Shown here: piece by piece, positions 1 through 64,000 of the stretch
How positions within the stretch are numbered: the first letter of the stretch is position 1
Layout: the number at the start of each line of letters is the position of its first letter
Assembly (NCBI RefSeq): GCF_002937115.1
Contig: NZ_NHRY01000269.1
Coordinates: 62,001-126,000, forward strand
Length of the DNA: 64,000 nucleotides
From: Rhodopila globiformis
Lineage (GTDB): Bacteria; Pseudomonadota; Alphaproteobacteria; Acetobacterales; Acetobacteraceae
Direction of reading: 5' to 3'
The notes under the pieces: model-generated
The model's input: only the letters and a program-made list of their open reading frames with translations
The model's database searches: none
Told to the model about the DNA's origin: nothing
Made by a program: the position numbers and the translations under genes

Positions 1-312
1 GATCGGCGGCGGTTCTTCCTGGTGGCCGAGGATGGCGACGCGATCGACGGCTTCATCGCCGGCGAGATCCGCAGCTGGGAGTTCGGCTCGCCGCCCGTTG
101 GCTGGATCTTCGCGGTGCAGGTGCGTCCGGCGCGGCGCGTGCGGGGCCTCGGCACGCGGCTGTTCGAGGCCGTCTGCGACTGTTTCCGCGACGCCGGTGT
201 GCATCACGTCCGCACCATGGTGGCGCGCGACAACACGATGATCCACGCCTTCTTCCGCAGCCAGGGCATGACCGCGGGCCCGTTCCTGGAACTGGAGATG
301 CGCCTTGACTGA
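1..312 (+). CDS. GNAT family N-acetyltransferase, 5' end missing
   Basis: The reading frame is open from the first base of the window, so the gene begins upstream; about 103 C-terminal residues are visible. The acetyl-CoA pyrophosphate loop is recognisable as VRPARRVRGLGTRLFEAV (GNAT motif A, R/Q-x-x-G-x-G/A), preceded by a beta strand and followed by the motif-B-like segment MVARDNTMIHAFFRSQGM. This fold transfers an acetyl group from acetyl-CoA to an amine; the substrate cannot be read from sequence. It stops 15 bases before the Rrf2-type regulator, so the two may be co-transcribed. Proximity to the benzoyl-CoA genes does not prove a role in that pathway. Confidence 0.75.
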   Translation, partial: DRRRFFLVAEDGDAIDGFIAGEIRSWEFGSPPVGWIFAVQVRPARRVRGLGTRLFEAVCDCFRDAGVHHVRTMVARDNTMIHAFFRSQGMTAGPFLELEMRLD

Positions 313-327
313 CCGCCGCTTGCCGGC

Positions 328-756
328 ATGAGGTTGCAGAAAGCCACGGTGTTCGGCCTGTACGCGGTGCTGGAGCTTGCCGCCGCGCCGGACCGCCAGC
401 TGACGGTGACCGAGATCGCCGACAAGTACGGCATTTCGGCGCACCACCTTGCCAAGGTGCTGCGTGACCTGGGACGGGCGGGCCTGGTCGATTCGGTGCG
501 CGGCGCCGGCGGCGGCTACCGGTTCGTCGGGGATGCAAGGCGGCTGACCCTGATGGACGTCATCCGCCTGTTCGAGGACGTCGAGGCCGATGCCGACGAC
601 CAGCCGCAGGCCGGGCCCGGCATTGCCGAGGGGCTGCGCTTCGTGCTGGCCGAGGTGGATTCGCATACCGTGCCGACGCTGCAGTCGATCAGCCTGGCCA
701 CCATGCTGAAGCTGGTGGCACGGCGGCCTTGGGTGAACGGCTCGTCGGGGCGGTGA
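328..756 (+). CDS. Rrf2-family transcriptional regulator without cluster cysteines
   Basis: A 142-residue protein with the N-terminal winged helix-turn-helix of the Rrf2 family (IscR, NsrR, RirA): recognition region EIADKYGISAHHLAKVLRDL, then the wing GAGGGYRF. Iron-sulfur Rrf2 members carry three cysteines near residues 90-105. This protein has no cysteine at all, so it cannot bind a cluster that way and must sense something else, or nothing. It lies about 0.9 kb upstream of the aromatic operon on the same strand. It could be a local regulator, but an FNR-type site closer to the operon is the better-supported control element. The family call is secure; the target genes are unknown. Confidence 0.8.
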   Translation: MRLQKATVFGLYAVLELAAAPDRQLTVTEIADKYGISAHHLAKVLRDLGRAGLVDSVRGAGGGYRFVGDARRLTLMDVIRLFEDVEADADDQPQAGPGIAEGLRFVLAEVDSHTVPTLQSISLATMLKLVARRPWVNGSSGR

Positions 757-830
757 GGCGGCGCGGCTGGGGCCGACGTATCCGGGCAAGAGATCCGGCG
801 GAGCAAGCAGGGCAAGGTCGTCGCCTTATC

Positions 831-1378
831 GTCATGGCCGGGCGTGTCCCGGCCATCTACCCCGCGCCGTCGAAGCGCGGATGGCCGGGACACGCCCTAC
901 GGCATGCACGCATCTCGGAAGCAACCGCCGGGCCGCGTCGCGGTGGCGTGCCCCCCGCGCACACATCTGGCGTGGGGCGTCGTGCCGACCGGGATGGGGC
1001 GGGGGCGGGTCTGCCACCGCAATCAAGCGAACACGGCGTTGCACGGTGTTTGCACGGAGTTCCGCAGAGAAGGTCGATCATGCGCGTCGCGCGAAGCGCG
1101 TCAAATCACCGGACGCCGTCAAGGAGGCGATCATGCTGCGGCCGCCCCGGAAGACTCTGCGCAACTCCGTGCGAACACCGTGCAACGCCGTGTTCGCTTG
1201 ATTGCGGCTGGTGAAACCAGCACCGGCCATGACGGTATTGAGCCACGGCCGCAGCGGATCGTTTCCGGAGTCTGTGCATCCGGTAGGGACACGCCCGGCC
1301 ATGAATGTGAGGGAGAAGCCCTTGCTTCGCCAATTCGCGTATCCTGATACGTATGGGGACACGTCCGGCCATGACGAG
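831..1378. repeat. Palindromic REP-like repeat cluster (three copies of a 20-mer)
   Basis: Three copies of a REP-like element, consensus gggacacgcccggccatgac, lie in this gap. One is on the minus strand at 831-850. Two are on the plus strand, starting at 1286 and 1356; the last has one change, acgtcc for acgccc. The first unit is itself a palindrome: atggccggg at 834-842 pairs with cccggccat at 848-856. An 18-base inverted copy follows (840-857 against 880-897). The outer copies point in opposite directions around the long inverted repeat at 1017-1207. Neither strand has a credible gene in 757-1647; the stretch between 1379 and 1538 shows nothing else I can name. Confidence 0.7.
1017..1207. 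repeat. Long imperfect inverted repeat, 53-bp arms
   Basis: The arms are 1017-1069 and 1155-1207. Reading the right arm in reverse complement gives 51 of 53 identical positions (differences at ttt/ttc and tcc/tgc near the inner end). The 85-base centre contains a smaller palindrome, gcgcgtcgcgcgaagcgcg. An element of this size flanked by oppositely oriented REP-like copies resembles a MITE-like or REP-composite insertion. No transposase reading frame or target-site duplication was recognised. Confidence 0.75.
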
Positions 1379-1538
1379 AGGCAATGGACTGGGCCGTCGC
1401 GGATGGTGCGTTGTGAATCGCCGCCGGACGAACGGCAGTAGAGGTGGCGCCCATACTGAATAAGAGGAAGATGTACCATTCTTCCATTATTTAAGCAGGC
1501 CGCTGTCGCGGCGCTTTCACAGAGAAAATCCGCTCGCT

Positions 1539-1552
1539 TTGATCCAGATCAA
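1539..1552. promoter_or_regulatory. FNR/AadR-type operator upstream of the benzoyl-CoA operon
   Basis: The sequence ttgatccagatcaa is a perfect match to the FNR consensus TTGAT-N4-ATCAA. Its centre is 134 bases before the short leader start at 1648-1689 and its dch overlap region. A possible -10 hexamer, cataat, is at 1591-1596, which would put the site near -58, close to a class I position. In Rhodopseudomonas palustris the FNR homologue AadR activates anaerobic aromatic degradation genes, so anaerobic induction is the natural reading. No FNR-family gene lies in the window, and the -10 assignment is tentative. Confidence 0.75.
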
Positions 1553-1647
1553 AGCAGCCACCGCACGGACGGGCAAATCATCACCTGACCCATAATCGGT
1601 ATTCAAGTACCGGAATGTAGGAATCAGCATCGCCAAGGGAAGCGGCC

Positions 1648-1689
1648 ATGATCCCAACAGCCACCCACCGGACCGCGGTGCCGGCATGA
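1648..1689 (+). CDS. Possible 13-codon leader peptide overlapping dch
   Basis: An ATG at 1648 with a good Shine-Dalgarno (aaggga, about 6 bases upstream) opens a short frame, MIPTATHRTAVPA, whose TGA overlaps the dch ATG as ATGA at 1686-1689. The dch start itself has no purine-rich ribosome site just upstream. Translation of dch could therefore be coupled to this leader. It may equally be chance. Confidence 0.35.
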   Translation: MIPTATHRTAVPA

Positions 1690-2462
1690 CCGCGCCGGCA
1701 CCGCCCGTCCGGGCCTGGATCGAGCAGGAGGGCGCCCTGCTGCGCCTGCACCTGGCGCGGCCGAAGGCCAACGTGCTGGACGCCGCCATGATCGCCGCGC
1801 TGGACGCGGCGCTGACCGCCGAACTCGGGCGGCCCGGCCTGCGCGGCGTGCTGATCGATGCCGAGGGGCCGCATTTCAGCTTCGGCGCCAGCGTCGAGGA
1901 ACACCTGCCGGACGCCTGCGCCGCCATGCTGCGGGATTTCCACGCGCTGCTGCTGCGCCTGCTGGCCCCGCCGCTGCCGGTGCTGGTCGCGGTGCGCGGC
2001 CAGTGCCTGGGCGGCGGGCTGGAACTGGCCATGACCGCCACCCGCATCTTCGCGGCGCCGGGGGCGATGCTGGGCCAGCCGGAGATCCGCCTGGGCGTGT
2101 TCGCGCCGGCGGCCTCCTGCCTGCTGCCGGAACTGATTGGCCCGGCTGCGGCCGAGGACCTGCTGCTGTCCGGCCGCAGCCTGACCGCCGCCGAGGCGCT
2201 GTCGGCGGGCCTGGTGCAGGCGGTGGCAGACGATCCCGAGGCGGCCGCGATCGCGTGGTTCACCATGCACCTCGCCGACAAAAGCGCCATGGCGCTGCGC
2301 TGCGCGATGCAGGCGGCGCGCGGCGACCGCGTCGAGCGGGTGCGGCGGCGGCTCGGGGACCTGGAAGCCCTTTACCTGAACGACCTGATGCGGGGCCACG
2401 ACGCGCTGGAGGGCCTGACCGCCTTCCTGGAAAAGCGTCCGCCGCGCTGGGAGCATCGCTGA
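1686..2462 (+). CDS. dch: Cyclohexa-1,5-dienecarbonyl-CoA hydratase
   Basis: A 258-residue enoyl-CoA hydratase/isomerase (crotonase) family protein. It adds water to cyclohexa-1,5-diene-1-carbonyl-CoA, the product of benzoyl-CoA reductase, giving 6-hydroxycyclohex-1-ene-1-carbonyl-CoA. The segments FSFGASVEEHLPD, LVAVRGQCLGGGLE and LGQPEIRLGVFAPAASCLLP match what I recall of the Thauera aromatica Dch protein closely, including the oxyanion-hole GQCLGGG. The gene opens the operon and ends two bases before bcrC. The start has no clear ribosome site of its own but overlaps the stop of a short upstream frame. Its position beside bcrCBAD makes the assignment stronger than for a generic crotonase. 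Confidence 0.93.
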   Translation: MTAPAPPVRAWIEQEGALLRLHLARPKANVLDAAMIAALDAALTAELGRPGLRGVLIDAEGPHFSFGASVEEHLPDACAAMLRDFHALLLRLLAPPLPVLVAVRGQCLGGGLELAMTATRIFAAPGAMLGQPEIRLGVFAPAASCLLPELIGPAAAEDLLLSGRSLTAAEALSAGLVQAVADDPEAAAIAWFTMHLADKSAMALRCAMQAARGDRVERVRRRLGDLEALYLNDLMRGHDALEGLTAFLEKRPPRWEHR

Positions 2463-2464
2463 CC

Positions 2465-3634
2465 ATGACAACCACCGCGGACATCATCGCCCGCTGCCGG
2501 GCGCTGTACGAGGACCTGAATTTCACCCATGCGCGGGAATGGAAGGCGGCGGCGCCGGGGCGCATCGTCGTCGGCTTCATGCCGTTCTACGTGCCGCGCG
2601 AACTGATCCACGCCGCCGGCGGATTGCCGCTGGGGGTGCTGGGCGGCGGCGACCAACTGGAGGTGATCCAGGGCGACGCCTATTACCAGAGCTATATCTG
2701 CCGTATCCCGCGCTCGACCATCGAGCTGGGCGTGACGAACCGGCTGGATTTCGTTGAAGCGATGCTGTTCCCGTCGATCTGCGACGTGATCCGCAACCTG
2801 TCGGGCATGTGGAAGATCCTGTTCCCGAACGTGCGCAGTCGTTACTTCGACGTGCCGCAGAATTTCTCCGACGGCGTCGGCGGCGAGTTCTACGTCAACG
2901 AGCTGGGCGAGCTGCGCGCGATGCTGGCGGAGCTGGCGGGGCGGCCGGTCACGGATGACCAGATCCGGTATTCGATTGCGTTGTATAACGAAAACCGCCG
3001 GCTGGTGCGCGAGGTTTACGCCTTCCGCGCGCGGGAGCCATGGAAGGCGCCGGCGACCGAGGTGTATCTGCTGATGCGCGCCGGGATGGTCCTGCCGGTC
3101 GAGGACCATACCAGGATGCTGGCGGCCTATCTCGACGCCGCGGCCGAGGAGGAGCGCCCGCGCCGCGACAATGCCCGCGTGGTGCTGACCGGGGTGTTCT
3201 GCGAGCAGCCGCCGCTGGGCCTGATCCGCTCGATCGAGCTGGCCGGCTGCTATATCGTTGATGACGATTTCATGCTGGTCAACCGCTGGGAATTGTCGGA
3301 CATCGACCTGGGCGGCGATCCGCTGGCGGGCATGGCGCGGGCGTACCTGCACAACTCGTCCAGTACTTCGGCGAAATATCAGCCCGACCCGGCACAGAAG
3401 GGGCTGTACCTGGTCGAGGCGGTGAAGCGCAGCGGGGCAGAGGGCGTGATCTTCGCCTCGCCCAGCTTCTGCGATCCGGCGCTGCTGGAACGGCCGATGC
3501 TGCAGCGCGTGCTGGCCGAGCACGACATTCCCTGTATCGCCTTCAAGTACGCCGAGAATTCCGGGCAGATGCAGCCGATCCGCGAGCAGGCCGGAACGTT
3601 TGCCGATTCGATCAAGCTGTGGAGCGTGGCATGA
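2465..3634 (+). CDS. bcrC: Benzoyl-CoA reductase subunit C
   Basis: A 389-residue member of the 2-hydroxyacyl-CoA dehydratase D-component family, close to the roughly 384 residues of Thauera BcrC (BadD in Rhodopseudomonas). With BcrB it forms the catalytic half of the enzyme, which holds an iron-sulfur cluster, binds benzoyl-CoA and carries out the two-electron ring reduction. The N-terminal segment VVGFMPFYVPRELIHAAGGLPLG and the C-terminal segment with ASPSFCDPALLERP and PCIAFKYAENSGQMQPIREQ are typical; scattered cysteines (ICRIP, SICDV, SFCDP, PCIAF) can supply cluster ligands. The ATG at 2465 is chosen because the frame upstream of it is only the shadow of dch. The last bases overlap bcrB as ATGA. 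Confidence 0.95.
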   Translation: MTTTADIIARCRALYEDLNFTHAREWKAAAPGRIVVGFMPFYVPRELIHAAGGLPLGVLGGGDQLEVIQGDAYYQSYICRIPRSTIELGVTNRLDFVEAMLFPSICDVIRNLSGMWKILFPNVRSRYFDVPQNFSDGVGGEFYVNELGELRAMLAELAGRPVTDDQIRYSIALYNENRRLVREVYAFRAREPWKAPATEVYLLMRAGMVLPVEDHTRMLAAYLDAAAEEERPRRDNARVVLTGVFCEQPPLGLIRSIELAGCYIVDDDFMLVNRWELSDIDLGGDPLAGMARAYLHNSSSTSAKYQPDPAQKGLYLVEAVKRSGAEGVIFASPSFCDPALLERPMLQRVLAEHDIPCIAFKYAENSGQMQPIREQAGTFADSIKLWSVA

Positions 3635-4926
3635 ACACGAAAGTCGCCGCACCGGTGGCCAAGGACGCTTCGATGCTGAAGCAGAAGGCGATGATCGCCG
3701 GCAACTACGCGAAGCTGGGCAGCGCGCGGGCGGACGGGCGCAAGGTGGTGTCCACCTTCGTGCCGGGGAACCTGAACGAACTGATCATGTGCTTTGACCT
3801 GGCGAACAACCTGCCGGAGATCAACGCGATCCAGAACGGCATGCGCAAGCGGACCGGCGGGCTGATCATGGAAGCCGAGAAGCGCGGCCATTCCGAGGAT
3901 GTCTGCACCTATGTGAAAGCCGATCTGGGCATGATCGCCAAGGGCAATCTGGGGCCGGACGGCGAGCAGTTGCCGGACCCGGACCTGCTGCTGCTGTCCT
4001 ATACCGGCTGCTTCACCTTCATGAAGTGGTTCGAGCTGTTGCGTGACCAGTACAAGTGCGAGACGGCGATGCTGCACGTTCCCTACCAGGGCGACGGCAG
4101 GATCACCGCGAACATGATTTCCTACGTCGTCCGCCAGCTTCGCGAGGAAGTCATACCAAAGCTGGAACGCATCAGCGGCGTCAGGTTCGACATCGACCGG
4201 TTGCGGGAAAACCTCGCCCGATCGGCCCGGGCGGAGGAGGATTTCGTCTGGGTCATGGAATCGGCGAAGTCGAAGCCGTCGCCGATCGATGCGTATTTCG
4301 GGGGCGTTTACTACATCGGACCGATTTTCACGGCGTTCCGCGGCACGGCGGATGCGGAGGAGTATTACCGCCTGCTGCGCGCGGAAATCGCCGAGCGGCT
4401 GGCGAACGGGCAGGGGCCGGTGACGCCGTCGGGCGACATGGCGAGCGAGCGCTATCGGCTGGTGGTGGAAGGGCCGCCGAACTGGACCAGTTTCCGCGAC
4501 TTCTGGAAGATGTTCTACGACGAAGGCGCCGTCGTCGTCGCCAGCACCTATACCAAAGTCGGCGGGCTGTACGACCAGGGCTTCCGGCACGATCCGGACC
4601 ATCCGCTGGAAAGTCTCGCTGAGTATTGCCTGGGCTGCTACACCAACCGCAACCTGCCGGGCCGGATCGATCTGCTGGCGCAGTATATGGAAGACTACCA
4701 GGCGGACGGTCTGCTGATCAATTCGATCAAGAGCTGCAACAGCTTCTCCGCCGGCCAGTTGCTGATGCTGCGGGAGATCGAGCGGCGCATCGGCAAGCCG
4801 GCGGCGTTCATCGAGAGCGACCTGGTGGACCCACGCTATTTCTCCGGTGCCAACATCAGGAACCGGCTGGAGAGCTATTTCCAGATGATCGACCAGCGGC
4901 GCAACGGTGCCGCCCGCGCGGCATAG
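3631..4926 (+). CDS. bcrB: Benzoyl-CoA reductase subunit B
   Basis: A 431-residue 2-hydroxyacyl-CoA dehydratase family protein, the length of Thauera BcrB/BadE (about 430). It pairs with BcrC to form the substrate-reducing half. Visible family segments include STFVPGNLNELIMCFDLANN near residue 35, SYTGCFTFMKWFELLRDQ near residue 125 and GLLINSIKSCNSFSAGQLLM near residue 360, each with conserved cysteines. The ATG at 3631 has ggag six bases upstream and overlaps the bcrC stop; a GTG four codons earlier is possible but less well placed. It lies between bcrC and bcrA in the same order as the Thauera bcrCBAD operon. Confidence 0.95.
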   Translation: MNTKVAAPVAKDASMLKQKAMIAGNYAKLGSARADGRKVVSTFVPGNLNELIMCFDLANNLPEINAIQNGMRKRTGGLIMEAEKRGHSEDVCTYVKADLGMIAKGNLGPDGEQLPDPDLLLLSYTGCFTFMKWFELLRDQYKCETAMLHVPYQGDGRITANMISYVVRQLREEVIPKLERISGVRFDIDRLRENLARSARAEEDFVWVMESAKSKPSPIDAYFGGVYYIGPIFTAFRGTADAEEYYRLLRAEIAERLANGQGPVTPSGDMASERYRLVVEGPPNWTSFRDFWKMFYDEGAVVVASTYTKVGGLYDQGFRHDPDHPLESLAEYCLGCYTNRNLPGRIDLLAQYMEDYQADGLLINSIKSCNSFSAGQLLMLREIERRIGKPAAFIESDLVDPRYFSGANIRNRLESYFQMIDQRRNGAARAA

Positions 4927-4938
4927 GAGGCGTTGCAC

Positions 4939-6249
4939 ATGCGCGTTTTCATTGGCATCGATCTCGGTTCCACCACCACCAAGGCAGTGGTGCTGGACGA
5001 GAGCCTGAGCGTTCTGGGCCGCGGCATCACCAATTCCCGCGCCAACTACGACACCGCCTGCAAGGTGGCGAAGAGCGAGGCACTGCTGGACGCGCGGTTC
5101 ACCCTGCTGCAGCGCGGCCTGGCGCCGGTGGTCGCGGCGGAGTCGCGGCTGGATGATTTCCTGGGATCGCTGGAACGCAGCTTCCGCCTGGGCCAGTTTG
5201 TCGAGCACCTGGACGACCTGGAGCAGACCTGCCTGGACAAGGCGAAGGCGGATCGTTTCAGGAACCAGCAGGCCGCCATTGGCGAGGCGATGCATGCGAT
5301 CTTTCATCGGCTGCGGGCGGATGCGCCATCGCTGTTCACTCGTGACGCGCGGCGAAAATCCGATTTCTTCCGCGATCTGGCCGGCTCGCGCTTCATGGCG
5401 TTGGCGCAGGAAACCGCGAAGGCGGCGGGCCTGTCGTATGACATGCTGTTGAACATTTACGACAAGGCGATCATCGAGGTGGAGAACCGTCCGCCCAGCG
5501 GGGACCTTGGTCGCAAGCTGCTGCGGGCGCTGGACCGGGTGCTGGAGACCGCGCCGGAAATCGCCGAGGTGGCGGCGGACGTGTCCGGCCCGACGCACCG
5601 GGCGCTGGACATTCCCATCGGGGAGGCCTCGGTCGTCGGCACCGGCTATGGCCGCGTGACGCTGCCGTTCCCGAAGGAGCATATCCGCTCGGAAATCCTC
5701 TGCCACGGACTGGGCGCGCACATGATGCATCCCGGCACGCGCACCGTGCTGGATATCGGCGGCCAGGACACCAAGGCGATCCAGGTCGATCCGCACGGCA
5801 TCGTCGAGAACTTCCAGATGAACGACCGCTGCGCCGCCGGCTGCGGGCGCTACCTGGGCTATATCGCCGACGAGATGAACGTGGGCGTGCACGAACTCGG
5901 ACCCCTGGCGTTGCGGGCGACGCGGACGGCGCGGATCAATTCCACCTGCACCGTGTTCGCCGGCGCGGAACTGCGCGATCGGCTGGCGCTGGGGGAGAAG
6001 CGGGAGGACATCATTGCCGGCCTGCACCGGGCGATCATCCTGCGGGCGATGTCGATCCTTTCTCGCTCGGGCGGGGTGCGCGACCAGTTCACCTTCACCG
6101 GCGGCGTCGCCAGGAACGAGGCCGCGGTGCGCGAACTGCGCCAGCTGATCAGCGAGAACTATGGCGACCTGGCGATCAATATCAATCCGGACTCGATCTA
6201 TACCGGCGCGCTGGGAGCCGCCGCGTTCGCGCAACGCGCGGTGAACTGA
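4939..6249 (+). CDS. bcrA: Benzoyl-CoA reductase subunit A, ATP-hydrolysing activator
   Basis: A 436-residue BadF/BadG/BcrA/BcrD-family ATPase of the ASKHA fold. With BcrD it forms the electron-activating half, which couples ATP hydrolysis to low-potential electron transfer from ferredoxin into BcrBC. The phosphate-1 loop [19 protein letters not shown] is at the N terminus. The cysteines expected to bridge a [4Fe-4S] cluster with BcrD are C298 (in [13 protein letters not shown]) and C337 (in [11 protein letters not shown]), 39 residues apart as in the HgdC activator. A perfect aggagg at 4925-4930 selects the ATG at 4939 rather than the TTG two codons before it. Confidence 0.95.
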
Positions 6250-6262
6250 GGGAGAGGGAACG

Positions 6263-7105
6263 ATGATCAGGACCGCCGGCATCGACATCGGCACGGGCGC
6301 GATCAAGACGGTGATCTTCGCGTTCGAGAACGGCTCGCCGCAGTGGCTGGTGCGGCGCGTGGAACGGGTGCGGCAGCGCGACCCGCTGCAGCTGGCGGCG
6401 GACGAGTATCACGCGGCGCTGGCGGAATCCGGGCTGGCGCACGCGGACATGGACTATGTCGCGACGACGGGTGAGGGCGAATCGCTGGCGTTCCATACGG
6501 GTCACTTCTATTCCATGACGACGCACGCGCGCGGCGCGATCTTCCTGGATCCCGAGGCGGGGGCGGCGCTGGATGTCGGCGCGCTGCACGGCCGCGCCAT
6601 CCGCATGGACCGCCGGGGCAAGGTGCTGAGCTACAAGATGACCAGCCAGTGCGCGTCGGGCTCCGGGCAGTTCCTGGAGAACATCTCGCGCTACCTGGGC
6701 ATCGCGCAGGACGAAATCGGCGCGCTGTCGAAACAGGGTGACAGCCCGGAAAAGGTCAGCGGCATCTGCGCGGTGCTGGCCGAGACCGACGTGATCAACA
6801 TGGTTTCGCGCGGTGTCTCCGCCCCCAACATCCTGCGCGGCATCCACGGCTCCATGGCCGATCGGCTGGCCAAGCTGATCAAGTCGGTGGGGAACGTGGA
6901 GGGCGTGGTGATGATGACCGGCGGGCTGGCGCACGACGATGGCCTGGTCGCGGCGATGCAGGACGTGATGCGGCAGGAGAAGGTGCCGTGGCAGGTCCGC
7001 AGCCATCCGCAGTCGATCCATGCCGGCGCCATCGGCGCGGCGCTGTGGGGCGCGTACCGGCATGAGAAGCTGAGCCGGCGGGAGTCGCTGCCGCGGGCTG
7101 CGTAG
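6263..7105 (+). CDS. bcrD: Benzoyl-CoA reductase subunit D, ATP-hydrolysing activator
   Basis: A 280-residue ASKHA-fold ATPase, matching BcrD/BadG in length (about 282). It starts with the phosphate-binding loop GIDIGTGAIKTVIF. C130 (TSQCASGSGQFLENIS) and C169 (SGICAVLAETDV) are the paired cluster ligands and are 39 residues apart, exactly as in BcrA. The nucleotide-binding region MMTGGLAHDDGLVAAM lies near the C terminus. The start is preceded by a strong purine run (ggagaggga) 13 bases after the bcrA stop. As last gene of the operon, its stop codon sits in the loop of an 11-base-pair hairpin. Confidence 0.95.
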   Translation: MIRTAGIDIGTGAIKTVIFAFENGSPQWLVRRVERVRQRDPLQLAADEYHAALAESGLAHADMDYVATTGEGESLAFHTGHFYSMTTHARGAIFLDPEAGAALDVGALHGRAIRMDRRGKVLSYKMTSQCASGSGQFLENISRYLGIAQDEIGALSKQGDSPEKVSGICAVLAETDVINMVSRGVSAPNILRGIHGSMADRLAKLIKSVGNVEGVVMMTGGLAHDDGLVAAMQDVMRQEKVPWQVRSHPQSIHAGAIGAALWGAYRHEKLSRRESLPRAA

Positions 7106-7121
7106 AATCGGCCCGCGGCAG
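7088..7121 (+). terminator. Hairpin at the end of the bcr operon
   Basis: ctgccgcgggc at 7088-7098 pairs perfectly with gcccgcggcag at 7111-7121, with a 12-base loop that contains the bcrD stop codon. There is no T-run after the stem, so it may be a 3' stabilising or pausing structure rather than a classical intrinsic terminator. Confidence 0.45.
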
Positions 7122-7130
7122 AACCGTTAC

Positions 7131-7166
7131 GATGGGGCGCGCAGCCGGCGATGCGACCGCCCCATC
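7131..7166. terminator. Second hairpin between the convergent bcr and Hint genes
   Basis: gatggggcg at 7131-7139 pairs with cgccccatc at 7158-7166 around an 18-base loop. It lies between the two convergent stop codons and could act on either transcript. No T-run follows on either strand. Confidence 0.35.
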
Positions 7167-7188
7167 GATGTGCGCGATCGTGGCGACG

Positions 7189-8817
7189 TCAGGCCGCCTT
7201 CATGGCCATATCGGCGGACAGGAGATATGGCGTCGTTCCGCCGAGGTGCAGTTCCAACTGGAAGGATCGTTCGGGCCTTGCTGTAAACACGTCCTGCGGC
7301 AGCCCGGCATCGCCGCAGGTCCAGCGGATGCCGTCATCGGGTTCGTAACCGTGAAAACCGTCGGTCAGCCGTTCATCCGAGGCTTCGAGCAGCTCCACCT
7401 GCGGCCCATCCCACAGGATGACCCTGCGCAGGGCGATGCCGAGCAGACGCGGGTCTCGGGCTAGGCCAAGTTCCATGGGTGAGGCGGCGCGGGAAACGAT
7501 GCGCACGCGCCCAGGCCGTGGCGGCAGCTGGAACGTATAGACGTTCCGATGGACGGCCACGGGATTCAGGCGCCTGCCATCGACCAGAAGATACGGCTCC
7601 GGATCCATTGTAAGCGGGCCGATCGGCTGTTGATTGGCGCGATCCAGCAGGCGTTGCCAGACGGCATCGACGACCGCTCCGCCGGTGATCACCGGGGCGC
7701 ATGCCTGTTGCGCACCCTGATGGGCCGTCCAGGCATTTCGGAACAGCCAGCGGTTTCCGTCGTCGCGGAAGCTTTCGGCCGGCGCGCCGTTGGCGATCAG
7801 CACGTCGTGGGTTTCCAGCTCGATGTGGTAGAGCAGGACTTCCTGTGGCTCGTCGTCCCAGAGGATGGATCGCTGGTTGATAAGGAACTCGGCCGGGATC
7901 AGCACGTCGTCGAACAGAAACGCGTGCGCCCTGGTTACCCGCAGGTCGTGATTCGGAATGCCGTCGCCAAACGCATCCATCCGCACGATCACCGGCGTGG
8001 CGGCGCCGCGCTGGCGCCGTGTTGCCAGCATCCTGCCCTCGCCGATCCAGACAATCGGCCGCACTTTGCCACTGTGGGTGAGGATGTGGTCGCCGGGCGA
8101 GAGATCCTCGATGGGCACCTCGCCCGACGGCGTGGCGATGCGGGTTCCGCGCAGGAAGCACAACGGCAGCGAGTCGGCCTGCGACGCGGCGCCCCAGGCC
8201 GCACCGAGGCCGCCGCCAAAGGTCTGGACCAGCGTGCCCGCACCTGTTGTCGTGTTGATGGAATAGATGTCATTTCCATCGAACCCATAGAGGACGCCGT
8301 CGGATCCGGTGGCAAGGCCGTACATGGTGGGGTCCGCAACGACCTGGCCGACGACGGTCGCGGCACCGGTCAGGGGATCCACCTTCAGCAGGTCGGTGTT
8401 CGTGCCGTCTGTCGCAGTTTGATAAAGGTTGCCGTTGTTGAACGACAGGTCGCCCGCCGATTTCAGGCCGAGTCCGGAATTGCCGATCAGCGTGGCTGCG
8501 CCGGTCGTTGTGTTGAGGGTATAAAGTCCCGTACCGCCGGAGGCATACAGCGTCCCGTTCGAATTGAAGACCAGCCCGTTCAGGACCGCCCCGGTGGGGC
8601 CGATTGTAGTTGCGGCACCGGACTGATTGATGCTGTAGAGGGTGGTGAACGACTCGCCGAACAATTGCCCGGTGGAGCTGAGCGCGATATCGGTGAGCTG
8701 CTGACCCGAGCTGCCCAGCAAGGACACGGAACCCGTGTCCAGGTTCACGGTGCCGATGTTTCCGTTCACATCGTCAACCCAGATGATCGGGGCTGGCGTT
8801 ATCGTGAGCGTTGCCAT
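7189..8817 (-). CDS. Hint-domain protein with N-terminal beta-propeller-like repeats
   Basis: A 542-residue protein in two parts. Residues 1-215 are repeats of the form GLYTLNTTTGAATLIG with regular Gly/Thr/Asn spacing, like a beta-propeller blade series. From C220 onward comes a Hint (hedgehog/intein-type) module: CFLRGTRIATPSGEVPIEDL, then GDHILTHSGK, and further on the segment VLIANGAPAESFRDDGN typical of the Hint_2 family. Hint domains can catalyse autoproteolysis at the N-terminal cysteine; whether this one does cannot be seen. There is no classical signal peptide. Such proteins are frequent in Acetobacteraceae and Rhodobacteraceae, where they are thought to be surface or secreted proteins. 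The gene converges on the bcr operon and is probably unrelated to it. Confidence 0.8.
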   Translation of the reverse strand: MATLTITPAPIIWVDDVNGNIGTVNLDTGSVSLLGSSGQQLTDIALSSTGQLFGESFTTLYSINQSGAATTIGPTGAVLNGLVFNSNGTLYASGGTGLYTLNTTTGAATLIGNSGLGLKSAGDLSFNNGNLYQTATDGTNTDLLKVDPLTGAATVVGQVVADPTMYGLATGSDGVLYGFDGNDIYSINTTTGAGTLVQTFGGGLGAAWGAASQADSLPLCFLRGTRIATPSGEVPIEDLSPGDHILTHSGKVRPIVWIGEGRMLATRRQRGAATPVIVRMDAFGDGIPNHDLRVTRAHAFLFDDVLIPAEFLINQRSILWDDEPQEVLLYHIELETHDVLIANGAPAESFRDDGNRWLFRNAWTAHQGAQQACAPVITGGAVVDAVWQRLLDRANQQPIGPLTMDPEPYLLVDGRRLNPVAVHRNVYTFQLPPRPGRVRIVSRAASPMELGLARDPRLLGIALRRVILWDGPQVELLEASDERLTDGFHGYEPDDGIRWTCGDAGLPQDVFTARPERSFQLELHLGGTTPYLLSADMAMKAA

Positions 8818-9752
8818 GTTGTTGTCCCTTCCGTTGTTCCACTCCCGGACGCAAACCCCATTTCATTGCGTACGGTAGCATACGGCTCGGGGGCGGCAAA
8901 ATGTCAAGGACGTGATCATCACTTTTCCGCTAATCGCGTATCCGGCAGGAGGGGCTGGACGTGCCGTTCAAACGGCAGGCCCCCCGGAATGCCGGGCAGA
9001 CGGGCTTGTCGCGAGACAGTAGGCGCGGAGGGGCGTCACCTGGGCTGCCCTGACGAGGCGCGTATCAAGTGGGAGGTCGCCGCCGGCCACCGCAAAGGCG
9101 GAGCGCTGCGAGCGGTTCCATGTCGTGTCAGTCTTCCCGGCCCAGGCTGCCACGGTCAACTTCCATAGTCTGCAAGCCTGCGATGACCGCATGCGCAAGC
9201 GTACGGCGCGCGCCATCGACGCACCCAGGTTCAAGCTCGGCGTTTGGTGCATGGCTTCCGCCAGTCGGCCTCGAAACGCAATCGGTGCGCTCTTCGCGCC
9301 GGTGGCGCAGCATCAATCGATCCGGCAATTCCGGCCGGTTAAGTAACGTCCAGGGATCTCCCGGCGCAGCACCTTGGCCGCCGGGGACAATGCAGTTGTT
9401 CGACAAACACGGTGGACTTCGGAGCCGCCTAGCGGCTGATGATCGTCTTCGCGCGGGCCATCGGTCTTACGGTCCGTAAGGAACCGGTAGCTATCCTTGT
9501 CGAGGTGGCCCAGGTCGCCGGATTTCGAGAAGTCAGCGGCAAACTCTGCGGAAGGTTCCCGGCGGCGCGTCGACAGGATCGGAAGATGACTTTTCTGCAA
9601 GCTGACAGTCATTGACCAGTCAACAAGCACGGCCATGTGTCGCGCAGACGCCAAAGTCAAGTAACCGGACGCATCAGATTCGCAGAGCCACATTGACTAT
9701 AATTTGTTCTCCGATTTCACCTGGATGATCGACGCCCGCAGGAATCGAGCAT
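8818..9752. other. Gene-free stretch of 935 bases, content unassigned
   Basis: The stretch separates the minus-strand Hint gene from the polysaccharide locus. It must hold the promoters of both flanking genes. Short frames exist on both strands (for example 9125-9346 plus and 9313-9693 minus), but none has a ribosome site, a recognisable domain or consistent codon use. Remnants of a decayed gene are possible. I could not identify a transposase or a repeat in it. Confidence 0.4.
9698..9703 (+). promoter_or_regulatory. Consensus -10 element in front of the wzc-like gene
   Basis: A perfect tataat lies about 50 bases before the ATG at 9753. The -35 position about 17 bases upstream reads cagatt, a weak match. 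The motif stands out in a GC-rich genome but is not proof of a start site. Confidence 0.35.
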
Positions 9753-12116
9753 ATGCTTCGCAATCAGGCGGTCCAACCGCCGATAGTGAGACATCATGTT
9801 ATCCAACCAATGCCTCGCCGATGGACGGACGCCGCGATCATGAGCGACGATCGACTGGCTGGATTATTGTCACTGGCGCTGCCGGACTATCAGGCGCCTC
9901 GGGGCGGGCTCGATTTTCGGCAGATATTCCGTACGCTGCGCGCCCGCGCCTATGTGCTGCTGATCGTTGCCGTGTTTGGAGGTTTCGCCGGCTATGCGTT
10001 GCAGCGGGCGATCTCGCCTCGCTACACCAGCACGACGGAAATCCTGCTCGATCCACGGCGGGCCGATGCGTTTGGCGCGGATGCCAGCTTCGCGAATATT
10101 TATGTCGATTCGGCGAAAATTGCCAGCGTCGTTTCAATTATTGATTCTTCCGAGTTGCTCGGTCGTGTCGTCCGGTCCGAGAAGCTCGCCGACGATCCCG
10201 AGTTTGGCGGCCCTCGGCACCCCTGGCTGGAAAAGTGGCGCAGCCTGCTGCCTTTTCTCCCCGCACCGGATGTTTCGACGGGTCCGCAGGCGCGCGAGAG
10301 ACGGGCGCTCGAGCGTTTGACGAAGGCGGTGCGGGTGGAGCGGGAGGGAACGACCTATGTGCTGACGGTCGCCGTCAGCGCCAGGTCGCCGCAGCGCGCG
10401 CAACAGCTCGCGCGCGCGGTCGCCGACGCCTACCTGAAAGACCAGATCGACACGAAAATTTTGGCGGCGCAACAGGATACCGACTGGCTGAACGCCCGTC
10501 TGAGCGAGCTTCGCCAGAAGCTTGAGGACAGCGAGCGAAAGGTCGAGGCGGTTCGCACGAAGTACGGCCTGGAAGTCGGTGGATTGGCGGATCGTCAGTT
10601 TGATGCATGGCGCCGGAACCTGGGTCTGGCAAGTTCGGCCTCCAACAACACGCTGAGTCCGGAAGAGGCATCCGTCGCCGCGCTGAGAACCCAGTTGCTG
10701 AACGCCCAGCAAGAGATCGCGGTGCGGCATTCCCAGTGCGTGCAGGCCGAACAGGCCAGGCAGTCCGGTCAGAGCATTGAGGGAATGGCCGAAGGCGGCC
10801 AGTCCAACGTGATCGAGCAACTGCGGCTGAAGCAGGCCGATGTCGCCCGCCAGATCGCCGCCTTGTCTGCTCATTATAATGACTCCTTTCCGGAACTGCG
10901 GCGCGCTCGTAGGGACCTCGCAACAATCCAGGGCCGGATAGCGGCGGAACAGGCCAGGGTTGGCGAAACGATCTGCAGTATCTACAAGATCGCCGTCGCC
11001 CGCCAGGAAGCGCTGTCCCGAGAGCTGAAGCAGGCGATGCAGGCCGAATACGCCGCCCCGGGCGTGGAAGGGCGAATGCAACTCCTGCAGGCTCAGCGAG
11101 AGGTGGACGCGAACCAAGGCCTGTACGATTCGCTTTTCGACCGCCGACGTGAGGTGGAAAGACAACAAAACCGCCACGAGGCGGAGGCGCGGATAATTTC
11201 GGATGCGGACCTTCCGGAGCATCCAAGTTGGCCGAAACCAGTCCTGTTCCCTTTGTGCGGCGTCTTGCTTGGCTTGCTGTGCAGCGTCGGCCTGGCAATC
11301 GTCGCGCCGGTGCTCAGGAACAGATTTGCGCACGTCAGCGACGTCGAGCGGCAACTGGGCCTCCCCGTCCTTGCGTCGGTGCCGCCGTTGGGCCGCAAGG
11401 ATCTGTGGCTCAAGCGCGAGCGATTAACGCTCGTTGAGTACTCGGTCCGCCGCCCTTTGTCGCCTTTTGCCGAAAGCCTCCGGCTTGCCCGGGCGTTGTT
11501 GCGGCTTGGCGACATCGGCGGCAATCGTATCGTTCAGATAACTTCCGCCGCGCCGGCTGAAGGCAAGTCCACCTTTGCGGCCGCGCTGGCGATATCGGCG
11601 GCGAAGACCGGCCTGAGGGTAATTCTCGTCGATGCCGACATGCGGCGTGGGTCGCTATCCGGCATGTTCAACCTCGCCAACAAGGATGGGCTGATCGGCC
11701 TTGCGACTGGCGAGAATCTACCTGTAACCTATACGCAACAACTCGGTGATGTATCCCTGGAGGTTCTCGGGGTCGGCAACGCGATTGTGCCTCGACCCGA
11801 TCTTATTGCCTCGGCACGCTTCGCCATGTTGCTCAAGGATCTTGCCCTGACCTACGACGTGATCATTTTGGACACCCCCCCGGTCCTGGCCGTGTCCGAC
11901 GCCATGAGCATCGCCCGTGCGGCCGATGCGACGGTTCTCGTGGTGGACGCTCAGAAGACACCGAAAGATGTCGCCGAACGCGCAGTGAAATCGTTGCGGG
12001 CCGCGGGAGCTCAAATCGCCGGCGTGGTGCTGAACAGGCACAGGCAGACCGATATCGGCGACAAACACTATGCGCAGGCTATTGCCAAATACTATGCGCT
12101 GGACGCACTCACCTGA
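9753..12116 (+). CDS. Polysaccharide co-polymerase / BY-family tyrosine autokinase (Wzc type)
   Basis: A 787-residue inner-membrane protein that controls chain length and export of an extracellular polysaccharide. A Wzz domain follows the first membrane helix (LLIVAVFGGFAGYAL, about residues 68-82). A long periplasmic coiled coil occupies about 220-480, then comes a second helix (PVLFPLCGVLLGLLCSVGLAIV, split here only by function). The cytoplasmic kinase carries Walker A APAEGKST (about 601-608), Walker A' ILVDADMRRG and Walker B VIILDTPPVL. A short tyrosine-rich tail, HYAQAIAKYYAL, is the likely autophosphorylation cluster. aggaa at 9740-9744 favours the start at 9753; an ATG at 9840 (MSDDRLAG) would be closer to where such proteins usually begin. 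Confidence 0.9.
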   Translation: MLRNQAVQPPIVRHHVIQPMPRRWTDAAIMSDDRLAGLLSLALPDYQAPRGGLDFRQIFRTLRARAYVLLIVAVFGGFAGYALQRAISPRYTSTTEILLDPRRADAFGADASFANIYVDSAKIASVVSIIDSSELLGRVVRSEKLADDPEFGGPRHPWLEKWRSLLPFLPAPDVSTGPQARERRALERLTKAVRVEREGTTYVLTVAVSARSPQRAQQLARAVADAYLKDQIDTKILAAQQDTDWLNARLSELRQKLEDSERKVEAVRTKYGLEVGGLADRQFDAWRRNLGLASSASNNTLSPEEASVAALRTQLLNAQQEIAVRHSQCVQAEQARQSGQSIEGMAEGGQSNVIEQLRLKQADVARQIAALSAHYNDSFPELRRARRDLATIQGRIAAEQARVGETICSIYKIAVARQEALSRELKQAMQAEYAAPGVEGRMQLLQAQREVDANQGLYDSLFDRRREVERQQNRHEAEARIISDADLPEHPSWPKPVLFPLCGVLLGLLCSVGLAIVAPVLRNRFAHVSDVERQLGLPVLASVPPLGRKDLWLKRERLTLVEYSVRRPLSPFAESLRLARALLRLGDIGGNRIVQITSAAPAEGKSTFAAALAISAAKTGLRVILVDADMRRGSLSGMFNLANKDGLIGLATGENLPVTYTQQLGDVSLEVLGVGNAIVPRPDLIASARFAMLLKDLALTYDVIILDTPPVLAVSDAMSIARAADATVLVVDAQKTPKDVAERAVKSLRAAGAQIAGVVLNRHRQTDIGDKHYAQAIAKYYALDALT

Positions 12117-12245
12117 GACCCAACGGGACGCGATCGTTCCAGATGTGTCCGGCCTGGGCAGAGATCTTTTCGTTCGTGCCTCGCGCGTTGTCTCGCCGGA
12201 CCTGGAACCGCCGACCGGGCTGCGCGGCGGCCTTGCTGATCGCGC

Positions 12246-13487
12246 TCAGCGCAACGGGTGTTCAAGCAGCGCCAGATACCACGGTGCCAACGTCAGCCCT
12301 GCCCAGCTGCTCGGATCGAGGGTTTGCTCAAACCGCTGTCTAATTCCCGGATCATAAGGCACCAATGCCGGCCAGACGGTGGTTTGCCCGGCATCGGTTC
12401 TCACCAGGCGATCGATATCATCGTGGCTGAATTCAAGACCGTGGGCGTAGGCTGCGACGATGGCAGTCACATCGATGTCGTAATACCCCGGATTCGGATG
12501 GACGCCGATCCAATGCTTGGGACGGCCGGCTGCGTTATAGTCCCAGGCGCCGGCGGGCTCCCAGTAGTTCCAAATACGATATGTGCCATCATCGGCGGCG
12601 ACCATGCGTGATTTCATCACCCGGAACCAGTTGTCGGCCAGGGTTCGATATTCGGGATTCCCGGTCGCGTCGAACATCGCGAGCAACCATGACGCGACCA
12701 GGTTGGCTTTGTTGTCCGGGTGTGAAAAGCCGATCGTCGGGGAATTCCTGTTGGCATATCCGTTCGTCCACCTGCCGGTGGCACGGTCGATGCCGAACGG
12801 CAGAACGATGCTGATGTAGCCAGCGGCAACCGGCCGCCATGCTCCGCGATCCTGCCATTTCCTGAATATGGACCCGGCAAGGCGGATGTAGCCAGCCGCC
12901 TGCGATCCGTAACGATTCCGCAGCGTCGTATCTTTGGTGATCAGCGACGACAGCAGGACCACCGGGCGCAGTGCCATCGCTTCCCCAAGCAGGCTGTCAG
13001 CATAATAACTATCGAGATCATCGACGGGTGTTCCGGCGGCCCCGACCTTTGGCCATCCGGGATAGCCATCGGGTTCGACCACGGCGCGGCGAACCCAGTC
13101 GTTGGCGCAACTGATCAGCCCGTCTATCCACCGCGTATCCGCCGTCGCCAGGTACCCATAGTAAAGGCCGTTGAGAATGGGCGATATCAGCCATCCAATC
13201 TCCTCTCCGGTGGCAGTTTCGCAGTAATGCGCACGCATCTCCCGCGCTATGTTCAGCTTCCACAATTCCTTGATACGATTCCGGTATGCCAGTTGCTGGC
13301 CAAGGAGAGCCTGGGCCGCCGGCGCGTTGTTGTCGCCGCGATTGGCTGTAACCGGAGTCGGGCAATTGCAAACTGTAATATAAAAGACGGCGGTAACAGC
13401 GCTGATTTTCCACCATCGCCGCCGACACCGCGATCCTGCCGCCAGGGCCCGCGCCTCGGCTGCCCTGTAAATCATCGATGTCTGCAT
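12246..13487 (-). CDS. Secreted protein of probable alpha/alpha-toroid fold, unknown activity
   Basis: About 413 residues. The open frame continues upstream, but the ATG at 13487 (or 13475) begins a plausible signal peptide: a basic stretch, GSRCRRRWW, followed by ISAVTAVFYITVCN and a small-residue region. The mature part is rich in Trp, Tyr and His, with segments such as DLDSYYADSLLGEAMALRP, GFSHPDNKANLVASWLLAMF and GRPKHWIGVHPNPGYYDIDV. The repeated helix-loop pattern resembles six-hairpin glycoside hydrolases, lyases or epimerases. I cannot name the family. It is transcribed opposite to the wzc-like gene inside the polysaccharide locus, so a periplasmic or extracellular role on the polymer is a reasonable guess. 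Confidence 0.6.
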   Translation of the reverse strand: MQTSMIYRAAEARALAAGSRCRRRWWKISAVTAVFYITVCNCPTPVTANRGDNNAPAAQALLGQQLAYRNRIKELWKLNIAREMRAHYCETATGEEIGWLISPILNGLYYGYLATADTRWIDGLISCANDWVRRAVVEPDGYPGWPKVGAAGTPVDDLDSYYADSLLGEAMALRPVVLLSSLITKDTTLRNRYGSQAAGYIRLAGSIFRKWQDRGAWRPVAAGYISIVLPFGIDRATGRWTNGYANRNSPTIGFSHPDNKANLVASWLLAMFDATGNPEYRTLADNWFRVMKSRMVAADDGTYRIWNYWEPAGAWDYNAAGRPKHWIGVHPNPGYYDIDVTAIVAAYAHGLEFSHDDIDRLVRTDAGQTTVWPALVPYDPGIRQRFEQTLDPSSWAGLTLAPWYLALLEHPLR

Positions 13488-14019
13488 TTCCTGGGATTTA
13501 CAGGCAATTTTTGCACTTGTCCATACGCAGTAAGCAGAAATCAACCAAGAGTTGAACAAAAGCGTCAACTTCCCGTTAGCCTGGATAAGGATGATTGTCG
13601 GTGTCGGATAATTAGCGCTAAAGTCATGACGGACGCCAGGAAAGGAGGCCACGCGGAGCAGACGACAGGCACAGCTGGACCGGCAAATCACTCCGTTTTT
13701 CTTAAACATATTTAGAACACGATAGCTCTCTGGCGGGACCCAATGGGTACTACGCCTGAACAATGGTGGACTGTACGTCACAGAAACGCATCCGGCTGAC
13801 GATGCTGACAACATGGTGTTGACCGATATCTGCGCTGTACGAAGGAGTGACGTGGCTTGGCGTGTCGTCACCGGCAATTCAACAGCGCCGAGCTTACAAT
13901 CTCCGCGAGTCTACCGCGATCGATATCGCCTGAGGTGCCGTAGATGCATGGGTCAAGAAGCGACGAGGCTAGCGGTGCCTGTGACGTACGTCATGCCGAC
14001 CTGGGAAAGGGTTAGCGAC
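13488..14019. other. Divergent intergenic region, lower GC
   Basis: This 532-base gap lies between the divergent secreted-protein gene and the WecG-type gene. Its composition is visibly less GC-rich than the neighbours. Frames cross it on both strands but have no ribosome sites or family features. It presumably contains the two promoters; no clear operator was found. Confidence 0.4.
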
Positions 14020-14829
14020 ATGCTAGCTGACGAGCCGGCTGCCAATTTCGGGTCGGAAGTCATTAGCGAAATGCTTTGCAGGCCCGTTCGCTTCCTCGGT
14101 ATCCCGCTCCATCCATTGACGATGAATGATACAATTGCCGTGGCACGATGGGCCATGCAGAATCGATGTCATGTCCAGCATGTCGCCCTGAATGTTGCAA
14201 AACTGGTGAAGTTGCGCGGTGACGCTGAATCGCGGGCCGACGTCCTGGCTGCTGATGTTGTGGGGGCCGACGGAATGGGAATTGTGGTTGGCGCCCGCCT
14301 GCTTGGCGCCTGGATTCCGGAACGGGTGGCCGGCGTGGACCTGATGGACAACTTGTTCGGGCTCTGCGCGGCCGAGCACTTCCGCCCGTATCTGCTGGGC
14401 GCGACACCCGGCGTTCTTGCCGATGCCATCGCCGAACTGAAGCGGCGACATCCTGAACTCCAACTGGCCGGGTTTCATCACGGCTACTACAGTGAAGCCG
14501 ACGAAGCCGTGGTCGCAGCATCGATCCAGCAGAGCGGCGCGGATTGCCTGTTCGTCGCGATGCCTACCCCGCGAAAAGAACGTTTCATGGCGAAGTATCG
14601 GGACGGGCTTGGCGTCCCGTTCGTAATGGGCGTGGGCGGAGGGCTGGATGTGCTGTCGGGCCATGTCCGGCGCGCACCCGTCTCCTGGCAGCGGACCGGC
14701 TTCGAATGGCTCTACCGGACGTTGCAGGAGCCGAGCAGGCTGTGGCGCCGCTATCTGACGACGAACCTTGCCTATGCGGGCCTTCTTGCCGCCGCACTTT
14801 TCATGCACGACAGATCCAGGCGGGTGTAA
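14020..14829 (+). CDS. WecG/TagA/CpsF-family glycosyltransferase (GT26)
   Basis: A 269-residue transferase of the family that adds N-acetylmannosamine or its uronic acid to a GlcNAc-diphosphate-polyprenol on the cytoplasmic face. Family landmarks are VQHVALNVAKLVKLR, VVGADGMGIVVGARLLG with the catalytic-region Asp, ERVAGVDLMDNLF, YLLGATPGVLADAI, CLFVAMPTPRKERFM and FVMGVGGGLDVLSG. The frame is open further upstream, but gggaaagg nine bases before the ATG at 14020 and the usual family length (about 240-260) support this start. WecB and WecC later in the locus would supply UDP-ManNAcA, which makes ManNAcA transfer the most economical proposal. Confidence 0.85.
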   Translation: MLADEPAANFGSEVISEMLCRPVRFLGIPLHPLTMNDTIAVARWAMQNRCHVQHVALNVAKLVKLRGDAESRADVLAADVVGADGMGIVVGARLLGAWIPERVAGVDLMDNLFGLCAAEHFRPYLLGATPGVLADAIAELKRRHPELQLAGFHHGYYSEADEAVVAASIQQSGADCLFVAMPTPRKERFMAKYRDGLGVPFVMGVGGGLDVLSGHVRRAPVSWQRTGFEWLYRTLQEPSRLWRRYLTTNLAYAGLLAAALFMHDRSRRV

Positions 14830-14854
14830 GTTCGTCGCCGTCGAGTTGAGTGCA

Positions 14855-15706
14855 TCAGAAACCGAATATCGCCGCCTCGGTATAGGTGAGGTCGCTGGAG
14901 CGGCCGGGTTGCGGTCCCCTGCTGTACATCGGCTGTCTGTTGGGAAACAGCCTGCCGGAAACGCCACGCAGAGGCCGATCCGTCGCCACCATCAGGAACG
15001 GCATGCCGTGCAGGGCAAGAAAGCGCCCAATGCAGCCGGCATGGCGTTCAAGATCTTCAAGCGTTGGGCAGTAGATCAGTTGGGCGGACGGAATCCGGGC
15101 CCATGTGACAAGACGCCGCCTGAATATGAAAGGAAGTCCTCCGGTTTCGTCCTGCAGCCAGAGGCAGACACAACCGAAGCGGTGGTGATCAGTCAGCAGT
15201 TGCATCGCGCCCGGCGGGATCGTGGGGATTTGTGCCCAGTGCCGTGGCAGCCAAGCCAGATGCATCCCACTCCCGACCGACGCGACCGAAACCGGAGCAG
15301 CAAAAACCCCCGAGTTAAACTTGATGAATCCCTGGGCCGATATGATCGGAATTGTCTGTTCAGCCGGTGACACGTTGAGATATGTTGCCGATCGGTTTCG
15401 AATCGCCCGCATGACCATCAACGGGGCATACGCGCGAAACTCAGGCATCACGTACCAGCTTGAGAGGTTGCAGCGGGTGATGGTGCCGTGCATCGAGGGG
15501 CTGGAGATCACCAGCAGCACGCCTACGGGGACGCCGCCTGCTTCAAGCATGTATCCGAACTGTACGAAACCAGCCGCGGGTTGAATTGTGCCAAGCCGCT
15601 GTAAGCCAGTACACCAGTAGCGAATGTCCCGGGTCGGGAAGCCACAACGCAGGAGACTCGCAATACCAGAGAGGTCCGCCGTCCCGATCGGCCTGCACGT
15701 AATCAT
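14855..15706 (-). CDS. GNAT-like acyltransferase, unknown substrate
   Basis: About 283 residues from the ATG at 15706; a longer frame reaches 15787 without an obvious ribosome site at either position. The first third has the pattern of a GNAT fold: an N-terminal ITCRPIGTADLSGIASLLRCGF segment, a central strand GVPVGVLLVI and SSWYVMPEFRAYAPLMVM, where the acetyl-CoA loop would be. The canonical R/Q-x-x-G-x-G/A motif is not clear. The rest of the protein is unfamiliar. Proteins of this kind occur near exopolysaccharide genes and may add acyl groups to sugars. It lies antisense between a WecG-type and a GT2 gene. The family call is tentative. Confidence 0.5.
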   Translation of the reverse strand: MITCRPIGTADLSGIASLLRCGFPTRDIRYWCTGLQRLGTIQPAAGFVQFGYMLEAGGVPVGVLLVISSPSMHGTITRCNLSSWYVMPEFRAYAPLMVMRAIRNRSATYLNVSPAEQTIPIISAQGFIKFNSGVFAAPVSVASVGSGMHLAWLPRHWAQIPTIPPGAMQLLTDHHRFGCVCLWLQDETGGLPFIFRRRLVTWARIPSAQLIYCPTLEDLERHAGCIGRFLALHGMPFLMVATDRPLRGVSGRLFPNRQPMYSRGPQPGRSSDLTYTEAAIFGF

Positions 15707-15979
15707 TAGATGCGAGTGCGATCCATGCTGATTCAATTTCAGTATCCGATGGAGTATACAGACGAGGCGGCGTGGTCTCCATGACACCGAAGACGTATAT
15801 GCCGGCGTTCCGCCGAACGTGAGAGGTCTTCCGGCCGGCGAAGGCCAGCATCAACGGGTCTATCCGGCAACGCAAAAATGAGCGACTGCGCATTGACAGT
15901 ATCTGCAGCCGTCGACTACATTTGCTGCCGGGCCAGTCCGAAATACGGAGGGAGGCACCACTGTCGATGCTTATCCAAA

Positions 15980-16924
15980 ATGACGAGTGAGCATCGTGGC
16001 CCTGATGACAATGGCCCCTTGGTGTCAGTCGTGATCCCGCACTATAATGACCTTGTGGGTCTGAAAACCTGCTACGCCAGATTACAGAGACAGACATGGC
16101 CACGCAACGACATAGAGATCGTCGTCGCAGACAACAATTCAGCCTGCGGAATCGACGCTGTCCAGTCCACGGTTCCCAACGCGGTCGTGATTGCGGCCCC
16201 CATCCAGGGCGCGGGGCCGGCGCGCAACGCGGGTGTGGCAGCAAGTTGCGGCAGGATCGTGGCGTTTCTCGACAGCGATTGCGTGCCGGAGCCAGATTGG
16301 ATCCAGGAGGGCGTGGCAGCCCTGCAGCGGTACGACTTCGTCGGGGGCGAGGTGGTCACCTTTGCTCGCCGGGCAGACAAGCCAAATCCGGTCGAGGCTT
16401 ACGAGCGTGTCTTCAATTTCAATTTCCGCCGTTACATCCAGAAGGTCGGCTTTACCGGAACCGGCAACATGTTCGTCCCGCGCTCGGTATTTGACCAGGT
16501 CGGCGGGTTCCGTACCGGGGTTGCCGAAGATGTCGATTGGTCATTCAGGGCAAGATCCCTGGGTTATCGGATCGGCTATGCAGAGCGGGCGGTGGTTGGT
16601 CACCCGGCCAGACGCAGTTGGAACGATCTCGAACAACGCTGGGCCCGAATGGAAGCCGAGCATTTCTTGCTGTGGCGGGAGCGGCGCAGCGGGCGTGCGC
16701 TGTTTGCATTGCGGGCCCTTATCATGCCCTTGTCAGCGGTCCCGCACGCCGGACGAGTGGTCTTTACATCAAGGCTTGTTGGTCCGCGCGCCCGTCTGGG
16801 GGCCATTGCCGTGTTGTTTCGCCTCCGCCTGTGGCGGGCGCGGCGGATGCTATGGCTGGCGTGGCGAAATTCCCTGCCGGCCGCAGCCACGGGGCCTGCG
16901 GATGTTGGGCTGCCCCGCAATTGA
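15980..16924 (+). CDS. Glycosyltransferase family 2
   Basis: About 314 residues with a GT-A fold. The N-terminal nucleotide-sugar region reads PLVSVVIPHYNDLVGLKTC, followed by IEIVVADNNS. The metal-binding DXD motif is in VAFLDSDCVPEPDW, and the acceptor/base region is GVAEDVDWSFRARSLGY. A C-terminal basic, partly hydrophobic segment may associate with the membrane. The ATG at 15980 is chosen because it falls just before the conserved first strand; the frame upstream is open without family similarity. It probably adds one sugar of the repeat unit. Donor and acceptor are unknown. Confidence 0.85.
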   Translation: MTSEHRGPDDNGPLVSVVIPHYNDLVGLKTCYARLQRQTWPRNDIEIVVADNNSACGIDAVQSTVPNAVVIAAPIQGAGPARNAGVAASCGRIVAFLDSDCVPEPDWIQEGVAALQRYDFVGGEVVTFARRADKPNPVEAYERVFNFNFRRYIQKVGFTGTGNMFVPRSVFDQVGGFRTGVAEDVDWSFRARSLGYRIGYAERAVVGHPARRSWNDLEQRWARMEAEHFLLWRERRSGRALFALRALIMPLSAVPHAGRVVFTSRLVGPRARLGAIAVLFRLRLWRARRMLWLAWRNSLPAAATGPADVGLPRN

Positions 16925-16989
16925 ACAGGCCGGGTTGTCACGACTGCGAACGTCCATCATCGGCGTTCTTGTCCGGCGATACGGTCCGG

Positions 16990-18099
16990 GTGTATTCAAG
17001 GCAAGACATATTGCGAAAGCTGCATATCCTGACGGTAAAGCTGAACGTTCCCGTTGCTGTCATAGTCGTTGGTTATCGCAACGAGGGGGATATCGTCGGC
17101 TGCCTTGCCGCTCTGTCGCGGGCTGAGGAGGAGCCCGGATTTGAAATATTCGTCGCGGAGAATGGCGGGCGGGCCGCAGCAGCGACCCTGGTCGAAACGT
17201 TGCGGCGCGGCGTGTGTACCTGTCCAGCAGGCGCTGACGGCGTGTTGGACTCCCCGCTTATTGTAGAGTGCAACCTATTTTATTTACTCCGCCAGGATGG
17301 CACAGTTCGGTCCAGGGTCCACGTGGCTCAGATGGCCGAAAACCTTGGCTATGCCGGCGCGATCAATGCGATGGCGCAGCCTTTGCTGAAAGTCGCAGGC
17401 TGGGATGCTATTTGGATCGTCAATCCCGATACCGAGCCGTCGCCGACCGCTCTTGCCGAATTGCGCGACCATTCCACGAGGCGGGCCAGGGGCATGGTCG
17501 GAAGCTGCATAATCTCGGCGGAAAGACCCGAGGTCGTTCGCACGCGTGGCCTGGCGTGGTCGAATCTCAGCGCCCGCACTCTGGCCGTCGATTTCCATAC
17601 GCCACGGGACGTCGAGCCCAATGAAGATGACCTGGAGCTTCGCCTCGGCGCTCCATCCGGGGCGTCTATCTATGTGACCCGAAGCCTGCTTGGGCAGATT
17701 GGCCTGCCGGACGAAAGCTACTTTTTGTTCTTCGAAGATCTTGATTGGGGCTTGCGGGCGAAACGTCTCGGTGCCCTGGGCTATGCCCACCGTTCCGTTG
17801 TCCTGCACCGGGGCGGCACGACGATCGGAACCAACCGCTACCGCGGGGGATTGTCCCCCCTTGCAGTCTATCTTGAAATCCGGAACCGGATACTCTTCGT
17901 CCGGGCGCACCATCCCCGCTGGCTGCCATGGACAATTCTGATGCAATTTCCGCACGTTGCCGCCTATGGCACGAGCGGCGGACTGAGCCTGATCAAGCCT
18001 GCGATCCAGGGCCTGATCGCCGGTGTCAAGGGCGAGAGCGGCAGGCCGGACCGGATGTTGCAAGCACACGCAGCCTGGCTTGGATCTCCGCCGCAATGA
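16990..18099 (+). CDS. Glycosyltransferase family 2 (rhamnosyltransferase-like)
   Basis: About 369 residues. The first strand is PVAVIVVGYRNEGDIVGCL, the DXD equivalent lies in AIWIVNPDTEPSPTAL, and the acceptor region is SYFLFFEDLDWGLRAKRLG followed by AHRSVVLHRGGTTIG. This layout resembles WbbL-type GT2 enzymes. The start is uncertain: there is no in-frame ATG before the first strand, so GTG at 16990, TTG at 17011 or TTG at 16921 are candidates. The stop overlaps the next gene as ATGA, so it is translated in series with the deacetylase. Its sugar donor is unknown. Confidence 0.85.
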   Translation: MYSRQDILRKLHILTVKLNVPVAVIVVGYRNEGDIVGCLAALSRAEEEPGFEIFVAENGGRAAAATLVETLRRGVCTCPAGADGVLDSPLIVECNLFYLLRQDGTVRSRVHVAQMAENLGYAGAINAMAQPLLKVAGWDAIWIVNPDTEPSPTALAELRDHSTRRARGMVGSCIISAERPEVVRTRGLAWSNLSARTLAVDFHTPRDVEPNEDDLELRLGAPSGASIYVTRSLLGQIGLPDESYFLFFEDLDWGLRAKRLGALGYAHRSVVLHRGGTTIGTNRYRGGLSPLAVYLEIRNRILFVRAHHPRWLPWTILMQFPHVAAYGTSGGLSLIKPAIQGLIAGVKGESGRPDRMLQAHAAWLGSPPQ

Positions 18100-18935
18100 A
18101 GGACGGGGTGAAACTTGCTTTGAGTTGCCTGTATTTCGTGGCGACGCGCACGCAACGGATCGTACTGCGCATGCTGGGAGTAGCCGTGCCTTTGCCGCTG
18201 GTGATTTTGTACTATCATGGAATTTCCGCCGACAGTCGGCATTCCTTCGCTCGACAGATGTCTTCCCTTGCCCGCTGGGCCAAGGTCGTTCCCGCCGACT
18301 TTAGAACCTCGACTGCGTTGTCGTCACCGACCGTAGCGATCACCTTCGATGATGCGTTCGTCAGTACGTTCGATTATGCGCTTCCGCAACTTTCGGCGCG
18401 CAAGTTTCCCTGCACGATATTCGTCCCCTGCGGCAATCTCGGACGCAGGCCCGGTTGGCCGATGGAAAACGAAGCCGGCTGCGACGAAGTTGTCGTTACC
18501 GCCGCCCGACTGAGGCAGCAATCGCTTGATCCGCTGGTCGTCCTCGGTTCTCATGGTGTCACCCACCCGCGCTTCACTGAGATATCTTCCGAAACCGCCC
18601 GCGCGGAGCTTTCGGACTCCCGCGATATTATCTCTGGTATTACTGGCACGGACGTCAGGCTCTTCGCCTTCCCCTACGGAGACCATGATTGCGGCCTGAT
18701 CCGGGTCTGCCAGGAAGTCGGCTATACACACGTCTTTACGATTGAGCCGGAGCCGGTTGATCCGCAGGCTGACGCTTTCGTTCGGGGGCGCGTGTCAGTC
18801 AATCCGGGCGACGGGCGTCTGGTGTTCTTCCTGAAAGCTTCCGGCGCGTACGCCTGGCTCGTGCCGATTTCCCGGCTTAAGCGTCGCAATCGCGCTTCAC
18901 GGGAGGATTACGTTCCATATCCGGAAGTTATTTGA
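18096..18935 (+). CDS. Polysaccharide deacetylase (CE4, NodB homology)
   Basis: A 279-residue protein with the carbohydrate esterase 4 motifs: VAITFDDAF (TFDD, catalytic base and metal Asp), LGSHGVTHPRF (the S/T-H-x3-H zinc motif) and FAFPYGDHD (motif 3). These enzymes remove N-acetyl groups from hexosamine polymers, using a divalent metal. An N-terminal hydrophobic stretch, VLRMLGVAVPLPLVILYYHG, contains the first strand and may anchor the protein. Its ATG overlaps the stop of the preceding glycosyltransferase. Together with WecB/C and WecG-type genes it suggests that the exported polymer contains amino sugars which are partly deacetylated. Confidence 0.85.
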   Translation: MKDGVKLALSCLYFVATRTQRIVLRMLGVAVPLPLVILYYHGISADSRHSFARQMSSLARWAKVVPADFRTSTALSSPTVAITFDDAFVSTFDYALPQLSARKFPCTIFVPCGNLGRRPGWPMENEAGCDEVVVTAARLRQQSLDPLVVLGSHGVTHPRFTEISSETARAELSDSRDIISGITGTDVRLFAFPYGDHDCGLIRVCQEVGYTHVFTIEPEPVDPQADAFVRGRVSVNPGDGRLVFFLKASGAYAWLVPISRLKRRNRASREDYVPYPEVI

Positions 18936-18944
18936 GAGATTGCA

Positions 18945-19970
18945 GTGCAGCACCTTCGCCTTTTCGTGGTTCTGCTGGGGTTGCTGGAGGCAACCTGTCA
19001 GAGGGCCGGAACGGCGGATGCGGCGGATTGGCGGGACGTCGATGGAGCGGACAATGCGCCCACCGGGGTCCCACTGATGCCGACCCTTCTGCGGGGATAT
19101 GGGACGAGGCCGCCCTGGAAAGTTGCCGGCGTTGACTATGCCGTGGGCGTGCCATTGGGAATGGAACTGAAGGATCCAGCCACGATCTCGACGCCTGGCG
19201 TGGTGGTCGATGTTGCCAGCCACACGGTTGTTGTCAGTGCGAGCCATGTCAGGCTTACCGGCTATGACTTTGGCTCGGCCGGCGGCTGGGGGAGCTACAT
19301 TGAACCTGGCGTGACCGACACGAGAATCACGAACAGCCGATTTCTTGTCGGCATCAACAACGTCATTCCAATCAACGTCGCCGCGGGTGCCGGTAGCCTT
19401 ACCGTCGTCAACAATACCTTCGCCGGCGGCGGTGGCCGCGCCAGCGTCTGGGCACTGGTCAACTACAACGGGTCCGGTAGCTTCATCGCGAAATACAACG
19501 TGTTCCTGGACGCCCCGGAAGACGCGATCGACTTCAATTCCGGATCAATGAGGACCATCGTGATGTACAACCTGTTCGTAAATCTTGGCACCCGCCCGGG
19601 TTCCCACCCCGACTCGGTGCAGTATGTCAGCGTGCGGTCTTACAATTCTATGATTTCGTTCAACACCATCTACCAGCCCAATCCCAGTGGTATGCAGGGC
19701 GTTCAGTTGCAGGCCCAAAATGGTTCGACCATGAACAACACGAGCATCGCAAACAACACGATCGTGGCGAAGGCCGGAACCTCGGTCAGGATGTCCTATT
19801 CCATCGCCGTGATCCAAAATCCAGGCAATGTCATCAACGGCGTCACCGTGGAGGGCAACTACATCGACTGCAGCGGCGCTTATGGCCCGTTCTACCCGCC
19901 GAGTGGCCGGAACCTGACCTTCCGCGGCAATGTGGACATGCTGACAGGACGCCTGCTGGGTTCGCGGTAA
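18945..19970 (+). CDS. Secreted right-handed beta-helix protein
   Basis: A 341-residue protein starting at GTG 18945 with a signal peptide (LRLFVVLLGLLEATCQ, cleavage near TADAAD). The mature part has the regular Asn/Gly/Val turns of a parallel beta-helix, for example TRITNSRFLVGINN, LTVVNNTFAGGGG, FIAKYNVFLDAPEDAIDFNS and TSIANNTIVAKAG. The same module occurs twice in the 1142-residue protein at 22998; shared stretches include PPWKVAGVDYAVGV and NTIYQPNPSGMQGVQLQAQ. Parallel beta-helix proteins in polysaccharide loci are often lyases, hydrolases or epimerases acting on the polymer. No catalytic residues could be assigned. It lies ten bases after the deacetylase. Confidence 0.75.
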   Translation: MQHLRLFVVLLGLLEATCQRAGTADAADWRDVDGADNAPTGVPLMPTLLRGYGTRPPWKVAGVDYAVGVPLGMELKDPATISTPGVVVDVASHTVVVSASHVRLTGYDFGSAGGWGSYIEPGVTDTRITNSRFLVGINNVIPINVAAGAGSLTVVNNTFAGGGGRASVWALVNYNGSGSFIAKYNVFLDAPEDAIDFNSGSMRTIVMYNLFVNLGTRPGSHPDSVQYVSVRSYNSMISFNTIYQPNPSGMQGVQLQAQNGSTMNNTSIANNTIVAKAGTSVRMSYSIAVIQNPGNVINGVTVEGNYIDCSGAYGPFYPPSGRNLTFRGNVDMLTGRLLGSR

Positions 19971-20046
19971 CGGATTGGGTCTCCTGCCACGGAATTGGCT
20001 TCCCGACGCGCCGGCGTTTCCAGGGACAGATAATTGAGTAATCGCA

Positions 20047-21006
20047 GTGAAAAGTCATAAGACTATTTGTCGCGCGCCAATCGACGTATTGCTCGTTCCC
20101 TGGGTTTATCTCGCGGCCCTGCTGCGCAAAGGCATGCGCCGGACGTGCGTGAGCAAGCTGCGATTATGCTGGGCCTGTCTGCCGCGCACGGCGGTGTTCC
20201 TGATCCGAAATCACAATTACGAGCCACGGTCCGACTTCGGGAACTGCCCGGAGCCAGCTTCCTTCGCTAGGCAGCTTCCAGGGATCGATCGGAAGATCAA
20301 TCAACAATTAGGGTTCCTGGCAAACCTCAATTTCGCGGATGAGCTTGCATTCATCGAGACCAAAGCGGCGCGCCCGGGCCGTTTTACGACGTACAACGGC
20401 AATCTCGGCTCCGGCGATGCTGACTGTTGGTATCAAATGGTTCGCTTCCTCAGGCCGGGTCGTATCAACGAAACAGGGAGCGGCTATTCCACGTTGGTTG
20501 CAGCAAAGGCCCGTCAGGCGAACCGCAGCGCGTACGGCAAATGCCGGTACCGTCACATGTGCTCAGAGCCCTACGACATGCCCTGGTTGGAGACAACCGG
20601 TGCCAGTGTGCTCCCGTCGAGGGGCGAGGATCTCGATCCATCGCTGCTGCTGGAGTTTCAGGAGGATGACGTACTCTTCATAGAATCGCCGCAGATGGTA
20701 CGACGGGGTGGAAAAGTGATGATTGAGTACCTCCAGATCGTTCGCGTCGTGGCTGTTGGCATTTACGTTCTTATCAGTAACATACTCACTTCGCGACGCG
20801 ATCTGCCTGAATGGCTGGCCATCGGCATGCGTTTCTGCAACGAGCAATCTCTAACTGAATCGCTTCTTCTTCGCAACGTAGCTTGCGAAATCCTGAGCTC
20901 GCTGAATCTTATGCATCACCAACATTACGGCAGGCTGAAGCGTGTTGCGTTATTTACAACTTGCAACAGGGAGCCTGGCTCCTCTTATATGCGGAGAGTT
21001 GCCTGA
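20047..21006 (+). CDS. SAM-dependent methyltransferase-like protein with altered motifs
   Basis: A 319-residue protein from a GTG start, built like the class I methyltransferases found in polysaccharide loci. The region GNLGSGDADCWYQMVRFLRP leads to motif I, written here INETGSGYSTLVAA. Later segments CSEPYDMPWLE and EWLAIGMRF keep the family outline. Two signature stretches differ from what I know of the family: DVLFIESPQMVRRGG where FIDSSH is expected, and IYVLISNILTSRRDLPEW where a V-x-H-x-HDIF motif is expected. These changes would remove metal- or SAM-contacting residues, so the protein may be inactive or drifting. Its codon use is less GC-rich than that of the flanking genes. Confidence 0.55.
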   Translation: MKSHKTICRAPIDVLLVPWVYLAALLRKGMRRTCVSKLRLCWACLPRTAVFLIRNHNYEPRSDFGNCPEPASFARQLPGIDRKINQQLGFLANLNFADELAFIETKAARPGRFTTYNGNLGSGDADCWYQMVRFLRPGRINETGSGYSTLVAAKARQANRSAYGKCRYRHMCSEPYDMPWLETTGASVLPSRGEDLDPSLLLEFQEDDVLFIESPQMVRRGGKVMIEYLQIVRVVAVGIYVLISNILTSRRDLPEWLAIGMRFCNEQSLTESLLLRNVACEILSSLNLMHHQHYGRLKRVALFTTCNREPGSSYMRRVA

Positions 21007-21065
21007 TGCCCATCAAGGATACACTCGGCACCGAGTTCCCGGCCTGGCGTCGCTGATTTATCGCG

Positions 21066-22523
21066 ATGCGCCCGTTCGGCCCGACCGCAGATGCCGTCGC
21101 GCCACGTCCGCCCTGGCGTGGCCTGCTTTCGGGCAGCAGCGTGGTGGGTATCGGTCTCGCTGTGGAGGTCGGTGCTCAGTTTCTGCGCACCCTGATCCTC
21201 GCACGGCTGCTCGGGGCTACCGAATTCGGCCTCGTTGCATCTGTCAATACGCTGTGGGCCGTGGCCGAAATGGTCAGCTTCATCGGTGTCGATCGATACA
21301 TCATCTATTCGCCCCATGGCGGCGAACGGAGTGCGCTTGCCGCCGTGCATAGCCTGAGCCTGCTGCGGGGCATCGTCAGTGCCGTTTTCATCTTCGCGCT
21401 GGCGCTGCCGACTGCCGCCCTGGTTGGCGCGCGCGACCATGCCACCGGATTTTCCTTCCTTGCGATCGTGCCTTTGCTGCGCGGCGTATCGCATCTGGGC
21501 GTCATCCAGGTGCAGCGTGCCGGCCGGTTCTGGCCTGCCGCCGCCGCTGATGCCTTCGCCGCTCTGGCCGGACTGATCGCAGCCACCACCGCCGCCCTGC
21601 TTGCGCGCGATTTCACCGCGGTGCTCTGGAGCCTCACGACCCAGGCGGTTGTCAGCGTGTTGCTCAGCCATCTGCTGTCGCCTGGCGTGCCATATCGTTG
21701 CTCATTCGATTCTCGGCAGTTCCGCGCGGCGCTTCGCTTCGGCCTGCCGCTGATGGGCAACGGACTGGCACTGGCGGCCGCGTACCAGCTGGACCGGATG
21801 GTCATCGGCGCCTGGCTTGGTGTCGTGGAGCTGGGCATCTACAGCCTCAGCATGGCTCTCCTCGCCCAGCCGATTTCCCTTCTGCTGCGCCTGGCCAACA
21901 CGGCGTGGCAACCGCGTCTGTCCGCCGCGTGGCATCAGGACCGATCAGGCCTTTTCCCATTGCTCGCGGGCCGGGTTGGCCGTGTCGGTGCCGCACTGGC
22001 CGCCACCGGCGCGGTCGTCGCCGCGTGCATCGGGTCGCCGTTCCTTCGTTTCGCGTTCGGGGACGGATATGCCGTTTCCGACACGTTCTTCCTCATCATG
22101 GCCGGCGTGGTCCTGGCGCGGCTCGGCCGCGGTGCGCTGAACGTTCTGGGGCTTGCTATCGGACAAACACGCGACCTGATGTTGTCCAACCTCGTTGGGG
22201 CGGTTGCCTTGCCGGTCACGATCGCGGCGCTTGTCGTTCGTGCGGGGATCGAGTCGGCGGCGCTTGGCGGCCTGATTGGTGAAATCCTTTCGTGGGTGAC
22301 GCTGGTCCTACTGCTGCGGCACCGTTGCGCGGCGTCATCGGCCGCGCTGGTGCGACAGTTCGCGGGGGCGGCCGTCATTCCGTTGCTGATCGGAATGGCG
22401 GTGCTGCTGCTGAATCCCGGTCTCCCGCTCCGCATGGTCGCGGCCATGGCCGGATCGCTCGTCTGCCTGGCGGTGCCGGCTTTTACAGGCAACCGACTCG
22501 GCGTAAGGCGCCTGACGCGCTAG
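21066..22523 (+). CDS. Wzx-type oligosaccharide flippase
   Basis: A 485-residue integral membrane protein of the MOP superfamily (polysaccharide transport family), with about 12-14 hydrophobic helices through its length. The N terminus VVGIGLAVEVGAQFLRTLILARLLGATEFGLVAS is characteristic of the family, including the helix-1/2 loop LLGATEFG. It would flip polyprenyl-diphosphate-linked repeat units across the inner membrane for polymerisation outside. No Wzy-type polymerase with the expected large periplasmic loop was recognised in the window. Confidence 0.85.
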   Translation: MRPFGPTADAVAPRPPWRGLLSGSSVVGIGLAVEVGAQFLRTLILARLLGATEFGLVASVNTLWAVAEMVSFIGVDRYIIYSPHGGERSALAAVHSLSLLRGIVSAVFIFALALPTAALVGARDHATGFSFLAIVPLLRGVSHLGVIQVQRAGRFWPAAAADAFAALAGLIAATTAALLARDFTAVLWSLTTQAVVSVLLSHLLSPGVPYRCSFDSRQFRAALRFGLPLMGNGLALAAAYQLDRMVIGAWLGVVELGIYSLSMALLAQPISLLLRLANTAWQPRLSAAWHQDRSGLFPLLAGRVGRVGAALAATGAVVAACIGSPFLRFAFGDGYAVSDTFFLIMAGVVLARLGRGALNVLGLAIGQTRDLMLSNLVGAVALPVTIAALVVRAGIESAALGGLIGEILSWVTLVLLLRHRCAASSAALVRQFAGAAVIPLLIGMAVLLLNPGLPLRMVAAMAGSLVCLAVPAFTGNRLGVRRLTR

Positions 22524-22997
22524 GCAACAAGCAGCGGGCGGCGTCTTCGGTTCAGGCTCGCCGTAGCCGCCTGCCGGGATGGGCATCAGCATGGCGGAGG
22601 ATGGCACGATCCCGTGTCGAACCCCGTTCCGCCACGCACGCGCTCGGCCACGTTCCCATTCCGATTGAAACAACCAGGGGTTTGGAGAAGCGCCCACAAG
22701 CGGCCGCCATGGCTGGATCGGCACATTCGTTGCTAAAACGGAAACAAACGGGCCGATTGTTCGCCTGCCTTCTGACGCAAAACGTTCCGTATAGAGAATC
22801 ACAACGCCTCGGCCCCGCGCTTGGCGACAAGAAACAGTAGCGAAACAGACTGTCAGCTAAAATAACAAATCCGTGATTGATTACGTTCCGCCTGACCAAT
22901 ATCAATGATGCCTGGTCGCAAGATTTTCCTCAAGGATGGCCAAGGTTGGCGCCATTAGCGCGTCTCTCATTCCCAAGCGTCAAGCGGATTCATCATC
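22524..22997. other. 474-base gap upstream of the mosaic beta-helix gene
   Basis: No convincing gene on either strand. The last 150 bases are relatively AT-rich (ctaaaataacaaatccg) and probably hold the promoter of the gene at 22998. No recognisable operator was seen. Confidence 0.4.
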
Positions 22998-25900
22998 ATG
23001 AGCAGTGCCTACACCGACGGAGCCAGCGGCGCCCCCGCAGGCGTACCGATCGTGCCTACGATCCTGAACGGCTACGCTGTCCGTCCGCCCTGGAAGGTCG
23101 CTGGCGTGGATTACGCTGTCGGCATCGCGTCGGGCACAGGGTTGAAGAATCCCTCGCAGATCGCGCTGGCGGGTGTCTCCGTCGACACGGCCGCCCACAC
23201 CGTCACGGTTTCCGGCAACAATGTGGTGCTGAACGGCTACGACTTCAGCCTTGCGGGCGGTTGGGAAGTCATCGTCCAGGGTGCCGGCGACACGGTCGAG
23301 AACAGCAATTTTGTTGTGGGACCGAACCAGGGCGCGATGGGCACCGTGCTCGATGCAACCCAGTCTGCCAGCAATTTCAGCTTCCTGGGCAACGACGTTG
23401 ACGGCGCGAATGTCCCCGTGACCGCGCAACTGGGCACCACGATCACCATCGCCAGCTCCGGCACGCTGACGATGCGCTACAACGACATGCATAATTCCGG
23501 CGGCGATATGGTCGATCTCAACGCCAGCACCACGCCGCAGACCGACCTTATTCAGTACAACCTGTTCGAGAATATCGGCGTCAACACCGCCCACGCCGAC
23601 ACGATCCAGTGGTACAACACCGACACCGCCGCCGGCAGCGATGTCGGGTTCAACACCGTCTATCAGAACGTGAATCAACCCGGTGCCGGGAACGGCGCGC
23701 TCGTGCCGCTGGCCGAGGGGCCCAAGGCGGTGATGAACGGGCTCACCGTCAACAACGACACGCTGATCCAGACAGCCGCCGTCACCAACGCAAACTTCAC
23801 CATGGGGTTCTACGCGGATGAGGGCGGCACCGCGTCGAATGTCGTCATCCACGATCTCTATATCGATCCGACCGGCGTCATGGGCTACACCGGATCACCG
23901 TGGTTCCCAACCGGATATTACGGTGACAACCTGGCGAACCCCACGGTGATGTCGAACGTCACCAACATGGTGACGGGGGCGGGGGTTCCGGTACCCAGTT
24001 CCTCCAGCCCGACCGCGCAGGGCTACTACACCTACGGCGATGCCGCCGGCTATTCGCCGACGCTGAGCGACGTTTACGGCGTAACCGCGTCCGCGGCCGG
24101 CGGGACCCTCGTTCCAGGCAAAACGATCACTTTCACGGTCCATCTCGACGAACCCTTCATGGTGACGGGCACGCCGACGCTCGGGCTGAATGACGGCGGC
24201 ACCGCAGTCTACAGCAGGGGCTCTGGCACCAACGCGCTTGCTTTCAATTATACCGTTGGCAATTCCGACAAGGCCGTATCCGCACTGGGCATCGCGGGCA
24301 CCAACCTTGCGGCCGGCGCGGCGGTAACGGACAGCGTCGGCAACGCCGCCAATCTGGCCGGAGCCGTTGTCAGCTTCGCCGGCCTCGCCGTCAATCCGAC
24401 CGCATCGCAGCCGGCGCCGACCCAACCCATGGGTTACGCCGATGGATCGAGCGGCGCTCCCGCCGGTACGCCGCTGTTGCCGACGCTGCTGAACGGATAT
24501 GCCGCCCGTCCGGCCTGGAAAGTTGCCGGCGTCGACTATGCTGTCGGCGTCCCCTCGGGGACCAGCCTGGCGAATCCGTCCAGCATCACTTTGGCCGGCG
24601 TATCGGTGGATACCGCAAGCCATACCGTCACCATCAGCGGCAGCAACGTTACGCTGAGCGGCTATGACTTCACCGGCGGTGGCGGCTGGGGCGTCGACAT
24701 CGCCCCCGGCGCAACGAATGTCGTCATCAAGAACTGTCACTTTCTCGTCGGCGCCAACAACAACGTGCCGATCAATGCGGCGTCGGGCAGTGGCAACCTC
24801 ACCGTACTGAACAACACGATCGATGGCGGCAGCGGTACCAGCGGCGCGGACTGGGCCCTGGTCAACTATGACGGGTCGGGGACATTCACGGCGAAATACG
24901 ATGCTTTCCTCAACGCCCAGGAAGATGCGATCGATTTCAATTCGGGCACGATGACAACGGTCGTCGAATACAATGTGTTCGACAACCTCGGCACCAGCCC
25001 CGGTTCGCATCCCGATCCCGTGCAGTATGTCGGCGTCACCTCCAACAACTCGGTCGAGGCGTACAACACCATCTACCAGCCCAATCCCAGCGGCATGCAG
25101 GGCGTCCAGTTGCAGGCGCAGAGCGGCTCGACGCTGGACAACACCATGATCGAGAACAACACCATCGTCGCCAAGGCCAGTTCCTCTGTGGCGATGTCCT
25201 ACTCGATCGCGGTGATCCAGAATTCGGGCAACACCATCAACGGAGCGGTCGTTGACAACAACTATATAGATTACAGGGGCGCCTATGGTCCGTTCTACCC
25301 GCCGAGCGGCAGCAACCTGACGTTCTGCGGCAACGTCAACATGGCAACGGGCGCAACGATCGCCAGCCCCGGCGGCACTGCCGGCTCCGATGTCTGCGGC
25401 GTCTCGGCCTCTCCGGCCAGTGGCACGCAGAACCCGGGCACCACGATCGCGCTGACCCTGACCATGGACCAGCCCGTATTCGTGACCGGCTCGCCCACGC
25501 TCAGCCTCAACGACGGCGGCGCCGCAACCTACGCGGGTGGGTCGGGCACCGGCAAGCTGCTGTTCAACTATACCATCGGCGCAACAGACGCGGCCGTGAA
25601 AGCGCTCGCCGTCACGGCGGCGAACCTGCCCAACGGCGCCGCCATTGCCGATGCCGCCGGCAGTTCCGTCAACCTGTCGGGGGCGTTGCAGACGCTGAAC
25701 GGCCTCGTGGTGGATCCGCCCGCGTCGGGCGGCTCGACCACGTCGACGATCACCCTGAACGTTTCGGAGGACGCCTACCAGGGCGACGCCCAGTTCATCG
25801 TCAAGGTGGACGGCACCCAGATCGGCGGCACCATGACCGCCTCGGCGCTGCATGCCAGCGGCGACAGCAACGTCTTCACCCTGACCGGCAACTGGGCCTC

Positions 25901-26426
25901 CGGCTCGCACCAGGTGGCGATCCAGTTCCTCAATGACGCCTATGGCGGCACGGCCAGCACCGACCGCAACCTCTATGTCAACGCGATCGCCGTCAACGGC
26001 CAGACCGAGAGCGGCACCAGCGCGGCGCTGTATACCGCCAGCACGCACACCTTCAGCGTGGGCGGCAGCGTCGCGGCGGCGAGCGACCCGGCCGATACCG
26101 TCACCGTGCACCTGTCCGAGGATGCCTACAAGGGCAATGCCCAGTTCAAGTTGCTGGTGGACGGCAAGGCAGTGACGACGCCGCAGCAGGTGGTGGCCTT
26201 GCACGCCGCCGGGGCCTGGGAAGACCTGACCTTCTCTGGCAACTTCGGCGCCGGCAACCACACCATCGGGGTGCAGTTCACCAACGACGCTTATGGCGGC
26301 ACGGCTAGTACCGATCGCAACCTCTATGTCAACGGCGTCGACGTCAACGGCACCCACTATGGCTCGGGCGTCTCCGCGCTGTATTCCAACGGCACCGTCA
26401 ACTTCGCGATCACGACCACGCACTGA
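22998..26426 (+). CDS. Mosaic protein: two beta-helix modules, two Ig-like modules, two carbohydrate-binding modules
   Basis: A 1142-residue protein. Order: beta-helix module (about residues 8-340), Ig-like module (355-470, with GKTITFTVHLDEPFMVTGTP), a second beta-helix (478-785), a second Ig-like module (797-910, with GTTIALTLTMDQPVFVTGSP), and two CBM60-like modules (about 917-1015 and 1032-1136). Each CBM60-like module has the pattern DAYxGxAQF and ends NDAYGGTASTDRNLYVN. CBM60 modules bind xylan-type polysaccharide through calcium. The first beta-helix is more divergent; the second closely matches the secreted protein at 18945. The ATG at 22998 gives no signal peptide and no RTX repeats were seen, so the export route is unknown. 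A role in cutting, modifying or anchoring the polymer is inferred. Confidence 0.75.
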   Translation: MSSAYTDGASGAPAGVPIVPTILNGYAVRPPWKVAGVDYAVGIASGTGLKNPSQIALAGVSVDTAAHTVTVSGNNVVLNGYDFSLAGGWEVIVQGAGDTVENSNFVVGPNQGAMGTVLDATQSASNFSFLGNDVDGANVPVTAQLGTTITIASSGTLTMRYNDMHNSGGDMVDLNASTTPQTDLIQYNLFENIGVNTAHADTIQWYNTDTAAGSDVGFNTVYQNVNQPGAGNGALVPLAEGPKAVMNGLTVNNDTLIQTAAVTNANFTMGFYADEGGTASNVVIHDLYIDPTGVMGYTGSPWFPTGYYGDNLANPTVMSNVTNMVTGAGVPVPSSSSPTAQGYYTYGDAAGYSPTLSDVYGVTASAAGGTLVPGKTITFTVHLDEPFMVTGTPTLGLNDGGTAVYSRGSGTNALAFNYTVGNSDKAVSALGIAGTNLAAGAAVTDSVGNAANLAGAVVSFAGLAVNPTASQPAPTQPMGYADGSSGAPAGTPLLPTLLNGYAARPAWKVAGVDYAVGVPSGTSLANPSSITLAGVSVDTASHTVTISGSNVTLSGYDFTGGGGWGVDIAPGATNVVIKNCHFLVGANNNVPINAASGSGNLTVLNNTIDGGSGTSGADWALVNYDGSGTFTAKYDAFLNAQEDAIDFNSGTMTTVVEYNVFDNLGTSPGSHPDPVQYVGVTSNNSVEAYNTIYQPNPSGMQGVQLQAQSGSTLDNTMIENNTIVAKASSSVAMSYSIAVIQNSGNTINGAVVDNNYIDYRGAYGPFYPPSGSNLTFCGNVNMATGATIASPGGTAGSDVCGVSASPASGTQNPGTTIALTLTMDQPVFVTGSPTLSLNDGGAATYAGGSGTGKLLFNYTIGATDAAVKALAVTAANLPNGAAIADAAGSSVNLSGALQTLNGLVVDPPASGGSTTSTITLNVSEDAYQGDAQFIVKVDGTQIGGTMTASALHASGDSNVFTLTGNWASGSHQVAIQFLNDAYGGTASTDRNLYVNAIAVNGQTESGTSAALYTASTHTFSVGGSVAAASDPADTVTVHLSEDAYKGNAQFKLLVDGKAVTTPQQVVALHAAGAWEDLTFSGNFGAGNHTIGVQFTNDAYGGTASTDRNLYVNGVDVNGTHYGSGVSALYSNGTVNFAITTTH
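24432..25350 (+). repeat. Beta-helix module, close copy of 19040-19968
   Basis: This segment encodes a module very similar to the complete secreted protein gene at 18945-19970. Shared peptides include PPWKVAGVDYAVGV-like (here RPAWKVAGVDYAVGV), EDAIDFNSG, NTIYQPNPSGMQGVQLQAQ and AYGPFYPPSG. A more divergent copy occupies 23005-24020. The three copies imply duplication within the locus followed by fusion of two of them. Confidence 0.75.
25746..26403 (+). repeat. Tandem pair of CBM60-like modules
   Basis: Two units of about 300 bases (25746-26040 and 26091-26403). They are near-identical around the peptide NDAYGGTASTDRNLYVN; the DNA there differs mainly at third codon positions. The pattern indicates a fairly recent internal duplication. 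Confidence 0.7.
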
Positions 26427-26525
26427 GCGGGCTCGCCGGGGACAGGGCGTGCCGCACGGCAGAAGCCGGGCGGCGCGCTCGACTCGCTCGGCACGACGCT
26501 ACCGGAACGGCCGCTCTGTGCATCG

Positions 26526-27161
26526 TCAGTTCTGGCCGACGCCAAACGACAGCGCCGTCCGAAGCTGAACGAGCGGCCTGCCATTCAGCAGGAACGCCAG
26601 GCCCCGCAGCAACGGTCCAGCAACGGCCAGGATCACGAAGGGCAGGTATCCCACCAGATACCCGAAGGTCATGTGGCGCGGTGCGGACAGAAAATCCCGA
26701 AGGAAAGCCAGGGCAATGAAATTCATGCCGACGGCACGGATCAGCCGCCAGAGCGTCGGGTTCAGGCAGGCCTGCAGCCGCTGGATCGAAAACAAGGCAA
26801 GTAAATAGACGAAGATTGCCGCCGTCCCAAAAAACAGGAAGGTGGCCCGGGATGGGGCCGCGCCGATCCAGCATAGCCAGGCAACCAAACCAAGATGCAC
26901 CTGAAGAGCGGACGCGAAAGCGAGCCCGAAGTTGCGGGCTGACCGCTTCAGCCAAATGAGCGGACGACTCGCCAGACTGGCAAGAGCGCCACCGGTATAG
27001 GCCAGCCAGAACAGCACGAAGGAAAACCGCGCCGTTGCCTGCAGGGCAACATCGGTGCCGCGCTCGCCCGCGCCGAGTGCTGCAAGGACGGCGATCGCCA
27101 GGACCAGTTCGATGGCGAAGGCGGAACCCATCCAGGCAGCGGTCGGTGTCCTGGACTGCAT
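26526..27161 (-). CDS. Multi-pass membrane protein, unknown function
   Basis: A 211-residue hydrophobic protein with about six predicted helices: AFAIELVLAIAVLAALG, FSFVLFWLAYTGGALASL, ASALQVHLGLVAWLCWIG, FLFFGTAAIFVYLLALF, AVGMNFIALAFLRDFL and YLVGYLPFVILAVAG. A histidine sits in the third helix after an arginine-rich connection (KRSARNFGLAFASALQVHLG), which recalls ferric-reductase-like or MsrQ membrane domains, but the second haem histidine cannot be placed with confidence. It is too small for a typical Wzy polymerase. It stands alone on the minus strand inside the polysaccharide locus. Confidence 0.5.
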   Translation of the reverse strand: MQSRTPTAAWMGSAFAIELVLAIAVLAALGAGERGTDVALQATARFSFVLFWLAYTGGALASLASRPLIWLKRSARNFGLAFASALQVHLGLVAWLCWIGAAPSRATFLFFGTAAIFVYLLALFSIQRLQACLNPTLWRLIRAVGMNFIALAFLRDFLSAPRHMTFGYLVGYLPFVILAVAGPLLRGLAFLLNGRPLVQLRTALSFGVGQN

Positions 27162-27988
27162 AGCGAAAATCCTCCGATACTTTCATCACTGCGTTACGCG
27201 GCCATCAAAGGACTGCCGTCGCCGGAACAGCACTGGTGCGCCAGGCGCAGTCCGCGACGACGACCCTCCAACTCCGGGCGCGGATATCATCGGCCAGCGG
27301 GGACGAAGACGCGATCCCTCTGCGCAGCCGCTCCGAACAATTTGACTTACTGACAGTTACACTTTGTTACGGGCTTCCATCCGTAGCGAGTGTTCGCGCA
27401 TCTGCTGGATCGCCTTGTCTATCGCGACTGTCATCCTCGTGTAATCCTTGCCCATTGCCCACCTGGCTTGCTGATCGGACAATTGGCTGCCCTGGCTTTG
27501 ATTTTCGACGGCAAGCGTCAAGGGCGTCGATACTGGGACCAATAAAGTCAAGCTGCCGAAGATGCCATCAACCCTGATTGTTTATGCGCACTGAAGCAGT
27601 CTGTCGCAGTTGACAAAAGTTGCAAGAACAACCAGACTCTGATCTCGCGATACGAGCGGCGCCTTGCACACGCATCTTCAGTGGCAGGGGCGTACACTTC
27701 TCTGTTTCCTTTGCGGGGGGCTACGTAGCATTTCCCGAAACTGGCTCACTGTCCGTCAAGTTTCATCAACAGCGGCCGTGCCGCACCCAGAAAATTGAAG
27801 AAGCACCAAAAGGACGACTTGGAGCGGCCCGAACAGCACCATACAGGGCCGGACCACCCAAAATTCCGTCGGCAGCGTGCGCCGGGAATCGGCAAAGAAC
27901 GCCATGGTTCCCAATACAGTAATACTTTCGCGGCACATGATGCGCCGGGGGCGGCTGCACCCCCGGCCTCCGCGCATGGGCCAAAACC
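27162..27988. other. 827-base gap before wecB, no clear gene
   Basis: Codon pattern is lost on both strands. A 64-residue minus-strand frame at 27357-27551 would need a TTG start and has no ribosome site; I do not call it. The right end (27900-27988) presumably holds the wecB promoter. The region is less GC-rich than its surroundings. Confidence 0.4.
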
Positions 27989-29104
27989 ATGCTTGTTTTA
28001 AGCGTACTGGGCACCCGACCAGAGGCGATCAAGATGGCGCCGCTCGTGCGTCGCCTGTCATCCACCCCCGGCGTCAGGTCGCTCGTTTGCGTTACCGCCC
28101 AGCATCGCCAGATGCTTGACCACGTGCTCGACGTGTTTGCCATCAATCCCGACTTTGACTTCAACCTCATGCGAGACGGCCAGGGTCTCACTTACATAAC
28201 CAATTCTGTCATGCAACGGCTCGGTGACGTCCTGCATGACCTTCGCCCCGACAGGGTGCTGGTTCAGGGCGACACGACAACGGCCATGGCGGCATCGCTT
28301 GCCGCGTTCTACGCCAGAGTGCCGGTCGGGCACGTGGAGGCCGGCCTGCGAACCGGCAATCTGCATTCGCCCTGGCCGGAGGAACTGAACCGGCGGGTGA
28401 TCACCGTCACCGCCGACATGCATTTTCCGCCCACCCAGGCGGCACGCCGGAACCTCGAGCGGGAAGGGGTCGCGCCCGGCCGCATCGTCGTCACCGGCAA
28501 CACGGTCATCGATGCGTTGCTCGAGGCGGTCGCGATCATCAACGCCGATCCGGCCCGCGCGGCGTCACTGGATCGCCTGCTGCCGCCCCTGGGCCCCGGA
28601 AGGCGGCTGATCCTGGTGACCGCCCATCGGCGCGAGAACTTCGACGGCGGAATCGAACGCGTCGCGCGCGGGCTGCTGCGCCTTGCACACAGGAATGACG
28701 TGGAAATCGTCTATCCTGTCCACCTGAATCCGAACGTGCAGCGCGCTGCCCATGCCGTGCTCGGCGGCCATCCCTCCATTCATCTCATTCCACCGCTGGA
28801 CTATCTCCCGTTCGTCAACGCCATGCGCCGGGCGGCGCTGATCATTACGGACTCCGGCGGCATCCAGGAAGAGGCCCCGTCGCTCGGGAAGCCGGTCCTG
28901 GTTACGCGCGACACCACCGAGCGGCCGGAGGCGGTCGCCGCCGGCACGGCCGAACTTGTCGGCACCGACACCGATCTTCTGGTCGCGCGCGCCAGCCGCC
29001 TGTTGGATGACGCAGCGGCCTATGCCGCCATGAGCGTCAGGCACAACCCCTATGGAGACGGCCGGGCATCAAGCCGTATCGTGGAGGCACTTCTCAGTGA
29101 GTAA
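27989..29104 (+). CDS. wecB: UDP-N-acetylglucosamine 2-epimerase (non-hydrolysing)
   Basis: A 371-residue cytosolic enzyme that interconverts UDP-GlcNAc and UDP-ManNAc. The N terminus LVLSVLGTRPEAIKMAPLVRRL is diagnostic, followed by VQGDTTTAMAASLAAFY, GHVEAGLRTGN, PWPEELNRRVI, LVTAHRRENFDGG and ITDSGGIQEEAPSLGKPVLV, which together carry the UDP-binding and catalytic residues. Length fits the family (about 370). The last eight bases overlap wecC, so the two steps that make UDP-ManNAcA are translated together. Confidence 0.95.
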   Translation: MLVLSVLGTRPEAIKMAPLVRRLSSTPGVRSLVCVTAQHRQMLDHVLDVFAINPDFDFNLMRDGQGLTYITNSVMQRLGDVLHDLRPDRVLVQGDTTTAMAASLAAFYARVPVGHVEAGLRTGNLHSPWPEELNRRVITVTADMHFPPTQAARRNLEREGVAPGRIVVTGNTVIDALLEAVAIINADPARAASLDRLLPPLGPGRRLILVTAHRRENFDGGIERVARGLLRLAHRNDVEIVYPVHLNPNVQRAAHAVLGGHPSIHLIPPLDYLPFVNAMRRAALIITDSGGIQEEAPSLGKPVLVTRDTTERPEAVAAGTAELVGTDTDLLVARASRLLDDAAAYAAMSVRHNPYGDGRASSRIVEALLSE

Positions 29105-30347
29105 TTACAGTCGCATCGTTGTGGTCGGCCTGGGCTACATCGGCCTGCCGACTGCCGCCGTGTTCGCCGACCATGGGCTCGAGATTGTCGGCGTCGATGT
29201 CAATCCACGCGTCGTGGACAGCGTAAATCGCGGACGTCCGCATTTCGGCGAACCCAATCTCGACGCCCTGGTCCGCCGCGTCGTCGAAAGCGGCAAGTTG
29301 CGGGCAACCCTGGAAATGGAACCGGGCGACGCATTCATCATCGCCGTGCCGACCCCGCTGGTGAGCCATGGCGCCGAAGCGAGACCCGACATCAGCTATG
29401 TCGAGGAGGCCGCGAAGGCTATCGCCCCGGTGCTGGCGCCGGGCAACCTTGTCATCCTTGAATCAACCTCCCCGGTGGGAACGACCGAGATGTTGGCATC
29501 GATTTTTGCCGATAGCAGGCCCGACCTGACATTTCCGCCGCAGCGCGGCGAGCGCGCGCAGGTGCAGATCGCGCATTGCCCCGAGCGCGTGCTGCCGGGA
29601 AACATCCTGGACGAGGTCGTGAACAATGCCCGTGTGATTGGGGGAATGACCCGCAAGTGCGCCCACGCCGCGCTCGGCCTGTACCGCATCGTGGTGCGCG
29701 GCGAATGCCGGCTGACCAATGCCCGCACCGCGGAACTGACCAAGCTGACCGAGAACGCCTTTCGCGACGTGAACATCGCCTTTGCCAATGAACTTTCCTT
29801 CATTTGCGACAGGCTGAAGATCAATGTCTGGGAACTCATCCGGTTGGCCAACCTGCATCCGCGCGTCAACATCCTGCAGCCGGGACCTGGCGTCGGCGGC
29901 CACTGCATCGCCGTCGATCCATGGTTCATCGTCGCAACGAACCCCGACGAAGCACGGTTGATCCGCGGTGCCCGGCTGATCAATGACAGCAAGCCGGCCT
30001 ATGTCTGTGCCCGCGTGGCGGCCCGCGCGGCCGCGCTGAAGCGGCCGGTCATTGCCTGCCTGGGGTTGACCTACAAGAAGGACGTGGACGACCTACGTGA
30101 AAGCCCCGCCGTCACCATCGTCCGACAGCTGGCCGAAGAACAGATCGGCGAACTACTGGTGGTGGAACCGAACATCGCGGAACTGCCGGCGGATCTGCGG
30201 GACCTGGGGCTGCAGCTTCACGACTTCGACGATGCGCTGGAGCGGGCGAACCTGGTCCTGCTGCTGGTGGATCACATGAGCTTCCTGCAGATCGACCGCG
30301 AGGTGCTGAACGACAAATTCGTTATTGACACCAGGGGCATCTGGTAG
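29097..30347 (+). CDS. wecC: UDP-N-acetyl-D-mannosamine dehydrogenase
   Basis: A 416-residue UDP-sugar 6-dehydrogenase that oxidises UDP-ManNAc to UDP-ManNAcA with two NAD+. Features: Rossmann motif VVVGLGYIGLPTAAVFA at the N terminus, the central TKLTENAFRDVNIAFANE helix, the catalytic cysteine C270 in GPGVGGHCIAVDP, and the C-terminal UDP-binding segment LGLTYKKDVDDLRESPA. The GTG at 29097 is chosen because ggagg lies nine bases upstream and the Rossmann strand starts a few residues later. It overlaps wecB by eight bases and ends five bases short of the convergent gene. Confidence 0.93.
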   Translation: MSNYSRIVVVGLGYIGLPTAAVFADHGLEIVGVDVNPRVVDSVNRGRPHFGEPNLDALVRRVVESGKLRATLEMEPGDAFIIAVPTPLVSHGAEARPDISYVEEAAKAIAPVLAPGNLVILESTSPVGTTEMLASIFADSRPDLTFPPQRGERAQVQIAHCPERVLPGNILDEVVNNARVIGGMTRKCAHAALGLYRIVVRGECRLTNARTAELTKLTENAFRDVNIAFANELSFICDRLKINVWELIRLANLHPRVNILQPGPGVGGHCIAVDPWFIVATNPDEARLIRGARLINDSKPAYVCARVAARAAALKRPVIACLGLTYKKDVDDLRESPAVTIVRQLAEEQIGELLVVEPNIAELPADLRDLGLQLHDFDDALERANLVLLLVDHMSFLQIDREVLNDKFVIDTRGIW

Positions 30348-30352
30348 CCGGA

Positions 30353-31246
30353 TCAGCCCCCGCCGAGTGCGAGAGAGGTGACGATGACCAAAGGTTCGGC
30401 TGCCGGCCCGCGCGGCGCGGGTGTGATATAGAGAAAGACGTCAACCGGCGCCATGGACAATCGTTGAACCATTGCCTCGGCCACGCTTTCCCTTGATGAC
30501 GGCAGGGCCACCAGAACGCTGTCCACCGCATCGTCGCGGATCATCCGCTCGAGTGCCAGGAGTTCCCGCGGCACGGGCGCGGCCAACGCGTCGGCGGCTC
30601 CATCGCCTTCCATCCGGAACAGCCCCACGATATCGAACCGCACGGGCTCGGCAATCCGGATCCGTGTCGTCAGATCCTGTATCGAGGCGCTATCGCCGAT
30701 GATTACGGTGCGGTTCAGTAACACCACGCCCCACTTTATCCGCGCGGCAAGCGCACGTGCGGCGGCCACGCCGGCGCTTCCCGCCAACAGCCATGCCAGC
30801 ACGCCGGCCCCGACCAGGGGCTGTGCCAGGGCGGCGTGCAGCCGCGTCGTGCCGCCCCAGGATACCGCCGGCACAGATACCAGAAGGATTGTCAAAGCGA
30901 CTGTCTGTATCCAGGCAAATACTATGTTTCTCCAGTCCGGACGCTGGCCGTTGATCGCGATGGCGGCGTACAGGCCGCGCTCGAGGAAGCAGGCGAACAG
31001 GCACGCCGGCAGCCAGGCAAGACATGCAACCGGCTTCACGCTTGCAAGCGCCGGCTCATGGGCGAACGTCGAATAGCATGAGATCGAAACGACCAGGGCG
31101 ACCGCCTGGTCCAGGCCGGCGACGCACAGCGTGCGGAGGATCAGGCCGCCGCGACGAATTTTCCACGGGGGCTGTGCGACGCCAGACCTGGATTGATGGG
31201 AACTGCTGTCATCGCCATCTGCATCTGGGTCTCCCATCGCTTCCAT
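30353..31246 (-). pseudogene. Truncated polyprenyl glycosylphosphotransferase (WbaP/ExoY type), catalytic domain missing
   Basis: A 297-residue product matching only the N-terminal half of the large initiating phosphoglycosyltransferases. It has about four membrane helices (LDQAVALVVSISCYSTF, ACLAWLPACLFACFLERG, IVFAWIQTVALTILLVSV, VGAGVLAWLLAGSAGVAAA) and then the Rossmann-like CoA_binding_3 domain (LLNRTVIIGDSASIQDL ... DDAVDSVLVALPSS ... DVFLYITP). Intact proteins continue with a membrane helix and the bacterial sugar transferase domain. Here the frame ends at LALGGG, five bases from the wecC stop. The most likely history is loss of the 3' half when wecBC arrived or a deletion occurred. 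It is labelled a pseudogene; a regulatory stand-alone N-domain is a less likely alternative. Confidence 0.7.
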
Positions 31247-31583
31247 CAGCGAGTTCCCTGGACATCATGAAGCGGAACCGACGCAGTGCCTGGGCCATTG
31301 GAACCTGTCCCACACGACACCATTGGCTCAGGCAAGGGCCAGACCATATACGATGAGTGCTGGCCATGACTTTGAGCGTATTCGAAACCACCAGCGACAA
31401 ACATCAACATTTTCGTGTGCATATCCAAAAGGCGTGAGTTGCGTTGCCGTTCGATGAACGGGGCACAAAATCAAATTTGAACGCCAGACCGTTCGTTTTT
31501 GGACGAAAGCGTTTGCTCCGACTCGGGCTTGGACCTAGCTTGCGGGTCCTGAAAAGACGTCGAATGCTTCTGGGGACGCACTT
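31247..31583. other. Divergent promoter region between the truncated transferase and the export gene
   Basis: A 337-base gap with no gene. It contains AT-richer patches (cattttcgtgtgcatatcc-like complement, aaatcaaatttgaac near 31470) that could be promoters for the plus-strand export gene. No operator was recognised. Confidence 0.35.
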
Positions 31584-32291
31584 ATGCCGCGCGTGTTCCG
31601 CTTCGCCCGCCTTGGTCTGACGGAATTTATCCCACGCTCGGGCATCTGGTTTATGGCGCTGGCGTTGCTTTCCGGCTGCTCGGACTCCGCTTCGACAGTG
31701 CCGGGGATGCAGTCCACCCGGATGGCGGCCAACGGTGCAGCGACGGCCGCAAGCGACGGCTCCCGGTCGCCCGCGCCGGACAATGCCGACACCTACGTGA
31801 TCGGGGCAGGCGACAACCTGTACATCTTCGTCTATGACTCGCCGCAACTCAGCCTCGATGTTCCGGTCCGTCCCGACGGCCGCATTTCGATGCCCCTGGT
31901 TCCGGAAGTCGTCGCCGCCGGCAAAACGCCCAGCAAGCTGGCCAAGGATCTCGAAGCGCGGCTCAAGCCGTACATCAAGGATCCGAACGTTACGGTGATC
32001 GTCCGCAAGTTCGTCGGCCCGCTGAACCGCCAGGTCCGCGTCATCGGCGAGGCCGTCGAGCCACAGGCAATCCCGTACCGCGACAACATGACCGTGCTCG
32101 ACGTCATGATCCAGACCAAGGGCCTGACGCGCAATGCCGCCGGCAACCGCGCCATCATCGTCCGGCGGATCGACGGCAAGCGGGAAACCATCCACGTCCA
32201 CCTGGCAAGCCTGCTGAAGGACGGCGACATCAGCCAGAACGTGGCGATGCAGCCGGGTGACACGCTCATCATTCCGGAGAGCTGGTTTTGA
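31584..32291 (+). CDS. Wza-like polysaccharide export lipoprotein
   Basis: A 235-residue outer-membrane export protein. The N terminus is a lipoprotein signal, with lipobox LLSGC and lipidation at C32. The poly-export domain begins at DTYVIGAGDNLYIFVYDSPQLS and includes VPVRPDGRISMPLVPEVVAAGKT. A SLBB domain follows: NRQVRVIGEAVEPQAIPYRDN and further the closing MQPGDTLIIPESWF. It forms the outer-membrane channel that works with the Wzc-type co-polymerase. The outer-membrane barrel gene follows about 70 bases downstream, presumably in one transcript. Confidence 0.9.
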   Translation: MPRVFRFARLGLTEFIPRSGIWFMALALLSGCSDSASTVPGMQSTRMAANGAATAASDGSRSPAPDNADTYVIGAGDNLYIFVYDSPQLSLDVPVRPDGRISMPLVPEVVAAGKTPSKLAKDLEARLKPYIKDPNVTVIVRKFVGPLNRQVRVIGEAVEPQAIPYRDNMTVLDVMIQTKGLTRNAAGNRAIIVRRIDGKRETIHVHLASLLKDGDISQNVAMQPGDTLIIPESWF

Positions 32292-32361
32292 CCAGCGGGC
32301 AGGCGGCGTTGCCAGACCTGCCGCCATGCGGGCGCCGGCTGCCGCGCCGGGGCCATGGTGA

Positions 32362-34074
32362 ATGATCCCGCCGGCTGACAGGGGTTTCCGTCATCCTGCC
32401 AAAAGGCGTTGCCGCGCCGCCCTGACGCGTTCCCGTCCGGCCGTGGGGATTGCGGCCGTGCTGGGCGCCGGGCTGTGCCATCCGGCTGTCGCCCAGTTGC
32501 TGCCGCCCGATCTCGGATGGACGCCGCAGATCGGGATGCCATCGGTTCTGCCCGATACCGGCACGAACGCCACGCCCGATGCGTTGCGCCAGCAGATTGA
32601 CCGTCTCGACACCGCGGCGTCGAAGAAAACCGCGCCGCCACTGGGATGGACCTTCACGCCGCAGATTGCGGTCAACCAGGAATGGACCGATCATATCCTC
32701 GGCACGAACCAGAGTTCCTTCGTGACCGCGGTCCAACCGGGCCTGACTGCGAACGGCGACACCTCCGTCTTCCACACGGTCGTTACCTACACGCCGGTTG
32801 TGGAATTCTTCACCCAGAACGGCGACCAGAATCGGGTGGGGCAGAACTTCAACGCCGACGCGACGGCGACCCTGGTGCCCGAGCGCCTGTTCCTGGACCT
32901 GCGCGGCTTCGGTACGGTGCAGTCCGGCATCCCCGGCTCCGGGCCGAGCAATATGTTCGTTCTCAGCAAGTCGAACGAGATACAGGTCCAGACCTACGCC
33001 GCGCGCCCCTACCTGGTTCAGCAGTTCGACGACTGGGCGACGGTCGAGGTTGGCGGCATCCTGTCCTATTCGGCGCAAAACCTGCTGTCCACGGCAGGGT
33101 TGCCGCTGGCCTCGATCCAGTCGATCAACCAGAACTCGACGGCCCAACGCGAGTATGTTTCGGTCACGTCGGGGCCGAACCTCGACCGGGTCAGCATCAG
33201 CGGCCTTGCGTCAGCCATGCAGTCCAGCGGCACCGGCGTGCTGGACGGCGCGTATCGGCGGGAAGGCGACATGGAGTTCGGCTACGCTATCACCCGCAGC
33301 GTCATCGCGCTGGCCGGCGGCGGCTACGAGGACATTCACTACAGCGGCTTTCCCAACTTCAATTTCACCGGTCCGCAGTGGGATGCTGGCGTCCGCCTGA
33401 CGCCCAACGCCGACAGCTCGTTGACTATCCGGTACGGCCGCAGGGATGGCGTAACGGCGCCCCGGATCGACGGCGTGCTTGCCCCGACGAACCGCACGCG
33501 GATCTACCTCCGCTATTCGGAAGGCGTCACCACCGACCAGGAACAGTTCCAGGATGCGTTGAATTCCTCGGTGCTGGACCCGTTCGGCAATCGCGTCGAC
33601 CCGCGGACCGGGGCCCCGCTGCTGCTCGTCAACAACTTCTACGGCGTGCAAACCTACCTGGCGCAGGAGAAGCGCGGTACGCTCACCGGGACGTGGCTGC
33701 GGGATCATGATACCCTGTCGCTGACCGTTGGTTGGCTGAGGGACTACCAGCTTTCCGCACCCACCCCGTTGACCGCGGGGGCGCAGACCATAACCGCCGT
33801 CTACGGCGCGATCAACTGGGTGCACCAGTTCGCTGATCGATTCACCACCTCAACCTATTTCCAGTATGGAACGACGAACCAGTTGGCGCTGACCCCGGGC
33901 GTGCGCGGGCCGACCCAGAATGCGCTGATCGCCAGCGCCAGCCTGATCTATCCGGTCACGACCAAGCTGAACGCTCTGCTGCAGTACAGCTACAGCAGCC
34001 AGCCGTACTTCAGCGGGCTGGTCCAGCAGCAGCCGTCCAATCTCGTCATCGTTGGTGTGAAGAAAACATTCTGA
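32362..34074 (+). CDS. Outer-membrane beta-barrel protein of an exopolysaccharide system
   Basis: A 570-residue protein with a signal peptide (RPAVGIAAVLGAGLCHPAVAQ). The mature part alternates polar and hydrophobic residues in strands of 9-12, as in FTPQIAVNQEWTDHIL, VVTYTPVVEFFTQNGDQNR and TFTTSTYFQYG-like segments. It ends in an aromatic-containing C-terminal strand, NLVIVGVKKTF, with the terminal Phe typical of barrels inserted by BamA. It resembles the PEP-CTERM/EPS-associated outer-membrane proteins found beside poly-export genes. It may act as an accessory secretion barrel. The exact function is not known. Confidence 0.75.
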   Translation: MIPPADRGFRHPAKRRCRAALTRSRPAVGIAAVLGAGLCHPAVAQLLPPDLGWTPQIGMPSVLPDTGTNATPDALRQQIDRLDTAASKKTAPPLGWTFTPQIAVNQEWTDHILGTNQSSFVTAVQPGLTANGDTSVFHTVVTYTPVVEFFTQNGDQNRVGQNFNADATATLVPERLFLDLRGFGTVQSGIPGSGPSNMFVLSKSNEIQVQTYAARPYLVQQFDDWATVEVGGILSYSAQNLLSTAGLPLASIQSINQNSTAQREYVSVTSGPNLDRVSISGLASAMQSSGTGVLDGAYRREGDMEFGYAITRSVIALAGGGYEDIHYSGFPNFNFTGPQWDAGVRLTPNADSSLTIRYGRRDGVTAPRIDGVLAPTNRTRIYLRYSEGVTTDQEQFQDALNSSVLDPFGNRVDPRTGAPLLLVNNFYGVQTYLAQEKRGTLTGTWLRDHDTLSLTVGWLRDYQLSAPTPLTAGAQTITAVYGAINWVHQFADRFTTSTYFQYGTTNQLALTPGVRGPTQNALIASASLIYPVTTKLNALLQYSYSSQPYFSGLVQQQPSNLVIVGVKKTF

Positions 34075-34112
34075 TCCGCCTGCTGGTTACGCCGGGCACA
34101 GGGAACAATCGT

Positions 34113-35297
34113 ATGTGCGCAGACCGACAGCACCTGGATGAACGGGAAGATCCGGCGGCGCCTGCCAGTCCGCTGGTCCGCTACGCGCTGGCCGGGCTGC
34201 GCCGCTGCTGGATGCCCGAGGCAGGACGGTGGTCGCACAAGTATCATCTGGACGGCCGCGCGGTGCCGAACGAATCGCGGCCGCACAGCGACATTTATTA
34301 CTCGATCAACGTCCTGCTCGGCCTTGCCCGCGTTCGCGGCGCGCTGGCGGCCGAGCCCTATGACGTGCCGTCGCTGCTCAGGTCGCTGTGCACGGCAATG
34401 CCGAAGCATCCGATGCGCAACGGCGCGCCCGGCATGGCGCTGTGGGCGGCCGCCGCGCTCGGGCTGGACGTTCCCGCGGTCGCGGCCGACACGCTGCGGC
34501 CGCTGGCGGCGGATGTCGATGCGCTGTCCGGCTGGACCGCGCAGGACCTGGGGCTGACGCTGTCGGGCGCCGTGGCGCAGCTTCGTTACGATCGCACGTG
34601 GATGCCGCTCGCGGCGGGTTTGCGCGACCTGCTGCTCGCGCGCTTCAAGGGGCCCGGGGCCCTGTTCCGCGACAGCGGCAAGGGGCCGCGCCACGCCATC
34701 GCGTCCTTCGCGACGCAGGTCTATGCGACACTGGCGCTGTACCAGTTCAGCGAAGCCACCGGCGATGCGGCGGCGCTCGCCGCTGCCAATGCGTGCGTCG
34801 CGAAGCTGCTGGCATTGCAAGGGCCTCATGGCGAATGGCCATGGTTCTACGACCCGCGGCGGCAGACGGTGCTGGACCGGTACGAGGTGTATTCGGTGCA
34901 TCAGCACGGCATGGCGCCGGCGATATTGCATCATGCAAACGACCATGGCCTCCCCGGCGCCCGCGCGGCGATCGAGCGCGGGTTCGCTTGGATTTTCGGC
35001 AATAACGAGATGGGCATCTCCATGCTGGTTCCGTCGCTGCAACTCATCTACCGGTCTCAGGCGCGCCGGGGTTTTCACGGCCACCGCATGGCGCGGTTGC
35101 TCCGGTTGGCCCTGCCTGCCTCCGTCGCACACGGCGGCCACCCGCCGATCGGCGGTCTGCGGCTGACGGAGGAGATGCGGAGCTATGAATTCGGATGGCT
35201 GCTTTGGGCGTTCGGCGACCGCACCGACTATCCCGCGCTGACCCACCACCTCGCGTTTGCAGCCGGCGTGCCTCGTCCGGCTCCGGCTGCCGCCTGA
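34113..35297 (+). CDS. Alpha/alpha-barrel protein, unknown function, polysaccharide locus
   Basis: A 394-residue soluble protein without signal peptide. It is almost entirely helical with repeated paired helices and motifs such as MPEAGRWSHKYHLDGRAVPN, HSDIYYSINVLLGLARV, GPRHAIASFATQVYATLALY and EVYSVHQHGMAPAILHHAND. The arrangement is that of alpha/alpha-toroids (terpene cyclase/prenyltransferase, GlcNAc 2-epimerase or glucuronyl epimerase classes). The cluster of His, Tyr and Trp could form a sugar-binding pocket. I do not recognise the family. It follows the export genes by 38 bases and closes the polysaccharide locus. Confidence 0.55.
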   Translation: MCADRQHLDEREDPAAPASPLVRYALAGLRRCWMPEAGRWSHKYHLDGRAVPNESRPHSDIYYSINVLLGLARVRGALAAEPYDVPSLLRSLCTAMPKHPMRNGAPGMALWAAAALGLDVPAVAADTLRPLAADVDALSGWTAQDLGLTLSGAVAQLRYDRTWMPLAAGLRDLLLARFKGPGALFRDSGKGPRHAIASFATQVYATLALYQFSEATGDAAALAAANACVAKLLALQGPHGEWPWFYDPRRQTVLDRYEVYSVHQHGMAPAILHHANDHGLPGARAAIERGFAWIFGNNEMGISMLVPSLQLIYRSQARRGFHGHRMARLLRLALPASVAHGGHPPIGGLRLTEEMRSYEFGWLLWAFGDRTDYPALTHHLAFAAGVPRPAPAAA

Positions 35298-35457
35298 CGG
35301 GGGGCTGCCGGCGGAAAATCCTGCGCCGCGCTTGATTTCCCTCAACAGCCAGGCGTCGCGCCGGCGACATGATGGCCATCAGCCTTGCCGGCCGCCGCCC
35401 GCGGGCCAAGGTTTCGCGGGATCAGGATTGGCACGATCAGAATCGAGGGTCACGACA

Positions 35458-36108
35458 ATGCCGCAGCGCCACACCACCTCGGTGATACTGCCGCCACACG
35501 GGAACGAAGGCCTGCTTGGCCTGCCGCCCGATCCGAAGGGGATCGTGTTGTTCGCCCACGGCAGCGGCAGTTCCCGGCTCAGCCCGCGCAACACCATGGT
35601 CGCCGGGGTGCTGCAGCAGGCTGGGCTGGCGACGCTGCTGTTCGACCTGTTGACCGAGCACGAAGCCGCGCAACGAAACAACGTCTTCGACATCCCGCTG
35701 CTCGCCGATCGGCTGAACGCGGCCGTGGCGTGGGCCGGCGCATTCCCCGCCACGCGCGGCCTGCCGATCGGCCTGTTCGGCGCCAGCACGGGCGGTGCCG
35801 CGGCCCTGGTGGCGGCGGCCGGGCGGCGGGACGTGCGGGCCGTCGTCAGCCGCGGCGGCCGTCCGGACCTGGCGGGCGAGGCCCTTGCCAAGGTCAGCGC
35901 GCCGACACTGCTGATCGTCGGCGGGGCGGATCCGGCCGTGCTGGACCTGAACCAGCAGGCGATGCGCCGGATGAAGTGCCATTGCCGGCTGGAAGTCATT
36001 CCGGGCGCGACGCACCTGTTCGAGGAACCGGGCGCGCTGGAGATGGTTGCGAATTCGGCGCGGGACTGGCTCCGCCGCTACCTGGCTGAAGCGGGGCCGG
36101 GACGGTGA
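35458..36108 (+). CDS. Alpha/beta hydrolase, dienelactone-hydrolase type
   Basis: A 216-residue hydrolase from the ATG at 35458. The nucleophile elbow is LFGASTGGAAAL (G-x-S-x-G), the oxyanion strand is VLFAHGSGSS, the acid is probably in LLIVGGADPAVLD, and the catalytic histidine is in VIPGATHLFEEPG. Such enzymes cleave esters or lactones; the substrate is unknown. In-frame sequence upstream lacks family similarity, which supports this start. The gene stands alone, convergent with the flavin-dependent oxidoreductase. Confidence 0.8.
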   Translation: MPQRHTTSVILPPHGNEGLLGLPPDPKGIVLFAHGSGSSRLSPRNTMVAGVLQQAGLATLLFDLLTEHEAAQRNNVFDIPLLADRLNAAVAWAGAFPATRGLPIGLFGASTGGAAALVAAAGRRDVRAVVSRGGRPDLAGEALAKVSAPTLLIVGGADPAVLDLNQQAMRRMKCHCRLEVIPGATHLFEEPGALEMVANSARDWLRRYLAEAGPGR

Positions 36109-36164
36109 CGTCAGCCGGCGCCGGAGGTTGCCGTTTCTTATCCGCCATGTTGGCGCCAATCGCG

Positions 36165-37094
36165 CTACGCGAAATGCGGCATGACGTCAGACGCCAGCAG
36201 TTCGTGCGTCTCCGCATCGTTCCGGTATGCGCTGCTGATCAGCAGCTGTGCCCCGGCATCATGGTAGCGGCCCACCAGCTCGGTGACTTCAGACGGCGTG
36301 GCGGCGACGCCGCGGAACGGGCTGCCCGCGGCCAGCCGGGCGCGCTTCGCCGCCAGAGCCGCGTCGTCACGGGCCAGCAACAGGCTGACTAGGCAGGTTT
36401 TCTCGATCGTGTCGTAGTTCCGCCCTTCCGCCTCGCAGTGCTGCCGCAGGATGGCGAACTTCCGGCCCGCTTCCGCCGGATCGCCGAACACGTTGCAGGC
36501 GTCGCCCAGGCGGGCCACGGCGCGCAAGGTCAGTTGCTCGCCCCCGCCGGCGATCATGATCGGCGGGTGCGGCTTCTGCACCGGCTTCGGCTCCAGGATC
36601 GCCGCCTCGGCGTGGAAATACGTGCCGCGGAAATCCGTCCGCGGGTTGGACCACAGCGCCAGGATCAGCCGCACGGCTTCCTCCATCTGCCGGATGCGTA
36701 CCGCCGGGCGGGTGGGGAAATCCCAGCCATACTGGCGGTATTCGGTTTCGAACCAGCCGGCGCCGATGCCCAGCGTCAGCCGCCCCCGGCTGATCAGGTC
36801 GATGCCGGCGGCGATCTTGGCCAGGTGCGCCGGATTGCGATAGGCCACCGAGGTGGCGAGCGTCGCCAGGCGGATGCGGCTTGTCACCGCCGCCAGGGCG
36901 GACAGCGCCGTCCAGCCCTCGATGAAGGGCTCGTCCGCCGCGCCGACCGGCGGGATCTGGATCAGGTGGTCCATCACCGAGAACCAGGTAAAGCCGTGGT
37001 TTTCCGCCCATTGCGCCTTGGCCCTGGCGCCTTCGAAGGCCTCCGCCGGATCAGAACCGAAGATCCAGGATGGATTGTGGATACCGAATTTCAT
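36165..37094 (-). CDS. LLM-class flavin/F420-dependent oxidoreductase
   Basis: A 309-residue luciferase-like monooxygenase family protein with a TIM-barrel fold. It starts MKFGIHNPSWIFGSDPAEAF and shows the family segments WFSVMDHLIQIPPVG, LATLATSVAYRNPAHLAKIAA, RLTLGIGAGWFETEYRQYGW and PPIMIAGGGEQLTLRAVARLG. Members transfer hydride to or oxygenate varied substrates using FMN or F420. A good aggagg precedes the ATG at 37094, while the frame extending further upstream is not supported. The physiological substrate is unknown. Confidence 0.88.
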   Translation of the reverse strand: MKFGIHNPSWIFGSDPAEAFEGARAKAQWAENHGFTWFSVMDHLIQIPPVGAADEPFIEGWTALSALAAVTSRIRLATLATSVAYRNPAHLAKIAAGIDLISRGRLTLGIGAGWFETEYRQYGWDFPTRPAVRIRQMEEAVRLILALWSNPRTDFRGTYFHAEAAILEPKPVQKPHPPIMIAGGGEQLTLRAVARLGDACNVFGDPAEAGRKFAILRQHCEAEGRNYDTIEKTCLVSLLLARDDAALAAKRARLAAGSPFRGVAATPSEVTELVGRYHDAGAQLLISSAYRNDAETHELLASDVMPHFA

Positions 37095-37607
37095 CAGCCG
37101 CCTCCTTCGTTCAGCAAGTCTGCCTGCCTGGAACGCCGGATCGGACGGCAGGATCAGCCGCGCCTGCCAGTTGGATCCTCGAAGCCCGTGCCGGGCCGGA
37201 TGGTAACGCTGCCACGGTCCGGACCGCAACCGGCGGCGCCGGCCGCTATCGGCAGTATTTCCGCTTGGCAAGGCCGGCTTGTTGCGCCAACATCGCTATG
37301 TTCAGCAATATATGACGCCGTGGCCTGATGGCAACCGGGCGTGTTCATGAAGGCGCATGACCGGGGCAGGGCGCCCGATCGCCCCGGCCAGCGCCGCGCA
37401 GGCGGCCGCGCGACCGCACTGCACACCGCGGCCGGGCGGGCCGAAAGCGCACTCCAACCCGTGACGACGGCGTCAGTACCCACGCCGACCGGCCGCCTGC
37501 TGTTTCCCGGTCGCAGATCGTGGCCGCGATGCTGTGCCAGCGCGCCCGCCGCTACGGCGGCAAGTGTCCGGACTGCGGACGGCACCGGACCGGGATGTCG
37601 AGCGCGA
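37095..37607. other. 513-base gap, no gene seen
   Basis: Open frames exist here on both strands but none shows family similarity or a ribosome site. The AT-rich patch around 37289-37316 (gctatgttcagcaatatatg) partly resembles the two operators of the neighbouring ArsR island but does not keep their dyad. The region likely contains the promoter of the minus-strand oxidoreductase. Confidence 0.4.
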
Positions 37608-37814
37608 TCAGACGCCGACCATCACGTCCGAGGCCTTTATGACGGCCGTCGCGGTCTGGCCGACCTTCAGTTGCAGTTCCTCGGCGGCTTCGTTGGTGAT
37701 CGAGGCGGTGATGGTGACCGTCGGCGAGACCTCGATGGTCACATGGGTCGTCGTGGCGCCTGGCTTCACGGTCTTGATGGTGCCGGCGATCTGGTTGCGA
37801 GCGGACAGTTTCAT
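37608..37814 (-). CDS. Molbindin, single TOBE/Mop domain
   Basis: A 68-residue protein consisting of one Mop (TOBE) domain: MKLSARNQIAGTIKTVKPG at the start, HVTIEVSPTVTITASIT in the middle and VGQTATAVIKASDVMVGV at the end. These small cytosolic proteins bind molybdate or tungstate oxyanions and act as stores or buffers. aggag lies before the ATG at 37814. There is no molybdate transporter or molybdoenzyme gene in the window. It is on the same strand as, and downstream of, the ArsR and peroxiredoxin genes. Confidence 0.9.
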   Translation of the reverse strand: MKLSARNQIAGTIKTVKPGATTTHVTIEVSPTVTITASITNEAAEELQLKVGQTATAVIKASDVMVGV

Positions 37815-37994
37815 GTGAAGGCTCCTATCGGTGTTGCTGACCGGCGCGGGTCCGGTCCGACGCGGCCCAGTGTTGGCGCGCGAACCGGCATGTGTCCAGA
37901 CGAAACGTACGGCGTGCGGAAGGTTGCCGGTGGCTTGCCGCGGTTCCGTCCGCCGGCATGGACTGAGCCATCCGTAGCCCGGCTGGCCTGGCAT

Positions 37995-38432
37995 TCAATC
38001 GCGCGTTGACCGCCCGACGACGGCGAAGACGCCGCACTCGGCGCTGCCGGCGCGGGCGGCCGCCGGGCGCGGCGCGGGCGGCCGGGGCTTCGCCGCGGTG
38101 ACGGGCACGGCGAATCCGGTCCGTGCGGCGGGCGCGGCCGCGCGCAACGCTTCAATAAGGATGCGCACCCGCTTGTCCGCCAGGCTGTAGTATACCGACT
38201 TCGCCTCCCGGCGCGTGGCCACGATGCCGGCGTCGCGCAACTGCCCAAGCTGCTGCGACAGGCTTGGCTGCCGCAGTCCGAGTTCGGTTTCCAGCCCGGC
38301 GACCGAGACCTCGCCCTCAAGCAGGCGGCACAGAATGCGCACGCGCATCGGATGCGCCAGGGCGCGGAACAGCGCGGCCGCCGCCCACGGGTCGCATGCT
38401 TCTCCCGGATGGCTCCCCCTTGGGCGGCTCAT
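37995..38432 (-). CDS. ArsR-family repressor, BigR/SqrR-like
   Basis: A 145-residue winged-helix repressor. ALFRALAHPMRVRILCRLLEGEVSV leads to the recognition helix region LRQPSLSQQLGQLRDAGIV, then the wing TRREAKSVYYSLADKRV. The L-C-x-L-x-x-GE-x-SV context around C35 is that of the persulfide-responsive BigR/SqrR group, in which two cysteines form a tetrasulfide bridge. The usual second cysteine at the end of the last helix is absent. Instead there is a 35-residue Pro/Ala-rich tail ending AECGVFAV, with C133. The start overlaps the peroxiredoxin stop as ATGA. It probably controls the divergent island through the dyads at 39143 and 40652. Confidence 0.85.
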   Translation of the reverse strand: MSRPRGSHPGEACDPWAAAALFRALAHPMRVRILCRLLEGEVSVAGLETELGLRQPSLSQQLGQLRDAGIVATRREAKSVYYSLADKRVRILIEALRAAAPAARTGFAVPVTAAKPRPPAPRPAAARAGSAECGVFAVVGRSTRD

Positions 38433-39106
38433 GGCGCCACCGGGCGGGACTGGTAGTACCAGGCGGGCGCGCCGTCGCGGGCGCGGGCATCCGCCTCGGC
38501 GACGGTAAGAGGCGGGGGCAGCAACGCGTCCTGCCCGGGTTGCCAGTCGCCGGGCGTGGACAGGCCGGCGGCATCGGCCTGCTGCAGCGCCGCCACCGTG
38601 CGCAGCATCTCCGGCGCGCTGCGGCCGATGGCGGTCGGGTAATAGGTCAGCAGGCGCAGGATACCGGCCGGGTCGATCAGAAATGTCGCCCGCACCGTTG
38701 CGGTACTGGCGTCGGCGGGGTGGATCATGCCATAGGCGGCGGCGACAGCCATCGACGGGTCCTCGGCGATGGCAAAGGGGATTTCGATGCCGAACGACTC
38801 GCGGATGCTGCGTACCCAGGCCAGGTGGGCGAACAGGCTGTCCACCGACAGGCCCAGCAGGTCGCAGCCCAGCGCCTGGAACCGGTCGTGCAGCTTCGCC
38901 AGCGCGATGAATTCCGAGGTGCAGACCGGGGTGAAGTCGGCCGGATGCGCGAACAGCAGCAGCCAGCGGCCACGATAGTCGGCCAGGCTGCGCTCGCCAT
39001 GGGTGGTACGGACACGGAATGGGATGGCCGGCTCGTTCAGGCGCGGCAGCGCGGCCGGAAGCGCGGCTGCGGGGATGCTGCTGGCCGGATCGGTCCCTGC
39101 GCTCAT
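38429..39106 (-). CDS. 1-Cys peroxiredoxin (Prx6 type)
   Basis: A 225-residue thiol peroxidase. The peroxidatic cysteine is C62 in AHPADFTPVCTSEF, the Prx6-type active site, and the extended C-terminal domain (IDPAGILRLLTYYPTAIGRS ... DWQPGQDALLPPPL) is typical. No resolving cysteine is in a 2-Cys position (the only other cysteine, about C81, is in GCDLLG). It reduces hydroperoxides with an external reductant. aggag six bases before the ATG at 39106 selects this start over the TTG two codons earlier. It is co-translated with the ArsR gene, so the repressor and peroxidase form one unit. Confidence 0.92.
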   Translation of the reverse strand: MSAGTDPASSIPAAALPAALPRLNEPAIPFRVRTTHGERSLADYRGRWLLLFAHPADFTPVCTSEFIALAKLHDRFQALGCDLLGLSVDSLFAHLAWVRSIRESFGIEIPFAIAEDPSMAVAAAYGMIHPADASTATVRATFLIDPAGILRLLTYYPTAIGRSAPEMLRTVAALQQADAAGLSTPGDWQPGQDALLPPPLTVAEADARARDGAPAWYYQSRPVAP

Positions 39107-39142
39107 CGGCAACTCCTGCCATTGCCTGACCGGATGTTATAC

Positions 39143-39164
39143 ACTATATGATAAGATATATCGT
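39143..39164. promoter_or_regulatory. Candidate ArsR operator between the divergent prx and Rieske genes
   Basis: actatat-gataagat-atatcgt is a near-perfect dyad (six of seven pairs) in an AT-rich island within GC-rich DNA. Its reverse complement agrees with the site at 40652-40673 at 16 of 22 positions, including the first ten. It lies 37 bases from the peroxiredoxin start and 68 from the Rieske start, where a repressor could block both promoters. Confidence 0.65.
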
Positions 39165-39231
39165 TAAGTGAGCCGCGGCCGCAACGCCGTCCGCCAGAAT
39201 TTTTGCGTCCTCCAGCCTGAAAGGTCCTGCC

Positions 39232-39879
39232 ATGTCCGCAGCCGCCCCGCCCATCCAGTCCGCGATCGACTCCTCCCGCCGCGACATCCTTGGTCTGACG
39301 GCGCTGGCCGGTGCCGCGATCGGTATCGGCGCCGTCGCCTGGCCGTTCATCGACAGCATGAACCCGTCCAAGGACACGCTGGCTGCCGGCGTGCCGATCG
39401 ACGTCGATCTCAGCAAGATCCAGGAGGGCCAGCAGATCATCGTGATGTGGCGCGGCACCCCGATCTTCCTCATGCGCCGCAGCAAGGCTGCGCTGGCGCG
39501 GTTGCAGGATCCGGTGCAGCTCGCCCGGCTGCGGGACGCGAATTCCCAGGTCCACCAGCAGCCCTCCTACGCGATGAACTGGCACCGCAGCGTCAAGGAG
39601 GAATTCGCCGTGCTGGTGGCGATCTGCACCCATCTCGGCTGCGTGCCCAGCCTGGTGTCGAAGCCGGACCCGGCCGAGCCGATCGAGAACTGGCCGGGCG
39701 GCTATTTCTGCCATTGCCACGGTTCCAAGTATGACCTGGCCGGCCGGGTCTTCCAGGCCGTGCCGGCGCCGTACAACCTGCCGGTGCCGCCGTACCACTT
39801 CGTCGCCGACGAGACCGTGCGCATCGGCGAGAATCCGCCGAACGTCGATTTCGAGCTGGGCAGCGTCGTCCAGATCTAG
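39232..39879 (+). CDS. petA: Rieske iron-sulfur protein of the bc1 type, orphan
   Basis: A 215-residue ubiquinol-cytochrome c reductase iron-sulfur subunit. A twin-arginine-like signal anchor (SSRRDILGLTALAGAAIGIGAV) holds it to the membrane. The [2Fe-2S] ligands are C132 and H134 in CTHLGC and C160 and H163 in CHCHGS; C137 and C162 would form the stabilising disulfide. The canonical proline of the second motif (CPCHGS) is histidine here. Cytochrome b and c1 genes normally follow petA, but none is nearby. The adjacent genes are a membrane methyltransferase-like protein, a NifX-like protein and cytochrome b561. It may be a second Rieske with an alternative partner. Confidence 0.9.
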   Translation: MSAAAPPIQSAIDSSRRDILGLTALAGAAIGIGAVAWPFIDSMNPSKDTLAAGVPIDVDLSKIQEGQQIIVMWRGTPIFLMRRSKAALARLQDPVQLARLRDANSQVHQQPSYAMNWHRSVKEEFAVLVAICTHLGCVPSLVSKPDPAEPIENWPGGYFCHCHGSKYDLAGRVFQAVPAPYNLPVPPYHFVADETVRIGENPPNVDFELGSVVQI

Positions 39880-40068
39880 GGCCGTGCCTCCCTGCGTTCG
39901 TCGCACGTCGCGGCGGACGCCGGGGATCGGCCGGCCACTGACCGGCGGCGCCCTGCGTCGGCGCTGCAGGCAACCGTCCTTGTCGCATGCAGCGCGCCGG
40001 AGCCACGGTATGCGATCACTGCGAGAACCGAACCCGCCCCGCCGCCGCGCGGCGACCGGGGGCCGCGC

Positions 40069-40551
40069 ATGACCGGCCGCTGGTACGAGCGGCCCAACCG
40101 CATTCCCTGGCCGCCGATGATCTTCGCCGGCGTCGCCTGTGTGGCGGTGGTGCTGCAACACGTCTTTCCGCCCGGCCTGACGCTGCCGCCGGCCCTGCGC
40201 TGGCTCGGCGCCGCCACGATGGTTATCGGCGTCGCGCTCGACGTGTCGGCCATGGCGGTGATGCACCGGCATCGCGCCAACATCCAGCCGCACCGTGCCG
40301 CCACGGCGCTGGTGACCACAGGGCCGTTCGCCCTGTCGCGCAACCCGATCTACCTCGGCAACACGCTGCTGATCGCCGGCGCCGGGATTGCGTTCAACGT
40401 CCTGTGGTTCGTGCCGATGGCCATCGTCACCGCGTGGCTGGTGTCGCGTCTGGCGATCCGGCGCGAGGAGGCCCACCTGGCCGCCCGCTTTGGCGCCGCC
40501 TGGACGGCTTACGCCCAGCGCACCCCGCGCTGGCTGCGCCTGCGGCGCTGA
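40069..40551 (+). CDS. ICMT/PEMT-family membrane methyltransferase-like protein
   Basis: A 160-residue integral membrane protein with about four helices. The conserved C-terminal block TTGPFALSRNPIYLGNTLLIAG, followed by the RREEAHLAARFGAAWTAY segment, is diagnostic of the isoprenylcysteine carboxyl methyltransferase / phospholipid methyltransferase group, where it binds S-adenosylmethionine. The physiological substrate in bacteria is usually unknown. It lies 190 bases after the Rieske gene on the same strand. Confidence 0.85.
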   Translation: MTGRWYERPNRIPWPPMIFAGVACVAVVLQHVFPPGLTLPPALRWLGAATMVIGVALDVSAMAVMHRHRANIQPHRAATALVTTGPFALSRNPIYLGNTLLIAGAGIAFNVLWFVPMAIVTAWLVSRLAIRREEAHLAARFGAAWTAYAQRTPRWLRLRR

Positions 40552-40651
40552 CGCTTCCGTCCGGAGGCGCGGCGGCAGTCCGGGGGATACACCAGGCGCC
40601 GGACCGCACGATTGGCTTGCAGTTCGCGGCAAACCTGATACAACGTAACGC

Positions 40652-40673
40652 ACGATATATCGCAATACATCGT
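40652..40673. promoter_or_regulatory. Second candidate ArsR operator, upstream of the NifX-like gene
   Basis: acgatat-atcgcaat-acatcgt repeats the dyad architecture of the site at 39143-39164 (ACnATAT-N8-AYATnGT), with one mismatch between the arms. It is 41 bases before the NifX-like start. Two such matches within 1.5 kb around one ArsR gene are unlikely in this base composition. Confidence 0.65.
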
Positions 40674-40713
40674 CGCCACACCGGCGCGCCCATCCCGAGG
40701 ACTTGCCTCCGCC

Positions 40714-41115
40714 ATGAAAATCGCTGTCACCAGCCAGAACTTCCGAGTCGTCACCGGCCATGCCGGCCGCGCCCGCCGCTTCCTGGTCTATGATGTCCAG
40801 CCGGGCGCCGAGCCGGTCGAGGTCGCCCGCCACGACCTGTCGCCCGAACAGTCGTTCCACGAAACCGGCGGCGCCGGCAGCCACCCGATCGACGGCTGCG
40901 AGGTGCTGATTTCGGCCGGCTTCGCCAACCATTTCGCCCAGGTGATGGCCGCCCGCGGCATCCTGGCCGTCACCACCGACAAGGTGGACCCGGCCGAGGC
41001 GATCAAGGACTTCCTGGTGCGCCGCGACGCCGGCACGCTGCTGCCGATGGCCGGCTGCAAGTGCGGTGGCGACTGCGCGGACGACCACGACCACGCGGAA
41101 CACGAAGCCGTCTGA
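40714..41115 (+). CDS. NifX/NafY-like cofactor-binding protein with Cys/His tail
   Basis: A 133-residue protein of the dinitrogenase iron-molybdenum cofactor biosynthesis family (NifB C-domain/NifX/NafY fold): KIAVTSQNFRVVTGHAGRARRF at the start and CEVLISAGFANHFAQVMAARGI, then AVTTDKVDPAEAIKDFL. The family binds iron-sulfur or iron-molybdenum clusters, or sulfur-metal assemblies. The C terminus adds CKCGGDCADDHDHAEHEAV, with three cysteines and three histidines, a likely metal-binding tail. There are no nif structural genes in the window, so a role outside nitrogenase assembly is possible. The operator just upstream ties it to the ArsR island. Confidence 0.85.
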   Translation: MKIAVTSQNFRVVTGHAGRARRFLVYDVQPGAEPVEVARHDLSPEQSFHETGGAGSHPIDGCEVLISAGFANHFAQVMAARGILAVTTDKVDPAEAIKDFLVRRDAGTLLPMAGCKCGGDCADDHDHAEHEAV

Positions 41116-41217
41116 CAACCACCTGCCGCGAAGCCGGGGCATCGTGATCCCGCTGCCACCATCCTGGCGGCGGCCCCGGCTGGCCGGCCTCGTTCCATCC
41201 TACGGAGCATTATTTCC

Positions 41218-41754
41218 GTGAGTATTGCTGTCTCCGTCCCCGCCCCGGCCCGCTACACGCTGCTGGCCCGGACGTTCCACTGGACCATCGCCGTGCTGAT
41301 GGCCGGGATGTTCATCACCATGTTCCTGCACCAGGGCGCTGCGGAGAACTCCCCTGCCGCCCTGTACTGGATCAAGGCGCACATGTCGCTCGGCCTGCTG
41401 GTGTTCGGGCTGTCGCTGCTTCGCCTGCTGGCCCGCCAGACGCCGCCCGAGCCGCTCAGCCGGGGCATCGCGCGCCTGGCCGCCGTCGGCATGCAGAAGC
41501 TGCTGCTGCTGGTCACGCTGCTGCTGCCGGTGACCGGCTTCCTGCGCGTGATGACGCATGGCTATGCGGTCAGCTTCTTCGGCTACACGATCCCCTCGGT
41601 GACCGGCAACATGCCGGGCGTCAATGCCATCTTCAAAGTGCTGCACGGCGGCGCCATGCCGCTGATCGTGCTGACGCTGATCGGCCTGCACATAGCGGCG
41701 GCGCTGTTCCACCACTTCGTGCTGAAGGACGCGACCCTGAAGCAAATGGTGTAG
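41218..41754 (+). CDS. Cytochrome b561 family protein
   Basis: A 178-residue di-haem membrane protein with four helices starting at the GTG at 41218. Histidines at ARTFHWTIAVLM, IKAHMSLGLLVFG, KVLHGGAMPLIVL and GLHIAAALFHHF sit where bacterial b561 proteins bind two b-type haems. These proteins move electrons between quinones and periplasmic or cytosolic partners and some reduce superoxide. Next to a Rieske protein and a peroxiredoxin, a role in redox stress or an alternative electron path is suggested. Confidence 0.88.
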   Translation: MSIAVSVPAPARYTLLARTFHWTIAVLMAGMFITMFLHQGAAENSPAALYWIKAHMSLGLLVFGLSLLRLLARQTPPEPLSRGIARLAAVGMQKLLLLVTLLLPVTGFLRVMTHGYAVSFFGYTIPSVTGNMPGVNAIFKVLHGGAMPLIVLTLIGLHIAAALFHHFVLKDATLKQMV

Positions 41755-41783
41755 TCTCCGCTCAGGCATAAGGAGTTTGGGCC

Positions 41784-42635
41784 ATGGCGCATGACCTGAT
41801 CCTGCATGAGGCGATCGTCGCGGTGCGCGACTCGCTTGGCGCGGAGCTGGATGCCATCCGCGTGTCGCGCGCCGTCGTTGGCCTTTACTTCACCGGCGTG
41901 TCGCTGGATTGCGGCACCGCCGGCGCCTGCCACACGCCGGCGAAAACCGCGGTGCACGAAGCCTGTTGCCCGATGGGCGAGCAGGTGATGCCGTTCCCCG
42001 GCACGCTCCGCGGCCGCCCCGCCTCCGACCTGCTGGAGTATGCCCTGTCGCCCAACCTGCTGGCCCGCGCCGTTGGCATCGCCACGCTGAACGCGCTGGC
42101 CGAGGTGCTGTGGCAGCGTCGTCCGCATCCGGGGGTGGACCTGCGGGTGAACGTCGATGGTTTCGATGCCGCCGCGATCCAGCCCGAGGAGCAGGTCGTG
42201 CTTGTCGGCGCCTTCATCCCGTTCCTGCGGGCGCTGAAGCAGAAGCGCCAGCCCTATACGGTGCTGGAACTCAGCACGGCGATGCTGAAGCCCGAGGAAA
42301 TGCCGCATTACCGCCCCGCCGCCGATGCCGCGGACGTGATCCCGGGCGGCGACGTGGTGCTGCTGACCGGCAGCACGCTGCTGACCAATACGCTCGACGA
42401 CCTGCTGCGGATGTGCAGGCCGGACGCCCGGGTCGTGGTGGTTGGCCCAACCGTCGGGCTGCTGCCCGAGCCGCTGCTGCGCCGCGGGGTGGACGTCATC
42501 GGTGGCATCCGCGTCACCGCGCCGGAGACGTTCCTGGACGTGCTGGCCGAGGGCGGCTCCGGCGCGCATTTCTTCGGCCGCTCGGCCGATCGCGTGGTGC
42601 TGGCCCGGCGCGGCCCGAAGCCGGCCCTGGCCTGA
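41784..42635 (+). CDS. DUF364/DUF4213 family protein (Rossmann-like, metal-chelatase-related)
   Basis: A 283-residue cytosolic protein. The N-terminal DUF4213-like domain contains DCGTAGACHTPAKTAVHEACCPMG, with four cysteines and a histidine within 24 residues. The C-terminal DUF364 domain is Rossmann-like: VVLVGAFIPFLRALKQKRQ, VLLTGSTLLTNTLDDLLRMC and VVVVGPTVGLLPEPLLRRGV. The family has been proposed to handle heavy metals or molybdenum/iron cofactors, but no reaction is established as far as I know. It ends the plus-strand unit of the ArsR island, 29 bases after cytochrome b561. Confidence 0.85.
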   Translation: MAHDLILHEAIVAVRDSLGAELDAIRVSRAVVGLYFTGVSLDCGTAGACHTPAKTAVHEACCPMGEQVMPFPGTLRGRPASDLLEYALSPNLLARAVGIATLNALAEVLWQRRPHPGVDLRVNVDGFDAAAIQPEEQVVLVGAFIPFLRALKQKRQPYTVLELSTAMLKPEEMPHYRPAADAADVIPGGDVVLLTGSTLLTNTLDDLLRMCRPDARVVVVGPTVGLLPEPLLRRGVDVIGGIRVTAPETFLDVLAEGGSGAHFFGRSADRVVLARRGPKPALA

Positions 42636-42855
42636 CGGTAACGCGCTGTTGCCCGGACAGGCGGTCTGCCCGCTGTACGCAACCATAAGCAGCCGATCGG
42701 CAGGGCCGAGTGGAAATTGGCGGGCGGGATACCAAGTGTAGCGAAGCCTTGGCCGGTCCGGCGTGCTTTCAAATGATTTATTTGCCGATTGAGGCGCATA
42801 TTTGACACCGTCCTGTTCATAGGCTCTCCGGAGCAAGAAGTGAGGGATTCTGCCG

Positions 42856-43482
42856 ATGTCCTTTGCTGCAAATACCGGGCGTCCAAAATCGACCGCCTCG
42901 CACCCGGCATCCAGGGTGCGATATGTTTTCAGCGGGGGTAGTCCAGATCCTGGCAGGTGGACGGTCGTGCCGCCGCAGGTTTCGTCGGCACCCGGTGGCG
43001 ACAGCGCTGCACCCGGGCCGGGGCGGCCGCAGGTCGATGCGACGCTGGAACGCCTCATTGCGCTGTACCAGGGGGCTGGCAACGCCGCGATCGACCTGGC
43101 CTCGGCGGTTGCACGGCGCATGGTGGCGTGCATCAGCTATCCCTCGTCCGGCTCGCCGGAGGCGGCTGCACAATCCGCGGCGGCCACGCCGTCGCCTGGA
43201 AATCTTGCCTTCGAAGTGGTCTCGAAGCGTGCGGCCGAGGGCATGCTGGACCTCTATATGACGGTGCCGTGGGCGTTCGCGCCTGCTGTCCATGCCCTGC
43301 ATGCCGTTGATCGGAAAAGCGATCCACTGACCGGGATCACATTTATCCCCGGCGGCATGCAGCAGCCGTCGGCCTTGCGGATCGAGGTTCCCGACGACCA
43401 GCCGCCCGGCGTTTACACCGGCGCGGTGGTCGATGCGTTGACGGGCGAATCAGGCGGCCACCTGATCCTTCGGCTGTTCTGA
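42856..43482 (+). CDS. Unknown protein, paralogue of the one at 49612-50382
   Basis: A 208-residue protein without membrane segments. A Pro/Ala/Ser-rich first 60 residues is followed by a helical region (ATLERLIALYQGAGNAAIDL) and a C-terminal beta-rich domain ending QPPGVYTGAVVDALTGESGG. The last 145 residues align with the protein encoded at 49612-50382 (PAGVYSGVVVDSATNEPCG there). It lies at the far end of the isoprenoid operon and points towards it. The helical part is somewhat phasin-like. Function unknown; I infer a link with the operon from the paralogy. Confidence 0.65.
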   Translation: MSFAANTGRPKSTASHPASRVRYVFSGGSPDPGRWTVVPPQVSSAPGGDSAAPGPGRPQVDATLERLIALYQGAGNAAIDLASAVARRMVACISYPSSGSPEAAAQSAAATPSPGNLAFEVVSKRAAEGMLDLYMTVPWAFAPAVHALHAVDRKSDPLTGITFIPGGMQQPSALRIEVPDDQPPGVYTGAVVDALTGESGGHLILRLF

Positions 43483-43523
43483 GGCTTCGGGGGACGGCCG
43501 TTATGTCAGCGCCTATGCGGCTC

Positions 43524-43539
43524 GTCCCGGCCATGACGA
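43524..43539 (+). repeat. Partial copy of the REP-like element
   Basis: gtcccggccatgacga between two convergent stop codons matches the inner part of the REP-like consensus seen at 831-1378. It supports the view that this is a dispersed genomic repeat. Confidence 0.4.
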
Positions 43540-43575
43540 CAGAGCGGCGACTGGCGTCGGCGAGTCCACATGACC

Positions 43576-44640
43576 TTATGCGTGGCTCATCAGATCCTCC
43601 CGCCGCACGCCGTCGAATCCCTGGATGAAATCGGCTCCGTAGGCGCCCGCCGGGGTCCGGAAACCGGGGCGCGCCTGGCCGGCGAGAACACGTTCTGCAA
43701 TCGCCACGACAGAATAGTACGTGAACGTATAGACGTTCGGCGTATGCAGCCGTGCCCGCACGACGCGGCGGTAGGCATCCTCGGCCTCCGCGACGATCAC
43801 CTTCGGCGTGGCCGCCCGCATCGTCTCCGACGGCCCTGCCGGCCACGCCCTGGCCGCCAGGGCCAGCAGGCTTTGCACAGGCGGAAGCCGCAGCGGTTCC
43901 GCGGCCAGTGAAACCAGTTGATAGGCCGTGCGGCCGAGGATGCCGGCTTCCAGGTAGGCTTCGATGTTCGGAATCCCGGTGGTGAACCAGGCGGTGAACA
44001 CGTCCGGCCACGGCATCGCCGTGCAGATCGAGGCGCCGCTGCCGAAGTCGAATGCCCGTTCCAGGCTGCCGGCCGGCACGGACCGCAGCACACCGTTGCG
44101 GCGGACGGGCACGAAGCCGCTGACCATGCCGAGCATGGAGGTGAAGCTGCCGCGCGAAATGACGTCGCCGCGGGAAAAGCCCAGCCGGAGGTACAGGGCA
44201 CCCGGCAGGCGGGCAGCCACATGCGCGGCCAGGCAATCCGCCGCCGCGACCACGAAGCCGGCGCCCGGCATGATCATGATGCCTGCCTGTTCCGCATGCG
44301 CATCGAGGCTGCCCAGGTAGCGCAGGACCGGGAGTTCGCCGGCAACGTCCAGGTAGTGCGTTCCGGTGCGCAGGCACGCCTCGGCAAGCGGGCGCGCCGT
44401 TGCTTCGAACGGCCCGGCGGCGTTGACCACGACGGCGGCATCCGCCAGGGCGGCGTCGACGGCGCGTGGATCGTCGAGCGCAACGACCCGGCTGGCCAGC
44501 CCCAGCGACTGCGCGAGCGGCTCGATGCGGGTGCGGTTTCTTCCGGCAACGATCGGGTCGAGCCCGCGCATCCTGGCGCGCGCCGACAGCAGCCGGCCAG
44601 TGTAGCCGCCGGCGCCATAGATCAGCAGGCGGTCAGCCAT
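43576..44640 (-). CDS. Saccharopine-dehydrogenase-like NAD(P)H oxidoreductase
   Basis: A 354-residue Rossmann protein: LLIYGAGGYTGRLLSARARM at the N terminus and DPIVAGRNRTRIEPLAQ, then VVVNAAGPFEATARPLAEAC and GTHYLDVAGELPVL. The family includes saccharopine reductases and trans-acting enoyl reductases that act on polyketide or lipid chains. Here it is the last gene of the minus-strand operon, 36 bases after the tandem acetoacetate-decarboxylase-like gene. A reduction step on an isoprenoid or acyl intermediate is plausible. The true substrate cannot be inferred. Confidence 0.8.
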   Translation of the reverse strand: MADRLLIYGAGGYTGRLLSARARMRGLDPIVAGRNRTRIEPLAQSLGLASRVVALDDPRAVDAALADAAVVVNAAGPFEATARPLAEACLRTGTHYLDVAGELPVLRYLGSLDAHAEQAGIMIMPGAGFVVAAADCLAAHVAARLPGALYLRLGFSRGDVISRGSFTSMLGMVSGFVPVRRNGVLRSVPAGSLERAFDFGSGASICTAMPWPDVFTAWFTTGIPNIEAYLEAGILGRTAYQLVSLAAEPLRLPPVQSLLALAARAWPAGPSETMRAATPKVIVAEAEDAYRRVVRARLHTPNVYTFTYYSVVAIAERVLAGQARPGFRTPAGAYGADFIQGFDGVRREDLMSHA

Positions 44641-44676
44641 GGCCGGGGCGGATCGGGCGCCGGCGGCCGCCGGCGG

Positions 44677-47600
44677 TCACGGCCCCGGCTTCCCGCGGGT
44701 CACGAAGACCGGGGCGTCGCATTCGTCGTGCTCCATGCCGGGCCAGCGCGCGAGTCCATGTTGCCTGCCCCAGGGATGGCCTGGCGCTCCCAGCGGCCCG
44801 ACGGATTCGGTGGGGAAGCAGTGATCGGGCTTTTCCCGGTAGCGCGGGCCGAAGTGCATGACCCGAGGGTCCTTTGAATCATGCTGCAGCCTGGTACGCA
44901 GATAGGGGCCGTAATTTTCCCATTCGTCGCTGAGGATGCTCTCGACGACGACCTGGATGTCGTCCAGCTGCTTCATCGACGCCGCGGCATCCGCCCGGGA
45001 CAGGCGGTACCACCGGCCGGGGTTGATCCAGTCGTCGACGATAACGTCCAGCCTTCGTGCAATCGCAGTGAGCCTGACGGTCGGATCGATTCCGACCGGC
45101 GTGTGAAGCCGCCCGGCGTCGATCTGTTCGATGTCGTGCCGGCGCCGCAGGGCAAGGAAGCTGATCTTCTTGCCTCGGCCCGCCAGCAGCAGGGCGTTCA
45201 GCGGTTCCGTCACGCTGGACGGCAAGGTCATTTCCAGCAATTTCCGTCGATTGACATCGAAACGGTTTATTTCGTGCAGCGCCTGCTGGATCTCCTGCAC
45301 GCTTTCCTTCGTCGCCTCAGAAACGAATTCCGGCCAGGTCAGGTCCTGTTCCGGCGGGGGTTCCATGACCCACGCCACAAGGCATTTCAGTTTCGTTATG
45401 GGGTCGTTGTCCTGCCAGTCCAGATCGCCCACATCGGGTCTGGCAAATGCGTCCTCCGGCATGTCCTCACGGGCGGCCCGCAGCGGGAAGTCCGGCAGTT
45501 GGAGCGGTGCTGAACGTGACTCCTTGAAAGCTTTCTCGATCGCCCGGGCCAATGCGACCATGAGATCGACCGGCAGGGCGTCGCAAAACGCCCGGAACGG
45601 GGACACCGTGAATGCGGCCTGCTCCCTGGATGCGGCCCGGAGGTCCTTGAACAGAGCGTGCAGGTGCTCGTCGAATTTTCGCACCTCGGCATCGACTGCG
45701 TTCTGGTGGTGCTGATCCAGATGTTCCACGGCCAGCGTCATCAGCGCCAGGTCGTTGGTCAGGGACTTGCGCAGCCAGCGGTCGGCCTGGTCCCGCAGAT
45801 TCTGGCCGTTGCCATCCGCCAGGTCATCGACCAGCGCCGGGCCGACGCAGGTTCGTCCGGAGGGATAGAAGAACGGACCCCGCGCCAGCCGTTCCCTGAC
45901 CCTGTGGCTCTCGGACGGAGGCCAGCCCGTTGGCCTGAACCAGGGATGCGTCATGTCCCAGACAGTGGCCGATGGGCGGCCGCCATCGCGCAGAAACGCG
46001 GAGTCCGGCTCCACGGCGCACAGCGCCCGGCCGATGATCGTCCCCAGTTCTTCCTTTATCGAAACATGCATCCAGAACGGCCGGATCGGCTGCAAATTGA
46101 AAATGACGTCGCCATTTCTGGAATCAACGCTCTTGTCCTTGAGGCCGAGCAGCTCGACGATCGGATGCCCCGGTATCCGATGCACCCGGACATGGACACG
46201 CTGCTCGATCTCGCGCATGTCATAGATCCGGGTGATTGATCGTTCCGTGTGCACCGCCGCCTGGTAGCAGGCGCGGTTCATGTCGTCGGCATCACGATAC
46301 TGCTTCATCGTAATGCGGTTTACCGGCACGCGGTGCGCAAGAAGCTCCAGCGCCAGCGCCTTGACGTTCTTCACGTGCTTATGCTGGCTCGACGCCAGCC
46401 GCGCCTTGCGCCTGAGATCGTTGACAAGCTTGCGTCCCCAGCTGTTCCCCAGGCCGCGCCATCCCTCGTCATCGCCGGGCTCCAGCACGTCATGCTCGTC
46501 GATCTCCAGCAAGGTGCGGGGCCGTTCCTCGGGATTCGTGGTGACATCCGGATAAATCGCGGTCTTGACATGCAGGAATCGCCGATCGGCGGCGGGGCCC
46601 TTCGGCGACATCCAGGCATCCTTCGGACTTTCGATCGTCGCCATCACGGTGTTCCGGCCGTTGACCTCGCGATCGGTGATGACCGCACGGGTGCCGTCGG
46701 CATAGACGAACGGCTCGACGATGCCGAGACTGATCAGCTCCTCGTTCCTGTACCACTTGACCGGCACGCAGAAGGCCACTTCATAGCGCGGCCACCAGTC
46801 GAGACTGTTGCTGCCGGCCCAGTTCGTCCCGCGCTCGCTGCGGTTCGACGCCACGACCATGTAGACATAGCTTCCGCAGGTTTCGAGTTTGAGCTTCTCT
46901 CCCATGCTCTGGGGCGCCCCGGCGAACGGCCGGTTCCAGTACGTTTCGATCAGATGATCGAGCCTTTCCCTGTCCGCCAGCAGCGGATAGACCTGAAGCG
47001 TTATTTCAGGGAAATGGAACGGTCCCGCCACGGGCTGCGTCGCCCCGCCCAGCGCGGTGCTGAACACGTTGGGCGCCTGCTGGGCGAAACCCGCCCGGCC
47101 GAAGCGTGCCGCCGCCGCGGCCTCGGCCTGCATCGGTTCCCATTCCACGCTGCCCGGAAGGTGGCGGCGGCCACTGGCCTTCCACGCGCGGTCATCGATC
47201 CATTTGTTGACTGTCCGCTGTTCGGTCAACTGTCCCATCTGATTGGTGCGGGAACAGATCACCTCGCCGGCTCCGTAGAACAGGTCAACGTTCATCCAGA
47301 ACGGAAAGCTCGGCTTCAGCGTTGTCACGGTGCCGTCGGGAACGTTCAGGTCGGTGACCCCCACCTCGATCCCCAGCGACTCGACGATCGGCTGGGCGAT
47401 ATAACGATGGATACGAATCGAATATCCGCCGGAGGGATCGGCCCGCAGCAGATCCCAGTCCCCCAGCAGGCCGCTGCCGTTGAGCCGATCGACGCCCATG
47501 GCGGAATCCACCAGGGCCGTGTAGCAGGACAGATGCGGTTTTTCGGGATCGCGGAACTGCTTCAGGGTGATGTTCTGGGTGAACAGCTTCGGCACGTCCA

Positions 47601-48498
47601 TGTAGGTCTTCACGCCCACCGCGTTGGCCGAGCCGCGCGGGCCGGCCGCCGCCTCGCCGGAGCCGCCGAGCGACGGCAACAGCAATCCCGACAGCATGTT
47701 GTTGGCGAGCGAGGTCGCTTTCGCGCTCATATCGAACAACGCCAGCAGGTTGCGGCCGGGCGGAAAGCCCCGGATGCGCAGCCCGGCCAGGATGTCGGTG
47801 GCATCGCCAAGCAACGAAAGCGAACTGCGCAGCATGTTGGGAACAATCGCCGTGACCGACCATGGACAGTTCACGTCGGCGGGAAATTCCGCATAGGACG
47901 CGGCAGGCGCGCGATCCACCTCGACCAGCACCTGCATCCCGTCGTCGCCGGCTGCACGGGCCGCGCCAGGGATTTGCGTGCTCATGCGCAACAGCCGCGT
48001 CGGCGCGCGCGGATGGGTCGTCCACAGCGGCGTGTCGGCGTCGATGCGCGCCAGCGCCTTCGGCCAGCCGTAGACCTCGCGGCCGGTGGTCAGCGACATC
48101 GGGGCATCGACGAAGATGAATGGCGAGACGCTGGCCCAGTCCTGGAACACCAGCTTGCCGTTCTGCCTTTGCCAGCGCTGCAGCGGAACGGCGAACAGCA
48201 CCTCGTGCTGCGCCACCCAGCCGAGGCTCTGCGCCTGATGGGACGTCATCGACATGCCGCCATAGTTCAGCACGGCGAAATAGACGTATGGCAGCGCCGG
48301 CGTGAAATGAACAATGGAATCCGGAATATCCATGTTCAGGTACTCGTCGCAGAACTGCGTCAGCCGCGCCATGTTCGCCTTCAGCGGGAAAACACGGGCG
48401 GTGACCTCGCGAAACAACATCGGCGGCCCGAAGTATACGCCATCCTGGACCAGGTCACCGACCGGATCGATATACCTGGGCTTGAGGTAGAGCGGCAT
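44677..48498 (-). CDS. Giant protein with two acetoacetate-decarboxylase-like domains
   Basis: A 1273-residue protein. The ATG at 48498 has gggagg seven bases upstream; frames beyond it are shadows of the polyprenyl synthase gene. Domain 1 (about 1-430) carries TTGREVYGWPKALARID with K147 at the position of the Schiff-base lysine of acetoacetate decarboxylase. Domain 2 (about 480-830) has TDREVNGRNTVMATIES, in which the lysine is lost. Both domains close with a similar block (HRYIAQPIVESLG / HRIPGHPIVELLG, PFWMNV / PFWMHV). The last 440 residues are helical and unfamiliar. No signal peptide. Acetoacetate-decarboxylase-like domains also act as aldolases or dehydratases, so decarboxylation is only one possibility. 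Confidence 0.8.
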   Translation of the reverse strand: MPLYLKPRYIDPVGDLVQDGVYFGPPMLFREVTARVFPLKANMARLTQFCDEYLNMDIPDSIVHFTPALPYVYFAVLNYGGMSMTSHQAQSLGWVAQHEVLFAVPLQRWQRQNGKLVFQDWASVSPFIFVDAPMSLTTGREVYGWPKALARIDADTPLWTTHPRAPTRLLRMSTQIPGAARAAGDDGMQVLVEVDRAPAASYAEFPADVNCPWSVTAIVPNMLRSSLSLLGDATDILAGLRIRGFPPGRNLLALFDMSAKATSLANNMLSGLLLPSLGGSGEAAAGPRGSANAVGVKTYMDVPKLFTQNITLKQFRDPEKPHLSCYTALVDSAMGVDRLNGSGLLGDWDLLRADPSGGYSIRIHRYIAQPIVESLGIEVGVTDLNVPDGTVTTLKPSFPFWMNVDLFYGAGEVICSRTNQMGQLTEQRTVNKWIDDRAWKASGRRHLPGSVEWEPMQAEAAAAARFGRAGFAQQAPNVFSTALGGATQPVAGPFHFPEITLQVYPLLADRERLDHLIETYWNRPFAGAPQSMGEKLKLETCGSYVYMVVASNRSERGTNWAGSNSLDWWPRYEVAFCVPVKWYRNEELISLGIVEPFVYADGTRAVITDREVNGRNTVMATIESPKDAWMSPKGPAADRRFLHVKTAIYPDVTTNPEERPRTLLEIDEHDVLEPGDDEGWRGLGNSWGRKLVNDLRRKARLASSQHKHVKNVKALALELLAHRVPVNRITMKQYRDADDMNRACYQAAVHTERSITRIYDMREIEQRVHVRVHRIPGHPIVELLGLKDKSVDSRNGDVIFNLQPIRPFWMHVSIKEELGTIIGRALCAVEPDSAFLRDGGRPSATVWDMTHPWFRPTGWPPSESHRVRERLARGPFFYPSGRTCVGPALVDDLADGNGQNLRDQADRWLRKSLTNDLALMTLAVEHLDQHHQNAVDAEVRKFDEHLHALFKDLRAASREQAAFTVSPFRAFCDALPVDLMVALARAIEKAFKESRSAPLQLPDFPLRAAREDMPEDAFARPDVGDLDWQDNDPITKLKCLVAWVMEPPPEQDLTWPEFVSEATKESVQEIQQALHEINRFDVNRRKLLEMTLPSSVTEPLNALLLAGRGKKISFLALRRRHDIEQIDAGRLHTPVGIDPTVRLTAIARRLDVIVDDWINPGRWYRLSRADAAASMKQLDDIQVVVESILSDEWENYGPYLRTRLQHDSKDPRVMHFGPRYREKPDHCFPTESVGPLGAPGHPWGRQHGLARWPGMEHDECDAPVFVTRGKPGP

Positions 48499-48554
48499 TC
48501 GGTTCCTCCCCTCCTGTTGGCAAGACCGGATCAGCCGGATCCTGCGGCACGGCG

Positions 48555-49589
48555 TCAGGCACGATGGAATATCCAGTGCGTCAGGCCCCTGATGAACTGC
48601 CTGTCGCGCGAGTCCGGCAGGCAGTCGAAGATTCGCGCATATTCGTGCAAGGCCGCGCCTGCCAGGCCATGGGCGATGCCGCGGGCATAGGCGATGGACC
48701 CGTATTCCTCCATCAACGCGCGGATCCAGGCGACCTGCTCCGCGGTGCGCACCGCGCGGGCGGAATCCAGCAGTTCGGCCAGGATCCTGCGTTGCGGCGG
48801 CGGAGACAGCCGATAGACATGATTCAGCATCAGCGTGCGCTTGCCCTCGAAGATGTCGCCGTTCGGCTCCTTGCCATAGGTTTCGTCGGGAACCAGGTTC
48901 AGCAGGTCGTCCTGGATCTGGAACGCTGCCCCAAGGAAAAATCCGAAGCGGATGAAAGGCTCGAGATCGATGCTGTCGCGCGTGCCGATCATTGCGCCGA
49001 TGCGGCCTGGGTGAATCGATGCGAGCCAGCAGGTCTTTTTCAGCACCATTGTCAGGTAATCCGCATCGGTCAGGTTGTGGCAGTTGTCGCGCCGCCAACC
49101 CAGTTCCATTGCCTGGCCCTCGGCGGATTCCCAGGCCATGCGCTCGGTTTCCCGCACGATGGACAGCGCCAGCCTTGGTCCGATGCGCCCGAAATTATCG
49201 AACAGCGGGCGCATGCTCAGCAGCGCCAGGGCATCGCCGGTGTTCAGCGCCAGTGGTATGCCGTGCAGGGCATGCAGCGTGGGGCTGTCGCGGCGCTGCT
49301 CGCTTTCATCCTCGATATCGTCGTGAATGAGCAGGGCGTTGTGCATCAGCTCGATCGCCACCGCCGAAAGCAGGGCGTCGTCTATGCTGGCGCCGAACAC
49401 CCGGGCGGTGGCAATGCACAGGCTGGACCGCATCATCTTGCCGCCGCGACGCGGATAGTCCGCCAGCAGATCGTACAGGTGCGGGCCGGGTTCCGCGGCC
49501 GGGAAATATGCCTGCATCGCGGCCCGGGTCATTGCGCCATACTCGGCGAGGGTTTCACGAACCACATCCGGGGCGACAACGTGGTCCAT
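48555..49589 (-). CDS. Trans-polyprenyl diphosphate synthase (GGPP synthase-like)
   Basis: A 344-residue head-to-tail prenyltransferase. The first aspartate-rich motif is D90-D91-I-E-D94 in LLIHDDIEDESEQRRDS. The second, AAFQIQDDLLNLVPDETYGK, has D227-D228-L-L-N231, a DDxxN form seen in some GGPP synthases. RRGGKMMRSSL supplies the diphosphate-binding Gly-Lys-Arg region, and DIFEGKRTLMLNHV is the KR(T) segment. It condenses isopentenyl diphosphate units; product length cannot be read. It is followed 56 bases later by the acetoacetate-decarboxylase-like gene. The neighbouring desaturase-like enzyme makes a specialised isoprenoid likely. Confidence 0.88.
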   Translation of the reverse strand: MDHVVAPDVVRETLAEYGAMTRAAMQAYFPAAEPGPHLYDLLADYPRRGGKMMRSSLCIATARVFGASIDDALLSAVAIELMHNALLIHDDIEDESEQRRDSPTLHALHGIPLALNTGDALALLSMRPLFDNFGRIGPRLALSIVRETERMAWESAEGQAMELGWRRDNCHNLTDADYLTMVLKKTCWLASIHPGRIGAMIGTRDSIDLEPFIRFGFFLGAAFQIQDDLLNLVPDETYGKEPNGDIFEGKRTLMLNHVYRLSPPPQRRILAELLDSARAVRTAEQVAWIRALMEEYGSIAYARGIAHGLAGAALHEYARIFDCLPDSRDRQFIRGLTHWIFHRA

Positions 49590-49611
49590 GATGTCCGACC
49601 TTCAGGCCATG

Positions 49612-50382
49612 TCAGGACATGATCCGCACGGATAACGTTCCGCACGGTTCATTGGTTGCGCTGTCAACGACGACGCCGGAATAGACGCCGGCCGGCTGGC
49701 CGTCCGGAACGTCTAGGTGCAGGACCGGCGAGGCCGTCGCCGGGTCCAGGTGGAAACGAACCGCCGTCAGCGGCGGCGCCGACGGCGTGGCGGCATGCAG
49801 GCTGTGCACCAGCGGCATGAACGTCGCGCCCTGCGGCCGGATGTCCAGCCTGACCTGCGTGCGGCGATTGGCGGCAAGTTCGAAACGGAAATTCGTGGCG
49901 CCGCCTGTTGTCGTTGCGGCGGCGGCGTCAGGCGATGCCTGCCAGGCGCGGGTGACGCCGGGCTGGAGCAGCGGGCTGCGCACCAATGTCTCCATCGCGG
50001 CGACCGCCAGCGCGCCCATGTCCTTGTAGATGTTGAGCGCCCGCTCGATCAGCGTGCTGAGTTCGGCCGGCGGCATCGCGCCGGGCTTGCCACTGACCTG
50101 CCGGAGCCGCGCGGCGAGTTTCTCGCCTTGCCGGATCTGCTCGTCGATGACGCTGTATCCCAGCTTCACGCCATGCGCGACCGTGGCCTCGATCGGCGCT
50201 CCGTCGTCCTGCTCGGGCGCGGCGGCGGTTTTTTCGCCGCCCAGCCCATGAGTCCGGATATAGCTCATGAAATCGCGGCGCGGTTCGTCGCGATCCAGTT
50301 CCGGACGGTGGAGCCGTTCAGGCTTGTCCACGACAATGCCTCGTGGCCGAACGGCGATTGGTTCTGGCTCCGAACCGGACAT
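49612..50382 (-). CDS. Unknown protein of the isoprenoid operon
   Basis: A 256-residue protein without signal peptide or membrane helix. The N-terminal 100 residues are charged (PERLHRPELDRDEPRRDFMS), the middle is helical (LIERALNIYKDMGALAVAAMETLV, an amphipathic stretch) and the C-terminal 100 residues form a beta-rich domain ending GVYSGVVVDSATNEPCG. It shares its last 145 residues with the product of 42856-43482. It lies 22 bases upstream of the polyprenyl synthase gene. The layout suggests a structural, scaffold or lipid-associated protein rather than an enzyme; this is inference. Confidence 0.6.
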   Translation of the reverse strand: MSGSEPEPIAVRPRGIVVDKPERLHRPELDRDEPRRDFMSYIRTHGLGGEKTAAAPEQDDGAPIEATVAHGVKLGYSVIDEQIRQGEKLAARLRQVSGKPGAMPPAELSTLIERALNIYKDMGALAVAAMETLVRSPLLQPGVTRAWQASPDAAAATTTGGATNFRFELAANRRTQVRLDIRPQGATFMPLVHSLHAATPSAPPLTAVRFHLDPATASPVLHLDVPDGQPAGVYSGVVVDSATNEPCGTLSVRIMS

Positions 50383-50590
50383 CCTGATGCCGGGGCGGTA
50401 CGATTCTGCATCGGTGGCACATCGCGAGGCTCCCCCCTACCTTCGCGCGAAACACGGGAATTCTCTGTTATCCAGGCCGGTTTCGCCTACTCATTTTTTG
50501 GATATCACCCGCTCATCATGAGATTTGTGTGTCCTGATGCAATTGCGTCACGGGTTGCCGTCAGTATCATCGCGGAATACGCGATGACTC

Positions 50591-52795
50591 CTACGGATGG
50601 TCGTAGCCGGTGATATCCTCCAGTGGCGGCCACAGCGAAATCGCATGGGCCGCAAGGCGTCCCGACATGACCGCGGCCTCCACGCAGCCGGCGTTGTAGC
50701 CGCAATCCGTCCAGTCGCCGGCGATCGTCAGGTTGTCATAAGTATTGTCCAGTGGAGAAATCCGGCAGCGAAGCGTTCCCGGCAGCATAAGAACATAGCG
50801 GTCGGACGGATTCACGTTCGCTGTCCAGTACTGGGAGGAAAAGCGGCGTTCGCCGGCGACGGCGGACCCGGGATCCGACGGCGACTCATCGGGGTCGAGA
50901 AGCAGATCCCAACGGAAACCGCCTGACCACGCCAGCGCATTTGGCCAGAGGTGGTGGACCTGCCGGTTCAGGAAGTCGATGGCATTCCGCCGCACTTCGT
51001 CATGGCACGACGCTTCGTAGCCCGGTGCGTCCGCGTCCGATGGAGCGGCGGGGTCCGCCAGCACGTTGCAGAAATAGGCGACGGACCGCGGCGGCGAGCG
51101 CCAGTTCTCCTCGGGAATGACGTGCCCCATGTCGGCCCAGGTATCGAACGGCTTGGTGAAGGCGGACAGTGTCACCGGCGCTTCGGTCCAGCCCAGGGCC
51201 GCCATATCCTCGGTCATCCAGACCTGGAATGCCTGGGTCGCCACGGTCTTGACGTTGGCAACCATGCTCCGCCACCGCGCGTCGCGTTCCAGGATGTCCC
51301 GGCAGACGAACGGAATCACGCCGACGCTGACGCCCAGGACGACGAAATCGAAGTCCTCTGTAACGCGCAGCGTCCTGGCGCGGCTGCGGCGTCGTTCCCA
51401 ATGGGACTCGAATCGCCAGCCCTCCTGCCGCAGGCGCTCTCCGTCAACCAGTTGCGAGAAATCGGGCGTGGACGGCCAGCACGGCACGCGCTTGACGTCG
51501 ACCAGCGGCTGGTATTCCCCGCCACCGGCGATCTCGGCCTGTACGTCGAATTCGAGTGCCTCGACATAGGGACACTCGCCAAAGCCAAGCGATTCGACCG
51601 GCGCAAGCTTCACATCCGTCAACCGGTGGAAGAATTCGAAACGAACGCCGCGCCGCTTGAGCACTTCATAATACGGGGCGAACACGCAGTCGCCCATGCC
51701 GGACCGGAGCTTCCAGAAAATGGCACCGCGATAGGTGAAGAACAACCGCATCGAGCCGCGCAGGGCCTGTCCCGCGGCGAGGCCCGGGCGGGTTGGGTCG
51801 CCGTCCTCGTAGGCCATTGCCAGGTCGTACAGCCCGCGCACGAAGGCCGAATTCAGCGACCGTTCCGACGCCCCGTTCATGCGCAGCCACTCGCGGCTGT
51901 CGTACTGGTCGATGGCGCTCAGCCCTCTCGGGTCGGTCATCAGGCGGAAGCGCACCGCGCCCACCAGGAATGCCAGTACGAGGTCGATGACTTCCCATTT
52001 GTAGCATAGTCCGTCCTGCTCGGTAACGAAACTCTCCAGGCGGCCGCGTATGGCGGATACCACGGCTTCCATCAGGTTTCCGACAAGTCGTTCCGGAAAG
52101 GCCGGCAATGACCTCAGCGCAACGGTCAGCACGCCCAGCGCCTCGCTGATCGCGGCCGCGCTGGACAGAACCCCGATCCGCAGCAGCCGCGTCATGGTTG
52201 CGATCACGGTCTTTACGGTTGCCGGTGGCGGCTCGCCCTGCTCCGGTAGCCAGCCGGGCAAGTCCGGGCCAGTGTTTCCGGCGGGATCGCCGGGCGCATA
52301 ACGTGTTCGCGTGTGGAACAACAGCAACCGGAGCATTGCGACCGTGCGCGCAAGATAGCTCCGTAACGTGAACGGACTGTTCAGCGCCACCGGGTCGCCG
52401 GGCAACCCGTCAGCCGGAGGAAAATAGGCGAGCCACTCAAGCCAGTTTCCCGACCGGGACCATTCCGTCAAGCCAATATGCGGTTCCGGGAAGAACGCAT
52501 CGCGCCAGCCGGCAATGGGACACACGGCCGGATCGCGGCCCAGTTCGGCGTAGCATTCGCGCAGCAGCCGGAATGCGTTTTCATAGTAGCCAAGCCAGAT
52601 ATGCAGCCCATGCTCTTCGATGCGGCTGGCCGGCCCACGACCGGACGCCCCCTTGCCGCCCAGGCGCCAGCCGACCTGGTAGATCGTGACCTGGTATTTT
52701 CCGCGATGGTGCGGCCGTGTCAGCTCAAAGGCCGTCGTTATCGAGGCACAGCCACCGCCGATGATGGCAACCTTGATGGATTCGTCACGCCGCAT
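50591..52795 (-). CDS. FAD-dependent desaturase/amine-oxidase-like oxidoreductase
   Basis: A 734-residue flavoprotein. The N-terminal dinucleotide motif is VAIIGGGCASITTAFELTR (with serine/cysteine in place of the last small residues), followed by YQVGWRLGGKGASGR. The C-terminal FAD-binding motif LTIAGDWTDCGYNAGCVEAA is like that of phytoene desaturases, hydroxysqualene dehydroxylases and amine oxidases. The central 400 residues are unusually long and mostly helical. It presumably desaturates or oxidises the isoprenoid product of the neighbouring synthase. It starts 72 bases after the cyclase/ATPase gene and is the first enzyme gene of the operon. Confidence 0.82.
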   Translation of the reverse strand: MRRDESIKVAIIGGGCASITTAFELTRPHHRGKYQVTIYQVGWRLGGKGASGRGPASRIEEHGLHIWLGYYENAFRLLRECYAELGRDPAVCPIAGWRDAFFPEPHIGLTEWSRSGNWLEWLAYFPPADGLPGDPVALNSPFTLRSYLARTVAMLRLLLFHTRTRYAPGDPAGNTGPDLPGWLPEQGEPPPATVKTVIATMTRLLRIGVLSSAAAISEALGVLTVALRSLPAFPERLVGNLMEAVVSAIRGRLESFVTEQDGLCYKWEVIDLVLAFLVGAVRFRLMTDPRGLSAIDQYDSREWLRMNGASERSLNSAFVRGLYDLAMAYEDGDPTRPGLAAGQALRGSMRLFFTYRGAIFWKLRSGMGDCVFAPYYEVLKRRGVRFEFFHRLTDVKLAPVESLGFGECPYVEALEFDVQAEIAGGGEYQPLVDVKRVPCWPSTPDFSQLVDGERLRQEGWRFESHWERRRSRARTLRVTEDFDFVVLGVSVGVIPFVCRDILERDARWRSMVANVKTVATQAFQVWMTEDMAALGWTEAPVTLSAFTKPFDTWADMGHVIPEENWRSPPRSVAYFCNVLADPAAPSDADAPGYEASCHDEVRRNAIDFLNRQVHHLWPNALAWSGGFRWDLLLDPDESPSDPGSAVAGERRFSSQYWTANVNPSDRYVLMLPGTLRCRISPLDNTYDNLTIAGDWTDCGYNAGCVEAAVMSGRLAAHAISLWPPLEDITGYDHP

Positions 52796-52867
52796 CCCGA
52801 TCCTCTTGCCGCCGTCCAGGCGACGGCCGTTTCATTGTTAATTCTTCTTGTGCCCGGGGTGTTCTTT

Positions 52868-55800
52868 TCAATCCGCCATCTGTGCTTCCGGCATGGACAA
52901 GGCCGCCAGTTCCGCAAGTGCCTCGGCCTCGGTCGGCACTGCGCCCTGGGAACGCGCGATCGACAGTGCCATCCTCAGTTCCGACGCCACGCGCGCCCGG
53001 TCGGGCGCCCTTGCCCGGGCCAGGACCCTGGCCCGCACCAGGTGCGCGCCCGCAAGATAAGCGAAGTCATGATACCGGATGATCAGGTCGATCGACGCAT
53101 CCGCCATCCGCAGCGCTTCATCGTGCCGATCCGTTTCGGCATAGAACAGAGCCAGGTGGCTGGTGAAGAACCCGCTGAGCGTCGAGCAGCCGGCCTTTTT
53201 CCAGTCGGCAAGCGCGGCGAGCAGCAGGTCTCGGGCCTGCCGGACCTGGCCGAGATGGCCGAGGGCAATTGCCAGATGCGCCCGCGCGCTCAACAGCCAG
53301 GTACCGAAGCCGCAGGATTCCGAGACCTGGATGGCGCGCTCTGCCTCGTGCTTCGCCCGGCCATAGTCTTTTCGCGAGATCGCGTAACTGGCCAGGAACG
53401 TGCTGGCAATGGCCTGGTCGAACGGGCGGTTGAGCGACTGCACCCAGGCTGACAGTGCTTGCGCCGACGTTTCGGCACCGAGATCATCGCCGCGGAGGAA
53501 GCGCGTAATGGGCGCCACGATCAATGCCGACGTCTTCGCGTTCGCTTCGCTCGCGACGACGCTGCAGGCTGCCTCGTTCTGCTCGTACAGCCGAACTGCC
53601 CGATCGATACGGAACAGCAGTTCGTCGCCCAGTTGCCCGGTCAACCGCAGAATGAACGCCAGCGATGCATCCGCTTCGACAATATAGGGGATGTGCCCCG
53701 ATTGCTCGCCGATCCTGACGCAGGTTCGCGCCAGTTCCTCGGCGGCGACCGCATCGCCCCGCACCGTCCAGAGCTTGCACAGTCCGTGCAGCACCGGGAA
53801 CAATGGCGCGGTGTCGCCCATCCAGCTGCAGATGGCACGGGCGCGCATCAAGACGTCGCGCACCTCATCCGCTGCGTAGCCGTGCCGGGCCGACAGGCTG
53901 AGGGCGAGCGGGATGAGGCAGGAAAGCTCCTGCTGAAGCCGCGTGGTTTCGTCGGGCAGCAGGTCGATCAGCTTGAGGGCTTCGTTGTAGTGTTCGATCG
54001 CCTCGCGGTTTGCCGCCCGTGCCGCGGCGCGCCGGCCGGCCGCGATCCAGTATGGCAGGGCAGCCACCGGCGTTGCGGTCTGCGACAGGTGATAGGCGAG
54101 CACCTCCGGCTGGCTGTCCCGCACCTCGGGGAACCTGGCCTCCAGCGTCGCGGCCACCTGGCCGTGCAGGTTCTGCCGCTCGGACTTGATGATCGAGTCG
54201 TGGGCGGCGTCGCGCATCAGCGCATGCCGGAACAGATAGGTGCTCGCCGGCGGGTTGCCGGCTTGCCTGACGACGCCGGATCGCTTCAGCACGCCGAGGG
54301 CCGAGCGCAGCATCTGCTCCGGCCACGCCGCAACGGCGAACAGCAATTCGTAGCTGAACTGCCGCCCGATCACCGCGCCGATGCTGGCGATGCGCCGGGC
54401 CGGTCCGAGGCGATCCAGGCGCGCCACCAGCGAGTCGTGTAGCGACAAGGGTATTACATCCGGTTCGGCGCCGTCGATCGAAGCCGGGCCGGTCGCTTCC
54501 CGCGATTCGACGACGGACCGCGTCAGTTCCTCCAGATAAAACGGAATGCCATCGGAACGTTCTATCACCTGCGCCACCAGTTCCGGCGGCAGCGTGCCGG
54601 CGGCGACATGGGCGCAAATCTCACCGGCGCCTGCCGCATCAAGCCGGTCCAGGCCCAGTGTGGTGACGAACCGGAACGATGTCCACCGCGCCTTGAATTC
54701 CGGCCGGGCGGTCACGAAGACCAGGCAACGCTGGGCGGGCAGGTTGCGGACGATCAGGTCCAGCAGTTCCAGAGTCGAGGCATCGATCCAGTGCGCATCC
54801 TCGACGAACAGGATGAACGGTCCGGCGTCGCTTAACCGTACCAACTCCGCAACCAGGGCGGCCAGCGTCAGTTCCTTGCGCTTTCCCGGCGTCATCGCGT
54901 CCAGCGGCGACGTAACGGCGCCGGGGATCGACAACAGGGCCGCGAAGATCGCCAGCGTCATCGGCTCCGGCGGCTGGGGATGGCTCAGCAGGCGGGTCAG
55001 CTTTTCGATCGCGATCGGCGGCGGGTCCTTGGCGCCGATCCTGGCCGCGCGGGTGAATTGCTCGATGACCGGATGGAACGGGCTGTCCTCGTGCTGCGGG
55101 GAGCCGAACCAGCGGATGCGCGGCGCGGGATCGCCGGCGAGTTCGTGATCGAAACATTCCGCCAGCCGCGACTTGCCGATCCCGGCGTCGCCGATGACCT
55201 GGACGACCTGGCCTTCTCCGGCAAGCATTCTGCGCCAGATCCGCAACAATTTGCCGAGTTCCGGCTGCCGGCCGACGAACGGCGTGGGTTCGCCCTGCAG
55301 GCGGGCATGGAAGCGGCTGATGGCCGTATCCGGCCCGGTGACCCGCCAGGCGCGAACCGGCTGTGTGAAGCCTTTCAGCGACAGGCTGCCGGCATCCTCG
55401 TAGTTGAACAGCCCGCGGGTGACGCGCCTGGTTTCATCGGATATCATGATCGTGCCCGGCTGCGCGACGGACTGCAGCCGGGCGGCGAGGTTGGGGATTC
55501 GCCCAGTGATTTCCGCCATGCGGCGGTTGGCGCGGCTGACGCGGTCGCGCACGGTCACCAGGCCGGTGGCAATCCCAATGCGGATCTGCAACGGCATTTC
55601 GGCGTCCGCATCCATCGTCCGCACGGCGTCGAGTATATCGAAGGCCGCATATACGGCCGTGGCTGCATCGTCCTCGTGGGCGTGGGGATAGCCGAAATAG
55701 GCCAGCACGCCGTCGCCCATAAACTGCGCGAGAAAGCCGCCGCGGTCCGCGACGATGTTATCGCAGACGATATGATAGCGTTCCAGTGTCTGCATGAGAT

Positions 55801-56005
55801 CTTCCGGGTCGAGCTTGACGGACAAGCCGACCGAGTCGATAAGATCGCAGAACACCGCGGTCGCGGGACGGCGCTCCGACCGGTTGATCGAGTCCCCGAC
55901 GTTTCGCAGTTGCCTGGCGCTGTTCGCCGATTGGAAGGCGAAGCCGCATGCGACGCAGACCAGGGAATCCGGCGGGGACTGGCGATTGCACCTCGGACAG
56001 TTCAC
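52868..56005 (-). CDS. Class III nucleotide cyclase fused to AAA ATPase and TPR sensor
   Basis: A 1045-residue multi-domain protein. A GTG at 56005 with gggagga just before it is chosen because family members begin MNCPRC; the frame is open 30 codons further. Order: zinc ribbon CPRCNRQSPPDSLVCVACG, cyclase domain with AVFCDLIDSVGLS and FMGDGVLAYFGYP (metal aspartates) and the LQIRIGIATGLVTV block, then an AAA ATPase with Walker A GDAGIGKSRL and Walker B FILFVEDAHWID, then a long helical TPR-like region to the end. Such proteins are large transcription/signalling regulators that may make cAMP or cGMP. As the first gene in line with the isoprenoid genes, it could sense a signal and control them. 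Confidence 0.85.
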   Translation of the reverse strand: MNCPRCNRQSPPDSLVCVACGFAFQSANSARQLRNVGDSINRSERRPATAVFCDLIDSVGLSVKLDPEDLMQTLERYHIVCDNIVADRGGFLAQFMGDGVLAYFGYPHAHEDDAATAVYAAFDILDAVRTMDADAEMPLQIRIGIATGLVTVRDRVSRANRRMAEITGRIPNLAARLQSVAQPGTIMISDETRRVTRGLFNYEDAGSLSLKGFTQPVRAWRVTGPDTAISRFHARLQGEPTPFVGRQPELGKLLRIWRRMLAGEGQVVQVIGDAGIGKSRLAECFDHELAGDPAPRIRWFGSPQHEDSPFHPVIEQFTRAARIGAKDPPPIAIEKLTRLLSHPQPPEPMTLAIFAALLSIPGAVTSPLDAMTPGKRKELTLAALVAELVRLSDAGPFILFVEDAHWIDASTLELLDLIVRNLPAQRCLVFVTARPEFKARWTSFRFVTTLGLDRLDAAGAGEICAHVAAGTLPPELVAQVIERSDGIPFYLEELTRSVVESREATGPASIDGAEPDVIPLSLHDSLVARLDRLGPARRIASIGAVIGRQFSYELLFAVAAWPEQMLRSALGVLKRSGVVRQAGNPPASTYLFRHALMRDAAHDSIIKSERQNLHGQVAATLEARFPEVRDSQPEVLAYHLSQTATPVAALPYWIAAGRRAAARAANREAIEHYNEALKLIDLLPDETTRLQQELSCLIPLALSLSARHGYAADEVRDVLMRARAICSWMGDTAPLFPVLHGLCKLWTVRGDAVAAEELARTCVRIGEQSGHIPYIVEADASLAFILRLTGQLGDELLFRIDRAVRLYEQNEAACSVVASEANAKTSALIVAPITRFLRGDDLGAETSAQALSAWVQSLNRPFDQAIASTFLASYAISRKDYGRAKHEAERAIQVSESCGFGTWLLSARAHLAIALGHLGQVRQARDLLLAALADWKKAGCSTLSGFFTSHLALFYAETDRHDEALRMADASIDLIIRYHDFAYLAGAHLVRARVLARARAPDRARVASELRMALSIARSQGAVPTEAEALAELAALSMPEAQMAD

Positions 56006-56457
56006 GTCTTCCTCCCACGTGGTACCGATCCACCAAGTATATGGCGCGTGGCTTAAGGTTTGTTGAGCCTCGTCGTCTATCTTATTATTGGCCACGACGG
56101 ATCATAGTGCGGGATTGCATGTCGTCGATAGGGACTCTCACGACCTTGTGGCCGCGGTCGCCCGGATGCGCAACCGATACATAATAGTAACAGTATGGAA
56201 TAACAACGGGACGGCAATGCAACGCCGGAAACGACGCCGGTGCCTTTCGTTGTTGCAGTACCGCCGCTATTCGGCGCAACCCATCCGGGGCCGCGCCCGG
56301 CGGCACCCGCACCGCAACGGGCAGCGCCGACAGCGGCAGCATCGCTCGGCACTGCGGCCGGTCCCTTGGCGGATCCGCGGTCCTGGAGTCGCCGGCACAG
56401 TGATCGCCACAGCATGATTGACTTGGCGTCCACGCACCAAAGCGGGATAACACCAGC
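56006..56457. other. Divergent promoter region between the cyclase and bolA-like genes
   Basis: A 452-base gap. Around 56160-56200 it is AT-rich (gatacataatagtaacag), which is a plausible promoter area. No gene with a ribosome site was found on either strand. Confidence 0.4.
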
Positions 56458-56772
56458 ATGACCGAACCAGCCCCCTCCCGCGCCGATCGGCTGAACGCAG
56501 CCCTGAGCCGGGCATTCGCGCCGACGGTGCTCGATATCCAGGACGACAGCGCCCGCCACGCCGGGCATGCCGGTGCCCAACCCGGCGGCGAGACCCACTA
56601 CAGCGTCCTGCTGGTCAGCGCCGCCTTCCAGGGCGTCAGCCGTGTGGCCCGCTCCCGCGCCGTGCACAGCGCCATTTCGGCCGAATTTGGCACGGCCGAG
56701 CAGGGCGGCCTGCACGCCCTGGCGCTGACCTTGCGCACGCCGGCGGAGCATGCGGCGGAGACGGGGAAATAA
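56458..56772 (+). CDS. BolA-family protein
   Basis: A 104-residue protein of the BolA/IbaG fold. The core HYSVLLVSAAFQGVSRVARSRAVHSAI, followed by GGLHALALTLRTPAEH, contains the beta-alpha-beta segment of the family, including the histidine of HALAL that with a cysteine or second histidine binds a shared iron-sulfur cluster with a monothiol glutaredoxin. Members act in iron-sulfur trafficking and in morphology under stress. The start ATG at 56458 fits the family length. Confidence 0.85.
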   Translation: MTEPAPSRADRLNAALSRAFAPTVLDIQDDSARHAGHAGAQPGGETHYSVLLVSAAFQGVSRVARSRAVHSAISAEFGTAEQGGLHALALTLRTPAEHAAETGK

Positions 56773-56892
56773 ATTCTCCTGTTTGTCCCCCTGCAAGGCA
56801 ATTGGATGATTTTCTTCTCCGGGGGAAGGCTTTAAAGGGTCTCTCAGACGAATCGCGCCGGCTCGCCGGCCTGAGGGAAAGGCTGCCCCCGA

Positions 56893-57357
56893 ATGAGTGC
56901 CGACAAGGATATCGATCGCCTGGACCGGGAGATCCTCCGGTTGCTTTCGGTCGATGCCTCGCTGTCCCTTGCCGACATCGCCGCCAAGGTCGGGCTGACG
57001 CCGACCCCGTGCTGGAAGCGCATCCGGCGGATGGAGCAGGACGGCATCATCCGGCGCCGCGTCGCGGTCCTGGACCCAGACAAGGTGGGCTTGCCGGTGT
57101 CGGTGTTCGTCGCGGTGGAGACGGCAGACCATTCCAGCGACTGGCTGGCCCGCTTCGCCACGGTGATCGAGAACACGCCGGAGATCGTCGATGCCTGGCG
57201 CATGAGCGGCGACGTCGATTACCTGCTGCATGTCGTGGTGCCCGACATCGCCGCCTACGACCAGTTCTACCGCAAGTTGATCGCCGCCGTGCCGCTGCGC
57301 AACGTCAGCAGCCGCTTCAGCATGGAGCGGATGAAGGCGGCGCCGCTGCCGGTGTAG
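56893..57357 (+). CDS. Lrp/AsnC-family transcriptional regulator
   Basis: A 154-residue regulator. The N-terminal helix-turn-helix is IDRLDREILRLLSVDASLSLADIAAKVGLTPTPCWKRIRRME (given as the first 45 residues). After it, the RAM ligand-binding domain has VSVFVAVETADHSS and AWRMSGDVDYLLHVVVPD. Such proteins respond to amino acids or related metabolites. It is not obviously linked to adjacent genes. Confidence 0.9.
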   Translation: MSADKDIDRLDREILRLLSVDASLSLADIAAKVGLTPTPCWKRIRRMEQDGIIRRRVAVLDPDKVGLPVSVFVAVETADHSSDWLARFATVIENTPEIVDAWRMSGDVDYLLHVVVPDIAAYDQFYRKLIAAVPLRNVSSRFSMERMKAAPLPV

Positions 57358-57586
57358 GAGGCGTTAACCGGTTCTTAATCCGGCGCTGGCAGAAAGCAGC
57401 GGCTGGGGGCTTTCGTGCCAGCCCCATACCCGGCGGCCGATATTCGCCACAGCAGCAGGGCCAAGCCTGACGGATCCGCCTCGAACGCCGCTTTTCGTTG
57501 CCCGGACGCCGGTTCCTGGCCTGGCGAGCGTCACTCTGTGCGGCATTGTATCACGCCGGACGTAGAATCACCGCTGGACAGGTCAT

Positions 57587-57883
57587 ATGGTCGCCGTCGC
57601 TCAGGATCACATCGCGTCACTGACCGCCGACTACGATCAGGATGCGGACGTGCTTTACGTCCCGATTGGGGAGCCGCGCCCGGGGATGGGTGAAGACGGC
57701 CCGGATGATGTCGTCCTTCGCTACAGTCAGGATGACCACCAGCCATCCGGCGTCACCGTCCTGGGCTTCCGCGAGAATGGCTGGGCCCTCCGGACGCAGG
57801 CCCTTGCGGCCATCATCGCCCATCATGCTGGCGTCAGCGCGGCCGAGGCGCAGGACATCGTCGTCAACGCCACATCCGTGTGA
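57587..57883 (+). CDS. DUF2283 domain protein
   Basis: A 98-residue cytosolic protein. The segment ASLTADYDQDADVLYVPIGEP is the characteristic start of DUF2283 domains, followed by VLRYSQDDHQPSGVTVLGFREN. Members are small and of unknown function, often found near toxin-antitoxin or stress genes. No toxin or antitoxin partner is recognised next to it. Confidence 0.75.
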   Translation: MVAVAQDHIASLTADYDQDADVLYVPIGEPRPGMGEDGPDDVVLRYSQDDHQPSGVTVLGFRENGWALRTQALAAIIAHHAGVSAAEAQDIVVNATSV

Positions 57884-58065
57884 CAAGACCGCATCATCAG
57901 TCCACACGCAGGTATCGCCCACGCGCTGCCCTTGGCGAGGCGGCCGCCGTCCGCCGTATCCCCCGCCTGCCATCGCGTGCCAAAAAAACCAACATTTTCT
58001 GCGCGCTGTGAACCTTCTGTTAATATCCTTCTGATTACCTCCCGCCCGGCAATCAGGAGGTGGCC

Positions 58066-58389
58066 ATGCCCGTCAGTCGTCTTGTCAACCGAAACGTCGT
58101 CGCCGAGCGCGGCCGGACCAGCATGCGGCTGGAGCCGGAACTGTGGGACGCGCTGAACGAAATCTGCGAACGCGAATCGCAGGACATGAGCACCCTGGTG
58201 CGCCATGTCGAGGCCGCCGGCCACACGGGGGGCCGTACCAGCGCGATCCGCGTCTTCATCCTCAACTACTTCCGCAACGCCACCACCGAGGCCGGCCATG
58301 CCGGCGCAGGACACGGGCCAATCGTACGGTCGCGTGTGGCAGAGGTGACGCCACTGCGCAGCGTGGTGGGGAACCACGTCAGCGCCTGA
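58066..58389 (+). CDS. Ribbon-helix-helix domain protein
   Basis: A 107-residue protein from the ATG at 58066, with a perfect aggagg five bases upstream. RTSMRLEPELWDALNEICERE has the beta-strand/helix pattern of RHH_4 DNA-binding proteins, and a second helix spans SAIRVFILNYFRNAT. Such proteins can be transcription regulators. The rest is Ala/Gly-rich. Target unknown. Confidence 0.75.
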   Translation: MPVSRLVNRNVVAERGRTSMRLEPELWDALNEICERESQDMSTLVRHVEAAGHTGGRTSAIRVFILNYFRNATTEAGHAGAGHGPIVRSRVAEVTPLRSVVGNHVSA

Positions 58390-58397
58390 TCATCGGA

Positions 58398-58429
58398 CCG
58401 CAAGCGCCAACAGGATGATGGGCTTGCGG
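58398..58429. terminator. Hairpin between the RHH gene and ccmI
   Basis: ccgcaagc at 58398-58405 pairs with gcttgcgg at 58422-58429 around a 16-base loop, nine bases after the RHH gene stop and 24 bases before the end of the convergent ccmI. A short pyrimidine run (cttctg) follows on the plus strand. Confidence 0.45.
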
Positions 58430-58452
58430 CTTCTGTCCCGTCCGGCCTCGCC

Positions 58453-59850
58453 TCAGTGCGCCGGCAGCGCATCCAGCGCGGTCTGCACCATCTTGGCGTC
58501 CTCGCCGTCCGCCGGCAGCTGGGCGTGCAGGGCCTGCCAGTAGCGCCGCGCATCGTCGGGCCGGGAGTCCTGCGCCGCCGCCAGGCCGAGGTACCAAAGC
58601 GCCACCGGCTGCTTTGGATCGTGCGCCTCGACCTGCTTCAGCCAGCCGACGACCCGGGGCGGGATCCGCGCCGGCGGCCTCAGTTCGGCCAGGAGCGCCC
58701 GCGCCGCCTGCAGCGGGATGGCGTCGTCGTCCGGCTTCAGCGCCGCCGCCTTGTCATAGGCGTCGGCGGCCTTGTCCGGCTCATGCAGCACGGCATAGGC
58801 TTTGCCCAGGCGCAGCCAGCCCTCCAGGTTGGTGGGATCGGCTTCCTGCTGCGCCGCCAGCTTCCCGACCATGCCGCGGATCATCGCTTCGCGCTGCTCG
58901 GGCGACATCCTGGCGGCATCCGCCATGGCCTTCGCGCCCGGCCCCGGGGCAGGCTGGTTTGGTGCCACCTGGTCGGGCGTGGGTTCGGCCGTGCCCTTGG
59001 CCAGTTCCGGCATCGGGATCCCGGCCGCCTTCGCCGCCTGGGCAATCTGCTGTGCGACGGTCTGGCGTGCCGGGGAATCCGAAGGCATCTCGGCCAGCAG
59101 CGCCTGCCAGCCGTCGATCGCCTTGCGCGGCTCGCCGGCCTGCGCGCGTGCCAGCGCCAGGTAGAACCGTGCCATGCCGTTGCCGGGATCGACCTTCAGG
59201 ATCTGGTTGAACGCCGCCTCGGCCGCCGGCGTCACCGTCCCGCTGGCCGCCATGACCATCATTTCGGCATGGTCCGCCAGCACCTCGGGGCTGTTGGCGC
59301 CCAGGTCGATGGCGTGGCGATAGGCATCCTCGGCCTTGTCCCACTGGTTCAGCATCCCCAGGCTGCGGCCATACAGCAGCCAGCCCTGCGGGTCGGACGG
59401 GTTCTGCTTCAGCTTCGCCGCCAGTTCGGCCACCGCCTTCTGCATGCCCGCCTCGTCGCCGCCGGCGACCTCGGAGGCGGGCCGCGAGGCGTACGGCACG
59501 TCCGGCACCTCCGGCGAGCCCAGCCACAGGTACAGGCCGACGGAGCCGAGGCCGACGACGAGGAAAACGGCAACCGCCAGCAGCGGGCTGCGGGCCAGGC
59601 GCGCCGGCGGGGCCGGGGTCTGCTCGGCCGCCAGCAGCCGGCGCTGGATTTCCAGCCGCGCCGTCTCGGCGTCGGTTTCCGTCAGCAGGCCGCGGGCGAT
59701 GTCGCGGTCGAGTTCCTGCAACTGGTCGCGGTAAACCGCCTGGTCGAAATTGGCCCGCGCCGGCACCGGCCGCGCCCCGCGCAGCAGCGGCACCAGCAAT
59801 GGCAGCAGGGCGACGAACGCCAGCAGTGCCAACAAGAAGGGAAGGATCAA
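58453..59850 (-). CDS. ccmI: Cytochrome c maturation protein CcmI (CycH)
   Basis: A 465-residue membrane-anchored chaperone that holds apocytochrome c for haem attachment. Helix 1 is FLLALLAFVALLPLLVPLLRG, then a short cytosolic part with YRDQLQELDRDIARGLLTETDAE. Helix 2 is LLAVAVFLVVGLGSVGLYLWL. The periplasmic part has TPR-like helices (GWLLYGRSLGMLNQWDKAED; GNGMARFYLALARAQAGEPRK). The stop region and the ATG overlap with ccmH by four bases. It closes the ccmF-G-H-I operon, transcribed on the minus strand. Confidence 0.93.
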   Translation of the reverse strand: MILPFLLALLAFVALLPLLVPLLRGARPVPARANFDQAVYRDQLQELDRDIARGLLTETDAETARLEIQRRLLAAEQTPAPPARLARSPLLAVAVFLVVGLGSVGLYLWLGSPEVPDVPYASRPASEVAGGDEAGMQKAVAELAAKLKQNPSDPQGWLLYGRSLGMLNQWDKAEDAYRHAIDLGANSPEVLADHAEMMVMAASGTVTPAAEAAFNQILKVDPGNGMARFYLALARAQAGEPRKAIDGWQALLAEMPSDSPARQTVAQQIAQAAKAAGIPMPELAKGTAEPTPDQVAPNQPAPGPGAKAMADAARMSPEQREAMIRGMVGKLAAQQEADPTNLEGWLRLGKAYAVLHEPDKAADAYDKAAALKPDDDAIPLQAARALLAELRPPARIPPRVVGWLKQVEAHDPKQPVALWYLGLAAAQDSRPDDARRYWQALHAQLPADGEDAKMVQTALDALPAH

Positions 59851-60314
59851 CCCTCGTTATCCTGTAATAATCTTTCCAGCCGGCGGCGTTCCTCGGCGTT
59901 CAGCGGCGCCACGGCCACCGGCGACACATAGCGGCGCCGCAGCCAGAACGCCGTGCCCACCAGCCCGAGCGCCACCAGCCCCGGCGGCCCGAACCACAGC
60001 AGATAGGTTGCCGGCTCGACCGGCGGTTTCAACAGCACGAACTGGCCGTAGCGATTGACCACCGCCTGGATGGTCTGCGCATTGGTGTCGCCGGCAACCA
60101 GCCGCTCACGCACCAGCATCCGGATGTCATGCGCCAGATCGGCGCCGGATTCGTCAATGGATTCGTTCTGGCAGACCAGGCAGCGCAGTTCGCTGCTGAT
60201 GACGCGGGCGCGCGCCTCCAGCACCGGGTTGGCCAGGCGTTCACCCGGCTCCACGGCATGGGCGGCGGTCATCGCCGACAGTGCCAGGGCCAGGCTCAGC
60301 AACAGGGCTTTCAT
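59847..60314 (-). CDS. ccmH: Cytochrome c maturation protein CcmH (CycL)
   Basis: A 155-residue periplasmic thiol oxidoreductase, anchored by a C-terminal helix (LLWFGPPGLVALGLVGTAFWL). It has a signal peptide (LLLSLALALSAMTAAHA). The redox-active C45 and C48 are in LRCLVCQN; they reduce the apocytochrome CXXCH cysteines. The RMLVRERLVAGDTNAQTIQAV segment is typical of the family. Its start overlaps the ccmG stop and its stop overlaps ccmI. Confidence 0.95.
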   Translation of the reverse strand: MKALLLSLALALSAMTAAHAVEPGERLANPVLEARARVISSELRCLVCQNESIDESGADLAHDIRMLVRERLVAGDTNAQTIQAVVNRYGQFVLLKPPVEPATYLLWFGPPGLVALGLVGTAFWLRRRYVSPVAVAPLNAEERRRLERLLQDNEG

Positions 60315-60850
60315 GTTGACGGCTCAAGCTGTTTCAGTAGCGGCATCAGTTCCTTGTCCACCGTCTCGGGCGTCAACGGGCCGACGAACCGCTTGCGGAT
60401 GATACCGTTGGCATCGATGACATAGGTCTCCGGCACGCCGTAAACGCCGAAGTTCAGGCCGGCATGGCCCTCCTGGTCCATGCCGATGCGCCGGTAGGGA
60501 TCGCCGAAGGTGTCCAGCAGGCGCTTGATGTTGGCCGGCGTGTCCTTGTACGCGATGCCATACAGCGGCAGATGGTTCTCCTGCGCCAGGCGCAGCAGCA
60601 GCGGATGCTCGATGCGGCACGGCACGCACCAGGAGGCGAAGAAATTGATGACCACGACATGGCCCTTCAGCCCGGCCATGGTCAGCGGCCCGCTGTTGTC
60701 CAGGCCGGGGAGGTCGAACGCCGGCGCCGGCTTTTCGAGCATTGCCGACGGCAGCACGTGGGTGTCGTGCCCGGGCTGCAGCGAGATCACGAAATAGCCG
60801 ACCAGGACGAAGAAAAGTACCAGCGGCAGGATGAAGAAAATCCGCTTCAT
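60311..60850 (-). CDS. ccmG: Thiol:disulfide interchange protein CcmG (DsbE)
   Basis: A 179-residue membrane-anchored thioredoxin-fold protein that keeps apocytochrome thiols reduced in the periplasm. N-terminal helix: IFFILPLVLFFVLVGYFVIS. The active site is C75-V-P-C78 in FFASWCVPCRIEHP. The family-specific GVYGVPETYVIDANGIIRKRFVGP contains the cis-proline after the thioredoxin core. It overlaps ccmH by four bases and starts three bases from the ccmF stop. Confidence 0.95.
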   Translation of the reverse strand: MKRIFFILPLVLFFVLVGYFVISLQPGHDTHVLPSAMLEKPAPAFDLPGLDNSGPLTMAGLKGHVVVINFFASWCVPCRIEHPLLLRLAQENHLPLYGIAYKDTPANIKRLLDTFGDPYRRIGMDQEGHAGLNFGVYGVPETYVIDANGIIRKRFVGPLTPETVDKELMPLLKQLEPST

Positions 60851-60853
60851 AGG

Positions 60854-62842
60854 CTACTCGCCAGCCACCGGAAGGACCCGCGGCTCGACCCGCCGGGCAC
60901 GGCTTGCGACACCGACGCGCCAACGGCGGTCGCTCAGGCTCACCATGCCACCGAACGCCATGACCACCGCTCCTATCCAGATCCACGGCACCAGCGGCTT
61001 CCAGTAGACCCGGACCGTCCAGTCGCCTTTCGTATCGGATTCGCCCAGCGCGACATAAAGATCCGCCAGCAGGTTGGTGCGGATTGACGTTTCGCTTGTG
61101 GTCTGCTTCTGCACCGGGAAATAGCGCCGCTCGGGGTGCATGTACCGGATCAGGTTGCCGTCGCGGGTCACCCGGATCGTCGCATCGTCAGCGATATAAT
61201 TTGGCCCCGGCAGGCGATCGACATGCTCCAGCGTCACCTGATAGCCGGCGAGCGAAATGCTGCCGCCGGGCTTGACAATCTCGATCGCCTCCCGGTCGAA
61301 TGCCGAGGCCGAGAATCCGGCGACCGAGATAGCAAGGCCGAGATGCGCAAGCGTCATGCCGTAGGCGGACCGCGGCAGATGCACCGCCCGCCGCAGGCTG
61401 TCGGCGGCGGGGATGCGGAACAGCCGCACCCGCTCGGCGAGTTCGGTCAGCACCGCGGTGAACAGCCAGGCCGACAGGCCCAGCCCGAACACCGCCATGA
61501 CCGGCCCGCCATGTGTGACGTAAAAGGCGGCCAGAACGACCAGGCCGGTGGCGATGTAGGCCGCCCACAGCCGCTGCAGCGCCCCCAGCAGGTCGCCGCG
61601 CTTCCAGGCCAGCAACGGACCGACGCCGACGGCCAGCAGCATCGGGATCATCATCGGCACAAAGCTGCGGTTGAAGAACGGAAACCCGACCGACAGCTTC
61701 GGCCCGCCCATCGCGTCGAGGAACAGCGGATACAGCGTGCCCAGGAACACCGTGGCGCACCCGCAGGACAACAGCAGGTTGTTCAGCACCAGCGAGCCTT
61801 CACGCGAAATCGGCGCGAACAGCCCGCCGCCCTTCAGCGCCGGCGCCCGCACCGCATACAGCGTCAGCGACCCGCCGATGGCCACCACCAGCAGCAGCAG
61901 GATGAACATGCCACGCGACGGGTCGGTGGCGAAGGCGTGCACCGAGGTCAGCACCCCCGAACGCACCAGGAATGTGCCGACCAAAGAGAGCGAGAAGGTA
62001 ATGATGCACAGCAGGATGGTCCAGGTCTTCAGCGTATCCCGCTTCTCCACCACGATGGAGGAATGGATCAGCGCCGTGCCGACCAGCCAGGGCATGAACG
62101 AGGCATTCTCGACCGGATCCCAGAACCACCAGCCGCCCCAGCCCAGCGTGTAGTACGACCACCACGAGCCCATGGCGATGCCGATCGTCAGGAAGCACCA
62201 CGAGGCCAGGGTCCACGGCCGCACCCAGCGCGCCCAGGCGGCATCCACCCGGCCCTCGATCAGCGCCGCGACGGCGAAGGAGAAGGCGACCGAGAAGCCG
62301 ACATAGCCCAGGTAAAGGAACGGCGGATGGAACGCCAGGCCCGGGTCCTGCAGCACCGGATTCATGCCCTGGCCGTTCGGCGCGGCGGGGAAGGTGCGCA
62401 GGAACGGATTGGAGGTGAAAAGAATGAACAGCAGGAAACCAACGCCGATCATGCCCTGCACCGACAGCACCCGCGCCCGCAGCGCCGGCGGCAGGTTGTC
62501 GGAGAACGTCGCCACCGCCGCGGAGCACAGCGACAGCATGAACACCCACAGGAGCATCGAGCCCTCGTGGTTGCCCCAGACACCGGTGATCTTGTACAGC
62601 AGCGGCTTGTCGGTATGGCTGTTCTGGATGACGTTGATCACCGTGAAGTCGGAGGTGACGTAGGCGTGGATCAGCGACAGCATGGCCAGCGCGATCAGCC
62701 CGAACTCGATCAGCGCGCAGGACCGCGCCACCGCCATCCAGCCGAGATGGCGGCGCGCGGCGCCAATCAGCGGCACGGTTGATTGGACGATCGCGACGAA
62801 CAACGCCAGGATCAGCGCGAAATGGCCAAGCTCAGTGATCAT
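60854..62842 (-). CDS. ccmF: Cytochrome c haem lyase CcmF
   Basis: A 662-residue integral membrane protein with about 15 helices that ligates haem to apocytochrome c, with CcmH and CcmI. The tryptophan-rich haem-handling motif is GWGGWWFWDPVENASFMPWL around residue 240. LYKITGVWGNHEGSMLLWVFML near the N terminus is another family signature. The C-terminal periplasmic domain carries YMHPERRYFPVQKQTTSET. Its start lies about 110 bases after the hemA end, on the same strand. Confidence 0.96.
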   Translation of the reverse strand: MITELGHFALILALFVAIVQSTVPLIGAARRHLGWMAVARSCALIEFGLIALAMLSLIHAYVTSDFTVINVIQNSHTDKPLLYKITGVWGNHEGSMLLWVFMLSLCSAAVATFSDNLPPALRARVLSVQGMIGVGFLLFILFTSNPFLRTFPAAPNGQGMNPVLQDPGLAFHPPFLYLGYVGFSVAFSFAVAALIEGRVDAAWARWVRPWTLASWCFLTIGIAMGSWWSYYTLGWGGWWFWDPVENASFMPWLVGTALIHSSIVVEKRDTLKTWTILLCIITFSLSLVGTFLVRSGVLTSVHAFATDPSRGMFILLLLVVAIGGSLTLYAVRAPALKGGGLFAPISREGSLVLNNLLLSCGCATVFLGTLYPLFLDAMGGPKLSVGFPFFNRSFVPMMIPMLLAVGVGPLLAWKRGDLLGALQRLWAAYIATGLVVLAAFYVTHGGPVMAVFGLGLSAWLFTAVLTELAERVRLFRIPAADSLRRAVHLPRSAYGMTLAHLGLAISVAGFSASAFDREAIEIVKPGGSISLAGYQVTLEHVDRLPGPNYIADDATIRVTRDGNLIRYMHPERRYFPVQKQTTSETSIRTNLLADLYVALGESDTKGDWTVRVYWKPLVPWIWIGAVVMAFGGMVSLSDRRWRVGVASRARRVEPRVLPVAGE

Positions 62843-62898
62843 GCATCAAGGGCCTTTTCCAGTCATTGTGGCCGGCGAGGCTCCCATATGGCATGACG

Positions 62899-62921
62899 GT
62901 TCCCGGCTCAAGGCCGGGAAC
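62899..62921. terminator. Hairpin between hemA and the ccm operon
   Basis: gttcccggc pairs perfectly with gccgggaac around a 5-base loop. It lies 28 bases beyond the hemA stop on the minus strand. A T-run is absent on both strands, so it is a likely but not classical terminator. Confidence 0.5.
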
Positions 62922-62949
62922 GTTACGATGCATTAAGGTAAACCCAAGC

Positions 62950-64000
62950 CTACGCGGCGCGGCGACGTTCCAGCGGAATTATTTTGGACAGCGCATCAAT
63001 CAGCGCCGTCATCATCTCGTCCGTATGCAGCGGGCCGGGGGTGAAACGCAAGCGCTCCTCGCCGCGCGGCACCGTCGGGTAGTTGATCGGCGTGGCATAC
63101 ATGCCGAACTCGTCGAACAGCCGCTGGCTGACCGCCTTGCACAGCGACGCCTCGCCGATATGCAGCGGCACGATGTGGCTGACCGAGGGGATGCGCGGCA
63201 GGCCGGCGGCGTCGAACATCGCCTTCAGCGTCTCGGCGCGCTCGAACAGCTTCGCGCGGCGGGCGTGGTCCTGGCGGATGTGGCGGATGCTGGCCAGCGC
63301 CGCCGCCGCGGTCATCGGCGGGATCGAGGTGGTGAAGATGAAGCCCGACGCGGTGGAGCGGATGAAGTCGATGACGTCGGCATCGCCGGTGACGTAGCCG
63401 CCGTGGGCGCCGATGGCCTTGCCGAGAGTGCCCTCGATGATGTCGATCCGGTGCGCCACGCCATCGCGTTCCGACACGCCGCCGCCGTGCGGGCCGTACA
63501 TGCCGACGGCATGCACCTCGTCGAGGTAGGTCATGGCGCCGTATTTCTCGGCGAGGTCGCAGATCCCGGCGAGGGGGGCGATGTCGGCGTCCATCGAATA
63601 GACGGACTCAAAGGCGATCAGTTTCGGCGCCTCGGCCGGCGCGGCGCGCAGCAGGGATTCCAGGTGATCCAGGTCGTTGTGGCGGAAGATGCTGACCACC
63701 GCCCGCGAGCCCTTGATGCCGGCGATCATTGACGCGTGATTCTTGGCGTCGGAGAAGCACTGCCAGGAGTGGGCGGGGCCGCAGGGCAGGGTGTTCAGGA
63801 TCGTGGACAGCGTCGCCTGGTTGGAGACGTAACCGGAGGTGAAGATCAGTCCCGCTTCCTTGCCGTGCAGGCTGGCGAGTTCGGCTTCCAGTTCGTCGTG
63901 CACCGGGGAGGTGCCGCTGATGTTGCGGGTGCCGCCGGCGCCGGTGCCCATGACCCGGGCTGCCTCGCAGGCCGCCGCCACGGCGACGGGGTGGTTGCCC
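62950..64000 (-). CDS. hemA: 5-aminolevulinate synthase, N-terminal part outside the window
   Basis: About 349 C-terminal residues are present; the frame is open to the right edge, where [18 protein letters not shown] joins on, so the first 60 or so residues are missing. It condenses glycine with succinyl-CoA to 5-aminolevulinate, using PLP (C4 pathway of tetrapyrrole synthesis). The PLP lysine is in [14 protein letters not shown]. Other landmarks are [36 protein letters not shown] and [15 protein letters not shown]. Beside the cytochrome c maturation operon it supports a common demand for haem. The C4 enzyme is typical of alphaproteobacteria. Confidence 0.96.

Follow-up and report, generated by a model that had tools for sequence, protein, structure and literature searches.

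The window, the whole 64,000-nucleotide stretch of Rhodopila globiformis DNA analysed here, contains six closely spaced minus-strand genes, whose reading frames we confirmed (Table 1). The intergenic gaps of 72, 208, 22, 56 and 36 bases match those of an earlier note on this DNA, and its family assignments were also borne out: PF00211 and PF13191 for the sensor (with a weak TPR match), PF01593 and PF13450 for the flavoprotein (FAD; with a weak HpnE match), PF00348 for the prenyl synthase (PPS), PF06314 for the acetoacetate-decarboxylase (ADC) protein and PF03435 for the reductase (SDH). The span in that note began at 42856 on account of a plus-strand gene (42856–43482) that the note left undescribed. 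This gene encodes UNK2, a paralogue of UNK (100.9 bits with the A2 profile; 30.8% over 172 aa, E = 3e-16). The sensor had been started at 56005, where there is an in-frame GTG, but the longer frame begins 30 codons further out. The GTG directly precedes the zinc-ribbon cysteines of the sensor. The longest open frame of ADC begins at 49098, and we took the start that gives the 1273-aa protein. For promoter-like sites a scan counted 4 against a mean of 2.0 in shuffled sequence, and for terminator-like sites 12 against a mean of 8.5.

Table 1 Genes, domains and motifs of the locus in window coordinates
Feature	Position	Strand	Description
Sensor	52868..56095	-	Class III nucleotide cyclase domain, AAA_16 ATPase, weak TPR
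FAD	50591..52795	-	Phytoene-desaturase/HpnE-like flavoprotein, 734 aa
UNK	49612..50382	-	Family match absent; Arg/Pro N-terminal motif; adjoins PPS in relatives
PPS	48555..49589	-	Trans-polyprenyl diphosphate synthase, 344 aa
PPS first metal motif DDIED (aa 90-94)	49308..49322	-	DDxxD in 43/43 resolved sequences
PPS second metal motif DDLLN (aa 227-231)	48897..48911	-	DDxxN in 41/41 resolved sequences
ADC	44677..48498	-	Tandem ADC-fold protein (fold of domain 2 predicted), 1273 aa
ADC domain 1 (aa 6-418)	47245..48483	-	Keeps lysine of GREVYGWPK: Lys147, bases 48058-48060
ADC domain 2 (aa 476-824)	46027..47073	-	Thr at lysine position
ADC C-terminal region (aa 825-1273)	44680..46026	-	Divergent, mostly helical; low-confidence model
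SDH	43576..44640	-	Saccharopine-dehydrogenase-like NAD(P) reductase, 354 aa
UNK2	42856..43482	+	Second UNK-family copy, 208 aa; convergent with six-gene block

Predicted activities of the encoded proteins

Judged by its sequence, with a PF00348 match of 164 bits (cut-off 27) and two Asp-rich motifs, PPS belongs to the trans-polyprenyl diphosphate synthase superfamily. The third Asp of the second motif is replaced. Its nearest PDB structures are geranylgeranyl diphosphate (GGPP) synthases, with the GGPP synthase 1wmw as best match. Five residues before the first DDxxD, all 43 of 43 PPSs have a small residue (A, S or G), which under the chain-length rules points beyond C15; the product of PPS would be an all-trans prenyl diphosphate with a chain of at least C20. 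On other contigs, the same genome has three PF00348 genes besides PPS and five matches to PF00494, and ordinary isoprenoid routes therefore need no help from this locus.

For FAD, the best NCBIfam match was HpnE, with PDS and ZDS lower still, and the only PDB match of its profile at E ≤ 1e-5 was the plant phytoene desaturase 5mog. At 58.8 bits the HpnE match does not reach the curated cut-off of 283, and by score FAD does not classify as HpnE or phytoene desaturase. As a flavoprotein of the phytoene-desaturase/HpnE kind, it may oxidise the prenyl chain. The C-terminal extensions that FAD carries in two loci (L034 and L040) were also considered as ADC-like, without support from the ADC profile.

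The earlier note gave the ADC protein two ADC-like domains. Pfam sees one stretch only (PF06314, aa 67–163), just over threshold at 34.4 bits (cut-off 29.8), and the second domain emerged from an iterated profile and the predicted fold, for which 14 of 14 PDB matches at E ≤ 0.001 were ADC-family structures. The ADC fold is thus present in domain 1 by PF06314 and in domain 2 by structure prediction. Compared with the PDB by sequence, domain 1 gave weak matches (E = 0.007), in which its lysine aligns with that of 4zbo/6eej; this lysine is invariant (20/20 aligned sequences). Two-domain ADCs keep the Schiff-base lysine position in 20 of 21 first domains and in 1 of 21 second domains; as exceptions, the pattern is reversed in L087 and the second ADC gene of L038 keeps a lysine. 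Of the lysine pair of acetoacetate decarboxylases, the window protein keeps the first, the Schiff-base one, and has Ala as the next residue. Given this pattern of kept and lost lysines, an enzyme half joined to a degenerate one describes the protein better than the plain scaffold first proposed. Domain 1 may act on a carbonyl compound via a lysine Schiff base, by decarboxylation or aldol-type chemistry, and domain 2 is probably structural or substrate-binding. A search of plasmids for the full-length ADC protein gave no match at E ≤ 1e-5.

UNK matched no Pfam family and had one sub-threshold NCBIfam match. Its predicted structure has two long helices, a C-terminal beta domain and disordered linkers. 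Together with the N-terminal Arg/Pro motif and the second copy in the window, this architecture would suit a phasin-like coat or tether, with the block making a polyprenyl hydrocarbon or lipid and packing it into granules or membrane patches. We consider this improbable: the UNK fold had no PDB match at E ≤ 0.001 (best E 0.15), and the likeness to phasins is an impression unsupported by the family search.

Recurrence and composition of the block

That the genes recur as a block was the test set by the earlier note, and we found the set together across seven phyla. Among 47 close loci recruited through FAD, UNK was present in 44 and PPS in 43, while 38 carried ADC, 36 a reductase and 27 the sensor; these counts are conditional on FAD, and many absences fall at contig ends. 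Searches started from UNK and from PPS led back to the block. UNK had strong matches in 2 of 398 genomes (its own and G516), with two more at E of about 0.01, and PPS had matches at E ≤ 1e-60 in 2 genomes out of 250 in one search and in 1 out of 385 in another; the strong matches of both lay only in genomes holding the block. Every one of the 56 FADs that have UNK and PPS in their neighbourhood fell inside one 62-row branch spanning the seven phyla; the contigs of the remaining 6 rows are either short or break off close to FAD. Pairwise distances of six proteins correlate in all 15 pairs (r 0.71–0.93; 0/1000 permutations for each), to which common descent may contribute. Cultured carriers include Novosphingobium sediminis, Archangium, Methylotetracoccus, Sulfitobacter and Synechococcus-type cyanobacteria. 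It is scarcely credible that these are chance neighbours without a common function: each family is common by itself, and the sensor and reductase vary, but recurrence, correlated distances and the confinement of PPS and UNK to block genomes and one FAD branch contradict this.

UNK accompanies PPS steadily and belongs to the core of the block, a point on which the earlier note needs revision. It may be a dedicated PPS subunit, or tether PPS to a membrane or lipid surface. The reductase is exchangeable in type: 24 of the 47 close loci had an SDH-like protein and 12 an HpnA-like SDR (nearest to HpnA, below its cut-off), never both. SDH, or the SDR in other genomes, would reduce the product. ADC was found in 0 of 15 actinobacterial loci and was missing from three Archangium loci (L051, L052 and L069) even with about 10 kb of flanking sequence downstream; ADC is therefore not always needed, or is located elsewhere. 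In a block from the same genus (G852), ADC has a single domain and the 13-kb contig carries no SDH.

The sensor, under which the earlier note placed the operon, belongs to the neighbourhood but lies outside the chemistry and is absent from some long-flanked loci (L071, L073, L081 and L084); this cyclase/ATPase/TPR protein may regulate the block. Apart from the enzymes, no neighbour is more common, and this extends to FADs outside the PPS+UNK branch, where the sensor occurs in 9 of 19 loci. With weak matches to Pycsar cyclases, and a TIR-TPR gene adjoining UNK-PPS in one Mycolicibacterium, it could be the main actor of a signalling or defence island with the enzymes as effectors. Such an island is highly improbable, as PADLOC matched no other window protein, the cyclase match is generic, the sensor is missing in well-flanked loci and the TIR gene is not among the ORFs common to at least 3 of 15 actinobacterial loci. 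Pycsar defence itself was rejected, the cyclase matches being weak (best 53 bits) and no effector being matched among the window proteins scanned.

Outside the PPS+UNK branch and the actinobacteria, FAD adjoins or is fused to an ADC protein in 16 of 19 loci, and L086 has FAD, sensor and ADC without UNK or PPS. Since FAD-ADC pairs occur without PPS or UNK, the chemistry they share need not be isoprenoid. The substrate of FAD and ADC could be a non-isoprenoid carbonyl or acyl compound, with PPS and UNK providing no more than the prenyl tail that it receives, giving a meroterpenoid-like lipid. The free-standing pairs and fusions, among them those on Catenovulum and Azospirillum plasmids, favour this, but the six genes include no prenyltransferase-type gene and the nearest profile relatives of FAD are isoprenoid enzymes (phytoene desaturase, HpnE). 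Neither point is decisive, and we regard a meroterpenoid-like product as rather unlikely.

Proposed pathway and comparison with known systems

The reading we prefer, at about an even chance, takes the locus as an isoprenoid-modification block that is mobile and widely spread. From the gene families we infer a chain in which PPS and UNK would build a prenyl compound, FAD would oxidise it, ADC would process it and the reductase would reduce it; substrate, step order, the role of UNK and the product are all part of this inferred scheme. More tentatively, the block may use a split-role ADC to make a bacterial isoprenoid lipid of a new class, an FAD-ADC pair having captured PPS and UNK once and then spread between phyla. 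If this is right, seven phyla have in common one unnamed isoprenoid product, and a prenyl chain undergoes both desaturase-type flavin chemistry and lysine Schiff-base chemistry.

The earlier note did not recognise the combination from carotenoid, hopanoid, quinone or terpene clusters. All six proteins score below the cut-offs of the curated NCBIfam models, which places the cluster outside the carotenoid, hopanoid and quinone systems catalogued so far; a carotenoid or hopanoid cluster was rejected also on the lack of a PF00494 gene on the window's contig. Topic searches, with subscription journals mostly outside their coverage, listed no description of the gene set among their matches.

Individual parts resemble known systems. 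The cyclase-ATPase-TPR part of the sensor aligns nearly end to end with TOMM kinase/cyclase sensors (TIGR03903 TOMM_kin_cyc, model positions 281–1266), but the kinase part is lacking, the score of 483.6 bits is below the cut-off of 705.75 and the six genes include no thiazole/oxazole peptide gene; we therefore rejected a RiPP/TOMM cluster. PPS shares PF00348 and the DDxxD first motif with GGPP and short-chain synthases (IdsA type; 1wmw), but differs in having DDxxN as second motif throughout and scores 168 bits against the IdsA cut-off of 468. The polyprenyl transferase cargo of family 2 encapsulins (NF041169) was likewise rejected, at 146.7 bits against 450. FAD has the FAD-binding ends and amine-oxidase superfamily membership of phytoene desaturase and HpnE, but exceeds the HpnE model in length by about 300 aa, and the six genes lack the squalene or phytoene synthase of those systems. 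To our knowledge, a split between a catalytic and a lysine-free half, as suggested here, has no precedent among ADC-family enzymes. Domain 2 of the ADC protein has the predicted fold of the ADC family, including MppR and Swit_4259, whereas the protein as a whole differs from them in its two domains on one chain, its one lysine and its extra 449-aa C-terminal region.

The six-gene block in its genome

The earlier note described six closely spaced minus-strand genes, and this arrangement was confirmed, with gaps of 22 to 208 bases in window coordinates. They encode a cyclase/ATPase/TPR protein (sensor), a desaturase-like flavoprotein (FAD), a protein of no known family (UNK), a trans-polyprenyl diphosphate synthase (PPS), a tandem acetoacetate-decarboxylase-fold protein (ADC) and a saccharopine-dehydrogenase-like reductase (SDH). 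Pfam and NCBIfam assign all of them except UNK, and no model reached its NCBIfam curated cut-off in scans of the six proteins. A second UNK-family gene, UNK2, falls within the span first described but was left unnamed there; it is convergent with the operon and lacks most of the UNK N-terminal motif region. The best 80 of 563 loci recruited through FAD similarity show no second UNK copy at E ≤ 0.01.

Around the block are a PEMT/ICMT-like methyltransferase gene, a gene for a DUF4213/DUF364 putative heavy-metal chelation protein and cytochrome c maturation genes. Across the 7,248,147-base assembly, four PF00124 matches on two contigs mark two reaction-centre gene sets. One PufM among these scores 572.5 bits against PDB 7xxf, with the next chain at 465.9. 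The 7xxf structure comes from Rhodopila globiformis, which is thus the probable host. The LH1-RC of that species is the subject of PMC9640540. The genome has three PF00348 genes besides PPS, one of which shares a contig with a reaction-centre set, and five PF00494 matches, all away from the block.

Features of the block, its surroundings and related loci
Feature	Coordinates	Strand	Remark
sensor	52868-56095	-
FAD	50591-52795	-
UNK	49612-50382	-
PPS	48555-49589	-
ADC	44677-48498	-
ADC C-terminal 449 aa	44680-46026
SDH	43576-44640	-
UNK2	42856-43482	+	UNK profile 100.9 bits; 30.8% identity to UNK over 172 aa
DUF4213/DUF364 protein	41784-42635	+	adjoins block
PEMT/ICMT-like methyltransferase	40069-40551	+	~3 kb from block
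CcmH/CycH-type TPR, CcmF	58453-62842	-	upstream of block
BTAD-TPR regulator	L071:17204-19558	-	near block
Ser/Thr kinase-TPR protein	L063:6733-9348	+	near block
Crp-type regulator	L056:19336-20058		near block
TIR-LpqN gene	L096:458-2737	-	Mycolicibacterium senegalense
FAD, C-terminal extension	L034:7980-10886
FAD, C-terminal extension	L040:9056-11974

Recurrence of the gene set

A FAD search of 398 genomes of the phylum (E ≤ 0.001) gave matches in 27, strong in five (the own genome, G516, G615, G502 and G525); in G516, FAD, UNK, PPS and SDH stand consecutively with two ADC genes that overlap. A nine-sequence FAD alignment was scanned over 84,980 species genomes, and gene content was mapped by profiles in the best 80 of 563 loci and G516. 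The gene set, whose conservation had been left to be checked, does recur as a block: among the 47 close loci from these best 80 (L038, L045-L087, L091, L094 and L107; window not counted), UNK is present in 44, PPS in 43, ADC in 38 and the sensor in 27, counts that are conditional on FAD. SDH (24/47) and an HpnA-like SDR (12/47) never occur together, and one or the other is found in 36. Six of the nine close loci lacking ADC have less than 1.8 kb of sequence beyond FAD; in L051, L052 and L069, ADC was not found despite about 10 kb. L086 is the sole clear absence of UNK and PPS among the close loci. Where UNK and PPS were both mapped, 54 of 55 loci have them on the same strand with less than 300 bases between them (exception, L069). 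Regulators of other types were seen near the block in three loci (Table).

Searches were also started from members other than FAD. The UNK profile matched 4 of 398 phylum genomes at E ≤ 0.01. Two of these matched strongly, G516 and the own genome, which has two copies; G423 and G610 were at E 0.008 and 0.010. A search with the full-length ADC protein over 289 class genomes matched the own genome alone, and plasmids gave no match to it at E ≤ 1e-5. At E ≤ 1e-60, PPS matched the own genome alone among 385 of the class and two among 250 of the order, the own genome and G852, of the same genus, which has FAD, UNK, PPS, a one-domain ADC and the sensor. The block is patchy even inside the genus, because PPS of this kind is absent at that threshold from the six other same-genus genomes listed.

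Protein features and a proposed pathway

Two ADC-like domains had been claimed for the 1,273-residue protein, and iterated profiles (aa 6-418 and 476-824) and the predicted fold of the second uphold this. For aa 420-1273, modelled with a mean pLDDT of 62 (domain 2 higher), all 14 structure matches at E ≤ 0.001 are of the ADC family, with TM-scores of 0.49-0.66 by target length. The lysine of the domain 1 motif GREVYGWPK does not vary across 20 aligned sequences and aligns, in a weak match, with the GFPKK lysine of 4zbo and 6eej; we take this to be the Schiff-base position. Among two-domain proteins, lysine occupies it in 20/21 first domains and 1/21 second domains, L087 being both exceptions, with the pattern reversed. 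Seven loci have two separate ADC genes, the second with the lysine in one (L038). The C-terminal region is divergent and helical, sharing short motifs (ILSxEW, and KPDxC in several, at varying positions).

PPS has the metal motifs DDxxD (43/43 resolved sequences) and DDxxN (41/41), with a small residue five positions ahead of the first. At E ≤ 1e-25 it matches four PDB entries, three named geranylgeranyl synthases and one polyprenyl synthetase. The UNK model (pLDDT 79) has helices at 63-97 and 105-135 and an eight-strand C-terminal part, and no fold match was found for it at E ≤ 0.001; SDH had no PDB match at E ≤ 0.001.

From these features we infer a pathway in which PPS, with UNK, would make a prenyl diphosphate of C20 or more, FAD would oxidize it, ADC domain 1 would perform Schiff-base chemistry with domain 2 serving structure or binding, SDH or SDR would carry out a reduction, and the sensor would control the block. 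The constant pairing of FAD and ADC suggests that the FAD product is the ADC substrate.

Evolution and relation to known systems

In a tree of 89 FADs labelled by presence of UNK and PPS, all 56 labelled rows fall inside one 62-row branch (support 84), itself within a 63-row branch (support 98); its unlabelled rows (L047, L072, L085, L098, L117 and L119) are on contigs that are short or end near FAD. The label changes six times, unresolved rows included, against 26.9 in shuffles (0/500 as low). Seven phyla are represented among the labelled rows (Pseudomonadota, Myxococcota, Acidobacteriota, Gemmatimonadota, Cyanobacteriota, Candidatus Binatota and Actinomycetota), and the nesting of cyanobacterial rows among alphaproteobacteria suggests transfer.

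Profile mapping in the best 80 of 563 loci and G516 did not find ADC in any of 15 actinobacterial loci; in mycobacterial loci with UNK and PPS, that pair and sensor-FAD are on opposite strands, separated by a few kb. One such pair adjoins a TIR-LpqN gene. In the 19 loci outside both this branch and the actinobacteria, UNK and PPS are absent throughout, and ADC is fused to FAD in eight (one open frame; L100, L103, L104, L114, L116, L120, L122 and L123), adjacent in eight and not found in three. PPS-UNK appears to have been added later, and once. Two FADs have C-terminal extensions of about 230 aa in which the ADC profile finds no match. Protein distances among the six proteins correlate in 15/15 pairs (r 0.71-0.93, n = 13-45 loci, 0/1000 permutations), to which common descent contributes.

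Topic searches of the open-access literature found no description of this gene combination; each protein family in it is already known. The sole PDB match of the FAD profile at E ≤ 1e-5 is a plant phytoene desaturase, the sensor's cyclase part is similar to solved adenylate cyclases, and the SDR variant is nearest HpnA, yet scores 110 bits against a cut-off of 368. We file the block as a putative isoprenoid-modifying gene cluster, a familiar kind.
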